From positions 1-64,000 of the IMG/VR virus record IMGVR_UViG_3300037882_002282: 64,000 nt of DNA. The stretch is one strand, 5' to 3'. This DNA is from a virus. Made by a program: the position numbers and the translations under genes. The notes beneath the pieces are model-generated. The model saw only the letters and a list, made by a program, of their open reading frames with translations. It made no database searches and had not been told where the DNA came from. This document shows, in pieces, positions 1 through 64,000 of the stretch. Each line of letters begins with the position of its first letter. The first letter of the stretch is position 1.

Positions 1-37
1 ATTTCTGACTTGGGAGTAATACAAACTGTTCAACTAT

Positions 38-53
38 AATGGTGTATTATACT
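38..53 (+). promoter_or_regulatory. phage-type promoter, + strand copy
   Basis: The 10-mer GGTGTATTAT at 41-50 differs by one base from the element found ten times in front of - strand units in this window. It lies 66 bases before the giant structural gene and is the only such copy facing right. No -35 box is evident. Assignment is by similarity only. Confidence 0.6.
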
Positions 54-115
54 ATTGAAGACTCAAGATTAATTAAATTAATGACCTTCGTAGTATTTGT
101 CTACCAATAGGTTGA

Positions 116-3100
116 ATGCCTCTTCATGTAGCTGAGAATATCCGTACATCGGGTGCTGTGTACGGTTCTACAATTGTTTCTGGTAATCCCCTCATGGCTC
201 AGAACTTGACGCCATCTGGGGTTGTCTTTGCCACGACAAGTGGAATTCTCCAAACCGATGCTGACTTTTTATATAGTCCATCTTCTAATACCATTTATGT
301 CCCCAATATTGCTATTACGGGGATGACTCCTGGTAGTGTCTTGTTTATTGGGTCTAGTGGTCAAGTCGCCCAAAGCAATACACATTTATATTATGATTAT
401 AACAATAATCGGCTAGGAGTTGGTATTAATGGTACTCCTGCTGGAAAACTACACGTAGATACAGATGGTAGTGAACAAGTTACCGCTCTTTACGTATCTC
501 ACGATGACACGGTTTATAATACTAGAGCTTTTCATGTTTTAAGTAGAAGTTCTGGTATTGATATGACGTTGGAGAACTATGCTGCCGACCAATCTGGTGT
601 TAAGGTAGCTTACATATATGGTTCGCCCACAGGATTTCTTTTTACTCCTAATGGTTTATTTAATGCTGACTTTCAGACTTTCACTTCTGTTAGTGGTTTA
701 AACACGGTCGCTAAACATAGAGTTGGAGCTATAAACTATGGTTCTAGTAATTATGGTGGATTCGTAGACTTTCAAAGCACCACTACTAACAATACTACTT
801 TGGCTAGCCACTTTGTTATGTCGGGCGGAAATAACTACAGTTTAGGACTAAATATTCGCCCCCTCGCCGCTTCTAATACTGGCCTTAATATTGTAGGGGC
901 TACTGCCCAGTCGGCCGACCTTCTTAGGATAACAGACAATTCTCTTAATGAGTGGTTCAGTGTTGGTGTATCAGATTTGATTATAAATGAAGTTGGTGCA
1001 GACAGAGACTTTCGTATTGAGGGAGATACTGACGCATCTCTATTTAGACTAGATGCTGGATCAGATACTATTGGTATTGGTGGAATACCTGTTTCCTTTT
1101 CTAAATTAATAACTTACTGTTATGAACCAATAATTAGTGGTGATGATACTCAGTTTTATAATTGTTCGTACCTGTATGTGGCTGGAACAAATATTTCTGG
1201 TGGTGTTACCGATTCTGGTTATCGTAGAGGTATGTATATTCAAGCATATCCTAATACTACTAGCTTTATTGGCACACTGGCTAATATGACGGCAATTCAT
1301 ATTGATAATGGTACTTTTGGAACTAACGCTAGTGGCACGATCTCTACAAATTATGGTTTACGTATTGTTAGTTATAATCAGGGTACTGCAAATGTTACAA
1401 ACTTATGGGGTTTGTACGTACAAGATGTTGACGGAACTTCCAAAAATTATATCCAACGCGATCTGCGTGTAGGTACCACAAGTAATGCTGGTAATTTCTT
1501 AGCAAATTTTGCTGGTCATATTGGTCCCCAAACAGATATCACATATGATTTAGGTGCTAGCAACCTCCGCTGGAGAGGTATATATGCCCAGAGTGGTATC
1601 TTTTCTACTTCCTTAACATTGGGTGGTAGCGGTGTTCTATTAGGTAATATTGGTGATACTCAGGTAGCTTGGGCATCTGGTATTAATCGTCTAGTCGGTG
1701 CCAATACTTTTGTCTGGGATCAAACTAACTCTAAGCTGAAGATTGGAACTATTGCTATTTCTAGTGGTACCTTACAGGTACAACCTACTGGAACTACTTT
1801 AGCTTTTATTACTAATCCAGTTGCTAGATTTCAACGTGGCAGTGCTGGTGGTAATTACATTGACATTGTTGCAGATGCTAACTTCAATTATATTATTGCA
1901 GATGATCTAAACGCTAATCATAAAAATTTGGTTAATCTAGTTGTTTGTTCTGGTACAGACCTAAATAGAAGTTACAATGTTTACTTTGTTGATGCTGCTG
2001 GTAAAGCAACAGGTATTGGTGGTTATACAGAAAGATTCAGTATTAGAGGTACTGGTAATGCTGGTTTTAACCTTGCTGGTAATGTTCCAGCGGCAGCTTT
2101 GGAAGTAAGAACCGCGTCTACCGCTCATTATACTATGTACCTTAAGGGTATTGCTGCTCAAGCCCAAGACTTTTTAAGAATTGATAATTCTTCTTCAAAC
2201 GAATTGTTCAGTGTAGGCTCGTCTGAGACGGTAGTGAATGATGGTAGTATTGATTATGACTTTAGGGTTGAATCGAATAATCAGACACATATGTTGTTTG
2301 TAGATGGTGATAGAGATGTTCTTGGTATTAGAACAAGTAATCCTAACCCAGACAGAGGTATCGTTGTAGACGTTCAAGGTGGTGCTATTTCTTCTAGATT
2401 TTTAAATAGATTTTTTAATTTGACATATACTTTTGGTATGTGGAGAGATGGGGCGACTTTTCAGAGTGTTCCTTATGGTCGTCTAATTAATAGAAACTCA
2501 GATTTCCTTATGTCTCCCACTGGTTATTATGGTACTACCTTTCCTACGGGCTACTCATTATATAACAACTCTGGTGCTCGTCCAGAATTAACCGCTTCTG
2601 TTATCAATTATAGTGGTGCTCCCAATTCTACAAATAAAGTTCTGATGTTAAATTACTCTGGTGGTGCTGGTGGTACTTCTCCAGGGTTTGGTGGATTTAA
2701 TGTTCTAACAACTTTAGGTACGAGCGGATCAGCTATCAATAACTTTGGGAGATACATCCCTGGAAACAGATTTTTACAAACGTTTTGGGCAAAAATTCCA
2801 GAAGGTAAGACTGTAAATTTAGCTTCCAATGCTCTCGGAGTATCAGGTACGTCCCTTGCTATGAGTTCTTTGAGTGGTACTGGACGTTGGGAAAGATATT
2901 CAGCACTTAGAGTTGTTGACGAATCTGGTACTTTGAGTAGCACAGGTTTTATTTATCTTACTGGCGGTGCCGATGCGAGCTTCGTTTGGTATGTAGCTAG
3001 TTGTGAATTGATTGCTATTGATGAGGGTATGCCTGCTCACAACCAGGGACTTATCAATGTAGGATATAAAGAAAATGTTGTCATGGACTGGGGTAATATG

Positions 3101-6100
3101 CTCAGCATTGGTAATACTTATCTTGCTGTAGACACGGGCAATGTAACTGTAGGTACATCTGGCAACCCTGGTACTTTCCGTATTAACTCACGTGGAAATG
3201 TTGGACCCAATGATGATAATGTTTGGTCTTTAGGTTCACTTTCTTATCGTTGGGCTGCTATTCACGCTGAAACTGGTTCTATTCCTAACTTAACAAATGT
3301 TAGTGGTATTAATGGAATTGATATTTCTGCTTATCTAACTGGTAGTGGATTTAGTGTTAGTGGTATTGCTGGCTCAATCTCGTCAGCACAAATCGCTTTC
3401 GGATCGGCTAGTAATACTGTTACTGGTGAAAATGCTTTTACGTGGGATACCACAAATAAGAAGTTAACCGTTGCTAGTAACACTGCTCATAATGCTGTTG
3501 TTACTATTAGTGGGAATAATGCTGAAAAGCTTGCTCTTGTTTGTGCCAATAATAACGCTACTGGTATTTATTTACGTTTCCTAGAAACTACTGGTGGTAG
3601 TTATTCTGGTGGTTATATTCACTGGGATAGTGTTGCTAATCGTATGGAGTTGGGTACTCATACTGCCGCTACAACTGGATATAGTGACGATGTTTCATCT
3701 TTAAATATTCTTATGTCTAATGGATATGTAGGTATCCGTCATCCTTCTCCAGTGTGTCCTCTCCATGTATGGGAGAATACTTCTAACGTAGACTCTTTTG
3801 CTGGGGTGACTATTGAGCAAAGTGGTGTTGGTGATGCTATTCTTCAATTCCTTATTCCCGCTACTCAGCGTTGGGTAGTTGGTATTGATAATAGTGATTC
3901 TGATAAATTTAAGATTGGGCGGTCTGCTGACCTAAGCAATACTCCTCTTATTACACTTACGACTGATGATAAAATTGGTCTTATTGATGCTAGTGAACCT
4001 AGTGGTTATCTTCATCTTGTTCCCACTGGTAGTGCGGTAGATATTGTAAGAATTGATAATCAGTCTGGTAGCAGACTACTTACTATTACCTCTACGGAAA
4101 CAGTATTTAATGATGATGCTCTTAGTAGGGATTTAAGAGTTGAAAGCATTAGTGATTCTAACTTGCTATATGTAAACGGTAGTGCTAATACTATTAGTGT
4201 GGGAACTTCTTCAAATACTGGTAGTTTTAAACTTAATGTCTTAGGTCATGTTGGCCCCCAATCTGGAAATACGTTTGATATTGGTAGTTCAGGTCTGCCT
4301 TGGCGGTGGGGATACTTTAATAATATTCAGCTTGATAACGTTAATGGCGTACTTAAAGCAATTGACGGGGTGGTTGATGGTGGGGCTACAACTAGTCATA
4401 TTCCCGAGGGTAGCAACCAATACTTTACTGTTTCTAGGGCGGTTAGTGCCGTAACTGGATCGGGCGTATTTACCCCTGGTTCTATTATTTTTGCTAACTC
4501 GTCTAGTGGGTTATCACAAGACGCAGGACAATTCCACTACGATTCTACAAACAGATTGATGGGTATTAGAACTAATGCCCCCCAAGCTCATTTACACATT
4601 GCTCATACTTCTGCTCGCCTCCGTTTAGACACCACTACAACTGCGGTTACTTCTGTGTCTGGGGCCGTTTTGGGTAATGGTGCTAGTTTACAATTAGTGG
4701 CTGGTGCTGCTAATGCACTTAACTGCTATATGCCGCCCATTGTTTGGGGTTCTACTGACCCCCAATTAACTTCACTTAGTCCAAAGTGGGGTGCTGCTAT
4801 CGCTGCCCGTGCTACTGAAACATATGGTGGAGATAGTGCTGGTGGTATGGCCCTTGATTTCTTTATTACCCAAAATAGCTTTGGTTCTGGTATTAGTGTA
4901 AGGCAAGCTGTTACCATTGACCAAAACGGTAGAGTTGGTATTGGAACTGGTACCCCCGCTGCCGTTCTACACATTAAACCTTCTGGTAGCACTTTTGAGG
5001 ATGGAGAATTTATCAGACTGGACGGTGAGCGTTCGTGGAGTTTTATTCAACGTGGTACTGGTCCTACATCCTATCTACATCTTACTGATAATACTGGCTC
5101 AAAACAATTCTCGGTTGATACAACTAATTTTTTTCTCAAGAGAAATGACGCTACTGGCTCTGGTATTATCACTTTCGCTCATGGTGGTACTAATGGGCGT
5201 ACTGCTATTGGTAATACACAACTTAGAACTGGTACTACACCTGGGGCCACAGTAGAAATTTATGGCGAAAGTGGCGTTAAGGCTTTAAGTATCAACGCGA
5301 TTAGAAACGATTGTGATGTTTCATATAACTCTTCTGGTACTACTAACTTCTGGTATATGGATGCTAGTACTGACGCAGTAGGTTTTGGTGCTGGTGGGGT
5401 TAGTTCTGTTTATGCCTATCTATTCCAAAGAACAGCCTTTGCCCCTACTGGAATTGCTGATTTTCGTGATTCTGCTGGTAATTCTAAATTTGCTCTCAAT
5501 GGTAATGCTGCAAGTGTAAATGTCAGTCTTTTAGATACAGACTTTTTTGTTTACGGTAGTGGTTCCGTTACTCGCTTCCTAATTTATGGCGATGCTGGTC
5601 TACACGCTGTAGGCATCGGCACTGCCGCTAGTGCCACTTATCAATTATTAATTCAACCCCCCACTATTGGAACTTCACCGTCTGACTATGTTGGTGTGAG
5701 GGATTCTAGTACTAATGAACTATTTAGTGTGGGGGCATCTGATGTAGTAGTCAACGAAGCTGGACTAGATAGAGATTTCCGTGTTGAGGGTGATACGGTT
5801 ACTAATCTATTCTTTGTAGATGCTAGTAATGATTCCATTGGTATTGCTTCTTCAGCTAGTCAACCTTACACACTTACTGTTGTGCCGAAATCTCCTGTCG
5901 TTACTGTAAATTCTGCAAATCCTCATATTGCTTACAGAGCTAGTTTACAAGCGTCTGTCAATATATCGTCTGGTGTTACCGACAGTAGTTATCGTCGTGG
6001 CATCTATATAGACGCTTATCCTAATAGTTCTGCTACTGTGGGAACGTTGGATAATATGACCGCTATTCATATTGACCACGGTTCTTTTGGAACATTGGCT

Positions 6101-9100
6101 AGTGGCACAACTTCGGTTAATTATGGATTAAGGATTGTAAGTTATAGTCAAGGAACACACACCACTGCAAATCTTTGGGGTATCTATATTCAAGATATTG
6201 ATGGTGTTTCAAAGAACTATATTCAACGCGACTTACGTGTAGGTACTACCTCAAATGCTGGTAACTTCCTAGCTAACTTTGCTGGTCATGTTGGACCGCA
6301 AACAGATGTGACCTACGACTTGGGGGCTTCTAATTTAAGGTGGCGTGGTATTTATGGCTCCAGTGGAATTTTTGGTAATAACATTACTGTGGGCGGTAGC
6401 GGTATTCTAGTAGGTAGCATTCGAGATACTTTTGTTCCGTTTGGTAGTGGTGGGGCTCTTACTGGTAATCCTAATCTATGCTTCAATTATGTTACTAACC
6501 GTATGGGTATTGGTAGTGGAGCTAATAGTCCTACTGGCCCCTCTGGTTATTTGCACATTTGGCCTAGTGGTAGTACTTCTCCTTCTGCTTCTACTGGTGC
6601 TCCTATTTGTACTTTTGGTTCTACTCGCCACATTCATTTCTATTCTGATACTAGTGCGAACTATATTTTTAGTGATGCCGATGTTAACGCTCACGAACAT
6701 ATGTACAATGTTATTGTTACTTCGGGTACCAATCTAAATAAAAATTTCTATTGGGCTAGTGTAGCAAATGCTAATAAACGAACAGCAGTATCACTTTATA
6801 ACGAATTATTTACTATTCGCGGTAGTGGTATTGCTGGCTTTAATATGGCAAATAACCAACCCGCTGGTGCATTAGAAATTCGTACATCTGGTACATCTCA
6901 TTATACTCTTTATCTTAAGGGTATCGACGGACAGGTAAATGATTATTTAAGAATTGATGATACAGCAGACGCCTTTGCTACAGAACTATTTTCGGTTGGT
7001 CCATCAGATGTAGTTATAAACGAGGGTGGTGGTGATAGAGAATTTAGAGTTGAATCTTCAGACTTAGCTAGTATGTTGCGTGTTAATGCTACTGGTAATT
7101 GCGTTTCTGTCAATAATAGCGGTCCTACTACAAGTGGTAATATATTTAATACCGTAGCAAATTTCCCTGCTGTTGTTTCTAATTCTACTAACTTCATGCG
7201 TAATATTGACCTGTATGCTACTACGGTAAATATTGCTTCGGGAGTAACTGATGCTGGATATCGTGTGTGCCAATGGAATAATTCATATATTTCCAATTCT
7301 GGTTTCAGAGGAACTTTGACTGCTCAATACGGTATGGTTGTTCAAGGTGGAACATTTGATGGCTCTCAAACCCCTAGTGGCACAATTACCAATGTATATG
7401 GATTTTATGTTAGTCTAAGTAAGGGTACTGCTTGTACACATACCAATGAGTGGGGTATTTTCCAAACTGGTCGCGGCAACAATTACTTCGCCAACGATTC
7501 TCGTTTTGGTACTACTGCTAATGCTGGTTCGTTCACAATTAACTCTGCTGGTCATGTTGGCCCAGCTTTAAATGTTACTTACGACTTAGGTGCTCCCGCC
7601 CATAGATGGAGAAATATCTACGGTAACAGTGGTATCTTTGATAATATCTCTGTAAGCGGTAGTGGTTTAACTATGGTTGTTTCCTATCCAGGGGACGTTC
7701 TAAATAAACAGATTGTGTTTGCTAGTGGCGATAACCAGTTTGCTGGTAATAGTTTACTAAAGTGGGATCATACTGTTCAGCGTATGGGGCTTGGTGTTGG
7801 TAGTGCTACTCCAAGCGGTTTGTTGCATGTAATTGGTACAGCTAATACTTCGCCTTGGGTTTCGCCCCTCGTTAGATTTCAAAGAACTACCAGTTCCAAT
7901 TATATGGATTTTGCTTGTGATGCTAGTGCTAACTGGATTTCTACCAATGAAGCAGGGACTAATCAGAAATCATTAGTCTTTGATGTTGGTTGTTCTGGGT
8001 TCGATATGAATCTGGCTACAACCTTCCAATTCTCTGTTTCTGGCGGGACTACTACTCGTGAGGTTGCTCGTGTACGTGGTAGTGGTATGTTGTGTATCAA
8101 TACAACTAACGGTACAGGAACTATTACAGCAGTAAATCATTCTAGCAACATTGGCATTCCAACTTTATGGTTAAAAGCTATTACTAACCAAAATAGCCCT
8201 CTCATCGAGACTTTAAATACTTCTAGTCAGTCTTTATTCTCAGTGAGCAGTTCTGGTGTGACTGTTAATGGTGGTCATACGGCTCTTAATTTCCGTGTCG
8301 CATCTGATAATAATCCTACACTATTCAATACCAATGGAACATCAGATTATGTCACTATTGGTGGTACTGGTAATCCTGGTGGGTTTATTCTTGTAACTTC
8401 TGGAAATGTTGGTCCTGAAAGTAGTGGTACTAGAGATATTGGTTCTACTACTACTTATTGGAATAATCTCTATGTAAACAATATTTGGTGTCGGAATGTA
8501 AATGGTGGTTCTGTTAGTGGTGGCGGTGGTACTGCTGGATTCCCAGTAACTTCAGGTCAAGTAGCTTTCGGTAGCGGTAGCAGTCTTGTGGGCGATGCTA
8601 ACCTGTATTGGGATAACTTTAATCGTAGATTGGGTATTAATTACGGTACAGCCCCACTACATACTGTATCTATGCGTACTGCTAACAGTACAACTTTCGG
8701 TTTGGTTATCGCTGGTTCTGTTAGTCAAGTACTTGACTTATTCAATGTTGTTGATGCTAGTTCTAATGAATATATTGGTATTGGAGTTGTAGACACAGTA
8801 TTCAACGAACACGCTCAAGATCGTGATTTTAGAATTGAGACAACTGGTAATCCTTATGCCTTTTTTGTGGATGCTGGCTCTGGCTTCGTAAGTATGGGTG
8901 GGGCTTTAAATCCTGGGGCATTTAGCTTAGCTATGAACGGTCATTTAGGCCCCGAAGCAAGCGGTACACGTGATTTAGGTTCTATCGCCTATCCTTTCCG
9001 TGGTATTTATCACGGTACTGGTACTGGTAGCTTCTATGGCGGACTAGCTGAAATTTATGCTAACCCTGCTACTGGAAATATTAGTTTTGCTGGCTCTGGT

Positions 9101-10741
9101 TGCTTAGCGTTTAAGATTGGTTCTGGTACTACTGTTATCGAACGATATTATATGTCGGCTTCTGGTTTCTCGCCCTGGCTAGACAACAATTATGATTTGG
9201 GTACAAACAATAGAAACTGGCGTAACCTATATGTTAACCATATTGATAGTATTACTGGCATCAACGGTATTGCTATTGCTAATTATTTAAATAGCGGCGG
9301 TGTGAGTGGTGCTGGTTTAAGTGGAGTTATCTCTTCGGGGTGTGTCCTAGTAGGAACTAATGTTGGTACTATCAGTGGCAACACCAACTTTACGTGGGAT
9401 TTTACCAACCGTCGTTTGGGTATTAATGTTGGTAGTCAGCCCCTACACACCGTAGCCATTCAACCTGCTAGTACTAGCACAGTAGGTCTACATATCGTTG
9501 GGCAAGCTTCTCAAACTGCTGATCTGATGACGGTAGTTAACAATAGTTCTGTTGAGATGTTCTCGATTGGTAGTGGTGATGTTGTAGTTAATGGCGGCGG
9601 CTTGTTTATGGATTTTAGGGCTGGTAGTGCGGGCGATTCTAGTTTGTTCCGTACTAGCTCTAATACTGATACGGTCGCGGTTGGTACAACTCCAACTTCA
9701 TCCTTTAAATTTATGGTTCACGGAGATATTGGTCCTGCCACAAGCGGTGGTCGTAGCTTAGGTTCACGCTCTCTAGCTTATGGTACACTCAACCTGTCGC
9801 ATACTGGTATTATTACGTTTAATAATGAGATGTTGCGTTATGATAATTCTCAGTTTGTATTTTCAACGGGCGTAGGTGTAAGCGGACATATTCGTGTGAA
9901 CGACAATGTTTCTGGTACTCCCTCAATTAGCTTCTTGGGCGATACTAATACTGGTTTCTGGCGTATGGGTGCTGATGATGTGGGTTTCACAGCGGGTGGT
10001 GTTGGTCGTTTCCGTTTTGATACAACTAAGATTTCGCCCCTACAAACTATTACTTATGATCTTGGTGCCACAAATGCTTATTGGAGAAAGATTTACGTCG
10101 ATGATGTAATTTGCAACACTATTAATGGTAGTGCTGGTGGTGGCGGTGGTATTGCTGGAAGTATTGCTACTAGTCAAGTTGCTTATGGTGCTTCAGCTAA
10201 TACTATCGCTGGTAGTAACAATTTCTGGTGGGACAATAGTAATGTTAGGTTGGGTATTGGTACTAATTCGCCCGATTCAACTTTACATATGGATGCTGGT
10301 GGGTCATTTAATACACATTTGACTATGACTTGGCGTACATCTACTGAAGCTGGTATTAAGTTTGATGATGCTAGTGCAAATGTTCTTGGTTATATTGTTA
10401 TGAATGCCGCCAAGAATTTGTCGATTCAGAATGATGTTAGTGCGGGCGATATACTCTTTAATATCAATGCTCGTACAGACGCAAGCGATCCTGGTCAATC
10501 TTATAGACAAGCTGTGCGTATTGACGCTTCAGGTTATACTGGTACCGCTGGTATTACTGGTGTGAGTGCTGCCGTTGTACTTCCTTCTACTGGTGTATAT
10601 CCAACTACTACTGGTGCTTCTTGTGATCTAGTTATTGAAGACCCGAATAGAGGTATTATTATGCAGGACAAGACTTTGGGTACGTGGCATAGAATTTTCT
10701 TAAATAATGGAGTACTGGAAATCGGTCCAGCCCTAGGATAA
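116..10741 (+). CDS. giant repetitive tail/fibre-like structural protein (3541 aa)
   Basis: Probable virion protein, most likely a tail fibre or tail-surface protein. It is built from many degenerate beta-rich modules. One recurring module contains a FSVGSSDVVVNE-like string followed by DRDFRVE and a VDA..D.IGIG string. Another contains YDLGAS..RWR.IY, a motif common in phage tail proteins. A longer unit of about 136 residues occurs nearly intact at 1196-1608 and 5965-6372, and more diverged at 7237-7640. The C-terminus shows no recognisable intramolecular chaperone peptidase. Composition is rich in Gly, Ser, Thr and Asn and nearly free of Cys. The ATG directly follows an in-frame TGA with only a weak ribosome site, and the promoter-like element lies at 41-50. 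The next gene starts inside its stop codon (TAATG), so the two are coupled. The repeats and fold class are visible; the exact virion location is inferred. Confidence 0.75.
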   Translation: MPLHVAENIRTSGAVYGSTIVSGNPLMAQNLTPSGVVFATTSGILQTDADFLYSPSSNTIYVPNIAITGMTPGSVLFIGSSGQVAQSNTHLYYDYNNNRLGVGINGTPAGKLHVDTDGSEQVTALYVSHDDTVYNTRAFHVLSRSSGIDMTLENYAADQSGVKVAYIYGSPTGFLFTPNGLFNADFQTFTSVSGLNTVAKHRVGAINYGSSNYGGFVDFQSTTTNNTTLASHFVMSGGNNYSLGLNIRPLAASNTGLNIVGATAQSADLLRITDNSLNEWFSVGVSDLIINEVGADRDFRIEGDTDASLFRLDAGSDTIGIGGIPVSFSKLITYCYEPIISGDDTQFYNCSYLYVAGTNISGGVTDSGYRRGMYIQAYPNTTSFIGTLANMTAIHIDNGTFGTNASGTISTNYGLRIVSYNQGTANVTNLWGLYVQDVDGTSKNYIQRDLRVGTTSNAGNFLANFAGHIGPQTDITYDLGASNLRWRGIYAQSGIFSTSLTLGGSGVLLGNIGDTQVAWASGINRLVGANTFVWDQTNSKLKIGTIAISSGTLQVQPTGTTLAFITNPVARFQRGSAGGNYIDIVADANFNYIIADDLNANHKNLVNLVVCSGTDLNRSYNVYFVDAAGKATGIGGYTERFSIRGTGNAGFNLAGNVPAAALEVRTASTAHYTMYLKGIAAQAQDFLRIDNSSSNELFSVGSSETVVNDGSIDYDFRVESNNQTHMLFVDGDRDVLGIRTSNPNPDRGIVVDVQGGAISSRFLNRFFNLTYTFGMWRDGATFQSVPYGRLINRNSDFLMSPTGYYGTTFPTGYSLYNNSGARPELTASVINYSGAPNSTNKVLMLNYSGGAGGTSPGFGGFNVLTTLGTSGSAINNFGRYIPGNRFLQTFWAKIPEGKTVNLASNALGVSGTSLAMSSLSGTGRWERYSALRVVDESGTLSSTGFIYLTGGADASFVWYVASCELIAIDEGMPAHNQGLINVGYKENVVMDWGNMLSIGNTYLAVDTGNVTVGTSGNPGTFRINSRGNVGPNDDNVWSLGSLSYRWAAIHAETGSIPNLTNVSGINGIDISAYLTGSGFSVSGIAGSISSAQIAFGSASNTVTGENAFTWDTTNKKLTVASNTAHNAVVTISGNNAEKLALVCANNNATGIYLRFLETTGGSYSGGYIHWDSVANRMELGTHTAATTGYSDDVSSLNILMSNGYVGIRHPSPVCPLHVWENTSNVDSFAGVTIEQSGVGDAILQFLIPATQRWVVGIDNSDSDKFKIGRSADLSNTPLITLTTDDKIGLIDASEPSGYLHLVPTGSAVDIVRIDNQSGSRLLTITSTETVFNDDALSRDLRVESISDSNLLYVNGSANTISVGTSSNTGSFKLNVLGHVGPQSGNTFDIGSSGLPWRWGYFNNIQLDNVNGVLKAIDGVVDGGATTSHIPEGSNQYFTVSRAVSAVTGSGVFTPGSIIFANSSSGLSQDAGQFHYDSTNRLMGIRTNAPQAHLHIAHTSARLRLDTTTTAVTSVSGAVLGNGASLQLVAGAANALNCYMPPIVWGSTDPQLTSLSPKWGAAIAARATETYGGDSAGGMALDFFITQNSFGSGISVRQAVTIDQNGRVGIGTGTPAAVLHIKPSGSTFEDGEFIRLDGERSWSFIQRGTGPTSYLHLTDNTGSKQFSVDTTNFFLKRNDATGSGIITFAHGGTNGRTAIGNTQLRTGTTPGATVEIYGESGVKALSINAIRNDCDVSYNSSGTTNFWYMDASTDAVGFGAGGVSSVYAYLFQRTAFAPTGIADFRDSAGNSKFALNGNAASVNVSLLDTDFFVYGSGSVTRFLIYGDAGLHAVGIGTAASATYQLLIQPPTIGTSPSDYVGVRDSSTNELFSVGASDVVVNEAGLDRDFRVEGDTVTNLFFVDASNDSIGIASSASQPYTLTVVPKSPVVTVNSANPHIAYRASLQASVNISSGVTDSSYRRGIYIDAYPNSSATVGTLDNMTAIHIDHGSFGTLASGTTSVNYGLRIVSYSQGTHTTANLWGIYIQDIDGVSKNYIQRDLRVGTTSNAGNFLANFAGHVGPQTDVTYDLGASNLRWRGIYGSSGIFGNNITVGGSGILVGSIRDTFVPFGSGGALTGNPNLCFNYVTNRMGIGSGANSPTGPSGYLHIWPSGSTSPSASTGAPICTFGSTRHIHFYSDTSANYIFSDADVNAHEHMYNVIVTSGTNLNKNFYWASVANANKRTAVSLYNELFTIRGSGIAGFNMANNQPAGALEIRTSGTSHYTLYLKGIDGQVNDYLRIDDTADAFATELFSVGPSDVVINEGGGDREFRVESSDLASMLRVNATGNCVSVNNSGPTTSGNIFNTVANFPAVVSNSTNFMRNIDLYATTVNIASGVTDAGYRVCQWNNSYISNSGFRGTLTAQYGMVVQGGTFDGSQTPSGTITNVYGFYVSLSKGTACTHTNEWGIFQTGRGNNYFANDSRFGTTANAGSFTINSAGHVGPALNVTYDLGAPAHRWRNIYGNSGIFDNISVSGSGLTMVVSYPGDVLNKQIVFASGDNQFAGNSLLKWDHTVQRMGLGVGSATPSGLLHVIGTANTSPWVSPLVRFQRTTSSNYMDFACDASANWISTNEAGTNQKSLVFDVGCSGFDMNLATTFQFSVSGGTTTREVARVRGSGMLCINTTNGTGTITAVNHSSNIGIPTLWLKAITNQNSPLIETLNTSSQSLFSVSSSGVTVNGGHTALNFRVASDNNPTLFNTNGTSDYVTIGGTGNPGGFILVTSGNVGPESSGTRDIGSTTTYWNNLYVNNIWCRNVNGGSVSGGGGTAGFPVTSGQVAFGSGSSLVGDANLYWDNFNRRLGINYGTAPLHTVSMRTANSTTFGLVIAGSVSQVLDLFNVVDASSNEYIGIGVVDTVFNEHAQDRDFRIETTGNPYAFFVDAGSGFVSMGGALNPGAFSLAMNGHLGPEASGTRDLGSIAYPFRGIYHGTGTGSFYGGLAEIYANPATGNISFAGSGCLAFKIGSGTTVIERYYMSASGFSPWLDNNYDLGTNNRNWRNLYVNHIDSITGINGIAIANYLNSGGVSGAGLSGVISSGCVLVGTNVGTISGNTNFTWDFTNRRLGINVGSQPLHTVAIQPASTSTVGLHIVGQASQTADLMTVVNNSSVEMFSIGSGDVVVNGGGLFMDFRAGSAGDSSLFRTSSNTDTVAVGTTPTSSFKFMVHGDIGPATSGGRSLGSRSLAYGTLNLSHTGIITFNNEMLRYDNSQFVFSTGVGVSGHIRVNDNVSGTPSISFLGDTNTGFWRMGADDVGFTAGGVGRFRFDTTKISPLQTITYDLGATNAYWRKIYVDDVICNTINGSAGGGGGIAGSIATSQVAYGASANTIAGSNNFWWDNSNVRLGIGTNSPDSTLHMDAGGSFNTHLTMTWRTSTEAGIKFDDASANVLGYIVMNAAKNLSIQNDVSAGDILFNINARTDASDPGQSYRQAVRIDASGYTGTAGITGVSAAVVLPSTGVYPTTTGASCDLVIEDPNRGIIMQDKTLGTWHRIFLNNGVLEIGPALG
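1196..1608 (+). repeat. long duplicated module, copy 1 (within giant protein)
   Basis: Encodes the first copy of a unit of about 136 residues that runs from GVTDSGYRRG to RWRGIYAQSGIF. It is closely matched in protein by 5965-6372, but many third codon positions differ. The duplication is therefore old and kept by protein-level selection. Confidence 0.8.
5965..6372 (+). repeat. long duplicated module, copy 2
   Basis: Second copy of the module of about 136 residues, from GVTDSSYRRG to RWRGIYGSSGIF. It contains the same NYIQRDLRVGTTSNAGNF string as copy 1. A third and more diverged copy follows at 7237-7640. Confidence 0.8.
7237..7640 (+). repeat. long duplicated module, diverged copy 3
   Basis: Shares GVTDAGYR at the start and TYDLGAP..RWRNIYGNSGIF at the end with copies 1 and 2, but the middle has diverged. 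It keeps the order of conserved strings seen in the other copies. Confidence 0.6.
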
Positions 10742-11277
10742 TGAAAAGATTCAATTCCCCTAAGAGTGTACAGACAGTTGAACTGACAACTCCTAAGAAC
10801 TTTAGTGATTTTGTTAGTTTAGTATGGAGTGAAATCTATGAAACTGAAATGGATGCTTATATTATCTTGAGTGGTAACATAAAGACAGCAAAGAACTTAC
10901 ACAAATTTGCCCATAACGTTTTGTGGCCAGGTAAAAACATCGCTTTCTGTTCATTGCTTACGTCGGTGTATTATTATAGTGACAGACATGGTTTTAACCA
11001 ACAAAACAGGGGATTACTTCTAAAAAATTATGAAGCTTTGGTTTTTCCTAGAGATGAAATTTTTGCATTAGTCAAAGAAACGCATTTGCCCCAAGGAATA
11101 TATAAAACTTCTAATATTAGTTCAGTATTAGGATATTGGGCCAAAACCAGAAAGAAAGATATTTATTATTTTTCACCATCGCTCTGTCAGAATGATAACG
11201 AAGACGGCTGTTTGTTTGTTGGCGAAGATTACGATGTTGCTAAGGGGGTGGGCCAATGGCGTTCCGATACTGGATAA
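10741..11277 (+). CDS. hypothetical protein (178 aa) in the tail module
   Basis: I do not recognise this protein. It is a soluble mixed alpha/beta sequence with no membrane segment and no clear motif. Its ATG overlaps the stop of the giant structural gene (TAATG), with AGGA a few bases upstream, so it is probably translated by coupling. Its 3' end overlaps the next gene by 22 bases. The position between two large surface-protein genes suggests a tail-associated or assembly role, which is inference only. Confidence 0.7.
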   Translation: MKRFNSPKSVQTVELTTPKNFSDFVSLVWSEIYETEMDAYIILSGNIKTAKNLHKFAHNVLWPGKNIAFCSLLTSVYYYSDRHGFNQQNRGLLLKNYEALVFPRDEIFALVKETHLPQGIYKTSNISSVLGYWAKTRKKDIYYFSPSLCQNDNEDGCLFVGEDYDVAKGVGQWRSDTG

Positions 11278-14021
11278 GAAATACTCCAGGTGTTTGGAGC
11301 GATTCTAATAATTGGTCGAGCGTTTCCAATGGGGGTGGCGGATTCTCGGTACCAGATTACACTTCTGATGTAGTTTTTGATTCTGGTGGTACTGGTAATT
11401 GTGTCATTAATATGCACCTTACTGATGTAACTGGTGCTATCAATACTCTAACCGTTTCTGGTTACACTGGCACAATCTCTAATTCTGGCAACTATAATGT
11501 TGCTATTCAAAATGATTTCTGGTGGAGCGGCAGTGGAATTCTTCATCAAGGTAATGGCAATTGGTTTATCGGGCGGCAGTTACAATTTAGGGGCGGGCAG
11601 ATAAATAGTAACTCGTCTAGAGTTGTTGTTGGCGGTAGCGTTAGTCTTAGTGGATCAAACTATATTCACCAGTCTGGTTCATTAAGTATTTCGCCCTATA
11701 CTACTGGTACTATAACTGTTGACTTTAATCAGTTTAATATGCCATATGTTTACATACAAGGGACTGGTAATGTCACATTCGTGCCCTCTAAACCAGTCAA
11801 GGCTAAGTCTTTGTATATGGCTGTAGCTGGTAATTTAAATTTAAATAGAAATAATTTTGCTACTAGCGGCACACTAAAAATTGACTATCCTTCTATTATT
11901 ACTACTGGCAGTCTATCAGGAAATATGTTAACTGGGGCTTCTGGCGTACAGATTAATGGTATTCCAGGTGTGAGGGCAAATGCTAGAGGTAGTGGAACTT
12001 GGTATATCAATTCGCCAGCATCTTATATGAATAACACTAACTATCAAAATCTAACTGCTGTTACTTCTTCTGCTTTTGTTACTAACTCGTGTAATTTAAC
12101 CAGTGATCCAACCTGTGGTGATAAAGGCGGGAATAGTAATGTGGTGTCTTCTAGTGGTTGTATAATTTGTGACTATTGTGGTGGTAAGCATCACGCTAGC
12201 GGTATTACTTTTAGCCCATATTATTTTAAGATTACTATCGCTGGAGTTACTAATTCTAGCCAAGGATATGGTGCTTATGCTAAATCTGCTGGTCACGATG
12301 GCAGATGTTCTGAACCAGAATTACCTGAAGATCATGGACAAGGAAAATTTATTTGTGATGCCTGTAATAGTTACAATGGTAGCTATGTATTAAGACGTGT
12401 GGATAGTAGCATTGGTAATGAGCAGACTGAAGAGTATGGTGAATTATTTGCTTCACGTCCTATATGTCTTTGGGCAGCTTGTGTCGATCAACCATGTACC
12501 ACAGGACACATGTTTTATAGAGATAGAACCAATCCTGGTGATTTAACGCCATTAACCGATTTCTGGAACGGCGGTTCTTTTGAAGATACTATTGGTTCAT
12601 GTGTATACATATATGACGAGGAACGATGGTATAACGATTATGATCCTTGGTCAGATACTTGTGTTAATACTAGGGAAGCGTGTGAACCACCAGTTTTTGG
12701 TGGACGTATGCCTTGGACATTTCAAAAATCCATTATGGCTCTTTTTACTTATGGTAGAGACTTAAACAAGTTGCTTGGGTGGGTTAAGGATACGGATTTT
12801 AGTCCCATTCAGCCAAGAGTTGGCGATATTTTCTTTTCGATAAACGGGCATTGTGCAACTGATACAGACCTTTCAGGCAGAGATTTTTGTAGTGATGATC
12901 CTGGGTCTTCTGTGCCTGGTAGCTTTTGTTTTAATTACCAGGCTCCAGCCGCTAATAACCTTAATGATCTATTATATAACGGCGGTATACCAGATTTTGC
13001 CATTTGGAGAAAAAACAAACCAAATTGGCCAAACGCATCTGGACGCCCAGATTGTATCGACATGTTTCCTATTGTATTTAGTCCATCTGATTTAATCACA
13101 CGTCCAGGTGCCTCATATCAATTTGGTAATAATCCATTAAATGGTAGTGTGGAATTTCCAGGTCAATGTGATTGGAGTTTCGCAACAATTACCATTACTG
13201 CTGCTAGTGGGCATTTACCAGATACAAATTATGAACAATGGTGGGATTTTATTCCTCCAAGCTGGTGTAGCGGGGCTCCGTGTGGCTGTTGTGGTGGGGA
13301 TACTGGTTCTACAAGTTCTAGTAGTTCTAGTTCAAGCTCGTCTTCTAGTAGTTCAAGCTCATCAAGTTCATCAAGTTCATCAAGCTCATCCAGTTCTAGT
13401 TCGTCCAGTTCAAGTAGCTCTAGCAGTTCTTCTAGTTCAAGCTCAAGTAGTAGTTCTAGCTCATCTAGTAGTAGTAGTAGTAGTTCTAGTTCAAGTTCTA
13501 CAGAATGCTATAACTGTATTGCTTGTGCGGACTTAGATGTTTTGAATGCTACGGCTTATTATGATCCAATTGCTGGTGGTTGTCGAGATAACGATGATTT
13601 TTCAATTATTCCTTCGGTCGATGTTCAACTTGATCCAGACGCAAGTAATCTGAGTTGTAACTGTCTTTTTGAGGGTGAAGGTGGACAATTAGGAAGTTGT
13701 AGTACTGGTTCTGTCCGCCTTAGTTTAACTTGTGAAAGTAATGTATGGGTTTTGCGAGGTTTTATTGGTACGTGTAATATTAGCGAGTTTGAAGTTATTG
13801 CTTCTCCAGAATCAACAATTGATCCATTCTTCCTACGTTTTCGTACTAATATTCAATGTGCTAATTGTTTAGCCCCAACTTCACCTTGGAGATGTTGTGG
13901 TTCTGCTATTGATGGTATTGGTTCATTTCCAAATTGTGATGGGTTTGATGGAGATGATTTTGAGCTTTGTGAATATTGTGGAGCAACTGTTATCATTGAT
14001 ATAACTGAGGCAAGCTTCTGA
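11256..14021 (+). CDS. Cys-rich surface/adhesin-like structural protein with poly-Ser linker (921 aa)
   Basis: The N-terminal 300 residues or so are a Gly/Ser/Asn-rich beta repeat sequence of the kind seen in beta-helix adhesins and tail fibres. The middle, from about residue 290 to 680, is unusually rich in Cys and Trp and includes CIICDYCGGKHH and other paired cysteines, suggesting disulphides or metal sites. A run of 62 consecutive serines (13314-13499) links it to a C-terminal Cys-rich domain of about 170 residues containing CYNCIACAD, CANC and CEYCGA. A strong GGGGGTGG sequence precedes the ATG. The gene overlaps its upstream neighbour by 22 bases. I infer a virion surface or host-binding protein in which the serine tract acts as a flexible spacer. 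Multiple cysteines are odd for a virion protein and could imply assembly or folding outside the reducing cytoplasm. Confidence 0.7.
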   Translation: MAFRYWIRNTPGVWSDSNNWSSVSNGGGGFSVPDYTSDVVFDSGGTGNCVINMHLTDVTGAINTLTVSGYTGTISNSGNYNVAIQNDFWWSGSGILHQGNGNWFIGRQLQFRGGQINSNSSRVVVGGSVSLSGSNYIHQSGSLSISPYTTGTITVDFNQFNMPYVYIQGTGNVTFVPSKPVKAKSLYMAVAGNLNLNRNNFATSGTLKIDYPSIITTGSLSGNMLTGASGVQINGIPGVRANARGSGTWYINSPASYMNNTNYQNLTAVTSSAFVTNSCNLTSDPTCGDKGGNSNVVSSSGCIICDYCGGKHHASGITFSPYYFKITIAGVTNSSQGYGAYAKSAGHDGRCSEPELPEDHGQGKFICDACNSYNGSYVLRRVDSSIGNEQTEEYGELFASRPICLWAACVDQPCTTGHMFYRDRTNPGDLTPLTDFWNGGSFEDTIGSCVYIYDEERWYNDYDPWSDTCVNTREACEPPVFGGRMPWTFQKSIMALFTYGRDLNKLLGWVKDTDFSPIQPRVGDIFFSINGHCATDTDLSGRDFCSDDPGSSVPGSFCFNYQAPAANNLNDLLYNGGIPDFAIWRKNKPNWPNASGRPDCIDMFPIVFSPSDLITRPGASYQFGNNPLNGSVEFPGQCDWSFATITITAASGHLPDTNYEQWWDFIPPSWCSGAPCGCCGGDTGSTSSSSSSSSSSSSSSSSSSSSSSSSSSSSSSSSSSSSSSSSSSSSSSSSSSSSSSSSSSSSSSTECYNCIACADLDVLNATAYYDPIAGGCRDNDDFSIIPSVDVQLDPDASNLSCNCLFEGEGGQLGSCSTGSVRLSLTCESNVWVLRGFIGTCNISEFEVIASPESTIDPFFLRFRTNIQCANCLAPTSPWRCCGSAIDGIGSFPNCDGFDGDDFELCEYCGATVIIDITEASF
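13314..13499 (+). repeat. poly-serine tract, 62 Ser codons
   Basis: Sixty-two uninterrupted Ser codons mix AGT, AGC, TCT, TCA, TCC and TCG. AGY and TCN codons cannot interconvert by one silent change, so the tract is maintained as serine in protein and is not a simple slippage repeat. Confidence 0.95.
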
Positions 14022-14737
14022 AATTAAAACTATATACTACATCTGGGCTTAGTGCTAGATTGCTAGCTATAATTTCTGGGTACAGATTATCAAAATTATC
14101 TGGGCGAGATTTTGAAGTAGTATGGAATATTACTGGTGGGGAAGTTCCATGTAACTTTACTGATTTATTTGAAGAACCAGACTTTAAAATAACTTCTGAC
14201 GTTGTTGAAAAAAAATGGGATACTCCGCTAGACATTCATAAAAAAAACGATATAAGTATATGGGCGACCAAGCCTTTCGATAATAATTGGCGAGTGCCTA
14301 AGGATGATGATTTGAGTGCTTATTGTCATATTCTCAAACCAAAAAAATTTATATTGGATGAAGTTGAAAATTTCATTTCTTTACACGGACCCCCTCCTTT
14401 GGGGGTACACCTACGTAGACAAGGAGTTCATCTAATAGATAATTGTAATGTTCCCATTATAGCTTACATCAACAAAAAACTAAAAGAAAATGAAAAAGGT
14501 AAGATATTTGTATCAACCGATTGTCAGGAAACCTTAAACATATTTAATGTAATCTACTGGGGGAATATGGTGTATTATGACAATAATACTTTTAATAGAA
14601 CTTCTTTAAAGGATATGGAGGTTGCTCTAATAAATATATTATTGCTGAGTCGGTGTATATTTATAGTGCGGAGCGGCTTAAGCGGTTTTTCGTATCTTGC
14701 CTCCATTATTAACAAAACACCTAATTTAATCCTTTGA
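14018..14737 (+). CDS. fucosyltransferase-like glycosyltransferase, probable CTG start
   Basis: The sequence contains GVHLRRQG near the middle, resembling the donor-binding H.RR.D motif of alpha-1,2/1,6- and O-fucosyltransferases (GT11/GT23/NodZ-like). A late segment, RSGLSGFSYLAS, resembles their C-terminal donor loop. Such enzymes transfer fucose from GDP-fucose to glycans. The first ATG/GTG/TTG start in frame is TTG at 14060, but it has no ribosome site and would cut off a typical N-terminal strand (LYTTSGLSARLLAIISG). CTG at 14018 overlaps the preceding stop as CTGA and has GAGG 7 bases upstream, so I prefer it. The Asp of the classic motif is not clear here, so activity is uncertain. It could modify virion proteins or host surface glycans. 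Confidence 0.6.
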   Translation: MKLKLYTTSGLSARLLAIISGYRLSKLSGRDFEVVWNITGGEVPCNFTDLFEEPDFKITSDVVEKKWDTPLDIHKKNDISIWATKPFDNNWRVPKDDDLSAYCHILKPKKFILDEVENFISLHGPPPLGVHLRRQGVHLIDNCNVPIIAYINKKLKENEKGKIFVSTDCQETLNIFNVIYWGNMVYYDNNTFNRTSLKDMEVALINILLLSRCIFIVRSGLSGFSYLASIINKTPNLIL

Positions 14738-14746
14738 GGAAATAAA

Positions 14747-15127
14747 ATGAGTGATTCGTGTTCGTGTGAAGGCCCTGGATACTGTCCACGCCACAAAATG
14801 GTAAAAGGACCAAACAACTTCAGGTTGTGCCAGAACCGCCCAGAATATAGAAAACTTTGGGATGATCTTGTCAAGAAAGAAACACCCGAAGAATTTTCTC
14901 TTCTACAAAAAGCCGCTGCTTTTAAAGACTCTGCTATAGTTCATATTGAAAATGGCAGAAAGCGTACTACACAAGAACAGAAGCAAGAACGCTTAGATAT
15001 CTGTAATACTTGTGAGTATCGTAAAGAAAATGTTTGCAAATTGTGTGGTTGCTTTTTATCAGCAAAGGCAACCTGGGCAACAAGTGAATGTCCAGCAGCT
15101 AAGTGGCCAATTTTAGAGGATAAGTAA
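14747..15127 (+). CDS. Cys-rich zinc-binding protein (126 aa)
   Basis: Small protein with an N-terminal cluster (CSCEGPGYCPRHK) and a C-terminal cluster (CNTCEYR...CKLCGCF...ECPAAKWP). Both look like zinc sites flanking a charged helical middle. The pattern resembles Cys-rich proteins that sit beside glycosyltransferase genes in large phages; I cannot name the family. GAGG precedes the ATG at a good distance. It begins 9 bases after the fucosyltransferase-like gene, so it is very likely in the same unit. Confidence 0.65.
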   Translation: MSDSCSCEGPGYCPRHKMVKGPNNFRLCQNRPEYRKLWDDLVKKETPEEFSLLQKAAAFKDSAIVHIENGRKRTTQEQKQERLDICNTCEYRKENVCKLCGCFLSAKATWATSECPAAKWPILEDK

Positions 15128-15265
15128 ATGCTAGTTATTCTTACGCTTATTTTAATTGTAGCTATAATGCCTATCCTTTATCAAGTGTATGTAGCTTTCT
15201 TCAAATACACCAAGGATCAGCTTTATAGCTCAACACAGAAAGTTAGAGAATATAATGTCAGATAG
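15128..15265 (+). CDS. small single-pass membrane protein (45 aa)
   Basis: Begins MLVILTLILIVAIMPILYQV, one strong hydrophobic segment, followed by a short charged tail. GAGG stands before the ATG and the gene begins directly after the preceding stop. Its end overlaps the next gene by 11 bases. Together with the following tail-anchored protein it resembles a two-gene holin or lysis-accessory pair, but no lysis signature proves it. Confidence 0.6.
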   Translation: MLVILTLILIVAIMPILYQVYVAFFKYTKDQLYSSTQKVREYNVR

Positions 15266-15485
15266 AGCAACTAATGGTTGGGGCGAGCATAAGCGTTTAG
15301 TGGAACATCGTATAAACGCACTAGAAGAAGAAATGGCTGACCAAAAAAAAAGAGCTAACGAACACGATGTTTCGATAGCTCTGTTAAACCTAAAAGCTTC
15401 TGGCTGGGGTGCCATAGCTGGGTTTATTATTTCTATTCTGACACAGGGATTGGTTTATTTAATTTCCCTGATTCCTCAAAACTAG
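15255..15485 (+). CDS. coiled-coil protein with C-terminal membrane anchor (76 aa), holin-accessory-like
   Basis: Residues 10 to 45 form a charged coiled coil (LVEHRINALEEEMADQKKRA). Residues 50 to 73 are a single hydrophobic segment (WGAIAGFIISILTQGLVYLI). This architecture matches XhlA/haemolysin-type phage accessory proteins that act with holins at the inner membrane. It is the last + strand gene, and its 3' end overlaps the convergent gene on the other strand by 53 bases. Function is inferred from architecture and neighbour. Confidence 0.6.
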   Translation: MSDRATNGWGEHKRLVEHRINALEEEMADQKKRANEHDVSIALLNLKASGWGAIAGFIISILTQGLVYLISLIPQN

Positions 15486-15951
15486 ACGAGAGAAACCCGT
15501 TCAGGAATTGCTCTAATACTACCCCTTCACCAATACTAATTGTTTGGTTGATGGCTAGAGAGTTTTTCTGGGTGTCTTGTGTACTAATTCGTAGGCTGAA
15601 TCGATCTGGTACTTTGTCGGTTGCCCCAACGAAGCAAAATTGCAGAACAGAATTTCCGTTTTGGTTTTTATGGAATAAACCTTTTCCTGTTCCAACAGCG
15701 TCTTTACGCCCCTTGAGAACTGCCAAGATTTCGCCCACATCTGGCAAGCCAAGCTTCATTTTAATAGTCTTAGACTTATCACTATCCCAAGCAAAGCTAG
15801 CGTTTCCGTTATCGTCTTCGCCAGTTTGCTGAGTAATTGTCCAGAATAAAACAACTTCACTTCGCTTACCCCTAGTGTTTTTGCGGTAATCTAATTGTGA
15901 AGCACTTCCGCTCTTTTGGTTATTGGGTTTATAAATTCTAAAATTAGCCAT
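15433..15951 (-). CDS. hypothetical protein (172 aa), possible ssDNA-binding type
   Basis: Soluble protein beginning MANFRIYKPNNQKSGSASQL. It has a central basic beta-rich region (FWTITQQTG, KTIKMKLGLPDVGEIL) and a polar C-terminus. The N-terminal pattern recalls small phage proteins likened to Whirly/PC4-type ssDNA-binding folds, but the match is weak. It is the last gene of the long leftward unit. Its ATG touches the stop of the recombination-type gene upstream, which supports a role in DNA transactions. Its 3' end overlaps the convergent + strand gene. Confidence 0.5.
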   Translation of the reverse strand: MANFRIYKPNNQKSGSASQLDYRKNTRGKRSEVVLFWTITQQTGEDDNGNASFAWDSDKSKTIKMKLGLPDVGEILAVLKGRKDAVGTGKGLFHKNQNGNSVLQFCFVGATDKVPDRFSLRISTQDTQKNSLAINQTISIGEGVVLEQFLNGFLSSSFEESGKLNKPIPVSE

Positions 15952-16670
15952 TACTTACCTTTCAATCTAAGTTCTACAGGGACTTCAACGCCTACTTTCA
16001 TGTAACCATTTAATTCTGTAATCATGTTCTGGGCGACTTCAGAAGAGATATTCTTAAACTCACCAGTGGGTGAACCATATTTCTTTGCAAAAGCTGTTGT
16101 ATTAATCTTAAGCTTTTTACATTGATTGGTCATATAATTTAATTGCTGTTGTGTAACCATATCAGGCTCTACATCTGGGTTCCACGGAGCCTTATCGTCA
16201 TCATCACTTTCATTAGTGATTTCTTCGGCGGCACAAACGTTAAGCTTGAGTACTTTGCGTAATACTCTAGCTTCCGCACGAGTGAGTGCTAGGGCAGCAG
16301 GATATTGGGAAAAGGCTCTATTATCATCTAAAGAACAGTCGCCAACATCTTCAAACGACCCCATTTTATAGATATCAATTCTACATCTAGCTACATACCT
16401 ACGTCCGTTATACTCAGAAGGGGTATCGACGATTTCGGCGGTTACACCATAAGTATCGCCCAAAACTAGTTTACCAACTCGTCTTAGTCCATGAACTCTG
16501 GGTTTTCCATCTTTTAGTTCATTAGCAACAAATAATGACATTACGTAGTCTGACCAAGCTGGATCAGTATCGTCTAACAGTTTTTCTGCTGGTTCTACTA
16601 CATTAGAAGTATTGAAATTGTCTTCCGCTTCCTCTACATCTTCAAAATCTGCAACATTTCTACGAGTCAC
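15951..16670 (-). CDS. putative single-strand annealing/recombination protein (239 aa)
   Basis: The region around residues 65 to 145 (GDTYGVTAEIVDTPSEYNGR ... ALALTRAEARVLRKVLKL) resembles the core of phage annealing proteins of the ERF/Sak/Rad52 group, where a helix with TRAEARALR follows a beta sheet. The acidic linker DDDDK leads to a C-terminal helical domain (residues 165 to 235) that may bind partners. Its ends abut both neighbours. Such proteins anneal complementary single strands during phage recombination. The assignment rests on remembered motif similarity only. Confidence 0.45.
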   Translation of the reverse strand: MTRRNVADFEDVEEAEDNFNTSNVVEPAEKLLDDTDPAWSDYVMSLFVANELKDGKPRVHGLRRVGKLVLGDTYGVTAEIVDTPSEYNGRRYVARCRIDIYKMGSFEDVGDCSLDDNRAFSQYPAALALTRAEARVLRKVLKLNVCAAEEITNESDDDDKAPWNPDVEPDMVTQQQLNYMTNQCKKLKINTTAFAKKYGSPTGEFKNISSEVAQNMITELNGYMKVGVEVPVELRLKGK

Positions 16671-17152
16671 TAGATTCCTCCAATCAATTCGTTAAGTTCT
16701 AGGTTAGGAACAACTGCGTCTGGTTTTCTGTGCCAGACCTTTTCAAAAACGTTCGCGTGTTCTTGACTTCTACAAATAATACTTAATTTATCGTTAAGGT
16801 AGATATTTTTCATAGCTGAATATCCCATCTGACGGGTAAACCATTCCAAATCCCACACATAGAAAATTTTCTTTCTTGGGCCAGGAAAGGTAAGTAGTTT
16901 ACTAGCTAGATCAAGATTGGTAGCAACAAGCGCTCCTTTGTAGCCGAACCCATCATAAAGTTGCATTATTGCAAAGTTTGTGGGCACGCATTGTGGGGCC
17001 AGGTCTTTAATAAATAGTGTAACATCCCATGAACCATGTTCAAGAATGTAACGGTGAGTTGAAAGAGAAGCAGTGAAAGCTAATTGAGATAGACCAAAAC
17101 TGTCTATCATAATGCCCACCATTTCTAGTGGTGTACTAAGCTTTGCAAGCAT
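16670..17152 (-). CDS. glycosyltransferase-like fragment (GT-B N-domain type, 160 aa)
   Basis: The sequence has the beta-alpha flow of a GT-B half: GYKGALVATNLDLASKLL, KKIFYVWDLEWFTRQ and KLSIICRSQEHANVFEKVW. It is far shorter than a whole GT-B enzyme. The first ATG (17152) lacks a good ribosome site. The ATG at 17122, directly after the upstream stop (TAGAAATG), is an equally likely start. It follows another glycosyltransferase-like gene of 245 residues, so the two may be halves of one enzyme. Confidence 0.45.
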   Translation of the reverse strand: MLAKLSTPLEMVGIMIDSFGLSQLAFTASLSTHRYILEHGSWDVTLFIKDLAPQCVPTNFAIMQLYDGFGYKGALVATNLDLASKLLTFPGPRKKIFYVWDLEWFTRQMGYSAMKNIYLNDKLSIICRSQEHANVFEKVWHRKPDAVVPNLELNELIGGI

Positions 17153-17862
17153 TGATTAGCTTCCTCATCATATCCTAGTCCAGTTAAAATATCGTATAGC
17201 TTTCGGTTGTAATTATATCGTTCAGCAATTTCTTCTCTGTGGGGCGTATTCGTAACAAGCCCCTCGATATATTTTGCCTTTCCATTATATAATAGGGCTA
17301 ATTCCCAATCTGTGTTTTGTTCACACAAACCATCTTGAACTTCATTTAGTAAGTAGGCTACTTCCTTATAATCAACTTGCCCAACATAAGACGGATGTTC
17401 AATTAGCTTATTTCCTACTATCTTATACTCGAATGATGGGTTATTTACTATTCTCAGGAAAGCGTCTCCGCTCAAAAAATCAGTAACCACTAACGTTTGC
17501 CCAAAGTTGGTGTCGGTTTCTTTGCGTTGACCACACCCACCAAAAGTCATTAGGTCTGCTGCTGTTTCGTCTTTAATAGTATAGTCTATCCTGTTATCTT
17601 TTTCCAGTTCTTTTCCGTAAAAATTTCGGGAACTGGTCTGAATCACACACACCTTAATATCTCGATTCTGTTGAAGATACTTGAGCATTGCTCGTGTTAG
17701 AAGATTATTTTTTGTAATGAACACATCTGGATTGGCTTCGTCAAAAATATCGAAGACTGGAATGCTATCATCAAAAACAGTTAATTGTAAATTTTCAACG
17801 GCCTCGAATACTGGAACGATGCCCCATAAAAAGGAATCTTGGATATTACATAACACTCGCAT
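17125..17862 (-). CDS. glycosyltransferase-like protein (245 aa)
   Basis: Starts MRVLCNIQDSFLWGIVPVFE. It contains Rossmann-like strands (PDVFITKNNLLTRAML, DIKVCVIQTSS) and a late region (NPSFEYKIVGN, REEIAERYNYNR) of the kind seen in phage glycosyltransferases that lack a full family signature. It overlaps both neighbours slightly (28 and 17 bases), so the glycosyltransferase cluster is translationally coupled. Substrate unknown. Confidence 0.45.
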   Translation of the reverse strand: MRVLCNIQDSFLWGIVPVFEAVENLQLTVFDDSIPVFDIFDEANPDVFITKNNLLTRAMLKYLQQNRDIKVCVIQTSSRNFYGKELEKDNRIDYTIKDETAADLMTFGGCGQRKETDTNFGQTLVVTDFLSGDAFLRIVNNPSFEYKIVGNKLIEHPSYVGQVDYKEVAYLLNEVQDGLCEQNTDWELALLYNGKAKYIEGLVTNTPHREEIAERYNYNRKLYDILTGLGYDEEANQCLQSLVHH

Positions 17863-18538
17863 ATTTTAATCTCCTAATACGCTCTAAATCTTTCATACTA
17901 AAAATTTCTACAACTCTACTTCGCCTGTTCATAATTGCAGTAATTCGATGTTCGGTATTGACAAACATATTATTTAGAATTTCATGGAACAAATATCTGG
18001 ACATATCTGTTTCGCAAGTATCTCTTAGATAATGTAGAGCCTTACCACTAAAAAAAGATATTTGTGACCATTTAATAGGCAGATCATAATCAAAGTGCAT
18101 TACCTGATTATTTTCTGTGAGTATACCCAATTCGTTACTATTTATTCCCCTCGGGTCACTAATAATTGCCCCGTTTTCATTGTCCTCAACTCCTTTAAGA
18201 CAACTTGCCTTGAAGGCTAGGCACGCTGGGATAATCAACACTTTACTATTGATTAGTGTCCGTAGCCCCAACGTGATACTACGCATTATAGACGTAGTTT
18301 CCCATAAATCGTTTTCGACTACTGGTATTTTATGTTTGAGACTATTAAATACCTTGTCGTGCTCAAAACCAGTAACTACTACAATATCTGGGTTTTTGAA
18401 TACTTGTCTCAGTAGGTCTATTTGATACTGTAGTACAGTTCTGTCGTCTTCTAGCTTGAGTAGGAACCTATTGGTATTTATCCCACTTCTTTTTTGGTGG
18501 CTAGACGCCACAATTACTACGCCTATACGCTTTGCCAT
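17846..18538 (-). CDS. nucleotidyltransferase/GT-A-like protein (230 aa)
   Basis: The N-terminus, VVIVASSHQKRSGINTNRFLL followed by DDRTVLQYQIDLLRQV and IVVVTGFEHDKV, matches the layout of NTP-transferase folds: nucleotide loop, Lys, then a beta strand and alpha helix. The canonical GGxGTR loop is not intact, so catalysis is uncertain. It lies between glycosyltransferase-like genes with 16 bases of overlap on each side. It may supply an activated sugar or act as a GT-A transferase. Confidence 0.5.
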   Translation of the reverse strand: MAKRIGVVIVASSHQKRSGINTNRFLLKLEDDRTVLQYQIDLLRQVFKNPDIVVVTGFEHDKVFNSLKHKIPVVENDLWETTSIMRSITLGLRTLINSKVLIIPACLAFKASCLKGVEDNENGAIISDPRGINSNELGILTENNQVMHFDYDLPIKWSQISFFSGKALHYLRDTCETDMSRYLFHEILNNMFVNTEHRITAIMNRRSRVVEIFSMKDLERIRRLKYASVM

Positions 18539-19227
18539 TGCTCACAAAATTCTGGATACTTTTTAACAATGTCTGCCATGAGGTTATATTTTTCCATTTT
18601 ATAAAGTCTTCTATCAATTAGATAGTTGTCTTCATCAATCATCAGAAGACCAATAATCTTAAAATTTCTATAGATGCTTTGTTGGGCATACTTCACAAAT
18701 CCCCAATCAATAGTAGTTCCGCATTTATTAATTAGTACATAGTTGGTTTGTGTATAATTTAAAGCAAAATCAATACCGTCACCAATTTTAAAGTCTGGAT
18801 CGAGTATATTATGTAACGTAACTTTCTCACCAAAGAATTTATGAGCTTTTTCTAAAAGGTAGTGTGGAGCAATTTGCGAGAACAAATTAACCAGCCTGAA
18901 ATGTATTGGGGCTGGTTCCTGTATTACAAGACTAGCACATTTATCAAAGTCATCTTCGTTACTATGGTGATCGAGTACAATAATAGCTGTATACTCAATC
19001 TTAGACTCAAATGCTAATTGCTCAGTATACTTATCCTTATAGACTTCCCACCATTCCTGGGGGCGGAACCTTGGACAAAGAGTATTGCTAATTACAAAAT
19101 AGTTGTTTTCTTTGCTGATTTGTCCACGCTGCTTGAAAATATCAATCAGACCTAATTTACAACCATTCTGCGATTCTCCGTCGTGTAGAGCAAAACAACA
19201 ATCTTTACACTCAGTCTGGATGTTCAT
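18523..19227 (-). CDS. GT-A-like glycosyltransferase with N-terminal Cys cluster (234 aa)
   Basis: The N-terminal CKDCCFALHDG....GCKLG...CPRFRP string looks like a metal-binding or Fe-S type cluster. The rest resembles a short glycosyltransferase domain (TAIIVLDHHSNEDDF, YVLINKCGTTIDW, KIIGLLMIDEDN). Genes with this N-terminal cysteine pattern commonly accompany phage sugar loci. Its end overlaps the nucleotidyltransferase-like gene by 16 bases. Exact reaction unknown. Confidence 0.45.
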   Translation of the reverse strand: MNIQTECKDCCFALHDGESQNGCKLGLIDIFKQRGQISKENNYFVISNTLCPRFRPQEWWEVYKDKYTEQLAFESKIEYTAIIVLDHHSNEDDFDKCASLVIQEPAPIHFRLVNLFSQIAPHYLLEKAHKFFGEKVTLHNILDPDFKIGDGIDFALNYTQTNYVLINKCGTTIDWGFVKYAQQSIYRNFKIIGLLMIDEDNYLIDRRLYKMEKYNLMADIVKKYPEFCEQWQSV

Positions 19228-19228
19228 T

Positions 19229-19702
19229 TTATTCTCTAATGGCTACAATACTATATTCGTAACGATCAAAGCCTTTGCTTTTTACTTTTAGCCCCAATTC
19301 TGTCAACAAACTAATAACGTCGGTAGTTTTAAGAGCAGACTTTTTATGGGGCGGATTTGGATTAAATAGTAGACTATTAATTATTCCAGTATCTACAGAT
19401 TGGGCAAGACACGACTTACTAAGTGTTTGAAGGTCTGTACCGTTAAGGATTAATTTTCCGCCCTTACGAAGCTTCTTTACCCAACGTTGTACAACTGGAC
19501 CAATTTCTGGAATGGGCAGGTAATCCGTTACATGTTCAGAGATAATTTCGTCACACTCACTATCATCCAAGAAAGTGTCTAATTGTCTAATATCGCATAC
19601 CACTGTTTGGATAGGACCATACTCTATTTGTGGGGCAATATTATGTTGTAGATTTTTATATCCATTTTTGGGCATACCGCCCACCATTAAATTTACCTTC
19701 AT
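19229..19702 (-). CDS. class I SAM-dependent methyltransferase-like (157 aa)
   Basis: Short methyltransferase pattern. VVCDIRQLDTFLDDSECDEI resembles the motif II/III acidic region, and EIGPVVQRWVKKLRKGGKLILNG resembles the motif that precedes strand beta-5 in type-11 methyltransferases. The glycine loop of motif I is degraded (MVGGMPKNGYKN). Such small enzymes are common in sugar-modification loci. Its ATG abuts the preceding gene. Confidence 0.55.
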   Translation of the reverse strand: MKVNLMVGGMPKNGYKNLQHNIAPQIEYGPIQTVVCDIRQLDTFLDDSECDEIISEHVTDYLPIPEIGPVVQRWVKKLRKGGKLILNGTDLQTLSKSCLAQSVDTGIINSLLFNPNPPHKKSALKTTDVISLLTELGLKVKSKGFDRYEYSIVAIRE

Positions 19703-20028
19703 TAGATATATCCCTCTTTGACTCCAGCTTTGATAAAAATATCGTATTCACACGTATCATATTTATCTGCTAATTCTTTGACATAATCGTTGACAACACG
19801 CCTACCTTCTTCATAATTATACTGTAATGTTTTAACTTTAATTGCTTTTTTGTAAACAGAATCAAGTTGTTTTTGTGTAACTTTTTCTAAGTTTTTTTCA
19901 TTACGGGCACAATTTTCTTTTGCAACACTTTTCCATAAATCATCTAATTGTTCATCACTCAAAGCTTCTAAGAGTTCTCCACCAGTTAATAACCCAATAG
20001 CGTTATACAATTCTTCTTTCTTAGTCAT
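19702..20028 (-). CDS. hypothetical helical protein (108 aa)
   Basis: Charged, helical protein beginning MTKKEELYNAIGLLTGG and containing Lys/Glu-rich helices. The ATG at 20028 overlaps the upstream stop (ATGACTAA), so I prefer it to an ATG 33 bases earlier. No family recognised. It lies within the glycosylation locus. Confidence 0.55.
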   Translation of the reverse strand: MTKKEELYNAIGLLTGGELLEALSDEQLDDLWKSVAKENCARNEKNLEKVTQKQLDSVYKKAIKVKTLQYNYEEGRRVVNDYVKELADKYDTCEYDIFIKAGVKEGYI

Positions 20029-20581
20029 AGTGTCTTTGTCCTGTATAAACTGTTTTTGCACAATGTTTTATAAGTGTATCCCATCTAGCCAAATGTTTCT
20101 TGTCATAACTCATCACACTACTGTTTAGATCATTAAAAAACAACCAACTTTGTCTAATAAACTCTGTAGCGAAGATGTTCGTATCACCAACTAATTTCTT
20201 GACCTTTTCTAACGTCTCAAGATTCGGGTTGGGGTTGAGGGGAGTATCTTCCGCCCATAATAAAGGAATATGGTATAAGGAAGAAATGCTCAGAATCCAA
20301 TTAATAATCCCTGAATTTCGTGTTGGGGCAAAGATAAGATCAAAGTTTACATATAGTGGAATTTGGTGGTCGCCCCTAGTAAAGTCGAGAAGGTTCAAAT
20401 TCTCTGGGGTCGGACTCTGGAAATTCCATCGGAGAGTATCGTTTTGGCAAAGATATATGTTATGACCTGTCGAACATAAAAAATTGATTATGTCATCTTT
20501 GTAGGGGAAAGTTAATATGTTAAGTGGTTCAGTATTCTTACGGGTATTCGCCCGTAGGACGCTTGCCATGACATTGTTCAT
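20021..20581 (-). CDS. GT-B N-domain-like protein (186 aa)
   Basis: Single Rossmann-like domain: LNILTFPYKDDIINFLCSTG, NIYLCQNDT, FDLIFAPTRNSGIINWILS and IPLLWAEDTP. This resembles the N-terminal half of GT-B glycosyltransferases. The start codon overlaps the kinase gene stop as ATGA, which fixes the start at 20581. No C-terminal donor-binding half is present, so it may pair with another partial glycosyltransferase in this locus. Confidence 0.45.
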   Translation of the reverse strand: MNNVMASVLRANTRKNTEPLNILTFPYKDDIINFLCSTGHNIYLCQNDTLRWNFQSPTPENLNLLDFTRGDHQIPLYVNFDLIFAPTRNSGIINWILSISSLYHIPLLWAEDTPLNPNPNLETLEKVKKLVGDTNIFATEFIRQSWLFFNDLNSSVMSYDKKHLARWDTLIKHCAKTVYTGQRHYD

Positions 20582-21042
20582 TTATATTGATTTCTCAATC
20601 CTTCTAGGTTATACTTGTAGTCGCCCATACCATTATTCCATTGTATCAAATTGTCAGCCATTTTTTGTATAACAGGAATCAAATCGTCTTGTTGGGTAAG
20701 AATTGCCCGTCTAATACATTCTGACACTTCCGTATCAATAAATGTATATTCTAAATCTTTATCGACTTGGAATAGTTCTCGCCAATTATATATTTTGGTA
20801 TAGGTACCGTCCAGAATTATGTAGTGACCACGATTAAAAAGTGCTCTAACCATAGTGTATTTGATCGATCTGACAAATCCTTCTGCTAGATCATTATACC
20901 TTTCACCAGTCAAAGCTTTTCTAATATCATCACCAGCTATAATAACCCTAGGCTGATTATCTGTTTTTCTAACAAGTTGGTCACAGAAAGTTGACTTACC
21001 GCTACGGGGTAAACCGAAGACTATGTGAAGATGACCTTTCAT
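20578..21042 (-). CDS. P-loop kinase, polynucleotide-kinase-like (154 aa)
   Basis: Walker A GLPRSGKST lies at residues 9 to 17. A D/R pair (GDDIRKALTG) and the helical lid HYIILDGTYTK..NW follow the T4 PNK/zeta-type AAA_33 kinase layout. No phosphatase domain is attached. It is coupled on both sides, with TAATG upstream and ATGA downstream. Substrate unknown; a sugar or nucleoside in the surrounding sugar locus is as plausible as a nucleic-acid end. Confidence 0.65.
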   Translation of the reverse strand: MKGHLHIVFGLPRSGKSTFCDQLVRKTDNQPRVIIAGDDIRKALTGERYNDLAEGFVRSIKYTMVRALFNRGHYIILDGTYTKIYNWRELFQVDKDLEYTFIDTEVSECIRRAILTQQDDLIPVIQKMADNLIQWNNGMGDYKYNLEGLRNQYK

Positions 21043-21203
21043 TAGTTGTATAAATCCTGTAGGATTATCCTGTCGTTTTGTGGTTCTTCGATAATTTCAA
21101 TCTCACCACGTCTAAGTCCTTCGTACCCTAAGACAACATCTAAATCCCTTTTTTGTGTGGCTTGAATCATAGAAAGTTCAGCAATTAGTTCACTAAGCTT
21201 CAT
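21042..21203 (-). CDS. small conserved-looking phage protein (53 aa)
   Basis: Short reading frame MKLSELIAELSMIQATQKRD ... LYN. Its stop overlaps the next start (TAATG) and its start overlaps the end of the HNH gene by 11 bases. The amphipathic N-terminal helix followed by DLDVVLGYEG resembles small phage proteins of unknown role. The coupled ends are the evidence that it is real. Confidence 0.6.
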   Translation of the reverse strand: MKLSELIAELSMIQATQKRDLDVVLGYEGLRRGEIEIIEEPQNDRIILQDLYN

Positions 21204-21792
21204 TTTTGATAATTCCGTTTAAAATTTGTTCAGCTTCTTCTAACGTATTAAATCTGCCGATATTTTTATGTTTGAAATGGACAATATATTTTTTTCGTTG
21301 TTCATCGAACCAAATTGATCCTGTCTTTCTCCTAAAGGGTTTGTATTTATAATTTTCATCAACAAATCTGTTATTTAGAACAATTTTAGAAATGTTGCCT
21401 TTATGAACACAATATTCTATAGCTAATTCTTCCTGAGTTGCCCCTTTAATATACTTATCTCGTATTTCTTTCGCTTGTTTGAGATTTAACTTTTGAATAT
21501 GTTGTTTTCCTATACTAACCATATCTAAACTATTTTGCTTGCAATTACCCTGGTATAAATGCTCTTTTTTACAGCAAGAAGGATTATTGCAAATGTCTGG
21601 TCTATGTAGTACCAAAAGACTATTGTTTATTGAATTATTGTATATATAGTAGGCTACTCTATGTGCTAGGTATGTTTTTCCTTGTAGACTAAAAACTCCG
21701 TATCCTTTTTTGTTCTTGTAACCAGACCAAACTAAACAGTTATCTTCATGAACCAACTTTTGTAAAAAATTTGTTTGTTCCGTGTTCGACAT
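21193..21792 (-). CDS. HNH homing endonuclease (199 aa)
   Basis: The N-terminal half has an HNH_3-type core: LAHRVAYYIYNN, LLVLHRPDICNNPSCCKKEHLYQG, where the His, Asn and Cys positions are the expected metal-binding pattern. A helix-turn-helix (EELAIEYCVHKGNISKIV) follows, then an AP2-like C-terminal segment (GSIWFDEQRKKYIVHFKHKN). This is a standard free-standing phage homing endonuclease. The ATG at 21792 is chosen because it lies beyond the stop of the glycosyltransferase gene. It interrupts the glycosylation locus and is probably selfish. Confidence 0.8.
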   Translation of the reverse strand: MSNTEQTNFLQKLVHEDNCLVWSGYKNKKGYGVFSLQGKTYLAHRVAYYIYNNSINNSLLVLHRPDICNNPSCCKKEHLYQGNCKQNSLDMVSIGKQHIQKLNLKQAKEIRDKYIKGATQEELAIEYCVHKGNISKIVLNNRFVDENYKYKPFRRKTGSIWFDEQRKKYIVHFKHKNIGRFNTLEEAEQILNGIIKNEA

Positions 21793-21802
21793 TAGCGGTA
21801 TA

Positions 21803-22942
21803 CTAAGATACATTAGTTTCTTCCAAATATCCTAACATTCTTTGTCCAATTTTTTCAAATGTATATTCGTATGGAGTTTCCTTAGCCGCTTGTTGTTTAT
21901 CTTTCCATAATTGTGTGTGTCTGCTTTCATATGCTAATCTCATTTGTTTTTGTAGGTCGATTATATCTATTTCTTCGTGACATTCGTGCCCAGTGTACAG
22001 GTCTGTTAGAGGCGCAGAACCATTGACTACTGGCGTTTTATAACTGTTTACTAACCATCCATTATTATCGTTAACATAATCCATTCCTGCGAATGCTCCA
22101 CATATTACAGGGTTTGAAAAACCAAGCGAGTCTAATGCAGGCATACACCAACCTTCCCCACAACTAGGTAATACAAAACAATCACACATTTGGTGCAATG
22201 AACAAATATCATCATCTGAAACATAGTCCGTCAAAATAATTTCTGGCTTGTACAAACCAGGATGATCGTACATTCTAAGGTTTTGTTTGATAGTAGTACA
22301 CATTCCAGCCACCTGATTTTGTGTTTCCTGGGGCGAGGTAAGTGTTCTATTAGTCTTAATGAATAAGGCAACGTCGTCCTCAGGACGGAATTCTACGTGA
22401 AACGCCTTAACCAAAGCTTCCAAGTTTTTGCGTGGAGTGTGTTCGCCAATAAAGTAGAACTTAAAAGTTGAGTCTAAAACTATAGGAGCGGTCATTTTCC
22501 TATAGACTTTACCAAATTTTTCTACATCTACTGGTTCGCCAATAATCTTAACTGGCTTAGTAATCTTGCTATTTTCACAAGCTTTTTTTGTTAACTTATT
22601 TGTGGCCCAGATTTCGTCCATCAATTCTAGGCGTTCTGGCCAAATTGTTCTGCCCAAGCTATTAGTCTCATAGGCAAGAATAGCAACGTTCTTTTTGAAA
22701 TCGCCACAATAATCCATATTATGTGGCAATACCTTCTGAATTACATAGTCGTAGTTATCTAGAAAAACATTTTCCAGTTCCAATATTCTAGGATGTAAAT
22801 TAGCTTGTAATTGTCTAATCTTAACAGGACGACAAGCAACATTAGCTGCTGTATCTAGAGCCCTAATGAAGTTTTGGGCGGCGATGCCGAAGCCAGTCTT
22901 TTCCCGATAGGAACCTACAAATAAAACGTTAGGTTTGTTCAT
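21803..22942 (-). CDS. glycosyltransferase family 4-like (379 aa)
   Basis: Full GT-B enzyme. N-terminal VLFVGSYREKTGFGIAAQNF, a middle strand KFYFIGEHTPRKNLEALVKA (the R..K phosphate-binding pair), and late CDCFVLPSCGEGWCMPALDS with the E..G...E-type donor loop. GT4 enzymes are retaining and transfer a sugar from a nucleotide sugar. It belongs to a locus of about ten sugar genes that probably decorates virion protein or DNA or the host surface. Its start overlaps the zinc-ribbon gene (ATGA). Confidence 0.85.
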   Translation of the reverse strand: MNKPNVLFVGSYREKTGFGIAAQNFIRALDTAANVACRPVKIRQLQANLHPRILELENVFLDNYDYVIQKVLPHNMDYCGDFKKNVAILAYETNSLGRTIWPERLELMDEIWATNKLTKKACENSKITKPVKIIGEPVDVEKFGKVYRKMTAPIVLDSTFKFYFIGEHTPRKNLEALVKAFHVEFRPEDDVALFIKTNRTLTSPQETQNQVAGMCTTIKQNLRMYDHPGLYKPEIILTDYVSDDDICSLHQMCDCFVLPSCGEGWCMPALDSLGFSNPVICGAFAGMDYVNDNNGWLVNSYKTPVVNGSAPLTDLYTGHECHEEIDIIDLQKQMRLAYESRHTQLWKDKQQAAKETPYEYTFEKIGQRMLGYLEETNVS

Positions 22943-23226
22943 AGGTTCTCCACATATGTTGTAAGAAGATCAGATAGTCCATCTTTATCTCTTGGTAGGT
23001 CTGCATCGTGGACTTCTTCTCCACATTTGCTACATGTATATGTAGCTTTTATAACCGTGTATGTTTTGCCCCAGTCTGGTACTTCATCTATATCTATCTC
23101 TGCTACTATTTCTCCATCACAAGCTTGATTAGCATCAGTTTTGGTATATTCACGAAAGGTTTTTAAAAATGTTTTACCTTTCTTACTTTTCATTTCAATT
23201 GTTCTATAGAACAGTGGACATTTCAT
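22939..23226 (-). CDS. zinc-ribbon protein (95 aa)
   Basis: A short protein with one CSKCGEEVHD zinc-knuckle half, a further Cys near the N-terminus (MKCPLFY) and an acidic middle (GEIVAEIDIDEVPDWG). Both ends overlap glycosyltransferase genes as ATGA, so it is translated in lockstep with them. An accessory or scaffolding role in the sugar locus is inference. Confidence 0.55.
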   Translation of the reverse strand: MKCPLFYRTIEMKSKKGKTFLKTFREYTKTDANQACDGEIVAEIDIDEVPDWGKTYTVIKATYTCSKCGEEVHDADLPRDKDGLSDLLTTYVENL

Positions 23227-24923
23227 ACTTTAAAATTCCTCGCATACTTAATACAATCGGTTATAGGATAAGTTTCTAATCCCGCTCTAATTCTTTCCCA
23301 GTGATTTCTATACTCACACAAATTTGTTAATTCTTTCAAACATTCTTGTCTATTATATTCAGATGTTGGGCGTAATCCACCAGGCAAAGACATTTCAGAG
23401 TGGAAAATACCGCCCCTACCGTGTTGTCTCATACCCTGATTAAGATCAGTAAGCAGACGTAGATAGAATAAACTATTTAGTCTGTTCGGTTCGCCAAGAG
23501 TATTTAAAATCGCCCAGTTTAGAAATTCGCTGTTGGTTGATTTTTCACAAATGTCTTGCTGTGGCTGATGAAGTAAGGGTGGTTCTGACCATTTTTGTTC
23601 CATTTCGTCTGGATCAATAGAGTCAAAAAAGTTTTCCCACTTCTTGGCAGATTTATCATAATCAAAATTAAGTTTACAAGCTTTATGAGCTTCATACCCT
23701 TTTTTAGCTCGAACCGCTGGCGGAAGTGTAAAGAACTTATACAGCTTGTTAGCTAAATCTTCGCACGAGAAATATGCTCTATAAGCGTGAGTATCCGATT
23801 CAAAAAACATTCTTTCTACATCAATCGGAGTACCTTTAAGCTCTCTAACATTTGAAGACATAGCTGAATAATCTACAGCCATTACTGGAACACCACAAGC
23901 TGCTGCTTCAGCCTGTGACATACCAGCACCTTCGCAAATGGCGGTCTGTACATAAACATCTGCTAGGTTATAAATCTCAGCTAAGATATTGGGTGGAACA
24001 TAATGTTGTGTATCGGGCATGAAGGCGGCAGGTGCCTGGCACGCCTTGCAAATTGTACGAGCCCCTTGAAAAAACGAGGGAAAGAATGTACTACACTGTC
24101 TACATATATACGAGAATAATACCTTGCTTGTAATACCATATTCCATTAGAAGTTGGTCTAGTTTCCAGCCAACATCTGGAAATGAGGTATGACAATATAA
24201 GTAAGACTTTCTATATAAGTCTGTTTTACCTTCTTCTTTATATTTGTTAAGAAGAAGTCGAAAAGATGCAAATAAGTCTGGAAATAGCTTACGCTTTTGA
24301 TTACGAGAAATAAATAGAGCTAAATTTATATTAGGAAGGATACCAAACTTAGCTCTATGTTGTTCCTTATTAGGAACAGGTTTATAGAATCTTTTATCGT
24401 AGGCGGGTGGAGCAGTTCCAAGCATATTTGCCATGCCACCACACTGATCGTTCATTTGTCCCATAGCCCACGTTGAATAAGCCAGCAAGCCGTCCGCATC
24501 TATATAGGCGGGTAGCCAATCGGTGTCAGAGGGGTAACTGTCATAGGTGGGCATTAACCCCCATTTAAATAATCTACGGTAAGGGGATTCTGGGATGAAT
24601 GCGTACATCCACGGATCACGAAAATCAATTACTACGTGCGGTTTAAATTTTGCACAGACGTGATTGAATCTCCACAATCCGAATCCATAAGCTGGATTGG
24701 CGTCGTACTCTTGATTAGAACTATTTGGCATATTCCCGAAATAAGTCCAGGGAATACCTAGGGCTCTTACTTCATTTTCTCGCCCGAATATAGCTAGTTC
24801 GGCTAACTCATATTTACCTGTTGCATGAATACGAGTATTATTCTCTTTATGATAAACAGCAAAACCAGTTGCCATCTCTGTGAATTCACCAACAGAAAGA
24901 ATTCTGAGTTTTCTCTTAGCCAT
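23223..24923 (-). CDS. glycosyltransferase family 4-like with inserted zinc ribbon (566 aa)
   Basis: A large GT-B enzyme. LRILSVGEFTEMATGFAVYH starts the first Rossmann domain. LALFISRNQKRKLFPDLFASF begins the donor domain, and DVYVQTAICEGAGMSQAEAAACGVPVMAV is the nucleotide-sugar loop. Between them sits a four-cysteine ribbon (CRQCSTFF...CKACQAP) not found in ordinary GT4 enzymes. The C-terminal 130 residues are extra. The ATG at 24923 has GGAG 6 bases upstream; an earlier in-frame start would run into the terminator. First gene of the glycosylation unit, just downstream of a terminator. Confidence 0.8.
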   Translation of the reverse strand: MAKRKLRILSVGEFTEMATGFAVYHKENNTRIHATGKYELAELAIFGRENEVRALGIPWTYFGNMPNSSNQEYDANPAYGFGLWRFNHVCAKFKPHVVIDFRDPWMYAFIPESPYRRLFKWGLMPTYDSYPSDTDWLPAYIDADGLLAYSTWAMGQMNDQCGGMANMLGTAPPAYDKRFYKPVPNKEQHRAKFGILPNINLALFISRNQKRKLFPDLFASFRLLLNKYKEEGKTDLYRKSYLYCHTSFPDVGWKLDQLLMEYGITSKVLFSYICRQCSTFFPSFFQGARTICKACQAPAAFMPDTQHYVPPNILAEIYNLADVYVQTAICEGAGMSQAEAAACGVPVMAVDYSAMSSNVRELKGTPIDVERMFFESDTHAYRAYFSCEDLANKLYKFFTLPPAVRAKKGYEAHKACKLNFDYDKSAKKWENFFDSIDPDEMEQKWSEPPLLHQPQQDICEKSTNSEFLNWAILNTLGEPNRLNSLFYLRLLTDLNQGMRQHGRGGIFHSEMSLPGGLRPTSEYNRQECLKELTNLCEYRNHWERIRAGLETYPITDCIKYARNFKV

Positions 24924-24934
24924 TCTCACTCCAT

Positions 24935-24975
24935 AAAAAAAGGGGCCGCCACTATATATATACAGTGACGACCCC
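24935..24975 (-). terminator. Rho-independent terminator after ssb
   Basis: Imperfect 12-bp stem with GGGG/CCCC at the base (24942-24975) and an AT loop. In the leftward direction it is followed by seven T. It separates the SSB/polymerase unit from the glycosyltransferase unit. A run of A on the other flank means it could also work rightward. Confidence 0.8.
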
Positions 24976-25004
24976 AAAAAATCTAGTGGAGTGACTATTT
25001 TTCT

Positions 25005-25406
25005 TTAGTATGTACCACTCGGAACCTCAAAGGGAATTTCTTCCTCATCCTGATTATCATCTTGAGTTTCCTTTCTCTTATTTTTCAGTTTGGATTCGTC
25101 GTAGCTAACCCACTCAAACGAGTTAACTCTAAATCGAATCGCCTTTTTAACTTCACCATCCTTGGTTTCCCACTTATGATTTTTCGCTTGGGCAGTAATA
25201 ATAATATGACGCCCCTTGTAAGCTCCCTCAGCCAAGAAGTCTGCTACTGGTCCCCAGGCTTCAAAATCAAAGTAATGAGTTTCTGGGTTTTGGTCTTTAA
25301 CAAAACTCTTAACAGCAATTGAAAAATTGATTACAGACTTTTCGTTCTTGGTCTTCTTCAGTTCGATATCGGTTACTAGGCAACCTTTGAAATGGCAAAA
25401 ATTCAT
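25005..25406 (-). CDS. ssb: single-stranded DNA-binding protein
   Basis: OB-fold SSB of bacterial type (133 aa). It begins MNFCHFKGCLVTDIELKKTK and continues with VINFSIAV, HYFDFEAWGPVADFLAEG and KGRHIIITAQ, all standard SSB strands. The acidic tail DDNQDEEEIPF resembles the partner-binding tip of bacterial SSB but is followed by seven extra residues (EVPSGTY). It lies next to the polymerase C-half and just ahead of the terminator, so it is the last gene of the replication unit. Confidence 0.9.
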   Translation of the reverse strand: MNFCHFKGCLVTDIELKKTKNEKSVINFSIAVKSFVKDQNPETHYFDFEAWGPVADFLAEGAYKGRHIIITAQAKNHKWETKDGEVKKAIRFRVNSFEWVSYDESKLKNKRKETQDDNQDEEEIPFEVPSGTY

Positions 25407-25889
25407 CTATTTGTCCTTAAGATATAGTTCAGATAAGTAGTATGGTATGTAGACACCTTTTTCTTTGGCTCTACTACCATAGTAAGGTAGAAAGTTCGTT
25501 TTTATTGCTTGTTTAAAAATCTCTAATAGATCACCCTCTTTCGTCCTCTCTTCTATATTAACTGGTTCTGGTAAAAAACTTAGACATGTTTTATCGCGGA
25601 TTAATTCGTGACCGTCATACAAAAAAATATGATCTTCGCTGTACCCGATAGCACGGCACTTAGCCACGATATCACATATGATTATAAGCCGCACCCCATG
25701 CTCTGGCAACCCCAAAAATGTTGGGTTTCCTGCCTCGCCTATCGTAACCCCCTGTCTTGCCCCTTTTAACACGGTGTAAACCGTAAGTTCTTTTTCTGGG
25801 GTTAATAAACAGTAGGTATCCGAGTTAGCTTTGGTAAGAGATACAAAATATTTATTCTTAAGTAGAAAATTCTGAACCGACTGTTTCAT
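25407..25889 (-). CDS. hypothetical protein between polymerase C-half and ssb (160 aa)
   Basis: Soluble alpha/beta protein starting MKQSVQNFLLKNKYFVSLTK, with hydrophobic strand RLIIICDIVAKCRAIGY. I do not recognise a family. It overlaps the polymerase C-half by 32 bases and abuts ssb exactly, so it is co-translated with replication genes and is likely a replication accessory. Confidence 0.6.
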   Translation of the reverse strand: MKQSVQNFLLKNKYFVSLTKANSDTYCLLTPEKELTVYTVLKGARQGVTIGEAGNPTFLGLPEHGVRLIIICDIVAKCRAIGYSEDHIFLYDGHELIRDKTCLSFLPEPVNIEERTKEGDLLEIFKQAIKTNFLPYYGSRAKEKGVYIPYYLSELYLKDK

Positions 25890-27474
25890 TATATAAATTA
25901 TGTTGCTTGCTTCTCATTTTACTTACAGTTTCCACATTAAAGCTTCCAAACGAGTTATCTCTAGTACCAGTTAGATACAATACCGCCCTTTCTTTAAGTA
26001 GGTGTCCGTAAGTTTCTAGTGCGTCTGGAAATACTGTAATGTTCTTAAGAACCCCAGTTTCGTCTTGAACAACTAGAAACATCATTTTTTGCCCAAGAGT
26101 TTTTCCACGTTTGATTGTGTGTTCCCGAATGGACAATACCTCAACACCAAGAACAATATTCCTATACGTCTCCTTACGATTAGCGAACATATAACAGGTA
26201 CAATTAACTTCTATATCTTCGTAATCCTCTACGTAGGTTGTAGTTACAGCTACTCCCAAGTAATGTTGTTCTGATTCTGTTTTACTATTTCCAGTGTCTT
26301 CTAAACTAATTGGGGGGCGTTTTAAGGTTATCAACAAATCTTGTATCTTCGACGTTCTACTTTTATTAGCGGCACCGCCACCCAATTTCTTGGGAATACT
26401 CAATCTGTCTAACAAATCCTCGAAATCGCCCTCATAATTATTCTTACACCATTCTTTTTCTTTTTCTGTAAGTTGTTGATAGATTCCATACTCGTACTTC
26501 ATCCTAGCTCTTGGTACATCCAAGTAATCTAAGGCACCACAACCAATCAAAGCTTCAAAGTTAGTTTTTACTATTTCATCTGAGAGGAAAATTAGGGTTT
26601 CTAACCAGGACCACTCATTTTGTTTCTTATTCAACTGAGATGTGACGGAAGCCACTCCCATAAGAAGTTTTTCTAAATTAGACTCACCGAATGATCTAAC
26701 AGATTCATAACCGAAATAAATTACTTTGTCTCTAGCCTCAAAAGACCTGTTTAAATGCCTAAGGTCTGGTGGGCGAATATCTATACCGCCTAAGCGGGCA
26801 TCAGTAACTAATTCTTCTAGCTCTGCTTGTGGGTCAATTTTCAAATGCGACTTGGATAACCAGCTTAAAAAAAAGAAATCTGTATACAAAACCTTAATAT
26901 AAGCACAATAATAGCTTAATAAAGCATATGCGATTGCGTGACTACGATTAAAACTATATCTTTGACTTGCTTCAATGTTTTGAAATAATACGTCGGCTAC
27001 TTCTTGTGATATAATGTTATTTTTAACTACTCCTTCCATAAAGTTTAATTTAACTTTAGCCATTAGTTCTGGTATTTTTTTACCGCAAGCTTTCCTTAAT
27101 TCATCGGCCTGTTTTAGATTAAAACCAGCAACTAAACGACAAATTTCCATTCCTTGTTCTTGATATAGAATAAGACCAAAAGTATCTTTTAATACAGGTT
27201 CTAGAACTGGATGAGGATAATCTACTTCTTCCTCCCCAGAATTACGATCTACATAATGTTGAGTTACTGTTTTATCGCCGATATAAGCCTCTAAACTTCC
27301 AGGTCTTATTACACTGATTAGATCAGCAATTTGTTCTATACTTTTAGGCTTAATTTTTTTCGAGTAGCTTCGACCCAGTGGACTTTCCAATTGGAACACG
27401 CCCTTACATAAACCATTGGCTAAAAGTTCCCATACTCTTGGTTCGTTAAGCGGAATATTATCTAACGACAACAT
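25858..27474 (-). CDS. dnaE: DNA polymerase III alpha, C-terminal half (split gene)
   Basis: Corresponds to the fingers and C-terminal parts of DnaE. VWELLANGLCKGVFQLES, DLISVIRPGSLEAYIGD, ILYQEQGMEICRLVAGF, ADELRKACGKK and RYSFNRSHAIAYALLSYY are the fingers motifs. A HhH-like region and an OB domain near residues 420 to 520 follow. It begins almost exactly where the N-terminal half (30719-32575) stops. None of the three catalytic aspartates is present, so it must act with that half. No intein remnant is visible at its start, so joining by protein splicing is unlikely. The two halves probably associate non-covalently. Confidence 0.9.
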   Translation of the reverse strand: MLSLDNIPLNEPRVWELLANGLCKGVFQLESPLGRSYSKKIKPKSIEQIADLISVIRPGSLEAYIGDKTVTQHYVDRNSGEEEVDYPHPVLEPVLKDTFGLILYQEQGMEICRLVAGFNLKQADELRKACGKKIPELMAKVKLNFMEGVVKNNIISQEVADVLFQNIEASQRYSFNRSHAIAYALLSYYCAYIKVLYTDFFFLSWLSKSHLKIDPQAELEELVTDARLGGIDIRPPDLRHLNRSFEARDKVIYFGYESVRSFGESNLEKLLMGVASVTSQLNKKQNEWSWLETLIFLSDEIVKTNFEALIGCGALDYLDVPRARMKYEYGIYQQLTEKEKEWCKNNYEGDFEDLLDRLSIPKKLGGGAANKSRTSKIQDLLITLKRPPISLEDTGNSKTESEQHYLGVAVTTTYVEDYEDIEVNCTCYMFANRKETYRNIVLGVEVLSIREHTIKRGKTLGQKMMFLVVQDETGVLKNITVFPDALETYGHLLKERAVLYLTGTRDNSFGSFNVETVSKMRSKQHNLYNETVGSEFST

Positions 27475-27515
27475 TTTTCTACTACCAGTTTACTATAGTT
27501 ATTCTTTTACATTGC

Positions 27516-28208
27516 TTATTCGACATTAACCTTCTCTGGTTTCCATTTTACCTTCTTAGATGTTCGTCTAATTAGATTCATAAATCTAGTTATTAATTGT
27601 GCTGTTACCTTACAGTCTTCAATTGCCTGATGGGCACCTGGAGTTTCTATACCAACCAACTCACAAATAGTAGTTAACTTAATATTCTGTACACGATTAT
27701 CATCCTCGAAGTGGTACCAAACTAGGTCCATTAAGTCTAATGTGCGGAAACTACTAAATAGAGTGTTATTCTGCCGTTCGTCTTCCCACTGCCCAAACTC
27801 TTTACAAATTCTATCTACAATTACCTTATCAAAATTTAGAACATTATATCCAGCTAAGATAGGAGCGGTATAACTATTCTTCTTGTAATTATATTGTTTC
27901 ACATAATCTGAAAACTGTTTCCAGACTACATTCAATGGGGGAGCTAGGAGAACGTCACGTTCAACGTTATAGGGGTGTCCGCCCGTCTTTTCCTCGCCCA
28001 CACACAACTTATTTACCTTGAGGGCTCCATCCTCTACAGCTTCGATATTAGATGGGCGTATGAGTGAGCAGAATTCCGACCCTGGAATAATATCTAGGGA
28101 ACGTGAATGTATAGCAACCGCTGCCAACTCTAAAGGTTGCGTAGTATATGGGTTAGCCGACGAACTTTCAAAATCTAGGCAGATTATTGTATTATAGTTC
28201 AAAGGCAT
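27516..28208 (-). CDS. DEDD-family 3'-5' exonuclease (epsilon-like, 230 aa)
   Basis: The proofreading motifs are in order: Exo I IICLDFESS (DxE), Exo II AGYNVLNFDKVIVD, and Exo III HQAIEDCKVTA of the DEDDh type. The position between the two polymerase halves suggests that it is the editing subunit of this split PolIII. Its start overlaps the end of the LAGLIDADG gene by 10 bases. It probably lacks the alpha-binding tail of cellular epsilon. Confidence 0.85.
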   Translation of the reverse strand: MPLNYNTIICLDFESSSANPYTTQPLELAAVAIHSRSLDIIPGSEFCSLIRPSNIEAVEDGALKVNKLCVGEEKTGGHPYNVERDVLLAPPLNVVWKQFSDYVKQYNYKKNSYTAPILAGYNVLNFDKVIVDRICKEFGQWEDERQNNTLFSSFRTLDLMDLVWYHFEDDNRVQNIKLTTICELVGIETPGAHQAIEDCKVTAQLITRFMNLIRRTSKKVKWKPEKVNVE

Positions 28209-29089
28209 CTTTTTTTATCTCTAATTTGTTGTGTAGTTAGGTTAAAATGTGTTGCTATATCTCTTACAGATTTTTGTTGTAATAAAAAACTTTCTAATTC
28301 GTTAGTCATCTCTGGTGTCCATAACCTATATTGTAATTTAATTGTAAAAAATCTTTCTTTTTTCCTAGCTAAAGAAAATCCACTATTCTTATACAAAATA
28401 TCTCTTAACGAGAGACTTTCATTAACCCCAAATTGTAAACGAGGGGGTTTCATATCATAATTAATTGTTCCTTTTAAAGAAAGAAGACTCTGTAAATTGT
28501 GTAAAAACTCGACCGATTGACACGAGAATATGGAAACATAGTTCTTGTTATCTTGCTTATAAATACTCCCATCACCATCAAAAAACCCTCTAACATAGTC
28601 TCCCACAAATTCTTCTGGTATATCAAAGTCTATCCTATGTTTTCCAGTTTTGTTTGGAAAAATACTATATTGAAGTAGAGAGTTTTTAATTTGTTTTGAG
28701 AATATTCCTATTTTGGATGAATAATATTTTTTACCAGTTCGTTTGTCATCGTGTTCGTAATGATATATATTACCATCTGGATAAATTTTAGATAATATAT
28801 ATTCTAAAACACATTCGTCTTTCCTAGCAACTTCTACGTATAAGTAGGCTCTTTTCTTGTGAACATTACCGTCCGCAGTTATGAACCCAAGAATGTAAGC
28901 CATGTCCGACGACCAACTATCAAAAAAATCGTGGGCCACATTGTTTCTAGACCAATATATTCCAAATTTCTTAAGATATTTTCTAACTATAGCTGGATGA
29001 CAGTTAAATTCTTTGGCTATCTCTTCTGGTCGCTTTTCACGAATAATCTTTTCTAAATACTCTTTGGTTAGAGGAATGGCTTTGGGCAT
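28199..29089 (-). CDS. free-standing LAGLIDADG homing endonuclease (296 aa)
   Basis: Two LAGLIDADG helices are clear: AYILGFITADGNV and DYVRGFFDGDGSI, each with the catalytic acidic residue. A helix-turn-helix precedes them (RPEEIAKEFNCHPAIVRKYL) and a second follows at the C-terminus (VRDIATHFNLTTQQIRDK). It stands alone, not in an intein. The ATG at 29089 has AGGAG at correct spacing; a start farther upstream would lie in the promoter. It sits between the halves of the polymerase gene and has its own phage-type promoter (29126-29138), so the insertion may have caused or exploited the split. Confidence 0.9.
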   Translation of the reverse strand: MPKAIPLTKEYLEKIIREKRPEEIAKEFNCHPAIVRKYLKKFGIYWSRNNVAHDFFDSWSSDMAYILGFITADGNVHKKRAYLYVEVARKDECVLEYILSKIYPDGNIYHYEHDDKRTGKKYYSSKIGIFSKQIKNSLLQYSIFPNKTGKHRIDFDIPEEFVGDYVRGFFDGDGSIYKQDNKNYVSIFSCQSVEFLHNLQSLLSLKGTINYDMKPPRLQFGVNESLSLRDILYKNSGFSLARKKERFFTIKLQYRLWTPEMTNELESFLLQQKSVRDIATHFNLTTQQIRDKKRCL

Positions 29090-29125
29090 TTCTGACTCCT
29101 TTTGGTTATACGTATAGACTTCTAC

Positions 29126-29138
29126 TATACTATACACC
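29126..29138 (-). promoter_or_regulatory. phage-type promoter for LAGLIDADG gene
   Basis: Reads GGTGTATAGTATA on the - strand, one mismatch from the consensus, 37 bases before the ATG. Confidence 0.65.
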
Positions 29139-29152
29139 AAAACTTACCCACT

Positions 29153-29428
29153 TCAGTCCGTATAGGGTAGAACTGAACTCCAACCGTATGTGCGTGGCTT
29201 AACAGTAATGCCAGCGTTTTTATATTCCACATCCATCCCAAGATCATTTAAACTACGTTCAAGGGCAATAATCATGTCTGCTAAAATATAGCCCAAATTA
29301 TCATCAAAAGTACCTTGGTATTTCTTAATAGCATTGTGGGGCTCTTGATCTTGGTAATAGATTTGCTTAGCTTGGTTCAATAAAAAATCTCTTTTACTAC
29401 CAAAAAATCCAAATGAATCTAATGGCAT
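29153..29428 (-). CDS. hypothetical protein (91 aa)
   Basis: Begins MPLDSFGFFGSKRDFLLNQA. It is helical with DDNLGYILADMIIALERSLN in the middle. The start overlaps the preceding small gene as TAATG. No family recognised. It is one of five small genes lying between the polymerase N-half and the LAGLIDADG gene. Confidence 0.6.
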   Translation of the reverse strand: MPLDSFGFFGSKRDFLLNQAKQIYYQDQEPHNAIKKYQGTFDDNLGYILADMIIALERSLNDLGMDVEYKNAGITVKPRTYGWSSVLPYTD

Positions 29429-29583
29429 TACCGTTTCTCCAATTGAGCAACCTTCTTCTTTAGTTGAGCAACTTCCCTGCGAAGTTCATTTGTACTATCA
29501 TCACCAAATTCCTTCATTAGATTGGTGAACTTGGTTTCAACTTCACGCAAACGACGCAGACGGTTCTTTTCAGTCTTTGACAT
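29428..29583 (-). CDS. small coiled-coil protein (51 aa)
   Basis: MSKTEKNRLRRLREVETKFT at the start and a heptad-like KKKVAQLEKR end show a nearly all-helical coiled coil. Coupled to the next gene as TAATG, which is good evidence that it is expressed. Function unknown. Confidence 0.6.
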   Translation of the reverse strand: MSKTEKNRLRRLREVETKFTNLMKEFGDDSTNELRREVAQLKKKVAQLEKR

Positions 29584-29752
29584 TAGATTTATCTCCTAAG
29601 TGACTTGTTAAAATTTCTAGTTCCCAAACTCTGTCTTCTAATCTATTTATAGTGTTCTCTAGTTCTTCACACCATTCTGTTAGTTTATCTACTTGGTCAA
29701 CCAAATCTTGGTGGGTCGGATTAATCCTGACCACACCCCAATTACTGTTCAT
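29570..29752 (-). CDS. small coiled-coil protein (60 aa)
   Basis: Starts MNSNWGVVRINPTHQDLVDQ and continues as a coiled coil (DKLTEWCEELENTINRLEDR). The ATG at 29752 has GAGG 6 bases upstream and is preferred to an earlier ATG inside the upstream gene. It overlaps the next coiled-coil gene by 14 bases. Confidence 0.6.
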   Translation of the reverse strand: MNSNWGVVRINPTHQDLVDQVDKLTEWCEELENTINRLEDRVWELEILTSHLGDKSNVKD

Positions 29753-30002
29753 TAGTGTCCTCACCCTCTGTGGCATTGAATATTTCCAACATAATTCTAT
29801 CTTCTGTTGCTACAACTAGCATATCTACATATCTCTTAAGGGCTAACGCACCATATGACAACACGCCCACATTAATATCTCTTATTAAATCCTTTTTCAT
29901 TACTCCAGCTAATTTCTGGATGCTATCTAGAATATCAATTTCTGCTGTAACATCTTCTGGGTCGTAATCATCTTCATCGTCGTTTATATTAAAATCCACC
30001 AT
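29742..30002 (-). CDS. hypothetical acidic protein (86 aa)
   Basis: Very acidic N-terminus (NDDEDDYDPEDVTAEIDILD) followed by amphipathic helices. The start overlaps the upstream gene. Not recognised; co-translated with replication genes. Confidence 0.55.
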   Translation of the reverse strand: MVDFNINDDEDDYDPEDVTAEIDILDSIQKLAGVMKKDLIRDINVGVLSYGALALKRYVDMLVVATEDRIMLEIFNATEGEDTNEQ

Positions 30003-30177
30003 TATTTACCTCTTTGGAATTTGTGTCATCAATAATGCAACGGACGTTAAACAAATTTTGTTGGTCTTGTATTACTAAATAATTCTTGTCTAGTCTAGGG
30101 TGATGAAACTCGTGTATGATAGTATAAGTAGCCCATTTTGTTTGGTAAATCTGACCAACACGAGAAGTACTATTCAT
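29989..30177 (-). CDS. small hypothetical protein (62 aa)
   Basis: A beta-rich short sequence with VGQIYQTKWATYTIIHEFHH and NYLVIQDQQNLFNVRCI. Both ends overlap their neighbours (8 and 14 bases), which supports it being translated. No function can be given. Confidence 0.55.
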   Translation of the reverse strand: MNSTSRVGQIYQTKWATYTIIHEFHHPRLDKNYLVIQDQQNLFNVRCIIDDTNSKEVNNGGF

Positions 30178-30706
30178 ATTTCTGATATTCTTTATATGGA
30201 ATTTTTCTTTTTTTAAATTCTTCTTTTAACCGACTTAGTTCTACCTTCGTTATCAAATCCCCTCTACGGCTGTAGACCTTATAGGTGCAATCGCCAAAAT
30301 TTTCTACCAGATCATCAAAGTCAGTCATTTCTTCGACAATCTGTGCCAGTTCGACGCGGGGAAACCTGATGAACGTTTTTTCTAGCTCGAATGTGATAAA
30401 ATCAGCTTTTCCATAAAGCCAGCCACTACCCTCTGTGGCTTTTCCATTACGGAACTCCATAACAAGTTCTTTGTATTGTATATCAGACTTTCCACTAGTA
30501 GCCTTTTTTGCGCTCTTAACATCTGTAGTAAAAGTTTCTTCTTCTGTTTCTACTCTACAGTCATATTTTCTTACGGCGTCTTCATAGAAACTTACTTCAT
30601 ATACCTTGTAACCAGCTTTTCTCATGGAATAAACAAATGTCCAGAATCCGTCTTCACCCTGTTTCTTTGCTTTTCCAGTATGGTCGTACTTATGCCTGAA
30701 TCCCAT
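30170..30706 (-). CDS. PD-(D/E)XK-nuclease-like protein (178 aa)
   Basis: The order EEETFTTDVKSAKKATSGKS ... YKELVMEFRNGK ... GWLYGKADFITFE resembles phage PD-(D/E)XK nuclease-like proteins, where a D, an E/D and a K line the site. The match is suggestive but I cannot confirm the catalytic residues. It directly follows the polymerase N-half in the operon, and a basic C-terminus (RLKEEFKKRKIPYKEY) could contact DNA. Confidence 0.45.
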   Translation of the reverse strand: MGFRHKYDHTGKAKKQGEDGFWTFVYSMRKAGYKVYEVSFYEDAVRKYDCRVETEEETFTTDVKSAKKATSGKSDIQYKELVMEFRNGKATEGSGWLYGKADFITFELEKTFIRFPRVELAQIVEEMTDFDDLVENFGDCTYKVYSRRGDLITKVELSRLKEEFKKRKIPYKEYQKYE

Positions 30707-30718
30707 TATTCTCCTTTT

Positions 30719-32575
30719 TTATTGACTGGCATTTATTAACCTTAGTGCCTTTCCTAACTTATCTAAACTAGCTACAGCCAAACAGTCTACTTTACATAAT
30801 CCTGCCGTTTCGGCAGACTTTAAATCCCAACCACAAATTTGTTGTTTGCTTTTAGAGTCATAAATCATTGGGGCGATATCTACTAGAGGACGATCACAAA
30901 TGATAACTCCAGCAGGGTGACGAGAAGAATTGCGTTTTGTCCCCTCTAACTTCATAGCGTGCTTAAAATAGACGCCTAAATCTCCCTCACACTTTGGTTC
31001 AAACGTTTCACGATCAACCTCACAGAATTGGGCTAGTTTGTCAGTACGGTTCTGCAATGCCCAACGAATAATAGAATGATCTTCAATTTCTTGAATTTCA
31101 TCAATTACTTCGGCTTCACCAGGAATGAACTTACTTACTTCATTAGATAGATCGAAGGAAACATCATAAGCTCTAAATACATCCTTAAGAGCCCCCCGAC
31201 CCATCATTCTGCCGTATGCGGCAATTTGACAAACATTATTTCTACCGTATTTTTCTCTAATGTATTCTACTACGCCCTCTCTTGCACTAACCTCAAAGTC
31301 TACGTCGATATCTGGTAAGGCAACTCTATCGGGTGTGTTACGACCATCATTATAGAAACGTTCAAAAATTAGATTATACTTAATGGGGTCAACACGAGTA
31401 ATCTTGGTTAGATAGGATACGAGACACCCGCCAGCACTACCTCTACCTGGACCCGTTAAGATACCCTGGTTTGTGGCCCAGTTTACATAATCTTGCACTA
31501 CTAGAAAATAAGGACTGAGCCCAGCTTTTTCAATAACGGAGAACTCCATCTCCATTCTATTTCTATATTCTGGGGTATCTAAATTCTTTTCTGCTATGCT
31601 ATCATTACATAACTTACGCAGGTATTCATTTGAGTTTAGCCCATCAGGACAATCAAACTTGGGCATAAACGGCTTATTGGTAATATCATAGTTATCGCAC
31701 ATAGACGCGATAACAAAAGTATTCTCTATTTCCTCTTGTGTATTACACTTGCTCATTCGTTCGTGCGATGGAATATAAAATTCACCGTGTCCGCTGAAAA
31801 ATGCCCTGAACGGAATATCTAATCCTTGTGCCAAACCACGCTTTAATTCTGGCACACTCTTTTTAATAGCAGACGACAGAATGATTTGGTGAAGCTCAAT
31901 ATCATCTGGTTTGGTATAGTGGCTGTCAGCAGTTGCTACTACTTTCTTTCCGTTCTTTTTTGCCCAGTTTCGTAAATTATCTCCTAATACTTGGCAGATG
32001 GGAGTATTTTTAGCATCAATAGTTTGGATTTCTACAAAGAAGTTATCCTTACCAAAGATATCTTCGTGTAAACCAATCGACTGTTCTACTTCCTTTTCCC
32101 AATTTTGTCTAACTTTATTATTTTCGTCCAGTAGAACATCAGAGACGGTACTACCTAAATGCCCCGAAAAAGATATTAAATTCTTATTTGAGTTTAATTC
32201 ACCAAGTCGTTTTAGGCTAATTCTGGGTTTGTAATAATAGTTTTGTGGTTTGTTGGTTTCATCTATAATCTTTAATAGAGTTTTCCATCCGTTAAAATTT
32301 TTGGCTAAAACTACAAGATGAGATAGATTCCTATTTTCTGGAGTTTGGTCAGATGGGTCATTTTTACATATATACAATTCTACCCCTTGAATGGGGATAA
32401 TTCCTTCTTTCTTACAAGCAAGCTGGAATTCTACTGAACCGTTTACTCCACCGTGGTCCGTCAAGGCAATATGAGTTTGTCCTAATTCTTTTGCTCGTTT
32501 AGCTATATCAGTTGGCTTACTTAATCCATCGAGCAAGCTGTAGTGGGAGTGCTGGTGACAGTTAATATACATCAT
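30719..32575 (-). CDS. dnaE: DNA polymerase III alpha, N-terminal half (split gene, 618 aa)
   Basis: Contains the PHP domain (HQHSHYSLLDG at residues 7 to 17, TDHGGVNG near 40), the palm with GPGRGSAGG (375 to 383), and the catalytic aspartates in LPDIDVDF (D422, D424) and KVDCLAV (D597). It ends just after the third catalytic Asp, where a full DnaE would continue into the fingers domain found at 25858-27474. There is no splicing motif at its end. The start overlaps the HNH gene as ATGA. Host-type DnaE is about 1160 residues; the two parts here sum to 1156. The natural reading is a two-subunit polymerase. Confidence 0.9.
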   Translation of the reverse strand: MMYINCHQHSHYSLLDGLSKPTDIAKRAKELGQTHIALTDHGGVNGSVEFQLACKKEGIIPIQGVELYICKNDPSDQTPENRNLSHLVVLAKNFNGWKTLLKIIDETNKPQNYYYKPRISLKRLGELNSNKNLISFSGHLGSTVSDVLLDENNKVRQNWEKEVEQSIGLHEDIFGKDNFFVEIQTIDAKNTPICQVLGDNLRNWAKKNGKKVVATADSHYTKPDDIELHQIILSSAIKKSVPELKRGLAQGLDIPFRAFFSGHGEFYIPSHERMSKCNTQEEIENTFVIASMCDNYDITNKPFMPKFDCPDGLNSNEYLRKLCNDSIAEKNLDTPEYRNRMEMEFSVIEKAGLSPYFLVVQDYVNWATNQGILTGPGRGSAGGCLVSYLTKITRVDPIKYNLIFERFYNDGRNTPDRVALPDIDVDFEVSAREGVVEYIREKYGRNNVCQIAAYGRMMGRGALKDVFRAYDVSFDLSNEVSKFIPGEAEVIDEIQEIEDHSIIRWALQNRTDKLAQFCEVDRETFEPKCEGDLGVYFKHAMKLEGTKRNSSRHPAGVIICDRPLVDIAPMIYDSKSKQQICGWDLKSAETAGLCKVDCLAVASLDKLGKALRLINASQ

Positions 32576-33336
32576 TTCCTCTGAAAGTCTGAAATTTTAT
32601 GACACCAATCTACTAATTCTTGTTGTGTTAAATCCCACTTAAGTTCGTTTACGATTTTGTGAACCCATTGTACATTACCTACTACATAACCTTTAGAGTT
32701 GTCTATTCTATCTAGAGAAGCTGTTGGTGTTTGTTTTCTGTTAAATAGAAATGTTAATTCTACACCACTTATAGCACATTTAAAATTTTGTTTTTCTAAC
32801 AAGTCTTCCACATATTCCAAAGTAATATTAAATTCTAATGTTCTACTACTTCTATGCTTACAAGACCTAATAGTATACCAATGTTTACCAGATATATATT
32901 TTCCACCTTTCCACCTAATATTTTCTTTTCCGAGAACAGTTTTAGAGCAGCCACAAGTCCTAGTTGCTTTACCGTCTATTCTTAAAACATTACCAGGGTC
33001 AAAGTCTTTAATGTTGCCACAATCGCATTCACAAACAAAAATACTTTTATTGTTAACGAACTTTAGTTCTAGTATAGATAAAGAATTATATTTATCACCA
33101 ACATACTTGCTAAATATATCTAAAGAGCGTTGTTTTTGTGATGCTCTATAACCACAACCACATCTATCATTTCTGTGTTTTACACGCTCATATTTAGATT
33201 TAAAAATTTCTCCACAACAGCATACCCACAACGTTTCTGAAGTTGTAGCAACTGGTTTTGGTTGAGTTAACAACCATCTTACCCCAAATTTATTCTCGAA
33301 ATGGATATAATCTTCCAGAGTTAACCTTTTGTACAT
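32572..33336 (-). CDS. HNH homing endonuclease with zinc motifs (254 aa)
   Basis: N-terminal zinc motifs (CCCGEIFKSKYERVKHRNDR, then CECDCGNIKDF and RTCGC) precede an HNH core (FKCAISGVELTF ... SLDRIDNSKGYVVGNVQWVH). It belongs to the same modular family as 37862-38899 and 39943-40680. It begins directly and in frame after a TGA that ends the 111-residue gene upstream (TGAATG). A purine-rich ribosome site overlaps the end of that gene. Its end overlaps the polymerase N-half start, so the endonuclease sits in front of dnaE. Confidence 0.85.
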   Translation of the reverse strand: MYKRLTLEDYIHFENKFGVRWLLTQPKPVATTSETLWVCCCGEIFKSKYERVKHRNDRCGCGYRASQKQRSLDIFSKYVGDKYNSLSILELKFVNNKSIFVCECDCGNIKDFDPGNVLRIDGKATRTCGCSKTVLGKENIRWKGGKYISGKHWYTIRSCKHRSSRTLEFNITLEYVEDLLEKQNFKCAISGVELTFLFNRKQTPTASLDRIDNSKGYVVGNVQWVHKIVNELKWDLTQQELVDWCHKISDFQRK

Positions 33337-33672
33337 TCATGCCCTTTTCCTTTTGAGTAAACACCCACAAGACTTCACAGAACCAGCATTGAAATGAGCC
33401 ACATCCACTTCTGTTTCATTACCACACTCACACAGACACAACCATATAGTAGAATTATTCTTTCGTTTTCGTAGCGGTTTGATAGCTGTGAGCATGTTAG
33501 ACTTTTTATTAGTAATGTCTACACTATTACGGTTTTGTTGGAGATTATATTTTTTGAGGTAGCGATAAACGGTAGCTGGAGAACAACCAAGTTCTTGGGC
33601 GATTTGGTAAACACTTTTATTATTTACCAAATATTCACTAATAAGTACCTCTTGTTGTAAAATATTTCTCAT
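33337..33672 (-). CDS. HTH plus zinc-motif protein, probable separated N-part of an HNH endonuclease (111 aa)
   Basis: HTH (KSVYQIAQELGCSPATVYRYL) followed by a CLCECGN ... SCGCL zinc motif, matching the first 110 residues of the double-HNH protein at 37862-38899. It has no HNH core. The TGA that ends it is in the same reading frame as the following ATG of the HNH gene, so the two could be one gene interrupted by a stop, or two cooperating parts. The start overlaps the 33669 gene by 4 bases. Confidence 0.65.
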   Translation of the reverse strand: MRNILQQEVLISEYLVNNKSVYQIAQELGCSPATVYRYLKKYNLQQNRNSVDITNKKSNMLTAIKPLRKRKNNSTIWLCLCECGNETEVDVAHFNAGSVKSCGCLLKRKRA

Positions 33673-34589
33673 ACTGTATATAAAAGCATTTCTTCCTTAA
33701 CAGCATCAATGTTTACATCATTTAATAATTTATATTTTTTCCCATTTTTCTCTATCCCGTTTGTTATTACCGCACCTTCTTGGATAAGACAGTTTAATAC
33801 TTCTCTAAACCTAATTATATCTTTATCATTAGGTTTACCTAAAGCTTTTGTTGCGATTTCTCTGTTTGTTAGAAATTCATCTGCATTGTTAATTACTGAT
33901 AAAACTAATGATACATCTTCATCTCTAATATTGTTGGTTGGTAAATTATAAACTGGAAAGTCCATAACATTATCTTCATACATAATATTAATATGTGAAC
34001 ATGCTTTTGCCAACATCTTTGCTAATTTTTCACAGCTATTTTTCTCTAATTCAAATTGACTTTTTAAAGATAAAAACGCAAATTTGTGTAGTTCCTTCCA
34101 AGATTCTTTATCTGCTGGTTTCATAATAGTAAGAACTTTACCTCCATTTTCTTTCAGTTTTCTTAAGGAAGTTTTTAATTTAGTTGCATTTTGGTCCATA
34201 CTTGACCAATCAAATCGTCTTAAATCAACTATGGCTAGTTCGTATGTAGTACAATTACCTAAAATCAATATATCTGTTCGTCTAAAACCTATATCTTCAT
34301 TCCGTTTTTTTGCCCAATCAAAAATACAATCTACGAAACGTCCATACTGTTTGAAGTTTTTTATTTCTACCAATAACTCTTCAGGTTTATATAATAAATC
34401 ACCTTTTAGTCCATTACAAGAATCATCGTATTCACTAAAACAATCAATCATAGACATTACTTTTGTTTGTATGTCTGCTGCCGATATATTTCCGTTGTTT
34501 GTTTGATAACGAAATCTGCCGTAATAATATGAATAGAATGTAAAAATATATACAAGTTTTTTGAGTGTGTTATTTTCAATTAGTTCCAA
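33669..34589 (-). CDS. unknown protein coupled to the cytosine methyltransferase (306 aa)
   Basis: Begins at TTG 34589, which has AAGGA at good spacing; an earlier in-frame TTG lies at 34607. No nuclease motif can be proved. FRRTDILILGN and ELAIVDLRRFD could belong to a nuclease fold. The C-terminal part (residues 220 to 290: LTNREIATKALGKPNDKDII, LNCLIQEGAVITNG) looks like a winged helix. It follows directly after the C5 methyltransferase, so it is a candidate restriction partner or control protein. This is positional inference only. Confidence 0.45.
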   Translation of the reverse strand: MELIENNTLKKLVYIFTFYSYYYGRFRYQTNNGNISAADIQTKVMSMIDCFSEYDDSCNGLKGDLLYKPEELLVEIKNFKQYGRFVDCIFDWAKKRNEDIGFRRTDILILGNCTTYELAIVDLRRFDWSSMDQNATKLKTSLRKLKENGGKVLTIMKPADKESWKELHKFAFLSLKSQFELEKNSCEKLAKMLAKACSHINIMYEDNVMDFPVYNLPTNNIRDEDVSLVLSVINNADEFLTNREIATKALGKPNDKDIIRFREVLNCLIQEGAVITNGIEKNGKKYKLLNDVNIDAVKEEMLLYTV

Positions 34590-34590
34590 T

Positions 34591-35892
34591 TTACTTTTCC
34601 TTACCAATTAAACTTTTTACTATTTCTCTTACAACATCCACACAAACAGCATTACCAAATTGTTTATAGGCAGTTGTGTCGTTTTCATGAATCTTGAAGT
34701 TAGTACCAAATCCTTGAAGTATAGAATACTCTAATGGTGTCAATTTTCTATATAAATCGTTAGTTGAATCATATATAATTTGAGAATCAACCGTTGTTAG
34801 TGTAGGTGATATACCCAAATCATGATATGCTCTGTCGTGTTGCCTAGACCTACCAGACGGTGTGTCTTGGTCCACTTCACAAGCCAGAACAGGTTTGTTG
34901 ACACTATTTGTTGGATGTTTTCCATTTCCCTTCCTGTTTGTAAAATCCAGTTTTAAAGCTTCTAGTCTGTTCTTCTTTGGATATTTATTATATTTTAGTA
35001 CTTGTTTTAGAGCATACTTGTGTTTCTTGCCATCTTGTTCTATAGTATATACGATACTATCTATGTTATTACTTCCGATTTTCTCGTTCTTTTTATCTTT
35101 GTTCTTAATAACTACTTTATTTGGTTCAAATATGTCTATTACTTTTCCAGTATTTCCTTTATCTAATTTAATAACATCACCAACTTGTGGCCTCATCAGA
35201 GGATGAATATCTGTTAACCAGTAATTTGCCCACTGATTCTCTAAACAATATTTTTCGTTTACCTCTGCTTTTGGCAGTAGTATATCTTTTGTGCTTTTAC
35301 TACAAATATAATTGTCAGCTATTTCTGGTAGACTAGGTTCTCCGTTTAAAATCCCAGCAATAAATAATCTTTCTCTAGCTTGGGGTACACCAAATTGTTC
35401 AGCACTATAAATTTCTGCTTTAACACCGTAGCCCAACACCCTTAAGGAATCTAGTATTGTATTTATAAGTAAACTACCATCTTGGTTCTGTATAGTTTTA
35501 AGTCCTTTGACATTTTCAAATAAGATATACTTGGGCCTTTTTTTCTCACATATCGCTCTCAAATACGCCCAAAGATTACTTCTATCATCTTCTATTCTGA
35601 TTTTGCCTTCATTCCTAATATGGGCTAAACCAGCGGCACTAAACGGTTGACAAGGAAACCCCCCTGTAAGTAGATTAAACTCGGGCAAACTGGAAATATC
35701 TAGTTGTGTAATGTCTGGATAAAAATTAGTTTCACCGTGATTTTGTTCATAAATTTTTCGTGCTTGTTTATTAAGCTCTATAGCACCAACACACTCAAAA
35801 CTATATTTATCTCCTAATTGTTCACAAGCTTTTTTTACACCAAGATGGAATCCACCAATCCCAGCAAAAGCATCAAGTAGTTTTACTTCCAT
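34591..35892 (-). CDS. C5-cytosine DNA methyltransferase (433 aa)
   Basis: All main C5 motifs are visible: I DAFAGIGGFHLG, IV GGFPCQPFSAAG with the catalytic Cys at residue 81, VI FENVKGL, VIII QARERLF, and X with GNAVCVDVV. Between VIII and IX lies a long variable region (about residues 190 to 340) that should hold the target recognition domain and an extra beta-rich insert. It methylates cytosine in a specific DNA site that I cannot name. It has AAAAGGAG before the ATG and its own phage-type promoter at 35935. It might protect phage DNA from host restriction or belong to a restriction module with the downstream gene. Confidence 0.92.
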   Translation of the reverse strand: MEVKLLDAFAGIGGFHLGVKKACEQLGDKYSFECVGAIELNKQARKIYEQNHGETNFYPDITQLDISSLPEFNLLTGGFPCQPFSAAGLAHIRNEGKIRIEDDRSNLWAYLRAICEKKRPKYILFENVKGLKTIQNQDGSLLINTILDSLRVLGYGVKAEIYSAEQFGVPQARERLFIAGILNGEPSLPEIADNYICSKSTKDILLPKAEVNEKYCLENQWANYWLTDIHPLMRPQVGDVIKLDKGNTGKVIDIFEPNKVVIKNKDKKNEKIGSNNIDSIVYTIEQDGKKHKYALKQVLKYNKYPKKNRLEALKLDFTNRKGNGKHPTNSVNKPVLACEVDQDTPSGRSRQHDRAYHDLGISPTLTTVDSQIIYDSTNDLYRKLTPLEYSILQGFGTNFKIHENDTTAYKQFGNAVCVDVVREIVKSLIGKEK

Positions 35893-35934
35893 TCATTCTC
35901 CTTTTAATATGAGTTAAAATAGACACCCATATTA

Positions 35935-35944
35935 AATATACACC
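35935..35944 (-). promoter_or_regulatory. phage-type promoter for C5 methyltransferase
   Basis: GGTGTATATT on the - strand, preceded by CTTT, 43 bases before the methyltransferase ATG. Confidence 0.6.
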
Positions 35945-35949
35945 AAAGT

Positions 35950-36612
35950 TTAGGATTCCTGAACATCGTTTTTGTCAAACTTGTCAATATTTTCCACAGA
36001 CTCGTCCTTGACTACACCAAAACCTAGACAAGCGTTACGAACATTTTTTCTTTCTAGTTTTAATCCCTCTAAAGCATCACAGACATTATTAACACAACCA
36101 TAATCTACATTTAAATCAATTAGCTCTTCACGGAAATCATACAAAAGCTCGTGTACTTTAAGGTTATGTTTTTCACAAATTTCTTTAGCTCTTGCCCTGA
36201 GTTTGTTAATCTCTACCTGAACTTTATTAAGTCTATTTTGCAAGTCTTGATTATCTTCATGGACTTGTGTTAAGGTAGCGTCTGAATAATCTTCAGCGTT
36301 ATCTATTGTTTCAACTAATGCTGACTTATCAAATACTATTTTACCCTTTTTAATGTTATATAAGACATTAGCAGTTACCTGAATATTAACACAGATTTCC
36401 ATCTCTTTCTTTTCCGAGAATCCTTCACATCTATTTAGAACCTTAATTTGATTATAAAACTTATCCAAGTCTTTCTGCGGGATTGTCTCTAAGAGTTCTG
36501 TACCTTCGGGTCTTTCTGGCTCCTTTGGTTTCGTAGTCTTAGAACCAAGAAATTCCCGCAAAACTTCCATGTCTTCAGGTTCCAGATTTTCCAGCATCTT
36601 CTTTAGGTTCAT
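35950..36612 (-). CDS. hypothetical coiled-coil protein (220 aa)
   Basis: Starts at ATG 36612 after AAGG; an in-frame TTG stands 6 bases earlier. It has a Pro-rich linker near residue 30, a middle coiled coil (QDLQNRLNKVQVEINKLRAR) and an acidic tail. Its general layout resembles 37109-37624 nearby, which suggests related or duplicated genes. Function unknown. Confidence 0.6.
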   Translation of the reverse strand: MNLKKMLENLEPEDMEVLREFLGSKTTKPKEPERPEGTELLETIPQKDLDKFYNQIKVLNRCEGFSEKKEMEICVNIQVTANVLYNIKKGKIVFDKSALVETIDNAEDYSDATLTQVHEDNQDLQNRLNKVQVEINKLRARAKEICEKHNLKVHELLYDFREELIDLNVDYGCVNNVCDALEGLKLERKNVRNACLGFGVVKDESVENIDKFDKNDVQES

Positions 36613-36805
36613 CTTCAACCTTCTTGTTCTTAAGCTTAATCTCGTTCTTAATTCTTACCTTACTCAACTCTTCCTTAAGTTGTTTTGCCATATCCATACT
36701 TACCGTACTCTGTGGAGTCTTTAACGTAATTGATACGTCTCGTGCATTAATCCTCTTCAGAAGAGTTGCAACACGTTTCACTGCTCTTTTATCACTTGCG
36801 TTCAC
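36575..36805 (-). CDS. hypothetical basic protein (76 aa)
   Basis: Begins MNASDKRAVKRVATLLKRIN, basic and helical, with a Lys/Glu-rich tail. Three genes in this small cluster begin MNA, hinting at a shared origin or at shared leader sequence. Ends overlap the next gene by 38 bases. Confidence 0.55.
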   Translation of the reverse strand: MNASDKRAVKRVATLLKRINARDVSITLKTPQSTVSMDMAKQLKEELSKVRIKNEIKLKNKKVEDEPKEDAGKSGT

Positions 36806-36807
36806 TT

Positions 36808-37086
36808 TTATTCCTTATTCAGATTATCAATATCTTCTTGAATCTTTCTAGCCTGCTCACCCATCCTCTCAAGTTCATCCTGAACCTCTTGTTTCAAAGC
36901 TTCCATTCTTCTCTTCAATTCGCTAAAATCCCTAGTTGTCTCAACAAAATTCACATTCAGTTCTGGATATTTCTCTTTAAATTTATCGGATAGATACTTA
37001 ATAAGTTCAAGTCGTTTAGCCGTATCTTCAGATTTAATCGTAATATTAAGTTCCATTTGTTTCCCCTTCGGGTTGTGGGCGTTCAT
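36808..37086 (-). CDS. hypothetical coiled-coil protein (92 aa)
   Basis: A beta-start (MELNITIKSEDTAKRLELIK) followed by a coiled coil (LKRRMEALKQEVQDELERMG). Two starts are possible, at 37086 and 37056, each with a purine ribosome site. The N-terminal half resembles residues 20 to 45 of the neighbouring 36575 gene. Confidence 0.55.
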   Translation of the reverse strand: MNAHNPKGKQMELNITIKSEDTAKRLELIKYLSDKFKEKYPELNVNFVETTRDFSELKRRMEALKQEVQDELERMGEQARKIQEDIDNLNKE

Positions 37087-37108
37087 TGTTTATTCCTTAA
37101 TTCGATGT

Positions 37109-37624
37109 TCATAAAATGCTCGCTAAATCGTCGATTCTGCCGTGTGTGTCTTTGTATCCTAGTTCTGAATAAAACTCTAAGATTGAATCCGTACTTGTCT
37201 TATACTTCTTCTTTAATTCCTTAACTTTGGTGCTAACTTTTGCAAACTGCTTATTTAGTGTTGCTAGAATTTTGTTAACGTGTGGGTTTTGTTCCAAAAA
37301 TGATGCTACGCTTACTTTAACATAGTCAGGGTCAAATTCAGCACTATGGATAAAGTCCGATACGTCTTCCTTATCGAAAAAGAACCCTTTCTTACCCCAT
37401 TTAAAACCACAACAAAAATACTCTATATCCACATTTAAACTTAAGTCGATAGACTTGTCGAAATCGCACCCCTCCATTTCAAACATTTCTTGAATCATAT
37501 AATAAAGTTCGTGAAGTTCATCTTCTGGAACCTTACTTTCATTTAATGCTGGTTTTTGTAGTAGGGTTAGTAATTCCCGACGTTCTTCCTTGCTTAGGTT
37601 TTTAACAATAGCACTAGCATTCAT
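37109..37624 (-). CDS. hypothetical protein (171 aa)
   Basis: MNASAIVKNLSKEERRELLT, then an acidic middle and a C-terminal helical region (VSTKVKELKKKYKTSTDSIL). It is linked to its upstream neighbour by ATGA overlap. No family recognised; possible distant relative of 35950-36612. Confidence 0.6.
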   Translation of the reverse strand: MNASAIVKNLSKEERRELLTLLQKPALNESKVPEDELHELYYMIQEMFEMEGCDFDKSIDLSLNVDIEYFCCGFKWGKKGFFFDKEDVSDFIHSAEFDPDYVKVSVASFLEQNPHVNKILATLNKQFAKVSTKVKELKKKYKTSTDSILEFYSELGYKDTHGRIDDLASIL

Positions 37625-37869
37625 AGCATTTGCTCCAATTGTTTCTTTACGTAATCCATATCAAGTTCATTATCTCGGATACGTTGACAAAACCTATACA
37701 TTCTAAGATAGTCACCAAGAATATGTTTCATATGTGTTCCGTTCACAACAACACCACGAATTTTTTCATAAAAACTCCATACTTCTGTAATGTTCAGAAC
37801 TTTACGATTAACTCTCTCTTCTAAACCAGGACCAATTTCGTTTTTAATTAAATCATCTAAACTATCCAT
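37621..37869 (-). CDS. hypothetical protein (82 aa)
   Basis: Helical soluble protein (LDDLIKNEIGPGLEERVNRK). Start overlaps the HNH gene end by 8 bases and its end overlaps the next start as ATGA. Not recognised. Confidence 0.55.
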   Translation of the reverse strand: MDSLDDLIKNEIGPGLEERVNRKVLNITEVWSFYEKIRGVVVNGTHMKHILGDYLRMYRFCQRIRDNELDMDYVKKQLEQML

Positions 37870-38899
37870 TAGTTGTTTTCCTGTGTTTAGCTACTAATTT
37901 ACAAAGTTCCCTGAAATATTCTAAACTAAAGTTGTTTTTCCCGCTATTTACTTTTTTGTGACACCAAGCCACATTGCCTTCAATATACGGTGTCGTGCTA
38001 TCTATTCTGTCTAATGATGCCGTTCGTTTACCAGCACGACAATGATTAACTAGAGTTAGTCCGCTAATATAACATAAACCACCTTGTTTTTTATATAAGT
38101 TATTCACATAATCATAATCTATTTCAACTAGTATACCACGCTCATTAGCTTTATATAAAATATTAGACCAAATACTATGCTTTATATCTGGTAGCTCTTT
38201 TTGCTCTACCATATTACTTTGCTTAAACTCTGAAACGCATTTGCACATCTTGTAAAAATCGTCTAATGACCAGTCCCACTTTATAATATTTATATCGTGG
38301 TGAACCCACCACACATTTCCCTCTACATAACCTTTAGAGGAATCAATTCTATCTAATGAAGCTGTGTATTTGTCATTATATAATTTAGGAAAATATATAT
38401 CTAATTCGCTTATACAACATTTTCTATTTGAGTCTTTAAATAATTCCCAAGCATACTCAATTGTTATCGAAAATTCTTTATTGTCAGTTTTAGCTCTTTG
38501 TTTAATTGTATTCCACACTCTCCCAGTTATTTCTTCGTATCCAGTATAATTATGATGTTTGTTACCCAACATAAAGGAACGGCAACCACACGATTTAATT
38601 GTGCGTTTATTGATAGCACACGCAGTAGCATCACATGTATTTCCACAATCACACTGACACAACCACAATACTTGTTTATTTCGATAACCGTTCTTTCTAA
38701 TAGCTGTTAGAGAACCACTACGCATTCCAGATACATCTAATGTTTTTCTATCCTCTTGTATATTAAATTTTTTTAGATAATAATATATTGTTTGTAAATG
38801 TTTACACCCAACCTGTTTTGCTATTTGGTCAACGGTTTTCTTGTTGATTAGATATTCTTTTTCTAGAAATTCTCTTGTAAGTATATATTCATGTTTCAT
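37862..38899 (-). CDS. double-HNH homing endonuclease (345 aa)
   Basis: Modules in order: HTH (KTVDQIAKQVGCKHLQTIYY), zinc motif (CQCDCGN ... SCGCRS), first HNH core (CCISELDIYF ... SLDRIDSSKGYVEGNVWWVH), then a second HNH core (LCYISGLTL ... SLDRIDSTTPYIEGNVAWCH). Tandem HNH domains in one phage protein are unusual. It may bind a long target or be the product of a fusion between two elements. It has its own phage-type promoter at 38936. Confidence 0.85.
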   Translation of the reverse strand: MKHEYILTREFLEKEYLINKKTVDQIAKQVGCKHLQTIYYYLKKFNIQEDRKTLDVSGMRSGSLTAIRKNGYRNKQVLWLCQCDCGNTCDATACAINKRTIKSCGCRSFMLGNKHHNYTGYEEITGRVWNTIKQRAKTDNKEFSITIEYAWELFKDSNRKCCISELDIYFPKLYNDKYTASLDRIDSSKGYVEGNVWWVHHDINIIKWDWSLDDFYKMCKCVSEFKQSNMVEQKELPDIKHSIWSNILYKANERGILVEIDYDYVNNLYKKQGGLCYISGLTLVNHCRAGKRTASLDRIDSTTPYIEGNVAWCHKKVNSGKNNFSLEYFRELCKLVAKHRKTTNG

Positions 38900-38935
38900 T
38901 AGTCCTCCGTATATAGAGTTGGTTTACCTACCAAT

Positions 38936-38945
38936 ATTATACACC
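38936..38945 (-). promoter_or_regulatory. phage-type promoter for double-HNH gene
   Basis: GGTGTATAAT, exact consensus, preceded by TTTT, 37 bases before the ATG of the double-HNH gene. Confidence 0.75.
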
Positions 38946-38964
38946 AAAAATTACCAACTACCAA

Positions 38965-39942
38965 TTAGTTGGATGCGCTTTTTCCCCCACCAGAACCATA
39001 TGTGTTTATCTTTTCGTATCCAGTGTTATGTTTCTCTAGGGCGTAGTCGATACCCTTACGCTCGATATCTTGGTGTATTTGTTCACAAATATCATTACCT
39101 TTTCTAAAATGACAGAATTTCTGGCATTGCCACTTTTCTCTAATACGACGAGGGTTTTTAGTCCTTACAATTTCTTCAAATCTATTACGAATAAGCCCTT
39201 TTGCTTTTTCTAGGTCGGAGTCATCAAAATAAATAGAGTAAATACCACCATAATTAATAAAATAAATCGATAACATTACTTGTTTATCTGGATATAAGCT
39301 TCGTAGAGCATAATAATATAAAAGTAGTTGTGGGTCTTTTTTAAGGGCTTCTTCATCCTTTTCTTGACCAGTATTCCAATTCACCCTTTTGCCACTTTTC
39401 CAATCAATGAATTCAATAGTATTATCATCGACTTTTGTAATTAAATCTATATTGCCTTTTACACTTAAATATCCTGCCCAAATTTCTTTATTAGGTAGGG
39501 TAAAGGTGTATTTAGCCCAATCTTCTTTAATTTCTATATCGAAGGATTGTTCAGCGGAAATAATGTCTAGAGTACGTGGGTCTACAATACCCCCCTTATA
39601 ATTTAATACTTTCTCGGTCCATTCTAAACAGTCTTCATAATCAGTAATAAAATATTGGTGGGGCGAATTTGCTACGTTATTGTCGTAACACTTCTTAACT
39701 ACTTTTTTAACATCTAAACCTATCTTCATTTTTCCCAGTTCTGGGTCTTGAATATAAGTTTGATTATTCTTTTTGGCTATATTCTCTAGAGCAAATAACT
39801 CTAATGCCTTATGGAGCACATTCCCCTTTTCGGCGGCTTTATTAGACGGTTGTTTTAGATGTAAAACATATTCTAAAAAATATCTTGTTTGGCAAAAATC
39901 CCAAGTATTATAACTAGAACTTCGTAAAAAAGTGGTTATCAT
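38965..39942 (-). CDS. PD-(D/E)XK nuclease, Cas4/RecB-like with Fe-S cysteines (325 aa)
   Basis: The RecB-type nuclease core is visible: EKGNVLHKALE, KGNIDLITKVDDNTIEFIDWKSG (D, then D-x-K), and DPQLLLYYYALRS (the QLxxY motif). A Cys near the N-terminus (DFCQTRYF) and three near the C-terminus (WQCQKFCHFRKGNDIC) match the 4Fe-4S pattern of Cas4/AddB-like exonucleases. A role in end processing for recombination or replication is likely. No Cas genes or repeats exist nearby, so it should not be read as CRISPR. It lies between two homing endonucleases. Confidence 0.8.
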   Translation of the reverse strand: MITTFLRSSSYNTWDFCQTRYFLEYVLHLKQPSNKAAEKGNVLHKALELFALENIAKKNNQTYIQDPELGKMKIGLDVKKVVKKCYDNNVANSPHQYFITDYEDCLEWTEKVLNYKGGIVDPRTLDIISAEQSFDIEIKEDWAKYTFTLPNKEIWAGYLSVKGNIDLITKVDDNTIEFIDWKSGKRVNWNTGQEKDEEALKKDPQLLLYYYALRSLYPDKQVMLSIYFINYGGIYSIYFDDSDLEKAKGLIRNRFEEIVRTKNPRRIREKWQCQKFCHFRKGNDICEQIHQDIERKGIDYALEKHNTGYEKINTYGSGGGKSASN

Positions 39943-40680
39943 TTATGAATTATACTCCACAACAACTTTACACCAATGCTTTAATTCGTCCACAGATAGA
40001 GTGTGTCTCATAAAGTTTATAGTCTTGTGTGTCCATTGGACATTATTTATTACGTATCCTTTAGTATTATCGATTCTATCAAGTGATGCTGTGGGTCTTT
40101 TATTGTTTGTTATATCTAAGGATAACTCAACTCCGCTAATAGCACACTTCTTATCTTGTTTTATAAACAAGTCCCACAGATATTCTGGTTCAACACTATA
40201 TTCTAAACCATCCCTTTTTGCTCTATGTTTAATAGACGCAAGAGTTTGACCATAAAGTTCTCCACACCCACTTCTAGTTGCTGGTTTAATTTTACGGACC
40301 TCTATACCATGTCTATTCAAAGCTTCTGCTACGGAAGCTGGTGATTTGATTCCAAATTCTACAGCAATTTCTACATGATTTTTGTTTAAGCGTATATAAT
40401 GCTCTTCTAAAAATTGTTTTGTCAATAACTCAGATGGTTTGGTTTCGGATGAAAGTCTTTTACAACCACAATTTTTTTTAATATTTCCAACAAGCAAATA
40501 ATTTTTAACTACTACTTCGTTTCCACACGTACATTTACAAATCCAAGCAGTTTGTTTGGAGTTATATGGACCATAAATTGGACTATTTTGAGCTTTTCTT
40601 ACGTATGATCTTTTTATTACTACAAGATCGTTAAATTTTTGCCCAGTCAAATCGTAATCAATTTTGTTGTTAGCAGACAT
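39943..40680 (-). CDS. HNH homing endonuclease (245 aa)
   Basis: Zinc motif (CKCTCGN ... KNCGCK), a central HTH-like segment (NHVEIAVEFGIKSPASVAEA) and an HNH core (KCAISGVELSL ... SLDRIDNTKGYVINNVQWTH). The module order differs from 37862-38899 (zinc before HTH), showing shuffling within one family. It has its own phage-type promoter at 40723 and sits directly before the Cas4-like nuclease gene. Confidence 0.85.
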   Translation of the reverse strand: MSANNKIDYDLTGQKFNDLVVIKRSYVRKAQNSPIYGPYNSKQTAWICKCTCGNEVVVKNYLLVGNIKKNCGCKRLSSETKPSELLTKQFLEEHYIRLNKNHVEIAVEFGIKSPASVAEALNRHGIEVRKIKPATRSGCGELYGQTLASIKHRAKRDGLEYSVEPEYLWDLFIKQDKKCAISGVELSLDITNNKRPTASLDRIDNTKGYVINNVQWTHKTINFMRHTLSVDELKHWCKVVVEYNS

Positions 40681-40722
40681 TGTTTACCCCTTCTATTAGA
40701 CTATAAACATATTCTATAGTCT

Positions 40723-40732
40723 ATTATACACC
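40723..40732 (-). promoter_or_regulatory. phage-type promoter for HNH gene at 39943
   Basis: GGTGTATAAT, exact consensus, 43 bases before the ATG. Confidence 0.7.
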
Positions 40733-40734
40733 AT

Positions 40735-40938
40735 TCATTCATCTTTCCAAAGGGTTTTAAGTCCGAGACAACATAAATATAGAACTATTAATAAGGGTAT
40801 ATATTGTAGACTACCATAAAACCACCAGAATAGCGGTCGTCCACCACTGAAAGCTCTTACTCCGTCCAGAGCGTATGTAAAGAAACCTAGTCCTATTACT
40901 ATCACAGATAGAATGATCCCTAATAATACCTTATTCAT
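40735..40938 (-). CDS. small membrane protein with two hydrophobic segments (67 aa)
   Basis: Residues 4 to 24 and 44 to 62 are hydrophobic, joined by a polar loop (DGVRAFSGGRPLFWWFYG). The start overlaps the dNMP kinase gene by 8 bases. It could be a holin-like or accessory membrane protein; no evidence decides. Confidence 0.55.
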   Translation of the reverse strand: MNKVLLGIILSVIVIGLGFFTYALDGVRAFSGGRPLFWWFYGSLQYIPLLIVLYLCCLGLKTLWKDE

Positions 40939-41674
40939 TAAATAAACTAAGCTCCTTTACTAAGTTGAATACTTTTTCCGCAGTCTGTTCCAATGTTAGA
41001 ACATTATTATCAATTACAGTGTCAAACTTTTCATAATTGTCTAATACATTTTCGCTAGAGTGTGAATCGGCTTCAACTTGACGCAAGAGACGGATTACGT
41101 GTCCGCCCTTTTGTTGAATTCCCTCTACCTCGTTAACGAACCGAACATCGTTGATAATAGCGACCTTGGGTGCTTCTCGCTCAATTCGGCGTAAACAAGA
41201 TTTTACCCATACATCAGTATCAATTGTGCGAAAAATATCTGTACCTACCACCTGCATAATTTCTCTATTAGTCATTAGCTCGTCGTCCCTGTTCTGAGCC
41301 AACTTCTTAGTTTCTTGAGAAAGAAACTTTCTGAAATCTTTCCACTTATATTTGGTGGGCCTATTTTTGCCTTCGCGTGAAAAACAGTCTTCATCTAGCC
41401 CCAGAACATCCATACAGACTGAGCGCTTGAGGGCTTCTGCGTAGTTATAAACCTTAAGATGGGGGCCTAATAAGTCTACTAATGGGTGACGAGAATCCCG
41501 CTTGAATACTTCATCCACCGATAAGGTTTCTTGCCCAATAAGTAGGTGTCCCTCTTCAGAGATATTAAACTCAGGAATCATTTTCAGGCTAACCATAGCT
41601 AGTCCAGTAATATAGTTACTGAACGTAGTCTTGCCCGATTCCTTCTTGCCGCTAATACCAATAATCATTGTCAT
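40931..41674 (-). CDS. deoxynucleoside monophosphate kinase (247 aa)
   Basis: T4 gene-1-like kinase pattern: P-loop ISGKKESGKTTFS near the N-terminus, LKVYNYAEALKRSVCMDVLG, MTNREIMQVVGTDIFRTI and VAIINDVRFVNEVEGI. It phosphorylates dNMPs for DNA synthesis. Directly downstream of primase, with TGAAATG at the junction. Confidence 0.85.
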   Translation of the reverse strand: MTMIIGISGKKESGKTTFSNYITGLAMVSLKMIPEFNISEEGHLLIGQETLSVDEVFKRDSRHPLVDLLGPHLKVYNYAEALKRSVCMDVLGLDEDCFSREGKNRPTKYKWKDFRKFLSQETKKLAQNRDDELMTNREIMQVVGTDIFRTIDTDVWVKSCLRRIEREAPKVAIINDVRFVNEVEGIQQKGGHVIRLLRQVEADSHSSENVLDNYEKFDTVIDNNVLTLEQTAEKVFNLVKELSLFNE

Positions 41675-41675
41675 T

Positions 41676-42692
41676 TCATACCCTTTTCTTATATTTTTCC
41701 AAAGTGGGTTTAATTAGTTCATCCACTTCATTCTGTGTTAGCTCGCCCAAATCTTTCTTGGGGAATTTAAGGTCCACAACCATACATTGACGCTCAAATC
41801 TAGAACGAATTTTTTCTTTGGCTTCTTGCCCAGCTTCATCGTTATCTAGCCCTAATAGAATTGTTCGTGGGTTTAAGCTCTCTATGAGATATTGTTGGTT
41901 GTCAGACATTTGTGCCCCAAAAATGCCCACTACATTATCAACACCTTTAGAGACAAGATTTAGTACATCTAGTGGACCCTCAACTATAATGACCGATCCA
42001 TTTTTCTCGATACTGTCTCGACCTTCCCATAAATTAAATAAGTTGTGGTGCGTCTTGAAGTTTTTCGAGTGGACCCATTTTTTTTGGGCTCGTTCTTTGT
42101 AGTCTTCTCCTGGGTATCTTGCTGTGAATCCGACATACTTATCCTCTTTGAAAGGGTGTCTAACTGGAATGACTACCCGCCCTGTAAATATACCTCTGGT
42201 AGCCGTAAAAATCTTGTAGTCAGCCAAAGTTTTCGGGCAGAACCCACGTTCGATAAGATAGGTAGGAGGGCAAGTTTGACGCTCAACAATGCTAGCTTCG
42301 TATGTTTTTTCTTCTTTGGGTTTTATTTGTGATAAGGAATTACTTAACGAAATGAAATCTCGTTTTTCGCTAAGGGCTGGAGTGGGTGCTTTGAGCCCTT
42401 TAGCAATCTTATTAATAAAGATATTTTTGGCTTCAGTTCTACTACATCCATGAATGCCCCTAATAAACCCAATTAAATCCTTGCCAGTTTCATTATGACA
42501 TTTGTGTGAATAGCAAATATAAACTCCACTATTCTTATAGATACAGCAAGAGGTATTTTTTGTCCCGCCGTGGACAGGACAAGCCATAGAAAAGTAACTA
42601 CCGTTATCTTTGTACTCTATACCAAAATATTCTAATATCTGTTCTATACGATTAATACATTCGTGATGTAAATCCCTAGAATTGACCACCAT
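41676..42692 (-). CDS. DnaG-type DNA primase (338 aa)
   Basis: N-terminal zinc site CPVHGGTKNTSCC (residues 38 to 50) with C60/H63/C65 behind it. A TOPRIM region near residues 225 to 310 includes IIVEGPLDVLN and ILLGLDNDEAGQEA. It synthesises RNA primers and should work with the helicase encoded just upstream, overlapped by 17 bases. It is shorter than cellular DnaG and lacks a separate C-terminal helicase-binding domain. Confidence 0.9.
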   Translation of the reverse strand: MVVNSRDLHHECINRIEQILEYFGIEYKDNGSYFSMACPVHGGTKNTSCCIYKNSGVYICYSHKCHNETGKDLIGFIRGIHGCSRTEAKNIFINKIAKGLKAPTPALSEKRDFISLSNSLSQIKPKEEKTYEASIVERQTCPPTYLIERGFCPKTLADYKIFTATRGIFTGRVVIPVRHPFKEDKYVGFTARYPGEDYKERAQKKWVHSKNFKTHHNLFNLWEGRDSIEKNGSVIIVEGPLDVLNLVSKGVDNVVGIFGAQMSDNQQYLIESLNPRTILLGLDNDEAGQEAKEKIRSRFERQCMVVDLKFPKKDLGELTQNEVDELIKPTLEKYKKRV

Positions 42693-44106
42693 CGTAATCT
42701 TCAGCTTCTAAGTCATCTTTAACAATATTAGATTTTAAAGTAACTTCTGTAATTTTACATGTATTTTCGTCCATGTTCATACAGATATAATCGAAGGCAT
42801 TGTTTACTGGACCGTGGCGTGACTTTAGAACCATGAGTCGTCTATTACCATTTTGTGGGCCATCTTCACCAATTTCTTTAGCTTCTTTTGCTCGATATAA
42901 TGCAAAAGTTGCTGCGGGGTGAGTAATTCTGTCTGAACCAGCAATTACACCAGTATCATCCCTACTAATACCATCCCTGTTTAACTGTACGAGAGAGAAA
43001 ATTGGAAAAGCATATTGGGAGGCAAGACTGCGTAACTGATCCATCATATAACCAAGTAATTGAAACTCAGCTATGTTTTTTGATAGATCATCTGAGCCAG
43101 CAGGTTTGAAATAGTCATAAATTACAACACAGTCTTTAGCTTTGCCATTTTCATCTAATCCAACGTCTTTGATTACCCATCTACGAATAATAGATAAGGC
43201 TTCTGAAAAAGTGCGGTTGTTTGTAGAAACATAGCTAATGGGCAATTTTTTAAGATAATCAACAGCTTGCTCCACAGATTTTTGGGCGTCTTCTGAGGCA
43301 GTAAAACTACCATCTTCGACTGAGGAACACGCGACCCCAGACAAGACCCCCAATTGGCGGGGGTAGTGGTCGTGATCGTACATTTCTGTGTCTACATATA
43401 GGACAGGTATCCCCAATTTCCCAGCTATGTGGAGGGCGATATTATCTGAGAATAAACTTTTGCCTACACCCGTTCTCGCCCCGAACAGGTTGACCGTTCC
43501 CCTGCGTAATCCGCCCCCCAGATATTTATCATAAATTTTGTAGCCCGTAGAAATACCTACGGCTCTACCCTGATTATTTATCACATGATCCATGTACTCA
43601 TCTAGGTTATCACTTAGATTACTTACCTTACCAGAACTATTATCTGATAAGTCATTAGATATATCCAGAATAGGAGTTTCAATTTTGGAGATAATTTCGT
43701 CTACAGATTCGTCACCAGTAAATTCGCCAAATTCCCTGATTGAGTTTTTAAGACGTTCTCTAACATTTCTGACTACAGCAAGTTTCTTTAGTTTGACAGC
43801 AAATTTTCTAACATTCTCTAGTTCTACATGTAATTGAACTATACTTTGAAGATGTTTACGCTCGTCTGGATCATGCAACATCTCATAACAACCAACACTT
43901 TTAGCTGCCGACATGATGGACGGCATATCAATTTTTGGGGTATCGTCTTTTGAAAAGATATGGGTGATGCACTTAAAAAGATATTGGTTACTATCAATAG
44001 TAAATGTGTCAACATCTATAATATCTGAACAATCTAAGTACGCATCAGCCCCATGATTAATAATTCCAGATAGAACAGCCCTCTCTGAAAACGGGTCAGA
44101 TAACAC
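42676..44106 (-). CDS. replicative DNA helicase, DnaB-like (476 aa)
   Basis: N-terminal helical domain, then a RecA-type motor domain with Walker A GARTGVGKS (209 to 217), Walker B CVVIYDYFKPAG and the arginine-bearing late motif RLMVLKSRHGP. The GTG start at 44106 has AGGAG 6 bases upstream. Two-residue hydrophobic insertions are not obvious. It forms the helicase-primase pair with the downstream gene. Confidence 0.92.
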   Translation of the reverse strand: MLSDPFSERAVLSGIINHGADAYLDCSDIIDVDTFTIDSNQYLFKCITHIFSKDDTPKIDMPSIMSAAKSVGCYEMLHDPDERKHLQSIVQLHVELENVRKFAVKLKKLAVVRNVRERLKNSIREFGEFTGDESVDEIISKIETPILDISNDLSDNSSGKVSNLSDNLDEYMDHVINNQGRAVGISTGYKIYDKYLGGGLRRGTVNLFGARTGVGKSLFSDNIALHIAGKLGIPVLYVDTEMYDHDHYPRQLGVLSGVACSSVEDGSFTASEDAQKSVEQAVDYLKKLPISYVSTNNRTFSEALSIIRRWVIKDVGLDENGKAKDCVVIYDYFKPAGSDDLSKNIAEFQLLGYMMDQLRSLASQYAFPIFSLVQLNRDGISRDDTGVIAGSDRITHPAATFALYRAKEAKEIGEDGPQNGNRRLMVLKSRHGPVNNAFDYICMNMDENTCKITEVTLKSNIVKDDLEAEDYDGGQF

Positions 44107-44115
44107 CTAGGCTCC

Positions 44116-44571
44116 TTATCGTTGACTACATCGTGAACAATAGATATCGGTATTAGCGTCTGCTACACCCTTTTCATTTGCCACTACTACCTTATATTCT
44201 CTATTACACTTATCACATTTCTTGGTTACATATCTGGCTGCTGGACGTTTTTTGTGTCTAGCCCTTTTACGTTTTGGGTTTAGAATTAAGTCAATATCCT
44301 TTTCTTTCCCGTCTTTAGGATCGATTGCTGTTTCACGCCAACCACCTTCTAAGAGGTCAGTTTCCTCTAGAAATAGGTTGGGTCTACCCTTAGCATTCAT
44401 AGGCAAATGTTTTAATTCATCTTTTGTATATTTTCTATCTCCAACAGAGATAATTTCTTTTTCTTCTGGGGGCGAAATATACTCGCCAGTTAGTTTACTG
44501 TAACCTTCAGCTACAGTAGTCCAGTCCCCGTTTTGTAAACCTTGTTTAATTAATTCTAGGGGTGACGCCAT
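44116..44571 (-). CDS. hypothetical protein with C-terminal zinc ribbon (151 aa)
   Basis: Acidic N-terminal half, a basic stretch (NPKRKRARHKKRPAAR), then CDKCNREYKVV ... CSRCSQR, a four-Cys ribbon. It sits between the coiled-coil gene and helicase, abutting both. It may be a helicase loader or ssDNA-binding accessory; that is inference from position. Confidence 0.55.
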   Translation of the reverse strand: MASPLELIKQGLQNGDWTTVAEGYSKLTGEYISPPEEKEIISVGDRKYTKDELKHLPMNAKGRPNLFLEETDLLEGGWRETAIDPKDGKEKDIDLILNPKRKRARHKKRPAARYVTKKCDKCNREYKVVVANEKGVADANTDIYCSRCSQR

Positions 44572-45065
44572 TATTCTTTCCTGTATTGTAAAGATTGCAT
44601 TGTTTTAGACATGAACTCTATCTTGGTTGCTAGCTGTGATAGTCTTTCAATCCGTAATTTAGCTTTCATTTTTAATGAGAAAAGTGAGTGAGCATAACTA
44701 TTATCTGCTATAACTAAGTTCTGAACTTCTTCATAAGAAATATACTTATCGTTCCTATACCTTTTACTATTTTTTCCGATATGAACTTTGAGAGTTGCGT
44801 CAGCCCACGCTAGCTTGGAATTCTCTCTATTTAGCGTTTGTTGCACCCAATACGAATACTGGGCTAACTCATAGGCTGCTTCTCCACATTGCTCCCGAGA
44901 GAGTTTTTGTAGTGCAGCCGAATTCATTTTAAAATATTGGGAAACTTCTGGTTTGAAGCCAACTGGATTAACGAGCCCAATTGATTCTTCAAACTCGTCT
45001 AGTTTTTCTTGTGAAAGAGTTAATTCTTCATCAGCCTTCAAGTTTTCGTCTGATTGTTGTGTCAT
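44571..45065 (-). CDS. hypothetical helical protein in recombination block (164 aa)
   Basis: Mostly helical (AALQKLSREQCGEAAYELAQ, KMKAKLRIERLSQLATKIEF). ATG at 45065 is preferred to an in-frame TTG nine bases earlier. Placement after RecA and a small nuclease suggests a mediator or loader protein, but no family match is clear. Confidence 0.55.
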   Translation of the reverse strand: MTQQSDENLKADEELTLSQEKLDEFEESIGLVNPVGFKPEVSQYFKMNSAALQKLSREQCGEAAYELAQYSYWVQQTLNRENSKLAWADATLKVHIGKNSKRYRNDKYISYEEVQNLVIADNSYAHSLFSLKMKAKLRIERLSQLATKIEFMSKTMQSLQYRKE

Positions 45066-45429
45066 CTTCGTCAAATCGGATTGTGACTAGTTTAATTCCG
45101 TTCCATTCACACCAATTCTTTTTATATGTATCTCTACGTTGAGCTTCTAGAAAATCTTTTTTATTTGGGTAATGAAAATTATTATATGTATAATGTTGCT
45201 CACCGTTTACTTCTATAGCCATTTTGCGTAATGGTAAATAAAAATCTATATATAAAATTTTCCCAGGTATTGGTACTTCTTCTAGAATAGCATCTGTCGG
45301 ATAAAGCTCTTTAAGAATAGACCGTACATTAAGATGTAATTTGCTTCTGGGACGAGTATCATCAGAATTGGGCATATAACCGTATAGATTCCAAGAGTAT
45401 ACTTTGCCGTTTTCATCCACTACTTTCAT
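45031..45429 (-). CDS. Vsr/DUF559-like PD-(D/E)XK nuclease (132 aa)
   Basis: LYIDFYLPLRKMAIEVNGEQ gives the D...E.x.G core, followed by QRRDTYKKNWCEWNGIKLVTIRF, the helix and strand typical of small Vsr/DUF559-type nucleases. The start overlaps recA by 4 bases. It probably nicks or cuts DNA during recombination or repair. Confidence 0.7.
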   Translation of the reverse strand: MKVVDENGKVYSWNLYGYMPNSDDTRPRSKLHLNVRSILKELYPTDAILEEVPIPGKILYIDFYLPLRKMAIEVNGEQHYTYNNFHYPNKKDFLEAQRRDTYKKNWCEWNGIKLVTIRFDEDDTTIRRKLEG

Positions 45430-46481
45430 ACTAGCAAGCCATTAACTTGTTCTTGTAGAATTTTAAGCCATTGTGGGTTAGCTCTTAAACCGTCTGATAG
45501 ATTATTTTCGCCCTGAAACCTTGCTTTTTTCATACCTTCATCATCCCAATCACTAGCGTCTAGTAAGTCAAGATGATCCTTCATAAAGTCGCAAGTATAC
45601 CAAGCACCCTTTTTCTTGATTAGTTGACAAAGAATGCCTAGTTGGGTTAGCTCCATACACTCATCGATACCATAACCAAAACGTAAGTAACTATCTACTT
45701 TAAGCCCTGGAACACCCAATGCTGAGTTGATTACATCCCATGTAACTACTTGTCCGATAGGAGTTTCTGAGTCAGAGTTAGTCCAGAACTTAAAGTTTTT
45801 GATTCGTAGTTTTACATCGCTTTGATACTTGACGTAATTACCTCCATCTTCGTAACTAGCTACTCCATATCCAGAAGTGTTAGCAATCATATGTTGCATA
45901 ACAATTAAGATGTTATTATTTACTGGAATTACAGGGCCAACTTTACGAAAGAAAAGAGATAAGAGTTTGGGCGTAGAAGCACGGATTTGTGAGGACATTT
46001 CGCCCGTCAATTCTTTCTCGGGGCAGATAGCAGACAACGAATCAATAATAACCACCGACTTGGGATGGGTCTTAATGATCTTTTCTGCAATGGTAAGATA
46101 GTCTTCACCAGTCAGAATTTTATTTTCATCTGATCTGATAGGTGTAAACTTATCTATATTTAGATGATGGGTTCCCTGAAGGTTCATTGCCTTCATACGC
46201 CCCTCAACATCTAGATAATAGACGTGTCTGGAACCATATTCTTTTTGCTGGGCTGTTGCAGCAAAATACAATGCCAAAGAGCTTTTTCCGCCCTTGGCTG
46301 GTCCAGATATTACAACGGTTGATCCTTCTGGTATACCACCAGATAAACCTATGTCTAGTGCTGGTGATACTGGAATAACTTGTTTTGGTTTCTTAATAAC
46401 AGCCGAAGGGTCTAAGATAATCCCATCACCGTAATCGTCTGTAATTTCTGCTAATACTCTATCTAGGTAGTTATCAGCCAT
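45426..46481 (-). CDS. RecA/UvsX-like recombinase (351 aa)
   Basis: RecA motor with Walker A GPAKGGKSS (60 to 68), the following strand HVYYLDVEGRM, Walker B SVVIIDSLSAICPE and the L1/L2 loop region (VMQHMIANTSGYG). It catalyses strand exchange. It lies between a small DNA-processing gene and a nuclease, with short overlaps on both sides. Confidence 0.92.
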   Translation of the reverse strand: MADNYLDRVLAEITDDYGDGIILDPSAVIKKPKQVIPVSPALDIGLSGGIPEGSTVVISGPAKGGKSSLALYFAATAQQKEYGSRHVYYLDVEGRMKAMNLQGTHHLNIDKFTPIRSDENKILTGEDYLTIAEKIIKTHPKSVVIIDSLSAICPEKELTGEMSSQIRASTPKLLSLFFRKVGPVIPVNNNILIVMQHMIANTSGYGVASYEDGGNYVKYQSDVKLRIKNFKFWTNSDSETPIGQVVTWDVINSALGVPGLKVDSYLRFGYGIDECMELTQLGILCQLIKKKGAWYTCDFMKDHLDLLDASDWDDEGMKKARFQGENNLSDGLRANPQWLKILQEQVNGLLV

Positions 46482-46896
46482 CTAACTTTCTCAAAGAGTT
46501 ATTTTTAGTTTTCAGTGTTGCTCTGGGCAACTTTTCAGTATTGTCTTCTACTTCAACTCTAATAATCGGTAGTTTATACTGAGCTTTAAGATTTTCTTCT
46601 GCTAGAAACTTTAATATAAATCCTGCCCTAAGGGAAGTAATCCACTTGTTTGCTTCTAGAACATTTAATATAACATCAAACTCAAAACTTTTGAGTAATT
46701 TGTTAGCATAGCAAACCTGCCCCTGAAAGAATTTTTTCCATTCAGCGTCTTGCCAAAACCGCCCCTCTAACCTCTGCCCCTTTCTTTTTGCTACATTAAT
46801 ACAAAGCTTTTCTGTTAAGAATTGAGCTTGTGTAATCCAGCATTCTGGGGCACAGGTCGAGGGATATTTAGACTTGATAGTTCTACTTTTTGCCAC
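46474..46896 (-). CDS. hypothetical protein upstream of recA (140 aa)
   Basis: Basic, helical protein (KSRTIKSKYPSTCAPECWIT, GRFWQDAEWKKFFQGQVCYA). Overlaps recA by 8 bases and its own upstream gene by 14. Co-translated with recombination genes; no family recognised. Confidence 0.55.
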   Translation of the reverse strand: MAKSRTIKSKYPSTCAPECWITQAQFLTEKLCINVAKRKGQRLEGRFWQDAEWKKFFQGQVCYANKLLKSFEFDVILNVLEANKWITSLRAGFILKFLAEENLKAQYKLPIIRVEVEDNTEKLPRATLKTKNNSLRKLDG

Positions 46897-47383
46897 GTTT
46901 AGCCTTAGTAGTGCATTCCTCTAGATCAATTTCATGTTGAATAACTTGTTCGTCTGTGAAACCCTTAATTGGGCGAACGAACTTACCCATAAGCTTCAAT
47001 CGTTCAGCTTTCTTTTCGTGAAAGAGTTGGCTAACTGCGTCACCCTTATCTGAAGCTGCTTTGTTCATTACAGCCACATTTCCATTATCTGGCAACTCTT
47101 CTCGTTTACCAATAGCGGAATAACCAATTTGGTGTTTGCTTCTAGGGCTAACAGGATTTACTGGGCCACTAGTAGTGGGAAGTGGAGATTCGTCCACAAC
47201 CTCAGTAGTCTTTTCAGCTACTCCTAGATGTTTGTTAATCGCGTTAACCGATCTACCAAGCTGTTTTCCAATTTCTTCTGCTGATAGACCTTGTGATGAT
47301 AATTGACCAATTTGATTAATTTCGTCTGCTGATAGTCTACCACGTTTAACAGAACCAGTAATAACTTTAGTTTCAACTGCCAT
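46883..47383 (-). CDS. HTH DNA-binding protein (166 aa)
   Basis: Residues 15 to 53 contain a resolvase/sigma-4-like helix-turn-helix (LSADEINQIGQLSSQGLSAE ... IGKQLGRSVNAINKHLG). A long disordered Pro/Ser linker and a basic C-terminus follow. It is probably a DNA-binding regulator or a recombination accessory. Confidence 0.6.
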   Translation of the reverse strand: MAVETKVITGSVKRGRLSADEINQIGQLSSQGLSAEEIGKQLGRSVNAINKHLGVAEKTTEVVDESPLPTTSGPVNPVSPRSKHQIGYSAIGKREELPDNGNVAVMNKAASDKGDAVSQLFHEKKAERLKLMGKFVRPIKGFTDEQVIQHEIDLEECTTKAKRGKK

Positions 47384-47630
47384 TATCAGACCTCTCTTTT
47401 TTTTGTGTATGAACTAGAATTTTTTCACCATCAATCCTCATACTAACGACGATGGATTTAGTTGTTCCAACAATAGAATATTTTCCTTGGAACGCTCGTT
47501 CAAAGCTGGTACCAGAACATTTCCAGCACTGAGCTTGAACTTTAGAAACGTCTTCCGTAACCTTAGTGACGACTACATTTATTAAGCTTGTTCCACAACT
47601 GGAACACTTAAGCTTTTCTTGGCTAACCAT
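47373..47630 (-). CDS. zinc-ribbon protein (85 aa)
   Basis: CSSCGTSLINVV ... CWKCSGTSF gives a compact four-Cys ribbon followed by a small beta domain. The start overlaps the preceding gene by 49 bases in another frame. Function unknown. Confidence 0.6.
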   Translation of the reverse strand: MVSQEKLKCSSCGTSLINVVVTKVTEDVSKVQAQCWKCSGTSFERAFQGKYSIVGTTKSIVVSMRIDGEKILVHTQKKERSDNGS

Positions 47631-47830
47631 TTAGAATAAGCCTCTTTTAGTTCTCCCATTAGTTCCCTTGTCTGTTGCTTGCATTCTTCTTCTGAATCAG
47701 CTTCAATAATAAAGATAGAACTATCTCTATCAACAATTTCGCCCGAAACAAAACCTTGTGCTGTTTTTGGACGAACCAACAGTCTCACCAATATAGAACC
47801 ATGATGCGGGTATAATTGTTTGCTATACAT
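47582..47830 (-). CDS. hypothetical protein (82 aa)
   Basis: MYSKQLYPHHGSILVRLLVR then an acidic helix (ADSEEECKQQTRELMGELKE). The long overlap with the zinc-ribbon gene and lack of a good ribosome site make the exact start uncertain. Confidence 0.5.
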   Translation of the reverse strand: MYSKQLYPHHGSILVRLLVRPKTAQGFVSGEIVDRDSSIFIIEADSEEECKQQTRELMGELKEAYSKWLAKKSLSVPVVEQA

Positions 47831-47832
47831 TA

Positions 47833-47988
47833 TTACCAGAGCCAATCCTTGTTGTTATTTTCTTTTTTCTTGTTCTTCTCTTTTCGATATTCATCAAGTA
47901 ACTCATCTATCTCCCTAAACTTAGCCTCATAATCTCGCTCTTTACTTTCGAGATATTTAACTCTTTGCTCAAGCTCTAGGGTAGTCAT
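47833..47988 (-). CDS. small coiled-coil protein (51 aa)
   Basis: MTTLELEQRVKYLESKERDY and a Lys-rich end (KEKNKKKENNNK). The start overlaps the upstream stop as ATGA, strong evidence that it is translated. Function unknown. Confidence 0.6.
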   Translation of the reverse strand: MTTLELEQRVKYLESKERDYEAKFREIDELLDEYRKEKNKKKENNNKDWLW

Positions 47989-48374
47989 AGTTTACCTGTT
48001 ATGATATAATCGATTTGTTTCTGCTGAGACAAGTTAGCCAAACCCTTTGGAGGCTTACCCCAAGGTGGATCAGGCTTAGGTTTTTCTTCGGGGCGAATTT
48101 TATCTTTCTGTTCTTGAGTTAACTTGCTTGTGTTAGCATCAGCTAATGAGCCAACTGTCTTGAACTGTTGTTTAAAATATGGGGCTTTGGTAATAATTTT
48201 ATGCAACTTGTGTTTACGACAGACTTTACATCGTTTTAGTGGCTTGTCGTGATAGCCCTGAACAATCTCAAAGGTATTACCACAGCCACCCTCATCGGGG
48301 TTGCATTCGTATTGGTAGAGAGGGATTGTGTCATCTCCTATATAGGTCGTCTGGCCAGAGAATTCTCGCCCCAC
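47985..48374 (-). CDS. FmdB-like zinc-ribbon protein (129 aa)
   Basis: YQYECNPDEGGCGNTFEIVQ ... CKVCRKHKLHKI matches the FmdB-type zinc ribbon that begins many small regulatory proteins. A Pro/Lys-rich second half follows. Coupled to the next small gene. Role unknown. Confidence 0.65.
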   Translation of the reverse strand: MGREFSGQTTYIGDDTIPLYQYECNPDEGGCGNTFEIVQGYHDKPLKRCKVCRKHKLHKIITKAPYFKQQFKTVGSLADANTSKLTQEQKDKIRPEEKPKPDPPWGKPPKGLANLSQQKQIDYIITGKL

Positions 48375-48381
48375 TAAATAA

Positions 48382-48906
48382 TTACACCAAAAAATCTTCC
48401 CAGGCGGGCGGAATCTGACGGTTATTATGAAAAGCTACGATATCTATCATCTTGGGGGCAGTAGGCTTTTTGAGCAGTTTCATGCCCGATTGATCTAAAA
48501 TTTTGTCCGCTTTCTTGTTATTACATTTGAAGCAAGCAGTGACAACATTGGTCCAGCAATGATTGTTGTGTCTACCTTTCCACTTACTCTTGGGAATAAC
48601 GTGGTCACAAGTTAAATCGTCTGAACGAAATTTTTTACCACAATACTGACAGGTATACTTGTCTCGGGCGAATAAGTTATGATTATTGAGCCTAACTCTA
48701 CTGAAACTAATTTTTACGTATTTATTTGTTTTGATAACGGCTGGGATGGGATACTCATACCCTTTGGTGTCTTTTATTTTTTTATCGTAATATTTAATTA
48801 CATCAACTGAGTCTTTATTACATAACGAAAGAACCATACCACGTTCCCAACGTAAAATACCAACAGGCAGGAAATTTACATTTAATACAAGAACAGGATA
48901 TTTCAT
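48382..48906 (-). CDS. HNH endonuclease (174 aa)
   Basis: Classic HNH_5-type core: YTCQYCGKKF, DLTCDHVIPKSKWKGRHNN and CWTNVVTACFKCNNKKAD. The pair CQYC...CFKC forms the structural zinc site around the H-N-H metal site. It is free-standing and lies directly after the reductase gene, so it may have targeted that gene, where an intein also sits. Confidence 0.85.
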   Translation of the reverse strand: MKYPVLVLNVNFLPVGILRWERGMVLSLCNKDSVDVIKYYDKKIKDTKGYEYPIPAVIKTNKYVKISFSRVRLNNHNLFARDKYTCQYCGKKFRSDDLTCDHVIPKSKWKGRHNNHCWTNVVTACFKCNNKKADKILDQSGMKLLKKPTAPKMIDIVAFHNNRQIPPAWEDFLV

Positions 48907-51900
48907 TTAGAATAAATCGCATTTTCCGCCAGCACACGCGATCTCATTAAGTGGTTTAGTATCATCTTTGCTCTCGATAAGTAACTCATAATCAACTTCT
49001 TTATATTCTCTACTAAGATCAACAAACTTTTTCCAGTTATAAACATCTTTGAGGCAATAAGTCATTTGTTTTAGATCGCCCTCAAAATAACGTTCGGCAA
49101 ACCTAAAAGCTTTGTTTAAAAAATGTAAGTGAGTACTGTTTGACTCTTTGTTGCCTAAAATGATATCACACGCTGCCCACAAATCGCCCCCAAACGTATT
49201 TAATGCGGCCTCAATAATTCCACTACAAAAGATGCCACCATCACCATATAGGTTAATAATCTCTTTGGGTGTGAAGACGGCTGTAAATGGAGCTTGTGGA
49301 TAATCCTTATCTCCACTCTGAGGCAATAGAGATACACCAGTTAGAAATTTCTTATTATGATAAATGAAATCTGCTACAGCATCCCACTCATCTTCTTTGA
49401 CTACAATAGTGTTGCTTACATTATGATTCAACCAGGGTTGAACACACAAGTCTCTGTTGGTGCCAGTTAACACCCAGTTTTGTTGTGTTGACACAACAGC
49501 TTCTAATAACTTAACTGCTGATACCTGATTTTTAAGCTTAGCTCCATCTGGCACTTCTACCGTAAAGGAAATAACCCCATCCGTTCCATTAGCACTCCAA
49601 ACCGAATCCTCACACGCAAACGGGTTTATAGACTCGAAGAACTTATATGGAGCTTCGTTCTTGTTAGATTGTACATTACGAATATATCGTTTAGCGTGGT
49701 GTGGATGGATGCCACTACTAGTACCTAAAATACAACTACTAGTTCCCTCTGGTTTAATACAAGTAGTTCGTGCTGCTTGTCTAATACCAATCTTGGCTGC
49801 TATTTCCTTATTTACAGCCTTGACTATTTTAGCCCCAGCTTTCTGAATCCTCTCATCTAGGGTAATTTCTGGCTTTTCCATAACGCCAGTCATAGATACT
49901 CCAATCAAAGCTTCTCGTCTTACAATTCTTTCTGTTACTTCTCCAAGGTATGGAAATGAGTCAAATCCAGCTTGTAGTGTTCCAATAATAGCAGCAGCTT
50001 TACAAGCCTCATAAAAGTCCTCTTCGTTAGTTACTTTGGAGCAATTAATCGTGCTAAGATTACACATTTCCCAGCCAGAATTGCCTTGCTCGTCATAACC
50101 GTAAAGTCCGATTTCGACACAATTTGATACATCACATCCTTGAGTCCAGTATGTATGACTTTTATTATCTACCGTAATATCGAAAACCTCTTCTCTAGAA
50201 ACTAGCTCAACTTTAATAATGTCATAATTAGTTTTAGGATTTCTGTTTTCTGGTAGAGAAGATATAATCTTACTAAGTTTCTCGTTTTTGTATGATTGTA
50301 AGAATCCAACTATCCGTTGGAACTTGCTAGCATCAGTAGAGATATTTAAATCATAACTTTCTTTGCAAACATATTCGCCATTTTCAAACTTAACTTTAGT
50401 AGACTTATTTGTTGTAAAGTATGATCTGATACCAACTGAAGACAACATCATTTGTACGTCTTCAATTAACCCCAACGATGATGACTTTAAGGTTACTCTG
50501 TTTCCGCAAATACTACCATTCGCACTGTATAAACCACGTAGAAAACCAACAACTTTACCACAATCGCCCGTTAAAAATCTGTTAGGAACTCTACGCTCGT
50601 ATGTATATGGTAATTCAGAATTGGTAATAGTAGTTTGAACTTCAAAAGCGGTATCGGATAAACCTGGGCGATATGTTGAAATTAGAGAACTAATTTTGTG
50701 ATTAAAATAATCTTGGTCATTTTGTCCGATATGTAGATAAACTAAGTTATTCGACGCTTTGTGAACAGCACCATCTCCAATTACCAATCCGTCAATAATA
50801 TCTTGTTCACTAACTACACCCATTTCTGGGAATAAACCAGGAATAATATCGATAGATTCTGCATTACCAACTTCTACTTTAACTCCATTAGAAACAATAC
50901 GATGTTGCTCTGTTCCATAAAAAATACCAGCGGTTGTTGTATATTTATATACGTTTTTAGTACCAGTTGACCATTTGTTTACTACTTGGGTAAACCCTTC
51001 CTTACTCCAAATGTAGTCACCAATTTGAACATCTTTTAATTCTCTAATACCTTTTTTAGTAAGTAATTTAGCCCATCCTGGTTGACAAGGGTTTGTTAAA
51101 GTTTCTTTATCTTCGCACCAAAAGAAACCAGGTTCGCCACAATCTCTGGTAGACTGGATAATCTCTTGGAATTGTTTCTTTGAAACTTCACTTCTTACTA
51201 AAACTACAGAATTATTTGATCTACCCCTTTGTGGATTAGTATAGAACCAATTACCAGTTTTTGCTTTCATCATCTCTTCATCTTCAAGAGAGAATAAGCA
51301 AATAGTACTAGACCTGCGAACACCACCAGAAAGCACTGCATCACTAGCGTGCATGATAATATCATAACAATCAATTGGTCTTAAAATGCCACCATAATCG
51401 TTAGCAACATCGTCCAATATGGTTTGAATTTTTTCTAAAGCTCGTTTAAGAGGTTCTGGGCCTGGAGCGGTTCCACTACAATCGGAAAGGGGGGAACCTT
51501 CTGGGCGAATTTCTGAGTAGTCGAAATCTACAAAAGAATAAGCATACTCAGGAAAGATTGCGTTTTGGGGCGAAAAATAAGATGAGATTAAAACTCCTAG
51601 AGCATCACCCCAACCTTCAATACTATCTGGTACAACAAACACTTTCTCGTCCCGTATAATTTTACTACGGTGCATTTGTGGAAGTTTGGCAACATGGTGT
51701 TTCTGTACGGAAAACCCAGTTCCACAACCGCACAACAAAAGAAAAAACGCTTCCTGAAAAAATCTTAATCTATCACAGTATGAAGACGTACAATTATAAA
51801 TTTTCTCATTGCGTTTTAGAATAGGTCGTCCACCAAATTGCAAGGCTCTTTGCGAGCCGAGAACCCGCTTTTTTGCCATCTGATCGTATGCCCAATTAAT

Positions 51901-52047
51901 ATCCTCTTTAAGCTCAGGATATTTCTGGAGCATCATATTCCTAATTCTATCTACACTTTCTTTCCATGTTTCTCTACGTTTCTTTTCTTCGTTATATCGG
52001 GCATACCTTGAAGTGAAGGTGTATTTTTGTAGCTCTTTAAGTGACAT
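48907..52047 (-). CDS. adenosylcobalamin-dependent ribonucleotide reductase (class II, RTPR-like) with intein, 1046 aa
   Basis: Monomeric B12-dependent reductase resembling Lactobacillus RTPR: VLGSQRALQFGG, the Cys-rich N-terminal region, GGVRRSSTICLFS, and the C-terminal CAGGKCDLF redox cysteines. An intein of 322 residues (50122-51087) interrupts the active site between TNP and CVEIGLYG, so splicing restores TNPCVEIGLYG with the catalytic thiyl cysteine as the first residue after the intein. The spliced enzyme would be 724 residues, near the usual size. It converts ribonucleoside triphosphates to deoxy forms without a separate radical subunit. The window shows no cobalamin-synthesis genes, so the host must supply B12. 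Confidence 0.92.
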   Translation of the reverse strand: MSLKELQKYTFTSRYARYNEEKKRRETWKESVDRIRNMMLQKYPELKEDINWAYDQMAKKRVLGSQRALQFGGRPILKRNEKIYNCTSSYCDRLRFFQEAFFLLLCGCGTGFSVQKHHVAKLPQMHRSKIIRDEKVFVVPDSIEGWGDALGVLISSYFSPQNAIFPEYAYSFVDFDYSEIRPEGSPLSDCSGTAPGPEPLKRALEKIQTILDDVANDYGGILRPIDCYDIIMHASDAVLSGGVRRSSTICLFSLEDEEMMKAKTGNWFYTNPQRGRSNNSVVLVRSEVSKKQFQEIIQSTRDCGEPGFFWCEDKETLTNPCQPGWAKLLTKKGIRELKDVQIGDYIWSKEGFTQVVNKWSTGTKNVYKYTTTAGIFYGTEQHRIVSNGVKVEVGNAESIDIIPGLFPEMGVVSEQDIIDGLVIGDGAVHKASNNLVYLHIGQNDQDYFNHKISSLISTYRPGLSDTAFEVQTTITNSELPYTYERRVPNRFLTGDCGKVVGFLRGLYSANGSICGNRVTLKSSSLGLIEDVQMMLSSVGIRSYFTTNKSTKVKFENGEYVCKESYDLNISTDASKFQRIVGFLQSYKNEKLSKIISSLPENRNPKTNYDIIKVELVSREEVFDITVDNKSHTYWTQGCDVSNCVEIGLYGYDEQGNSGWEMCNLSTINCSKVTNEEDFYEACKAAAIIGTLQAGFDSFPYLGEVTERIVRREALIGVSMTGVMEKPEITLDERIQKAGAKIVKAVNKEIAAKIGIRQAARTTCIKPEGTSSCILGTSSGIHPHHAKRYIRNVQSNKNEAPYKFFESINPFACEDSVWSANGTDGVISFTVEVPDGAKLKNQVSAVKLLEAVVSTQQNWVLTGTNRDLCVQPWLNHNVSNTIVVKEDEWDAVADFIYHNKKFLTGVSLLPQSGDKDYPQAPFTAVFTPKEIINLYGDGGIFCSGIIEAALNTFGGDLWAACDIILGNKESNSTHLHFLNKAFRFAERYFEGDLKQMTYCLKDVYNWKKFVDLSREYKEVDYELLIESKDDTKPLNEIACAGGKCDLF
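50122..51087 (-). mobile_element. intein with LAGLIDADG endonuclease in class II reductase
   Basis: Residues 321 to 642 of the reductase. It starts with Cys (CQPGWAKLLTKKGIRELKDV) and contains the block B region around TEQHRIVSNG. It has two LAGLIDADG helices (GLVIGDGAVHK, GFLRGLYSANGSI) and ends at VSN just before the +1 Cys. The penultimate residue is Ser where His is usual. The insertion point is the catalytic cysteine motif. Confidence 0.92.
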
Positions 52048-52411
52048 TAGGCTCCTGTTTTTCTAGCTGTTCCTCGGTGCCGAAACTAGCAGAATTTTCC
52101 TTAACCTGACCTTCTACCTTTTTCTTTTGTTTTGGCTTGCCTTTTTTGCGTTGAAACCAATTCCACATTTCGTAGGGAGTTCGGAAACTCTCTTCTTGGC
52201 GTTGGAACTTTCCATTAGGGAATAGATGTTTCTCTTCTGGCTTTACTGGCAACTCCACATAAACGACCATTGAAAAAGGATAGTTGGAGTCAGAGGATTT
52301 CTTCTTCTTTTGAGACGATACCTTCTTTATTACACCTTCCTTTTTGGGAACCTTAGGCTTGTATTTTTTCTTTACTCGCTCAACTTGTTTCTTCTTTGGT
52401 GTACTACCCAC
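52037..52411 (-). CDS. Lys-rich basic protein (124 aa)
   Basis: Repeated Lys clusters (KKKQVERVKKKYKPKVPKK, QRKKGKPKQKKKV) flank a short folded core (YPFSMVVYVELPVKPEEKHL). It may bind nucleic acid. It overlaps the reductase start and the next gene by a few bases each. Confidence 0.5.
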   Translation of the reverse strand: MGSTPKKKQVERVKKKYKPKVPKKEGVIKKVSSQKKKKSSDSNYPFSMVVYVELPVKPEEKHLFPNGKFQRQEESFRTPYEMWNWFQRKKGKPKQKKKVEGQVKENSASFGTEEQLEKQEPNVT

Positions 52412-52724
52412 GGTACTCTTCCTTATAGAACAGAATTAGTTTTAATACATCATTATTACGCTTATAAAGATAGTAATAGTCCGATCTTATATTAGCAAAG
52501 ATATTAGGCATTTCCCAGCTTCCATCAACGGGTGAACTATAAACCATCATTTCTGGTGATTCCGCAACTATCATCTTAGTATTAGAATCATTTACCAAAA
52601 TATACTTGCCTTTGTATATTTCATGAACATTATATTTTATGTATAGTAGATTATTGGTAATATGATTAAATTTGGTAAGTCCAGTTTTTTTTACTTCACT
52701 AAGATATAAAACGTCGTTTATCAC
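52404..52724 (-). CDS. hypothetical protein (106 aa)
   Basis: Beta-rich protein with LYIKYNVHEIYKGKYILVND. ATGA-type overlap with the methyltransferase gene upstream. No family recognised. Confidence 0.55.
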   Translation of the reverse strand: MINDVLYLSEVKKTGLTKFNHITNNLLYIKYNVHEIYKGKYILVNDSNTKMIVAESPEMMVYSSPVDGSWEMPNIFANIRSDYYYLYKRNNDVLKLILFYKEEYRG

Positions 52725-53194
52725 GGTTTCATGCTACTATATACAGTAGGTTTAGAACTCTTTTTGAAGACGACAACAGCCATAGGTTGGGGCAATGGCC
52801 AGGCTGCCCCTGCAAACCTTAACCGTCCCTCAATGAATCTAATTTCTGCTGCTTTCATACAAATTCTGTACCACCACTTAACATTGGTTCTGGCGGGCAG
52901 AAGTGCTACAATAGTAGTACCAGCCGTTTGGCTTGCTTCATACGCTTTGGCAATCCAATCTTCCCACGAGAATCCGTCTGAGTTAAATGGAGGATTTAGG
53001 AAACCAGTTTTACCAGTCCAATCTTGTTGGAGAGCATCTTGACTTTCAGAAAAGAAAGTAGAAACCTTCTTATTTTTATCACTAGCTGCTAGGTCAATAT
53101 CGAAATTAAATTCTTTATCTAGCTTAGAGAATAAATCTATAGGCGTTTCCCAATCAATCTTAGTTGTCTCGAATTTTGATTTAATGTCGGTCAT
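52721..53194 (-). CDS. phage DNA N6-adenine methyltransferase (Dam-like, 157 aa)
   Basis: Matches the small phage N6-adenine methyltransferase group. WETPIDLFSKLDKEFNFDID is the typical N-terminal block, DLAAS is the SAM-site string, and NPPF (residues 67 to 70) is the catalytic DPPF-type motif. No restriction partner is visible. It may protect the genome from host restriction. Confidence 0.85.
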   Translation of the reverse strand: MTDIKSKFETTKIDWETPIDLFSKLDKEFNFDIDLAASDKNKKVSTFFSESQDALQQDWTGKTGFLNPPFNSDGFSWEDWIAKAYEASQTAGTTIVALLPARTNVKWWYRICMKAAEIRFIEGRLRFAGAAWPLPQPMAVVVFKKSSKPTVYSSMKP

Positions 53195-53228
53195 TATGTT
53201 TCCACGATTTGGTGATCTAACTCGTTAC

Positions 53229-53266
53229 AAAAAAAAGGCCCGCAGTATTCTATAGTACCGCGAGCC
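53229..53266 (-). terminator. terminator of the 53 kb candidate RNA
   Basis: Eleven-bp stem (53237-53266, GC-rich with two G-U pairs) followed in the leftward direction by eight T. It ends the RNA that starts at the 53433 promoter and lies before the methyltransferase gene. Confidence 0.85.
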
Positions 53267-53427
53267 GTAAAATTCTAGTGGCGATTTGTGTTGATTCCAC
53301 CACGATTCGGCTTTGAGCCAGCCACCGACCGCCGATGACTTACATTTTTCGTGATGCTAGTTTAACGCTGAGCCATCGCCACTGTACCCAAGTTGCATAA
53401 TGAACTTACGGGAATAATCGGCCAGCA
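53237..53427 (-). ncRNA. candidate structured non-coding RNA, about 190 nt
   Basis: A gene-free segment of roughly 190 bases with its own phage-type promoter (53433) and terminator. It contains a 9-bp long-range helix (AGTGGCGAT at 53375-53383 with ATCGCCACT at 53277-53285), plus a 5' hairpin made by CCC/GGG and AAGTT/AACTT. GC content is higher than in neighbouring genes. The first bases inside the long helix match a tRNA D-arm loosely, but no T-loop exists. No known riboswitch or tmRNA motif is recognised. It could be a regulatory RNA, or a leader whose terminator controls the downstream genes. Confidence 0.6.
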
Positions 53428-53432
53428 ATAGT

Positions 53433-53442
53433 ATTATACACC
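53433..53442 (-). promoter_or_regulatory. phage-type promoter for candidate RNA
   Basis: GGTGTATAAT, exact consensus, immediately before the 53 kb RNA and after the end of the dCMP deaminase gene. Confidence 0.75.
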
Positions 53443-53453
53443 GTTAGACTATT

Positions 53454-53999
53454 TTAATCTCGCTCAAACTTGAAAATCTTCATTCCAGTCATTTTTAGAA
53501 ATAACAAAGAGTTGGGGTCTTTGCTTACAGAAGATAGCATACTACCTCCGTCACCATTATTTCCATTAGCTGAAAAGTCGTTATAGATAATTTTAGATAT
53601 GTTAAACGACCAAAGATCAGTTAGACACTGGAAGCATGGGAAACCAGTGAGATACAGAATTGCCCCAGATTTAGGACGACGCTGACAGTTGAGAATGCAG
53701 TTTTTCTCCGCGTGTTTTATCCAAATATATTTATCTGGGCGAAGATTGGGAAGATATTGATCTGGTAATCCTCTAGGGAAACTATTATATCCAGTTGATA
53801 TGATATAATGATTTCTGTCTACTAGAACTGCCCCAACTTTTGTTTGGGCGTCTTTAGAGCGTAAGGCTACCTGCTCTGCTATATTAAGAAAATATTGGTG
53901 CCAATCTAATATGTCTTCATGTTGTTGGCTTTTTTTCTGTTCTTTGTAGAACTTAACTATTTGGTCAGTTGAGGCAGCTTCTACTTCTATTAGTTTCAT
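53454..53999 (-). CDS. deoxycytidylate deaminase (181 aa)
   Basis: Zinc-dependent deaminase motifs: HAEKNCI (residues 96 to 102) and PCFQC (121 to 125), with SKDAQTKVGAVLVDRN upstream, characteristic of dCMP deaminases. It makes dUMP for thymidylate synthesis. Its ATG overlaps the stop of the small upstream gene as ATGA. Confidence 0.88.
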   Translation of the reverse strand: MKLIEVEAASTDQIVKFYKEQKKSQQHEDILDWHQYFLNIAEQVALRSKDAQTKVGAVLVDRNHYIISTGYNSFPRGLPDQYLPNLRPDKYIWIKHAEKNCILNCQRRPKSGAILYLTGFPCFQCLTDLWSFNISKIIYNDFSANGNNGDGGSMLSSVSKDPNSLLFLKMTGMKIFKFERD

Positions 54000-54145
54000 A
54001 CGTAATCGTCGTTTGAGTTATTTTTAGGGGCGTTATTATTTTCTATAACAGTATGTCTTTTATTCTTCTTACTGTCGCGTACTTTCTTATAACGCTCTTT
54101 ATGAGATTTATCGTTACGTTGTTTATTTGTCCAAGTTCTACCCAT
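53996..54145 (-). CDS. small basic protein (49 aa)
   Basis: MGRTWTNKQRNDKSHKERYK, rich in Lys/Arg/Asn, with GAGGG before the ATG and ATGA overlap with the deaminase. Probably nucleic-acid binding, but no family. Confidence 0.55.
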   Translation of the reverse strand: MGRTWTNKQRNDKSHKERYKKVRDSKKNKRHTVIENNNAPKNNSNDDYV

Positions 54146-54171
54146 TTAAACCCTCGTTAAATCCTCCTCGT

Positions 54172-54420
54172 TCATTTTTTTCTCGTCTTTAAAGGTTTAG
54201 GTTGATTACACTTTACTGGAATAACTTCCCATCCGTAATACTTAAACGGTTCTGGGAGCCTCTTACAATCTAGGTACAAATAAATCTTCCACTCATCTAC
54301 AGCAACGGCACACCACTTGTACCAATGTTTTCTATGGGTCGAAAGTTCGCCCAGCCAAATTTCACTTAAACTTTCTGCGGCACGCTGAATATCTAATCGC
54401 TCTGGTTCGTATTCGTTCAT
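54172..54420 (-). CDS. hypothetical protein (82 aa)
   Basis: MNEYEPERLDIQRAAESLSE then an aromatic-rich part (WYKWCAVAVDEWKIYLYLD). Overlaps the TIM-barrel gene by 4 bases. Unknown. Confidence 0.55.
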   Translation of the reverse strand: MNEYEPERLDIQRAAESLSEIWLGELSTHRKHWYKWCAVAVDEWKIYLYLDCKRLPEPFKYYGWEVIPVKCNQPKPLKTRKK

Positions 54421-55451
54421 ACAGTAAACTTCGTATTAGTTCCAGTGATATTTACATTACCATCCTGTACAACCACCTTAGCACTACCGACGACAGTTTG
54501 CTTAAAGGCTGATTGTAGGAACAGGTCTTTAGAATCTATGATTTTGTATTTTGCGTTATATTCTTCTGTGTTAACTTCTACTCTAATCCAATCTCCATTA
54601 GTTAATGTAAAGGTTGCCCCAACAATCGGGGTGTTCTCAATTTCAAATGGGACTCTGGTACCAGTATCAAAGTATACTTCATACTTTTTTAATTCTGCGT
54701 GGAACGACTTATATCCTTCAACTAAATCTGTTCTCTCTAATATGTATGAGTAGTACTTATCATTCTTGCCTACCTGTTCGGGAATACCCTCAAACAAGCT
54801 ATAGTAGCCTAAGCCATTAGCACCAGCACAAATAGCAGCCATTGCTGAAGCAGTATTATATTGTAGAGGTACATAATCGTCCAGCATCCATTCCCGACGA
54901 TTAGCTTTGACTCCAAATTCCAACGGAGTCATTTTAATCAGTGCAGGACCGTGAAGTAGAATACCTTTACATTGTTTCCTAGCTTCTAGCATAGCGGTCC
55001 ATGACCACTTTTTAAGACCTTCTCTATAATGATAGTTTTGAACATGATACATTTCTGCTAGATTAGCAAATACAGCGTGGTCAGCCCCTTTACCAACTGT
55101 AATATATGTTTTGATGCCTGGTTTAATGTGTGGTTTGAGAGTAGCTAATCTTTCTAAAGTCTTTTGTAATCCATTGAGGTTAGCGTCATCCATACAATCC
55201 CACGCAATAACATTAGTGTTTGCGTTTAAAATAGTATTTATCTTAGCATAGTCCCAAGTGTTTGGGGTGATAATAACATTTAATCCAGCGGCTTTACAAG
55301 CTGGAACAAATGCATCATCAATTGCTGGATTGGTAAAATCTGCAAGCATAACCACACCATTTAAACCAAAGTTTTTCATGGCGTTGATAGAATCGAAGCG
55401 GAGCTTTTGTGCTACATCATCGAATCCTTGAAAATATGAAAATATTAGCAT
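54417..55451 (-). CDS. TIM-barrel glycoside-hydrolase-like protein (344 aa)
   Basis: A (beta/alpha) barrel pattern is visible over residues 1 to 240: MLIFSYFQGFDDVAQK, FGLNGVVMLADFT, GLNVIITPNTWDY, NVIAWDCMDDAN, IKTYITVGK, and ASAMAAICAGANGLGYYSLF. The last string resembles GH42/DUF4434-type barrels. A beta-sandwich C-terminal domain follows (residues 260 to 344). The acidic pair needed for hydrolysis is not proven. It may cut or bind host polysaccharide. The ATG at 55451 is chosen because earlier starts overlap the preceding gene. Confidence 0.5.
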   Translation of the reverse strand: MLIFSYFQGFDDVAQKLRFDSINAMKNFGLNGVVMLADFTNPAIDDAFVPACKAAGLNVIITPNTWDYAKINTILNANTNVIAWDCMDDANLNGLQKTLERLATLKPHIKPGIKTYITVGKGADHAVFANLAEMYHVQNYHYREGLKKWSWTAMLEARKQCKGILLHGPALIKMTPLEFGVKANRREWMLDDYVPLQYNTASAMAAICAGANGLGYYSLFEGIPEQVGKNDKYYSYILERTDLVEGYKSFHAELKKYEVYFDTGTRVPFEIENTPIVGATFTLTNGDWIRVEVNTEEYNAKYKIIDSKDLFLQSAFKQTVVGSAKVVVQDGNVNITGTNTKFTV

Positions 55452-55714
55452 TAAGTTCTCCCGCAACATTTTTTAACAGGTGGAGTCTGAGGTTGATCGC
55501 TCAATATCTCAAACATATTAGAAGGCACGGCGTAAGCGGCTGCTGTATCAGAAAAGTATAGATCGGATACTTCGCCCCGATTTACAAGATCAGTAACAGC
55601 AACAACTTCGCCCAGATGATAAGTTTTATCTTCTGTTACATCAACTAAATTACCGTCCACAACTTGTGTGTCATGAACGGTAATAAGTGTTTCTTCTCTA
55701 AATTGGATTCTCAT
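55451..55714 (-). CDS. hypothetical protein (87 aa)
   Basis: Small beta protein (MRIQFREETLITVHDTQVVD, then EVVAVTDLVNRG) with a Cys-rich tail (PVKKCCGRT). It abuts both neighbours. Possibly a virion or assembly protein. Confidence 0.5.
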   Translation of the reverse strand: MRIQFREETLITVHDTQVVDGNLVDVTEDKTYHLGEVVAVTDLVNRGEVSDLYFSDTAAAYAVPSNMFEILSDQPQTPPVKKCCGRT

Positions 55715-56064
55715 TATTCTACGCTAGCCCACACGTCCTCGATATCACCATCGTCAGCATCTAAGGCAGCAGAAATTAGAGCTTCCTCTACTCTATCTCC
55801 CCTATGCCTAAATTCTTGACGGCCCATTGCATCCTTCAAATGACGCCTTAAAGCTAAACGCTGCCCAAACTTAGGGCTAGCGGCAATATTCTTAACCGAA
55901 GCTGAAGATGTGCCTCTACACTCTTGAATCTTTTTAATGAGTTCTAAGATCAATTCAGCAAAAGCAAAGAATGTTGTGGGATCAAGTGCTTCTTGTTTTT
56001 CACTATCGCTAGAAGCGTAATGATCTACGAATTTGCCAGTTAAGTTTTCTAGTGCCTTGTCCAT
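55714..56064 (-). CDS. hypothetical protein (116 aa)
   Basis: Helical protein (PTTFFAFAELILELIKKIQE) followed by a basic region (GQRLALRRHLKDAMGRQEFR) and acidic tail. Abuts both neighbours. No family recognised. Confidence 0.55.
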   Translation of the reverse strand: MDKALENLTGKFVDHYASSDSEKQEALDPTTFFAFAELILELIKKIQECRGTSSASVKNIAASPKFGQRLALRRHLKDAMGRQEFRHRGDRVEEALISAALDADDGDIEDVWASVE

Positions 56065-56432
56065 TAGTAACCCCCTTGTAGTTGTTGAGCGTTGTTATCA
56101 TAGTTATAGTCAGCCATATTCAAGTTTTGAACACGTTCACGAAGATTTCTGTTCTTAACTTTTTGGCGTTGAACAACTTGTTTTGAACGAATTTTTTGTT
56201 TAACGTTTTGTTGCTGCACTTGAGCATACTGAACATTTTGCTGTAAATTAAAATTCTGGTTATAACTATTTTGGTGTTGAGCCAAAACAGGAATAGGTAA
56301 ATATGCGGTCAGTTGTTGTCCAGCACTATAAAGCTGTTGGACTTGCTTAACCTGCTTAATATTGTTACGACAACCAGTTCCGTAAGCAAAACTAGGTACT
56401 AGTAAAAGAGTTAGAACGATTAGAATTTTCAT
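56064..56432 (-). CDS. exported Gln/Asn-rich protein (122 aa)
   Basis: Signal peptide MKILIVLTLLLVPSFAYGTG, followed by a Gln/Asn/Val-rich body (NSYNQNFNLQQNVQYAQVQQ) and a basic stretch. One Cys lies after the signal region. Probably exported or periplasmic. Next to the heme genes and likely co-expressed with them. Confidence 0.6.
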   Translation of the reverse strand: MKILIVLTLLLVPSFAYGTGCRNNIKQVKQVQQLYSAGQQLTAYLPIPVLAQHQNSYNQNFNLQQNVQYAQVQQQNVKQKIRSKQVVQRQKVKNRNLRERVQNLNMADYNYDNNAQQLQGGY

Positions 56433-57107
56433 TTATGAGCCCCATTTAAGTTTGTTATATTCCTTGATGTAATCCACGTCTCCCTTAGTCGGTGGAGGTT
56501 GAGTTTCTGGGCGTTTTGGCATATCACCAGATTCCATTTGGTCATGAATTTTCCTCATAGCCAACTCATCTTCCCATACGACGACATTTTCACCATCGAA
56601 AATTTGGAATCCGCCACTTTTTCTGTCTTGGTTATGACATTTCTTACAATTATATTTTGTAGAAAGTAATTCTTTAATATGGGTCCGATGGGCTAAAAGT
56701 TTTGCTTCTAGCTGTTCATCTGGACCACCTAAATCCCCGCCACCATCTGATTTACCTCCGTCCCCGCCACCAGTTTTGCCTTCTAGCTTGTCGAGCAAAT
56801 CAGATAAAGCCCCTTCTAGATTGGCAATTCGTTCATCTTGTTCGTCGATTCTGGCTTCCAGAGCCTTAATTTTGGCCTGATCGCCTACAGAGTAATAGTA
56901 TCCCAAACCCAAAGAATCTACAGGCAATCCAACATAATATGGATTATAGGGGTTATACTCTACAAATCGTTTTTCTATTTTGGCGAAATTTTGTTGGGGT
57001 GCAGCTATAAATTGTTGTTTTTGGACCACACGTTTAGGGGGTGTTGCAAAAATAGCCCCACTAAACATCATAACAACAATGAGTCCGCCTACTAATTTGC
57101 TTTTCAT
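56433..57107 (-). CDS. exported c-type cytochrome-like protein (224 aa)
   Basis: Signal peptide MKSKLVGGLIVVMMFSGAIF, then a coiled coil (residues 80 to 110), a Gly-rich linker (112 to 128), and a C-terminal heme domain with CKKCH (154 to 158). A possible axial Met lies in ESGDMPKRP, and a late GDVDYIKEYNKL helix follows. The tail order matches the small c-type cytochrome domain typical of planctomycete proteins, which supports a heme role, but no covalent heme is proven. It may carry electrons or act as a redox sensor after export. Driven by the promoter at 57137. Confidence 0.6.
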   Translation of the reverse strand: MKSKLVGGLIVVMMFSGAIFATPPKRVVQKQQFIAAPQQNFAKIEKRFVEYNPYNPYYVGLPVDSLGLGYYYSVGDQAKIKALEARIDEQDERIANLEGALSDLLDKLEGKTGGGDGGKSDGGGDLGGPDEQLEAKLLAHRTHIKELLSTKYNCKKCHNQDRKSGGFQIFDGENVVVWEDELAMRKIHDQMESGDMPKRPETQPPPTKGDVDYIKEYNKLKWGS

Positions 57108-57136
57108 TAAATGTCCTCACATAAGTCCCCACCATA

Positions 57137-57146
57137 ATTATACACC
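57137..57146 (-). promoter_or_regulatory. phage-type promoter for 57107 gene
   Basis: GGTGTATAAT, exact consensus with TT before it, 30 bases before the ATG. It lies immediately past the 3' end of the other heme gene. Confidence 0.75.
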
Positions 57147-57150
57147 AATT

Positions 57151-58884
57151 TTAGTAAGCGGCTGCTATCACGTCGCTCTTGAGGACATACCCCTTTTTAC
57201 CATCTGCAACAACTTCAATCCAATAATTTCTAACATTACTGTCTTTAGGTTCGCCCGAGAACTGTAATCTTTGCCCCTTCTTTAGTTTACCTATTGTATT
57301 ATTTCCGCTCTTTAGATCAGTAGATTCAGCAACTACTTCTAGTAATACAACCCCACCGTTTCTAATGTGGTTTGGAATATCGTCAAATTCGATTATTGTT
57401 GGTTTATAATCTTCTGTATCTGGATTAGTTGTTACTTTTTCTACCAGTTCAGTAATTGGTTTATTGGCGGCTAATTCAGGATCAGGTTCAGGCTTCGGGG
57501 CGGTATCTACGCCAACTTCGGGCGAGGGAAGGTTATGAATATATAATTGAGCTTGTTGGTATTCTCCGTTTTTTACCTGTTCCCATACTTCGCGGGGGAT
57601 AGTACCACCATTAGCCATTTTTGCTAATCTAGCACTAGGAGCCCTTTTCAATTTTTCTTTAAGAATATCTACTGGAACACCACATTCAATAGATGCTTGA
57701 TCTGGAGTAATGTTTCTATTATAGAACGAAATAATTTTTTGTAGGCTCTCTAAGTTTTCCTTAGGAGTTCGCCCATTAACTTCTTTCATTACTCTTTTGT
57801 AAGCTAATTCGTCCTCTTCTACATAAGAATTAATTTCACTAAGATAGAATCTTTGACGATATAAACTATCCTTATCTAATCCAGACAAATTAAGTTCTAC
57901 ATTAGTAGCCAGAACTTGTTTGATTTGATCGTTAATTTTATTAATTCCGTTTTCATGGCAACGAACGCAGGACCAAGCTGTACGTACCCTAAAATCATTA
58001 GGGTCTTGTACATCTCTAACTAGACCAGGATCACCAAATTCTACAACCTCATTATTACCATTAACCAGCAAATAAACCTGTAGCCCCGCAAAGTTTGTAC
58101 AGATAATTTCGCCCGCACTTCTTTTACTTTCTGTAGCTTTTAAGTCTTCTACATAATCGAAGTTTGGATCATCAAAAGTTTCCCAATAATAACCAATCTC
58201 TGTTCTTGCACGCGAGAGTAATCTATGGTGTCTAGATACTTCTGAATCGTTTGTGTCTACTACGCCACCACGCTCTAGTTGGAATTTACGGATTTTCGCA
58301 ATGTCCACCCCCCAGAAATTACGGAATTCGTCGAGGTTCTTAAGTTTCTTGCCATAGAGCAAGTTATAGTACATTAACTCTTTGACGCCCAGATCAAGTT
58401 GACTCTGGGCATCTAGACCGTATTTGATAAACCAATCCGCCCTGACGAGAGAGTTACCAGACTGGTACCTAATTTTTTCGTATACTTCTTCAGGAATAAA
58501 TGGCAAACGAATATATGGTTCAGCATCATTCGTAGACCGTTCCCAAGCGTCTTGGGTCCAGTTATAGTTACGAATATCTACCCTGTAGAGAGTGTCTGTA
58601 ACTTTGTCTGGTTGTTTAATAATCAAACCAGAGCTAAGCGAATTGACAACAAAGGATAGGTCTTTACCGATATTTTTATTTAGATCGGGCGGTAAAGTAT
58701 AAGAAGTAAAATATTTTAAGAAGGGTCTTTGTCCTGGTGGGAAGCGTTGTAAATCTGTTAATACAGCTTCCAACTCCGCATCTAGCGTAGGAACAATTTC
58801 AACTTCCTCTACAACCGTTTCTGTTTCCTGAGCATTACCCAATTGGGGCAATGCTATAACCAGGAATATCATACAACTTACCAT
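57151..58884 (-). CDS. exported c-type heme protein with SH3 domain (577 aa)
   Basis: Start at 58884 gives signal peptide MVSCMIFLVIALPQLGNAQ, though the overlap with the protease gene then spans 50 bases. A long middle region (RADWFIKYGLD, VSRHHRLLSRARTEIGYYWE, GLQVYLLVNGNNE) leads to the heme motif CVRCHENG (residues 306 to 310 in this numbering). The C-terminal SH3-like domain is about 65 residues. By memory, this order is close to large secreted cytochrome proteins of Planctomycetes. A database comparison is needed. It sits between the protease gene and the second heme gene. Confidence 0.6.
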   Translation of the reverse strand: MVSCMIFLVIALPQLGNAQETETVVEEVEIVPTLDAELEAVLTDLQRFPPGQRPFLKYFTSYTLPPDLNKNIGKDLSFVVNSLSSGLIIKQPDKVTDTLYRVDIRNYNWTQDAWERSTNDAEPYIRLPFIPEEVYEKIRYQSGNSLVRADWFIKYGLDAQSQLDLGVKELMYYNLLYGKKLKNLDEFRNFWGVDIAKIRKFQLERGGVVDTNDSEVSRHHRLLSRARTEIGYYWETFDDPNFDYVEDLKATESKRSAGEIICTNFAGLQVYLLVNGNNEVVEFGDPGLVRDVQDPNDFRVRTAWSCVRCHENGINKINDQIKQVLATNVELNLSGLDKDSLYRQRFYLSEINSYVEEDELAYKRVMKEVNGRTPKENLESLQKIISFYNRNITPDQASIECGVPVDILKEKLKRAPSARLAKMANGGTIPREVWEQVKNGEYQQAQLYIHNLPSPEVGVDTAPKPEPDPELAANKPITELVEKVTTNPDTEDYKPTIIEFDDIPNHIRNGGVVLLEVVAESTDLKSGNNTIGKLKKGQRLQFSGEPKDSNVRNYWIEVVADGKKGYVLKSDVIAAAY

Positions 58885-59719
58885 CAACAAAGATGATAGT
58901 TGTTTTAGTTGTACCAGTCGGAGGATTTGGAGTCGGAGTTGGATCGACTGGTGGAACTGGATTAACTGCTTTACCATAAAGAGCGATAATTCTGTTGATA
59001 TCTCCAGCTTGGGGCTTAGCGACACCTGGAGCATAATAAGGTGCCATTAGGTCGCCAGATTTTCTAGAATGGTCTAATCCTAAGTTGTGTCCAATTTCGT
59101 GAGCGAGTACATTTACTCTCTGTACACCCCTTAAATTAGAAAGTGTAACCCACGTTTCATCATCATCACTTACATTACCTAATTGACTATCAGAACCGTT
59201 GGGCAGATAAGCATAAGCTAATGTTCCAGAAGGACCATCAAACCCGCCCGCTCTACCCCGACCGATACTAAATACAATATCAGCCGATGAACTATTTGTT
59301 CTAGTAAACTTTAAATCAGCTACTTCAGCCCAATAAGAAAAAGCAAGGGCGATTTGTTGTGAGTCAAGTTCGTCGTTTCTCGCCCCATTTAATCTAGATA
59401 CATTTTGTTTAATGTAGTAGGTTAAATTTTTCTTCCGCCACTTACCTTCTTCTACTCTATTGGCTAGGATATCAGGATGACCACATCTAGGTGTAGTCAA
59501 CATCGCCCTAACAGTTAATCTGTCCAATCCTTCTTCAGAATTGATATGGAAAAATTCTCTAAATTGTTCAACAGCTTTAAAGAAATCCGAAACTGTGAAC
59601 TTATCAGTCTTAATTAGATAGCCATAGTATTTTAGATATTCTATAGCTTTAAAAATATCCGCGATAGTAAGGTCACTATTTTTTAGCTCAGCTAAAATTC
59701 TTGGAATAATTGATGCCAT
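58835..59719 (-). CDS. pro-matrix metalloprotease with cysteine switch (294 aa)
   Basis: Residues 17 to 75 form a helical propeptide resembling a peptidoglycan-binding-like domain. PRCGHPD (77 to 83) is the canonical cysteine-switch motif of matrix metalloproteases. The catalytic zinc site HEIGHNLGLDH (207 to 217) and the Met-turn LMAP follow at the expected distance. A Pro-rich linker and short tail end the protein. No signal peptide is seen, so it may be virion-borne or exported by another route. It would cut proteins outside cells, after removal of the propeptide. AGGGGGG precedes the ATG, with the promoter 45 bases upstream. Confidence 0.9.
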   Translation of the reverse strand: MASIIPRILAELKNSDLTIADIFKAIEYLKYYGYLIKTDKFTVSDFFKAVEQFREFFHINSEEGLDRLTVRAMLTTPRCGHPDILANRVEEGKWRKKNLTYYIKQNVSRLNGARNDELDSQQIALAFSYWAEVADLKFTRTNSSSADIVFSIGRGRAGGFDGPSGTLAYAYLPNGSDSQLGNVSDDDETWVTLSNLRGVQRVNVLAHEIGHNLGLDHSRKSGDLMAPYYAPGVAKPQAGDINRIIALYGKAVNPVPPVDPTPTPNPPTGTTKTTIIFVDGKLYDIPGYSIAPIG

Positions 59720-59763
59720 TAGTGCCCCCCTGTCGCTTTTTAAATCATAAATTCTCCTATAGT

Positions 59764-59773
59764 ATTATACACC
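59764..59773 (-). promoter_or_regulatory. phage-type promoter for metalloprotease unit
   Basis: GGTGTATAAT, exact consensus, 45 bases before the pro-MMP ATG. Confidence 0.75.
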
Positions 59774-59785
59774 GTCTGCGACAGC

Positions 59786-60016
59786 TTAAAATTTTACCGC
59801 TGGATGCTCAACTTTATTCTGCCAACGCAAAACTACAGTTGTTTGCCCAGCTTTTGGAAATGGAACACAGTGAACTTGCCCAAAAATATCTACTACTCTA
59901 TGGGTAGTATCACCCACAAATAATGTTTTAGGGCTTTGCACTCTATATACTCTATCTCCTAGGTCATACTCACGCCACTCTTCACAAGTAATGTCGTGTT
60001 CAGCTTTAATACTCAT
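59786..60016 (-). CDS. small beta-rich protein (76 aa)
   Basis: MSIKAEHDITCEEWREYDLG then repeated strands (RVYRVQSPKTLFVGDTTHRV). ATG at 60016 has AGAGG 6 bases upstream. Perhaps a virion or tail component; not recognised. Confidence 0.55.
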   Translation of the reverse strand: MSIKAEHDITCEEWREYDLGDRVYRVQSPKTLFVGDTTHRVVDIFGQVHCVPFPKAGQTTVVLRWQNKVEHPAVKF

Positions 60017-60056
60017 AATCATCCTCTCATGTCAAAGAATTTGGTCCAGGGCATAT

Positions 60057-60254
60057 TTAGTCTTTCTTACCTAACTCTAAAGCTGTAAGTAAAATATTAC
60101 CAATGCTACCGACAGCAAGAAAACATCCAGCCAGAATAATTAAACCAGCTTTTTCTGTTTTAAAAGCTTGGTCAGCAGTTCCCCAAGCTGATGCCATAAA
60201 AATGTATAATACTGAGCATACTATTTGGAATTGTCTTAGAGCGTGATATTTCAT
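60057..60254 (-). CDS. small membrane protein (65 aa)
   Basis: Two hydrophobic segments (residues 9 to 24 and 36 to 56) around a polar loop. Its own phage-type promoter lies 26 bases before the ATG. It may be a holin or membrane accessory. Confidence 0.55.
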   Translation of the reverse strand: MKYHALRQFQIVCSVLYIFMASAWGTADQAFKTEKAGLIILAGCFLAVGSIGNILLTALELGKKD

Positions 60255-60279
60255 AAGTCTTTATATCCTGTCTTTCTAT

Positions 60280-60289
60280 ATTATACACC
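60280..60289 (-). promoter_or_regulatory. phage-type promoter for 60254 gene
   Basis: GGTGTATAAT, exact consensus, just past the 3' end of the last tRNA. Confidence 0.75.
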
Positions 60290-60300
60290 ATTATCTAAAG

Positions 60301-60372
60301 TGGCGACTACTGGAGTTGAACCAGTTTTTGCACGTAATGAGCGTGCTTAGATTACCGAACCTTCCAGTCGCG
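60301..60372 (-). tRNA. tRNA-Met(CAU), initiator-like features
   Basis: Cloverleaf with anticodon loop CTCATTA on a GCACG/CGTGC stem, T-arm ACTGG-TTCAACT-CCAGT, and acceptor CGCGACT/AGTCGCC. Position 1 to 72 is C opposite C, a mismatch, and 11-24 can be A-U; both recall bacterial initiator tRNA. The GGG/CCC anticodon-stem pairs of initiators are missing and the D-stem is weak. CAU could also be a tRNA-Ile2 precursor. CCA is not encoded. Confidence 0.75.
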
Positions 60373-60379
60373 TTAAATA

Positions 60380-60436
60380 TGTGGTCTACCTACGTTTCCA
60401 CTTTTGCAAAGTTTTCGTTTCCAAAGTATAACCACA
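60380..60436 (-). ncRNA. 57-nt tRNA-like fragment
   Basis: A 7-bp terminal helix (TGTGGTT with GACCACA, one G-U) encloses an A-rich body with a short ACTT/AAGT hairpin. The size is too small for a normal cloverleaf and no T-loop is seen. It may be a degraded tRNA or a processing element within the array. Confidence 0.35.
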
Positions 60437-60441
60437 CAGAA

Positions 60442-60515
60442 GTGCCAGGGGGGATTACGAGTCCACCATCTTCACCCTAATCAGGGGTGCCGTTCTCGTC
60501 TTAAACTACCTGACG
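60442..60515 (-). tRNA. tRNA-like gene, anticodon GAU (Ile)
   Basis: The anticodon stem is CACCC/GGGTG with loop CTGATTA, giving GAU. The D-arm is GTTT/GAAC and the acceptor is GTCAGG/CCTGGC. The T-stem has one mismatch, the T-loop is CTCGTAA instead of the usual TTC form, and position 1 to 72 does not pair. One extra base precedes the anticodon stem. It may be a functional but diverged tRNA-Ile, or decayed. Flanking CCACAC and GTGTGG are complementary and could help processing. Confidence 0.55.
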
Positions 60516-60526
60516 TGTGGGGGATT

Positions 60527-60596
60527 AAACGTGTGATCGCTTAAGAGCCCCGTGCAGGGCCTACCCCGAACATAGGTTCGGATCAGTCCTACGTTT
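60527..60596 (-). ncRNA. three-way-junction RNA segment
   Basis: Outer helix AAACGT/ACGTTT, inner helix TGATC/GATCA, and two hairpins between them (CGAAC-CTAT-GTTCG, and GCCC/GGGC). All pairings are perfect by eye. No tRNA features fit. It lies between tRNA-Ile-like and the long hairpin. Confidence 0.45.
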
Positions 60597-60598
60597 GG

Positions 60599-60649
60599 GG
60601 GACTACCAATAATAGAAAAAATGCTAGCACTCCTATTACCAGTTGTCCC
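60599..60649 (-). ncRNA. long hairpin between tRNA-Thr and the three-way junction
   Basis: GGGAC pairs with GTCCC, and CTGGTAATAG pairs with CTATTATTGG including several G-U pairs, leaving a loop of about 17 bases. It follows tRNA-Thr by 3 bases and could direct 3' processing. Confidence 0.45.
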
Positions 60650-60652
60650 GAG

Positions 60653-60725
60653 AGCCACGAACAGGCATCGAACCCGCAACCCGCTGCTTACAGGGCAGCC
60701 GCTCTACCAGTTGAGCTACCGTGGC
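60653..60725 (-). tRNA. tRNA-Thr(UGU)
   Basis: Full cloverleaf: acceptor GCCACGG/TCGTGGC, D-arm GCTC/GAGC, anticodon stem GCTGC/GCAGC, loop CCTGTAA giving anticodon UGU, and T-loop TTCGATG. Position 33 is C where U is nearly universal, which is odd. No CCA is encoded. Its 5' end is 7 bases past the promoter element. Confidence 0.9.
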
Positions 60726-60731
60726 ATATTA

Positions 60732-60741
60732 TTTATACACC
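60732..60741 (-). promoter_or_regulatory. phage-type promoter for tRNA array
   Basis: GGTGTATAAA, one change from consensus. It lies 7 bases before the 5' end of tRNA-Thr, so transcription would begin at or next to the mature end. Confidence 0.75.
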
Positions 60742-60757
60742 ACTCAATACGAAAATT

Positions 60758-61399
60758 CTAGCTAGAAATGATCGGTGTGCAAAAATAATTTAGTAGGGGG
60801 GTACGGGCTAAGTCATTAGGGTCTGTACCCTTATCTGACCGATTGCGGACAGGATCATAAAACTGTTCTCTCACACATTTAGATACAGAATCACTACAGA
60901 AGTATTTATTATATATGAACTTAGGTTTATCTTCAAAATAAGAAGTATCGTCCCTGTAGTACCATCTTAAGAACGCTAGATGTATTGTTGATAGGCGGAT
61001 AATACCTTTCCAGTCATATTCCGCCCCAGCTAATTCCCTCATACACTCTGCTACTTTAACTCCATCATATTTGTAGGTGATTTTTTCCTCCATAAATACA
61101 CCATCTTTTTCTACTAATGATGGTACAGTAATACTATCTAGAGGGCGATAAATATCAATTTGTCCATTATATACTTTAAGAGCCCTATCAAAACTTACAA
61201 TCCGCCCCCCAACACCTTCTCTTAATTCAATTAGTTCTAGATAATCACCATGCCTACCAATACAACCAACGTGAGAATGAGCACCAGCCCCAGCCTTTTT
61301 TAAAAGCCAAGAAAAGAAAGTGGTTCCCCTAAAAAGGGCAATATCACCATTTCTTAGAAGTGGGCGAATTTCTTTGTAGGGAACTTCGTTGAGTTGCAT
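60758..61399 (-). CDS. permuted NlpC/P60 (YiiX-like) cysteine amidase (213 aa)
   Basis: The N-terminal NGDIALFRG...FSWLLKKAGAGAHSHVGC has the His of circularly permuted papain-like amidases, and YNKYFCSDSVSKC near residue 170 carries the Cys. Such enzymes cleave peptide or lipid amides, and phage versions often act on cell envelopes. It is a candidate lysis or entry enzyme. It lies between the virion protein terminator and the tRNA array. Confidence 0.7.
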   Translation of the reverse strand: MQLNEVPYKEIRPLLRNGDIALFRGTTFFSWLLKKAGAGAHSHVGCIGRHGDYLELIELREGVGGRIVSFDRALKVYNGQIDIYRPLDSITVPSLVEKDGVFMEEKITYKYDGVKVAECMRELAGAEYDWKGIIRLSTIHLAFLRWYYRDDTSYFEDKPKFIYNKYFCSDSVSKCVREQFYDPVRNRSDKGTDPNDLARTPLLNYFCTPIISS

Positions 61400-61424
61400 T
61401 CATACTTAGCTCCCGCAAAGGGAA

Positions 61425-61451
61425 TAAAAAAGGGGCGTCCGAAGACGCCCC
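61425..61451 (-). terminator. strong Rho-independent terminator after virion protein
   Basis: Perfect 8-bp stem GGGGCGTC/GACGCCCC with a UUCG-type tetraloop, followed leftward by six T. It ends the 62024 gene unit. Confidence 0.95.
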
Positions 61452-61452
61452 A

Positions 61453-61496
61453 CTACAGGTTTGACCCTAGTTCGCGTTAGGGTCTGTTCCGACCTG
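61453..61496 (-). ncRNA. structured 3' UTR element
   Basis: Directly after the stop codon of the 62024 gene, GACCCTA pairs with TAGGGTC inside CAGGT/ACCTG, with an asymmetric bulge (TT opposite TGTTCCG). Together with the terminator it gives a two-stem 3' end that could stabilise the message. Confidence 0.6.
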
Positions 61497-61499
61497 TGA

Positions 61500-62024
61500 T
61501 TAACCGTTCTTCTTAGTAAGGTAATCCTTGTTTTCAACAGCAAATTTCGGTCCCTTAATTTGATATTCACCTTGCACACTACGGCTTACAGAACCTTCAG
61601 CATCAGCACTAAACACAACATCTTGATTACCACGAGTACTGATAAATACACCAGAATATGCGTGCCAGTTACCGTTTCTAATACCTGAGGTAGTAAGGTC
61701 TTGCTTAAATGTAATATCGAAGTTGTTAAAATGTTTGCGACTACCAACATCAGCAGCAGGATTACTAAAGGAAGTGTTAGCAACACCACCGATTGTATCA
61801 TTATATGCTGTAATTGGTCGATCAGTTGCACCCATTTCATAAGCGAAGGTACCAGCGGATACAGATTTATTTGTATATCCAAGGTCCACAGGAACAACAC
61901 GAGGTACAGCAGCCACATAACCAGCAGCTACGTTATTGACTTGGCTGGTCGATTTAGTGTTGCCACGAAATACAACACCACCGTCATTTCTAATAGTCGA
62001 ACCAACAATTGTAGAAGTAGCCAT
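61500..62024 (-). CDS. probable abundant virion protein (174 aa)
   Basis: Soluble, Gly/Ser/Asn-rich sequence (MATSTIVGSTIRNDGGVVFR ... ) with no signal peptide. It has its own promoter, a strong AAAAAGGGG ribosome site, a structured 3' end and a strong terminator, which suggests high expression. A decoration, head-fibre or tube-like structural role is plausible. No family recognised. Confidence 0.6.
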   Translation of the reverse strand: MATSTIVGSTIRNDGGVVFRGNTKSTSQVNNVAAGYVAAVPRVVPVDLGYTNKSVSAGTFAYEMGATDRPITAYNDTIGGVANTSFSNPAADVGSRKHFNNFDITFKQDLTTSGIRNGNWHAYSGVFISTRGNQDVVFSADAEGSVSRSVQGEYQIKGPKFAVENKDYLTKKNG

Positions 62025-62059
62025 TTGAGCCCCTTTTTAAGTTTAAGTTAACTACTATT

Positions 62060-62069
62060 ATTATACACC
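62060..62069 (-). promoter_or_regulatory. phage-type promoter for virion protein
   Basis: GGTGTATAAT, exact consensus with CTTT before it, 36 bases before the ATG. Confidence 0.75.
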
Positions 62070-62077
62070 AAAGTTTT

Positions 62078-62731
62078 TTACTTTTTAGCTGCTACCCGCA
62101 AAATTTTTGGAATAAAATCTGGCTGTCTAAGTCTCAGCCCATCGATCCCGCTCTTTTCAAGGAATTCAAGCTCTGTATTACTAACAACGTTTGTATCAAT
62201 AATAGCTTTCATAGTACCCCTTTGAGCAATACTTTTAGCTACAATAATACTATCTTCTAGGTTGTCATTGATATTTCCAGTTTCGGTAATTATCGTGTGG
62301 ATACCTTGAAGTTTCAGGGTTTGTAATATAATATCGAGTTGTTTTCGATCAATAAGCTTGTATTCAAGGATTGCTCGGGGCTCAATGCCTCTACTGTAAC
62401 AAAATTTAACAAATTGCTCAATTTCTGAGTTGAGCCTGTTCCATTGTTTGTTTACAACGAACGAATTGTTTATTACTAGGTCAGCAATACTTATATTACG
62501 TTTGCAAGCCTCGGCAAGCTGTTGGAGCTTGACTTGTGTGATATTAAGTCCGAATGGATAATCGATGGGGCAAGCTAAAGCAATATTGTGCCCAATAAGT
62601 TCTATAACTGTGTCTAAATACGGATAACAAACACTTAGAACGTCGAAATCATATTCTGTTGCGGCGAACGCAGCTTTCTGAATATCAGATTTTTTCGCTG
62701 CCCTATAATGACAGTTCAGTTCTAGTTGCAT
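62078..62731 (-). CDS. DeoC-like TIM-barrel protein, catalytic lysines absent (217 aa)
   Basis: The barrel order matches deoxyribose-phosphate aldolase: ACPIDYPFG, ADLVINNSFVVNKQWNRL, EPRAILEYKLIDRKQL, HTIITETGNIND, and a final GIDGLRLRQ. At the position of the catalytic VKTSTG motif the sequence reads IITETG, so the Schiff-base Lys is missing; the second Lys region is also altered. It is probably a non-catalytic or repurposed aldolase-like protein. Start overlaps the sigma gene by 29 bases. Confidence 0.55.
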   Translation of the reverse strand: MQLELNCHYRAAKKSDIQKAAFAATEYDFDVLSVCYPYLDTVIELIGHNIALACPIDYPFGLNITQVKLQQLAEACKRNISIADLVINNSFVVNKQWNRLNSEIEQFVKFCYSRGIEPRAILEYKLIDRKQLDIILQTLKLQGIHTIITETGNINDNLEDSIIVAKSIAQRGTMKAIIDTNVVSNTELEFLEKSGIDGLRLRQPDFIPKILRVAAKK

Positions 62732-63287
62732 TATTTTCCAGTACGTTTCTACATAAGGTTACTATCCTGCTAATGTTTTTAAGACTACAATTATGTTGTT
62801 CAGCCAATTCCTTACTTTTGTATCCGTTATGATATGAAAAGAAAATATCTATATCTCTGTCCTTAATTCCATGTTCTCGTAATCCTTGGACCAAGCTTTC
62901 CTTACAACAATTAAAGGATAAATCTGTATTTTCATTTTTTGGGTGATTAAAATCTGCGTTTTGTAAGTCATTAAGTGGATCGCTTAATTGACTAAAACAA
63001 ATAGTTCTATGACCGTTTATTTTTTTGCTAAAAGCTGATAAGTTTTGATTTATTAACCATTCTATAGTAAGTGATAAATAAGTTTGGAAATTAGACTTAT
63101 CTGGCGAATGATTGCTGATTGCTAACCACAACCCTTCGTTTTTAAACGATTCAAATATATCCCGATCTATACTATAATATTTTAGTTTTAGAAGTTCAAT
63201 AACCCTTATATTTTTGGGGTCATCTAGATATTGTCTGAATTCTTCATTTGAGATTTTACTATATTTTCTTGGAGTGCGTTTTCCCAT
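62703..63287 (-). CDS. sigma-70-like RNA polymerase sigma factor (194 aa)
   Basis: Region 2 pattern GLWLAISNHSPDKSNFQTYLSLTIEWLINQ resembles the core -10-binding helix order of sigma-70 proteins. A region 4-type helix-turn-helix lies at the end (DIDIFFSYHNGYKSKELAEQ then CSLKNISRIV). The two parts sit about 80 residues apart, as in small ECF-like sigma factors. It is a strong candidate to recognise the GGTGTATAAT element found at ten to eleven sites here. ATG 63287 follows GGGA at about 8 bases; overlaps the ClpP-like gene by 64 bases. Confidence 0.65.
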   Translation of the reverse strand: MGKRTPRKYSKISNEEFRQYLDDPKNIRVIELLKLKYYSIDRDIFESFKNEGLWLAISNHSPDKSNFQTYLSLTIEWLINQNLSAFSKKINGHRTICFSQLSDPLNDLQNADFNHPKNENTDLSFNCCKESLVQGLREHGIKDRDIDIFFSYHNGYKSKELAEQHNCSLKNISRIVTLCRNVLENNATRTELSL

Positions 63288-63850
63288 TTGTAGTCCCATA
63301 TGCCATCTATTAGTCCATAGGACTTAGCACTACGGGCATTCAACCACAGCCCAGATTTCAAATCATTCATAAAAGACTCTAATTTTTTACCAGTTCCCTT
63401 TTGGCACGCCTTTGCTACTTGACGATAAATTTCGTCGTTCTTTTTACCAGTAAACTCAGCATATATTTTCTGCATATGTACGTAATCGGTGGGCATATCC
63501 ACGCTATACATATGAAGCATTAAGGTACTATTCTTAGTTGCAAAACGGTGTCCAGGTTCACCAAGGGCTAAAATATTAGCTGCGGCCGAATAAGCCTTTC
63601 CTTGTGCTACAGTCCAAATTGTTATGCCTCTTGCCCGCGTTCCTTCCATTTCATCAATTATTGCATCTTGTGCCTCCGTATCTCCCCCGTCGCTATGAAT
63701 ATAAAGGTATATATCTTCTTTAGAGATATCTGCTAAATATCTCATTGACTGTATTACAGTCTTGGCACTCTCTTCCTTGATTTCGCCCCACAACAAAATT
63801 CGCCTAGATTCTAGAAAAATCTGATCTAGGTCAAATTCATCTTTATTCAT
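63224..63850 (-). CDS. ClpP-like serine protease (208 aa)
   Basis: The ClpP/crotonase-fold protease order is visible: IYLYIHSDGGDTEAQDAI (oxyanion loop), GKAYSAAANILALG with Ser88 in the GxxxS elbow, MLHMYS with His113, and YGLIDGI with a late acidic residue. In phages such enzymes act as head maturation or capsid-processing proteases. No ATPase partner is seen in this window. Confidence 0.85.
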   Translation of the reverse strand: MNKDEFDLDQIFLESRRILLWGEIKEESAKTVIQSMRYLADISKEDIYLYIHSDGGDTEAQDAIIDEMEGTRARGITIWTVAQGKAYSAAANILALGEPGHRFATKNSTLMLHMYSVDMPTDYVHMQKIYAEFTGKKNDEIYRQVAKACQKGTGKKLESFMNDLKSGLWLNARSAKSYGLIDGIWDYKWENALQENIVKSQMKNSDNI

Positions 63851-64000
63851 CCTGATACGTTGTTAGATAACCCCCAACTTCATCTTTCACATCCTTGAGA
63901 AGTTCCAATTCGGCTTGGAAAGACTCATCAAGGTGTTGAGCAGTAATTACCTTTTTCTGCCCCGTTGGGAATACATAAATCGCCCAGTAGTCAGTATTAA
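63843..64000 (-). CDS. C-terminal end of a gene continuing beyond the window
   Basis: The last 51 or so residues (ending YLTTYQDE) of a gene whose start lies past 64000. It is rich in Lys/Glu helices. Its TAA overlaps the ClpP-like start by 8 bases. No identity can be given from this fragment. Confidence 0.6.
   Translation of the reverse strand, partial: NTDYWAIYVFPTGQKKVITAQHLDESFQAELELLKDVKDEVGGYLTTYQDE

Follow-up and report, generated by a model that had tools for sequence, protein, structure and literature searches.

Gene Content of the Window

The stretch analysed here (the window) comprises 64 kb of the 69,833-bp viral record IMGVR_UViG_3300037882_002282. It carries phage-type replication and nucleotide genes, namely a split DnaE-type polymerase, a helicase, a primase, a UvsX-like recombinase, a ribonucleotide reductase and a dCMP deaminase. 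With these genes matching phage families the record looks like phage DNA, as the first-pass annotation of the window had taken it to be, although no terminase was found in the 69,833-bp fragment. The matches of the polymerase were to distant phages only (≤34% identity) and give no pointer to the host.

Two adjacent minus-strand ORFs with hydrophobic N-termini encode proteins with one CXXCH each, in agreement with the first-pass description of a pair of exported c-type haem proteins. The larger is referred to here as P2 and the smaller as P1; these genes, their neighbours and their features are as follows.

58835..59719, minus strand: M10 matrixin-type metallopeptidase, overlapping the P2 start by 50 bp (Pfam E 4.9e-31 and motifs)
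57151..58884, minus strand: P2, large exported CXXCH protein of 577 aa, with a signal, a helical N-part, a five-stranded sheet with CVRCH, a helical C-part and an SH3b domain
57919..58344, minus strand: P2 residues 181-322, aligning structurally with cytochrome c'-beta/P460 (modest VIA-align Z of 6.0, 5.1 and 4.1)
57955..57969, minus strand: very probable P2 haem attachment site CVRCH, residues 306-310, kept in 30/30 relatives
57154..57351, minus strand: P2 C-terminal SH3b domain, residues 512-577, cell-wall-hydrolase-like (VIA-align Z 9.3 to pneumococcal LytB)
56433..57107, minus strand: P1, small exported monohaem cytochrome c of 224 aa, assigned from sequence and profile matches
56634..56648, minus strand: P1 haem attachment site CKKCH, residues 154-158 (CXXCH in 24/24 P1 domains)
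56517..56522, minus strand: P1 Met-Pro, residues 196-197, probable distal haem ligand from alignment conservation
56064..56432, minus strand: third exported protein, 122 aa, Gln/Asn/Val-rich, directly after P1 (exported ORF at this place at 18/18 loci)
55714..56064, minus strand: 116-aa ORF after the cassette, with no family match reaching cut-off

The P2 start was placed at the ATG at 58884, within an open frame that extends to 59034. Export was judged from N-terminal hydropathy, for which the 10-residue maxima were 2.77 (P1) and 2.94 (P2); in P2, no basic residue precedes the hydrophobic core of the signal. P1 consists of a signal, a VPV/YYY stretch, a helix, a Gly-rich linker and a C-terminal cytochrome domain. 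The bare CXXCH pattern is no commoner than expected by chance (4 DNA matches over the 69,833-bp record vs 4 for a reversed control pattern), and among window ORFs of at least 60 aa it is found only in the neighbours P1 and P2. We regard the pair as above chance because the motif and the gene order are conserved and both genes are under purifying selection, as described below.

Assignment of P1 to the Class I Cytochromes c

A profile of viral P1 sequences (n = 17) compared with PDB cytochromes matched the c subunits of bc1 complexes best (E 6.5e-7), with cytochrome c-552 at 9.5e-4. Among 24 P1 domains (16 viral, 8 bacterial), 20 matched the Pfam family Cytochrome_CBB3 and 7 matched PSCyt1, at E 0.01 or better. 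The alignment of these domains holds CXXCH in every row and, at the Met-Pro position, proline in 24/24 rows and methionine in at least 90%. Met-Pro lies 31-43 residues past the haem His in 17/18 viral P1s, that of the window included, which bears out the possible Met ligand proposed at first pass; the exception is the P1 of locus L011 (L numbers denote loci throughout). The C-terminal end is rich in helix-like sequence. Selection appears to have kept the protein, with dN/dS of 0.14-0.22 in three of four close pairs, the fourth being saturated. The sequence marks P1 as a monohaem cytochrome c of class I, bearing a His/Met-type signature, and the original reading of it as a small c-type cytochrome holds. 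The window P1 itself scored 18.4 and 20.2 bits against PSCyt1 (planctomycete cytochrome C), under the 22-bit gathering cut-off; we take the resemblance of the window proteins to planctomycete proteins as a lead only.

As a single-protein query, the window P1 matched nothing in the viral contigs or the annotated phages, and the P1 of the phage LR756511 (see below) recovered only itself. One P1 alignment was too variable to serve as a scan profile.

P2, a Probable Haem Family without a Pfam Haem Model

Pfam assigned no haem family to P2 and named only its C-terminal SH3 domain (SH3_3, E 6.2e-5, below cut-off), which is not general in the P2 family. A 27-row P2 profile found no significant relative among solved proteins, and no known haem or metabolic enzyme family was reached by sequence profile. 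At the level of sequence, then, P2 shows no similarity to a haem domain beyond its CXXCH, while P1 does. What counters this lack is the conservation of CXXCH in all 30 P2 rows, together with a modest fold match. Tyr172, Tyr271, Trp151 and Trp234 are each kept in 29/30 rows, and Arg221 and Arg431 are invariant. No further His or Met that could serve as a second axial ligand reaches 15 of the 30 rows, and no Lys exceeds 17/30 (P460 proper has a Lys-haem cross-link). The gene is under purifying selection (dN/dS 0.08-0.11 in four close pairs).

We also weighed zinc binding by CXXCH and set it aside, as P1 and P2 are unlike a 73-aa ORF of L007 whose CRKCH presumably represents a DnaJ-type zinc motif. 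As first proposed, P2 very probably carries a c-type haem, and it would add to the haem proteins a family that Pfam does not model.

When a model of the whole of P2 was compared with the PDB and with viral structures, the match list was filled by the SH3b domain; the core was therefore folded alone. The core model (pLDDT 91.4, pTM 0.91) predicts five strands ahead of CXXCH. Foldseek returned nothing below E 0.5 for it, and the top chains (996 PDB chains) were re-aligned with VIA-align. The first entry was the Thermus cytochrome c'-beta, with 104 residues aligned at 3.7 angstrom and a Z of 6.0, a range in which the aligner's own note warns of a possible common arrangement. The second and third were the Methylococcus c'-beta (Z 5.1) and the Nitrosomonas P460 (Z 4.1), and all other rows scored 3.7 or less. 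The stretch aligned with c'-beta (core 152-293) holds the five strands and stops 12 residues past CXXCH. The structure alignments exclude loci L001, L006 and L002.

A review (PMC11928373) describes a five-stranded antiparallel sheet as unique, by DALI, to the c'-beta and P460 families, and the c'-beta haem as five-coordinate; the absence of a conserved second ligand in P2 fits such a haem. Sequence kinship with P460 was tried and not upheld, since hhalign of P2 against 16 P460 sequences gave probabilities of 22-38%, no better than the P1 control (22-35%), over some 20 columns round CXXCH. We conclude that the modelled P2 core resembles c'-beta/P460 weakly but specifically, with modest support; the likeness offers a working model of where the haem may sit and does not imply membership.

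A Conserved Viral Cassette

A tblastn search found a P2 relative (28.6% identity) in one annotated phage, LR756511 (595 kb), where a small exported CXXCH protein likewise follows P2. Single-protein P2 scans of viral contigs and of genome contigs gave no match, whereas alignment scans did find loci, those of IMG/VR yielding 3 and later 19. Together with the window and two loci in LR756511, the viral set comprises 22 loci in 20 records of 19-595 kb.

At 18 of the 22 loci P1 is the next gene downstream of P2, with spacing that ranges from a 4-bp overlap to 148 bp. Three of the remaining loci (L006, L012, L015) form a short-P2 branch and the fourth, L022, is cut by a contig end; two of the three short-P2 loci sit in records that also carry a full cassette (LR756511 and contig 3300014202_001521). 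Next after P1 comes a third exported ORF at 18/18 loci, 17 of them independent (L020 and L021 are near copies). At the hydropathy of the weakest third gene, the background among ORFs was 76/427 from the first start and 123/427 from any start. At 10 loci a further exported family, A12, lies upstream of the cassette and matches no solved protein. By eye, ORFs resembling the 116-aa ORF of the window also follow the cassette in L007 and L010.

P2, P1 and the third protein are thus a conserved cassette common to phages of very different size. The first-pass remark that c-type cytochromes are unusual in phages understated the case, given a pair kept together at most viral P2 loci. Our literature search, which was mostly without subscription papers and is not proof of absence, returned no such phage cassette and no cytochrome-caspase loci. 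The main text of Al-Shayeb 2020 (PMC7162821) makes no mention of cytochrome, planctomycet-, Gemmat-, heme or PVC.

Bacterial Fused Relatives

The bacterial P2 set consists of 13 loci on genome contigs and one on a plasmid, the only plasmid hits being in Neorhizobium. The domain is rare, occurring in 3/387 Verrucomicrobiota and 3/398 Pseudomonadota genomes, with each count including the centre genome that was chosen for having P2. One or more extra CXXCH lie N-terminal to the P2 domain in 11/14 bacterial ORFs; L026 is a twelfth fusion, its extra cytochrome domain being recognised by Pfam, and two others are cut by contig ends. In four cases the phage P1 profile matches within the same bacterial ORF (E 1e-7 to 3e-5). 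Since the two domains are fused in one lineage and adjacent in another, we regard P1 and P2 as partners. The three bacterial fusions scanned carry a C-terminal DUF4384, a domain that cyanobacterial orthocaspases can also carry as an accessory, according to a review (PMC7475262).

In the unrooted P2 tree a single branch parts 20 viral from 10 bacterial sequences (support 100/99). L021 (a near-duplicate) and L022 (cut) were left out of the tree and of alignments A7 and A8, as were L033, L034, L035 and L038. The split indicates that phages did not acquire their form recently from the sampled bacteria. The suggestion that the pair could be domesticated host surface proteins is therefore only partly sustained: bacterial relatives exist, but the phage P2s form a separate deep group and are split from P1 where the bacterial proteins are fused.

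Proteases beside the Haem Genes

A protease gene lies near P2 at 19/22 viral loci, with none near P2 at L009, L010 and L019. The types are M10 (five loci, the window included), C1 papain-like (eight, one partial), C39-like (five) and S8-type (one). Pfam scores are weak for some of the C1 and C39-like proteases, and at L023 and L025 the C39-like gene lies past the cassette on the opposite strand. The window M10 enzyme scored 108.2 bits in Pfam against a cut-off of 24 and has the zinc motif HEIGHNLGLDH and a switch-like motif, PRCGHPD. Its relatives adjoin P2 at four other loci, and no relative of this matrixin was found in the annotated phages. It lacks a clear signal (hydropathy 1.56) and so may not share a compartment with P1 and P2. 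A metzincin pair of phage origin is reported in Listeria (PMC8235301).

At 13/14 bacterial loci a caspase-domain gene lies near the fusion. The profile used was built from six loci, all six over the Pfam PF00656 (C14) cut-off, and seven of the other eight loci match it. To our knowledge, what bacterial caspases do is still mostly an open question. With protease types that are unrelated, the link between haem and protease genes, if real, would be functional.

Possible Roles during Infection

We think it moderately probable that P2 and P1 form a split, exported two-haem redox system that works with a protease in the host envelope. P1 would be the His/Met-type cytochrome, assigned from sequence. 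P2, for which a c-type haem is well supported, may hold that haem in a c'-beta/P460-like five-stranded sheet with its distal side open, a placement with modest support; an open side could accept a small ligand (NO, O2, peroxide) or allow catalysis. Their partnership is well supported by gene order and by the bacterial fusion, and P1 may pass electrons to or from P2. Both proteins would be matured by the cytochrome c machinery of the host and be at work in its periplasm or cell wall during infection. Association with co-encoded proteases, paralleled by the caspases of the bacterial relatives, suggests that they act together with these enzymes. The pair might handle or sense oxidant or NO at the same time as the protease alters the envelope, in the service of protection, release or exclusion.

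Two other explanations remain live rivals to this redox-protease model. One, which we consider possible though rather unlikely, is that the haem genes are auxiliary metabolic genes that supply electrons to host respiration or draw them from it, or remove NO or peroxide, and keep the infected cell energised, the protease being incidental. P1 is of a normal electron-transfer type, the modelled P2 core resembles the NO-binding c'-beta, and viral norB and nirK have been published (PMC8115048). Yet P2 matches no metabolic enzyme family, and proteases at so many viral loci, together with caspases at nearly all bacterial ones, are hard to call incidental.

The other, to which we give unlikely but still appreciable standing, is lysis or egress. 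An endolysin-like protease would attack a protein-rich wall, while P2, P1 and the third protein would take the place of spanins and disrupt the outer layers, with haem either structural or a source of damaging radicals. The proteases do adjoin the cassette, that of L013 has weak peptidoglycan-binding similarity, and the SH3b domain of the window P2 is like those of cell-wall hydrolases. Small membrane ORFs also lie near some cassettes (window 60057-60254, L007 6716-6979, L014 7679-7891), but neither Pfam nor PHROGs names a holin or spanin among the window genes scanned. The patchy occurrence of SH3b in the P2 family counts against this reading, and the same haem pair is kept, beside caspases, by bacterial relatives. 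We know of no lysis role for the bacterial fused relatives.

The redox-protease model also has a broader form, which we hold as a doubtful speculation. A single haem-protease system would span bacteria and phages: a P460-like haem, linked electrically to a cytochrome c, would through its redox or gas-bound state govern, or act together with, a secreted or released protease, which would be a caspase in bacteria and a metalloprotease, papain-like, C39-like or subtilase enzyme in phages. Under this same speculation, phages would have taken over the system, split it and re-armed it with proteases of their own against the host envelope. The cassette itself offers a concrete, testable link of haem chemistry to proteolysis, caspases adjoining both haem domains at 13/14 bacterial loci. 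A real partnership would explain these loci as well as why phages carry the parts.

It is quite improbable that P1 and P2 are surface or virion structural proteins, in which the haem would be vestigial and the exported low-complexity parts would form a coat on the particle or around the infected cell. P1 and the third protein do have low-complexity, Pro-rich exported regions, and a baseplate J-like gene lies close upstream in the L009 and L022 contigs. A vestigial haem is at odds with CXXCH in 30/30 and 24/24 rows, the retained Met-Pro and a P2 dN/dS near 0.1, and proteins with Sec-type signals would be out of place in particles assembled in the cytoplasm. That the contigs are bacterial or plasmid DNA wrongly classed as viral is very improbable: a terminase profile matched only 7/19 records besides the window record, in which no terminase was found, and the same profile also matched 11/14 control genomes, but the replication and nucleotide genes of the window are of phage families, LR756511 is a deposited 595-kb phage genome with a terminase-like match (E 6.9e-43), and the viral P2s make up one side of a tree whose domain occurs in very few bacterial genomes.

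Comparison with Known Systems

Each half of the pair has a nearest known family. P1 shares with class I cytochromes c (Cytochrome_CBB3, PF13442; PSCyt1, PF07635) the CXXCH, a Met-Pro about 35 residues further on and profile matches, and differs in its long, exported, linker-rich N-part and in having P2 as its phage gene neighbour. P2 may resemble P460/c'-beta (PF16694) in its predicted five-stranded sheet followed by CXXCH, in its top three structural matches and in having no conserved second axial ligand. It differs in having no sequence match to that family, in the additional helical segments that flank its core and the SH3b domain of some members, and in aligning with a modest Z only.

Among functional precedents, the proposed prokaryotic cytochrome-protease switch would be analogous to the cytochrome c-triggered activation of caspases; homology is not claimed. 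The nearest published theme that our literature search returned is that of viral norB and nirK (PMC8115048), where phage genes also encode respiratory-type redox proteins. Those are host-like enzymes on one scaffold, whereas the cassette described here is exported, occurs in very different phages and stands apart from its bacterial homologues on the tree.

The closest counterparts overall are the bacterial fused multi-haem proteins annotated only as 'c-type cytochrome' (e.g. Neorhizobium petrolearium WP_227705619.1), in which P1-like and P2 domains occur in one chain with proteases adjoining. They differ from the phage pair in being fused rather than split, in having caspase (C14) neighbours in place of M10, C1, C39 or S8 proteases, and, in the three scanned, in a DUF4384 C-terminus.

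Gene neighborhood of the cytochrome cassette

A conserved exported family of ∼250 aa, labeled A12, was found in 10 phage loci (the two listed below, L017–L020 and L022–L025) upstream of the cassette, which comprises the exported CXXCH protein P2, the monohaem cytochrome c P1 and a third exported protein. No Pfam match was obtained for the two A12 members scanned, and the A12 profile had no match in PDB.

L001 9589–10344, A12 member
L009 6677–7534, A12 member
Window 60300–60372, tRNA-Met gene, a short way upstream of the cassette
Window 60652–60725, tRNA-Thr gene, a short way upstream of the cassette

By eye, an ORF resembling RRXRR/IscB lies immediately upstream of the cassette in L010 (297–1295).

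At three viral loci a short form of P2 occurred without P1, and an exported C39-like peptidase was encoded alongside this short P2.

L006 6725–7903, short P2
L012 7842–9038, short P2
L015 7845–9032, short P2

A gene that looks ThyX-like by eye then follows in L012 and L015.

Within bacterial loci L002 and L027–L038, a fused multi-haem cytochrome was paired with caspase-domain genes (one to four per locus), a bacterial pairing for which no report was found in the literature searched.

Replication and nucleotide genes, and a large ORF

Two window ORFs make up a split DnaE-type DNA polymerase, with an endonuclease gene between them; this arrangement possibly reflects an intron or intein insertion.

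25858–27474, DnaE-type polymerase ORF
28199–29140, endonuclease gene
30719–32575, DnaE-type polymerase ORF

The 3541-aa ORF at window 116–10741 had no match in PHROGs. A LAGLIDADG/intein-like insert was observed within ribonucleotide reductase (window 48907–52047).

Matrixin motif

Two phage matrixin (M10 metallopeptidase) genes encode a short motif N-terminal to the catalytic domain.

Window 58835–59719, PRCGHPD
L007 6989–7900, PRCAHPD

The motif resembles the cysteine switch known from matrix metalloproteases in animals.

Follow-up and report, generated by a model that had tools for sequence, protein, structure and literature searches.

Why would a tailed phage encode a matrix metalloprotease (MMP) that seems to be made in latent form? 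The question is raised by a minus-strand gene at positions 58835-59719 of the window, a 64,000-nt stretch of DNA that covers most of the linear, 69,833-bp virus record IMGVR_UViG_3300037882_002282. The tailed-phage character of the record is backed by replication genes of DnaB and DnaE type, for which a range of cultured phages gave matches, and a ClpP-type protein (63224-63850) matches phage head-maturation proteases. The DnaE polymerase is split over separate ORFs (25858-27474 and 30719-32575) with homing-endonuclease-like ORFs between them, and the plus strand carries a 3541-aa protein with tail-fibre-like repeats and no PHROG match (116-10741).

Identity and architecture of the pro-matrixin

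The initial annotation had placed the ORF at exactly these bounds, omitting its strand, and had read its product as a pro-MMP. Analysis of the ORF with Pfam and phmmer bears out that reading. The 294-aa protein has a prodomain with a helical PG-binding-like fold (residues 19-75; 59495-59665), the cysteine switch PRCGHPD (residues 77-83; 59471-59491), and a Matrixin catalytic domain (residues 93-249; 58973-59443) in which both the catalytic zinc motif HEIGHNLGLDH (residues 207-217; 59069-59101) and the Met-turn LMAPYY (residues 224-229; 59033-59050) are intact, all on the minus strand. Cys79, within the switch, is the only cysteine of the protein, and PRCGHPD and HEIGHNLGLDH each occur once in the window when all six frames are scanned. 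A Pro-rich linker and the C-terminal motif TTIIFVDGKLYDIPGY complete the protein (58838-58972, minus strand; low model confidence); the motif has no family match and is similar to KVIMFEIDGKITKI and GHVRAWVDGTIFSM in relatives on viral contigs L059 and L030, respectively.

Membership in peptidase family M10A, as the initial annotation had expected, is indicated by the zinc motif (HExxHxxGxxH), the Met-turn and Pfam PF00413 (Matrixin), which aligns from end to end (profile positions 1-159 of 159) with residues 93-249 at E 4.9e-31; the score is 108 bits and the cut-off 24. When the protein was queried against the PDB with phmmer, human proMMP-1 was matched at 2.5e-31, and the match to proMMP-9 spans residues 22-249; because it begins at residue 22, the prodomain matches too. 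The PG_binding_1 family exceeds the Pfam cut-off in two relatives (L007 and L059), whereas the Pfam matches of the window protein do not include it. An AlphaFold model built from a 20-sequence alignment (pLDDT 75.6, pTM 0.74) aligns to proMMP-1, -3, -10 and -9 over 236-253 columns, and its best 16 fold matches in the PDB are all proenzymes of MMPs. Thus, the protein combines an MMP-fold prodomain with a switch motif at the junction of prodomain and catalytic domain, the features of a latent pro-MMP, and fold alignment suggests that Cys79 would contact the catalytic zinc. A hydropathy scan found neither a signal peptide nor a transmembrane (TM) segment, in agreement with the earlier claim that the protein lacks a signal peptide.

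Conservation of the cysteine switch and loss of the structural zinc site

Of 21 viral matrixins, 18 have a cysteine 12-22 residues N-terminal to the catalytic domain, compared with 2.33 expected under random cysteine placement, a contrast between related sequences that should not be read as a probability. The switch cysteine is aligned and invariant in 20 sequences, persists even where the prodomain is gone, and in several viral matrixins is the only cysteine after the signal region. Its distance from the catalytic domain is exactly 15 residues in the window protein and in the membrane-anchored matrixins of L032 and L034, which have no other cysteine. Two further cysteines in the switch column, one in L007_8282 and one in the lipobox of L062, are alignment artefacts and were excluded from the count. 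The excess over expectation suggests that the switch cysteine is conserved under selection. Export signals are distributed differently: none of the seven prodomain-bearing matrixins (those of the window, L059, L007, L030 and L027 and two from Paenibacillus) has a signal peptide, but Tat-type (RRxF) or TM signals are present in most of the relatives without a prodomain.

According to PMC12587646, a structural zinc is common to all MMPs. In the region where MMP-1 has the ligands HxD, LAH and HFD, the window protein reads GRGRAG, LAY and NVSDDD. LAH is likewise replaced by LAW, LAY, LAR, LAK or LAD in every Tat-type or prodomain-bearing phage relative except L027; the site is complete in L027, in Paenibacillus L003 and in Tenacibaculum L062. 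Two features of canonical animal and bacterial MMPs, the structural zinc site and a secretion signal peptide, are therefore missing from the window protein, and on its predicted zinc ligands it is not a canonical MMP. Taken together, the conserved switch and the lost ligands point to a divergent matrixin of a phage branch that would work in the manner of a pro-MMP.

Phage relatives and phylogeny

The initial annotation supposed that such proteins are rare in phages, a view that the searches do not support. Alignment-based scanning found related metzincins on at least 45 IMG/VR viral contigs, which are metagenome-derived and may be misclassified, and a second viral scan added L059. BFVD already lists a 'Matrixin family metalloprotease' of Maribacter phage Colly_1, entries from Lactobacillus phage 3-521 and uncultured Caudovirales, and insect-virus MMPs. 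Two single-protein viral scans yielded nothing useful, and tblastn of the window pro-matrixin against INPHARED had no matches; detecting these relatives took alignment queries. Two candidates were set aside: L002, which encodes a different metzincin, and L027, which is probably bacterial given its ChW repeats and retained structural zinc.

When 34 catalytic domains are placed in a maximum-likelihood tree, the window, L059 and L007 matrixins form a clade (support 95/89) nested among phage sequences, and bacterial matrixins, including the Paenibacillus plasmid proteins, fall outside it. Gene order is shared between L007 and the window, running through the ClpP-like protein (43%), a short hypothetical protein, a papain-like YiiX protein (35%) and the pro-matrixin (42%) and continuing to dCMP deaminase and an intein-bearing ribonucleotide reductase. 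The papain-like member of this series is a permuted YiiX/NlpC-type peptidase encoded in the window at 60758-61399 (minus strand). In L059, the pro-matrixin gene adjoins terminase and portal genes. The supported clade, the synteny with L007 and this position beside structural genes argue that the matrixin belongs to phages, and sequence and model together establish the gene as encoding a predicted latent M10A matrixin of a phage-owned branch, with its catalytic zinc site intact.

In L040, L041 and L049, very long proteins resembling tape-measure proteins have a matrixin-type HExxHxxGxxH domain close to their C-terminus, and we regard them as tape-measure fusions. L007 has two nearby matrixin genes (8282-9628 and 9980-10750) that are mutual sisters in the tree; one has a signal peptide but lacks a switch, and the other has prodomain and switch but lacks a signal. 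L042, L044 and L045 each have a pair of adjacent metzincin genes that differ from one another. The intein-like insert in ribonucleotide reductase lies within 48907-52047 of the window and 14238-17681 of L007.

A cassette of matrixin and exported heme proteins

The new observation here is that the pro-matrixin heads a cassette with two exported heme proteins, each with a single CXXCH, usually joined by a small secreted protein. In the window, all members are on the minus strand. The first heme protein, hemeA (577 aa; 57151-58884; start re-assigned from the mechanical 59034), overlaps the 3' end of the pro-matrixin gene by 50 nt and has a signal-like N-terminus, a weak C-terminal SH3 domain and the heme-binding motif CVRCH (57955-57969), invariant in the family alignment; its structure model was too poor for use (pLDDT 48). 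It is followed by hemeB (224 aa; 56433-57107), with a signal peptide, a single CXXCH (CKKCH) and, downstream, the conserved MP found in class I cytochrome c, and, as the final member, by a small Gln-rich, low-complexity secreted protein (56064-56432). The invariant CXXCH in both heme families and their signal-like N-termini are those of c-type cytochromes; Cytochrome_CBB3 exceeds its cut-off for the hemeB of L059 only. Farther downstream (54417-55469, minus strand), a 350-aa TIM-barrel-looking protein, possibly a glycosidase, has no Pfam, PDB or phage match.

The pro-matrixin start codon is preceded, at a distance of 44 nt, by the sequence GTGTATAATA (59763-59772, minus strand), which accords with the initial annotation of this gene as the first of a promoter-led unit continuing into heme proteins. 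The window has six exact copies, all on the minus strand (38935, 40722, 53432, 59763, 60279 and 62059), where 0.29 would be expected, and five of them sit 25-44 nt before a start codon; the sequence is probably a phage promoter, one without a clear -35 element. A second promoter-like site with one mismatch, GTGTATAATT, precedes hemeB (57136-57145, minus strand). In L007, GGTGTATAAT stands ahead of the homologous short gene (5768). The window also has a sigma-factor-like gene at 62703-63299.

With a matrixin, the cassette is found in the window and three other phage groups. L059 has the order hemeA, hemeB, pro-matrixin, terminase and portal; L030 has a two-TM protein, a matrixin with PRICGLPD, hemeA, hemeB and the secreted protein; and L032 and L034/36/37 have a TM matrixin, hemeA, hemeB and the secreted protein, followed in L032 by terminase, so that the L032 cassette sits between a tail gene and terminase. 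A tblastn search of INPHARED with hemeA brought up LR756511.1, an uncultured huge phage of 595 kb, which the hemeA profile detects independently (1.2e-51). There, a papain-like protein (weak C1 match, E 0.003) lies upstream of hemeA, hemeB and the secreted protein, and a second hemeA copy comes after a secreted papain-like gene. L065 has the same order of papain-like gene, hemeA, hemeB and secreted protein, and no matrixin was found over the whole record of either phage. The huge-phage cassettes of L063 and L065 also share a secreted protein of 251-255 aa upstream and a repeat protein of 149-221 aa between the papain-like gene and hemeA. In L056, the heme pair and secreted protein occur without a matrixin, which makes the peptidase a usual but not obligatory partner. 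The cassette groups thus number about six to seven, with L034, L036 and L037 near-identical, and hemeA identity between groups is 19-30%. The retention of a matrixin or other protease beside two exported heme proteins suggests an unrecognised phage module for attack on the host envelope.

We found no hemeA of cellular origin, either in scans of genome contigs or in 296 Bacteroidota genomes searched with the same profile that detects phage hemeA. The matrixin scan of genome contigs returned a single match, a distant Tenacibaculum lipoprotein without a switch. Sub-threshold PSCyt1 matches are the sole pointer to Planctomycetota and make them at most a weak host candidate; the hemeB of the window has a weak match of this kind.

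Possible functions of the matrixin

We tentatively favor, at somewhat less than even chances, a late, latent envelope protease that heads an envelope-directed cassette and helps lysis. The matrixin would be synthesized late in infection, as we assume, and Cys79 on the zinc would hold it inactive in the cytoplasm, sparing phage and host proteins from digestion. Membrane permeabilization through holin-type release would then let it reach the envelope in the manner of those endolysins that likewise join a PG-binding fold to an enzyme and have no signal peptide. In the envelope, displacement or cleavage of the prodomain would activate the enzyme, which could cut envelope proteins and, along with the cytochromes, aid lysis and virion release; prodomain-less phage relatives would instead use Tat or TM export, retaining the switch cysteine alone. 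A role in lysis is supported by the precedent of a Listeria metzincin that sensitizes cells to phage lysis (PMC8235301), by the absence of signal peptides from prodomain-bearing matrixins when most prodomain-less ones have Tat or TM signals, and by the recurrence of the cassette. Against it count the lack of any recognised holin or endolysin beside the pro-matrixin, the dispensability of the protease in L056 and the unexplained role of the cytochromes. A 65-aa membrane protein upstream (60057-60254, minus strand) is holin-like by size and hydropathy alone and has no family match, and other small one- or two-TM proteins near matrixin genes likewise lack a holin family match.

The nearness of the cassette to tail or terminase genes in L032 and L059 also counts against lysis, as it fits a virion protein too. 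An entry protease, packaged latent and activated at the cell surface to cut envelope or surface-layer proteins during infection, is a serious if unlikely alternative, in keeping with the missing signal peptide of the window matrixin, with the tail, terminase and portal neighbors, and with the matrixin domains inside tape-measure proteins; however, the window matrixin has no attached structural-protein domain, and the Tat or TM signals of phage relatives fit export from an infected cell better than virion assembly. Another alternative is a cassette that alters the living infected cell, for example by excluding superinfection or by manipulating respiration or redox state. The export signals on hemeA, hemeB and the small secreted protein, the need of c-type heme attachment for a living host's maturation system, and the putative promoters heading both subunits of the cassette are consistent with this remodelling of the host surface, which we judge unlikely, as the matrixins of the window, L059, L007 and L030 carry no export signal. 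Cytoplasmic synthesis without a signal peptide would allow an intracellular protease for the maturation of phage proteins, timed by its prodomain, yet the window already encodes a ClpP-type head-protease homologue, relatives are Tat-exported and cassette partners are secreted, making this very unlikely. Least credible of all is a passenger gene recently captured by chance from a host and without phage function. Paenibacillus plasmids do have matrixins with prodomain and switch, but the phage-only clade, the L007 synteny, the recurrent cassette and a structural-zinc loss common to phages and not to bacterial matrixins speak against it.

A bolder reading, to which we give slightly less credence than to surface remodelling, is that tailed and huge phages share an undescribed module in which a latent peptidase, either matrixin or papain-like and exchangeable between phages, is coupled to two exported c-type cytochromes and a low-complexity secreted protein. 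In it, the cytochromes might exert redox control over the protease through the switch cysteine, or collapse the respiratory envelope, in either case constituting a new system for host-envelope attack or lysis.

Implications for the evolution and ecology of MMPs

The evolution of MMPs has so far been read as gene traffic among animals, plants and bacteria. Viruses go unmentioned in a study of MMP transfer from 2025 (PMC12587646), which takes MMP counts in marine metagenomes as a sign of animal-matrix degradation. Widespread phage matrixins with a conserved cysteine switch would be both a vehicle of transfer and a confounder for such readings. Should the envelope be its target, the cassette would represent a system for lysis or entry that works by cutting proteins, and hosts whose walls are rich in protein or that have surface layers would be those against which it is of most use. 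We know of no role for phage cytochromes linked to a peptidase.

Comparison with known systems

A close parallel in architecture is with human pro-MMPs (proMMP-1, -3, -9 and -10), which share the prodomain, the PRCGxPD switch, HExxHxxGxxH, the Met-turn and the fold; the window protein differs in lacking a signal peptide, a hemopexin domain and the structural-zinc ligands. Two Paenibacillus plasmid matrixins (WP_202677761.1 and WP_338709029.1) share a PG-binding-type prodomain and the absence of a signal peptide, with switches reading LPRCGLPD and DRCGQPD. Thus, possession of the switch is not confined to eukaryotes and phages. Unlike the window protein, WP_202677761.1 keeps the structural-zinc ligands, and both proteins have long C-terminal repeats and belong to the bacterial group of the tree. 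In karilysin of Tannerella forsythia, latency depends on a short propeptide with Asp instead of Cys. The catalytic domain of this bacterial matrixin (PDB 2xs3/2xs4) matches at E 5e-20.

Among viruses, the MMPs of insect DNA viruses (granulo-, asco-, entomopox-, irido- and nudiviruses) have the matrixin fold, a likeness by fold only, and their carriers infect animals, unlike the window phage. The likeness is also by fold only, with weaker matches, for the 199-aa matrixin of Maribacter phage Colly_1 (E 1.1e-3) and the 253-aa Zn protease of Lactobacillus phage 3-521 (E 3.3e-7). A functional parallel is the Listeria Mtz/Tim locus, in which Mtz, a phage-derived metzincin acting on the envelope, combines with Tim to increase both phage lysis and the release of virions (PMC8235301). 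Mtz is secreted and has a TIMP-like lipoprotein as its partner, whereas the partners of the window matrixin are cytochromes.
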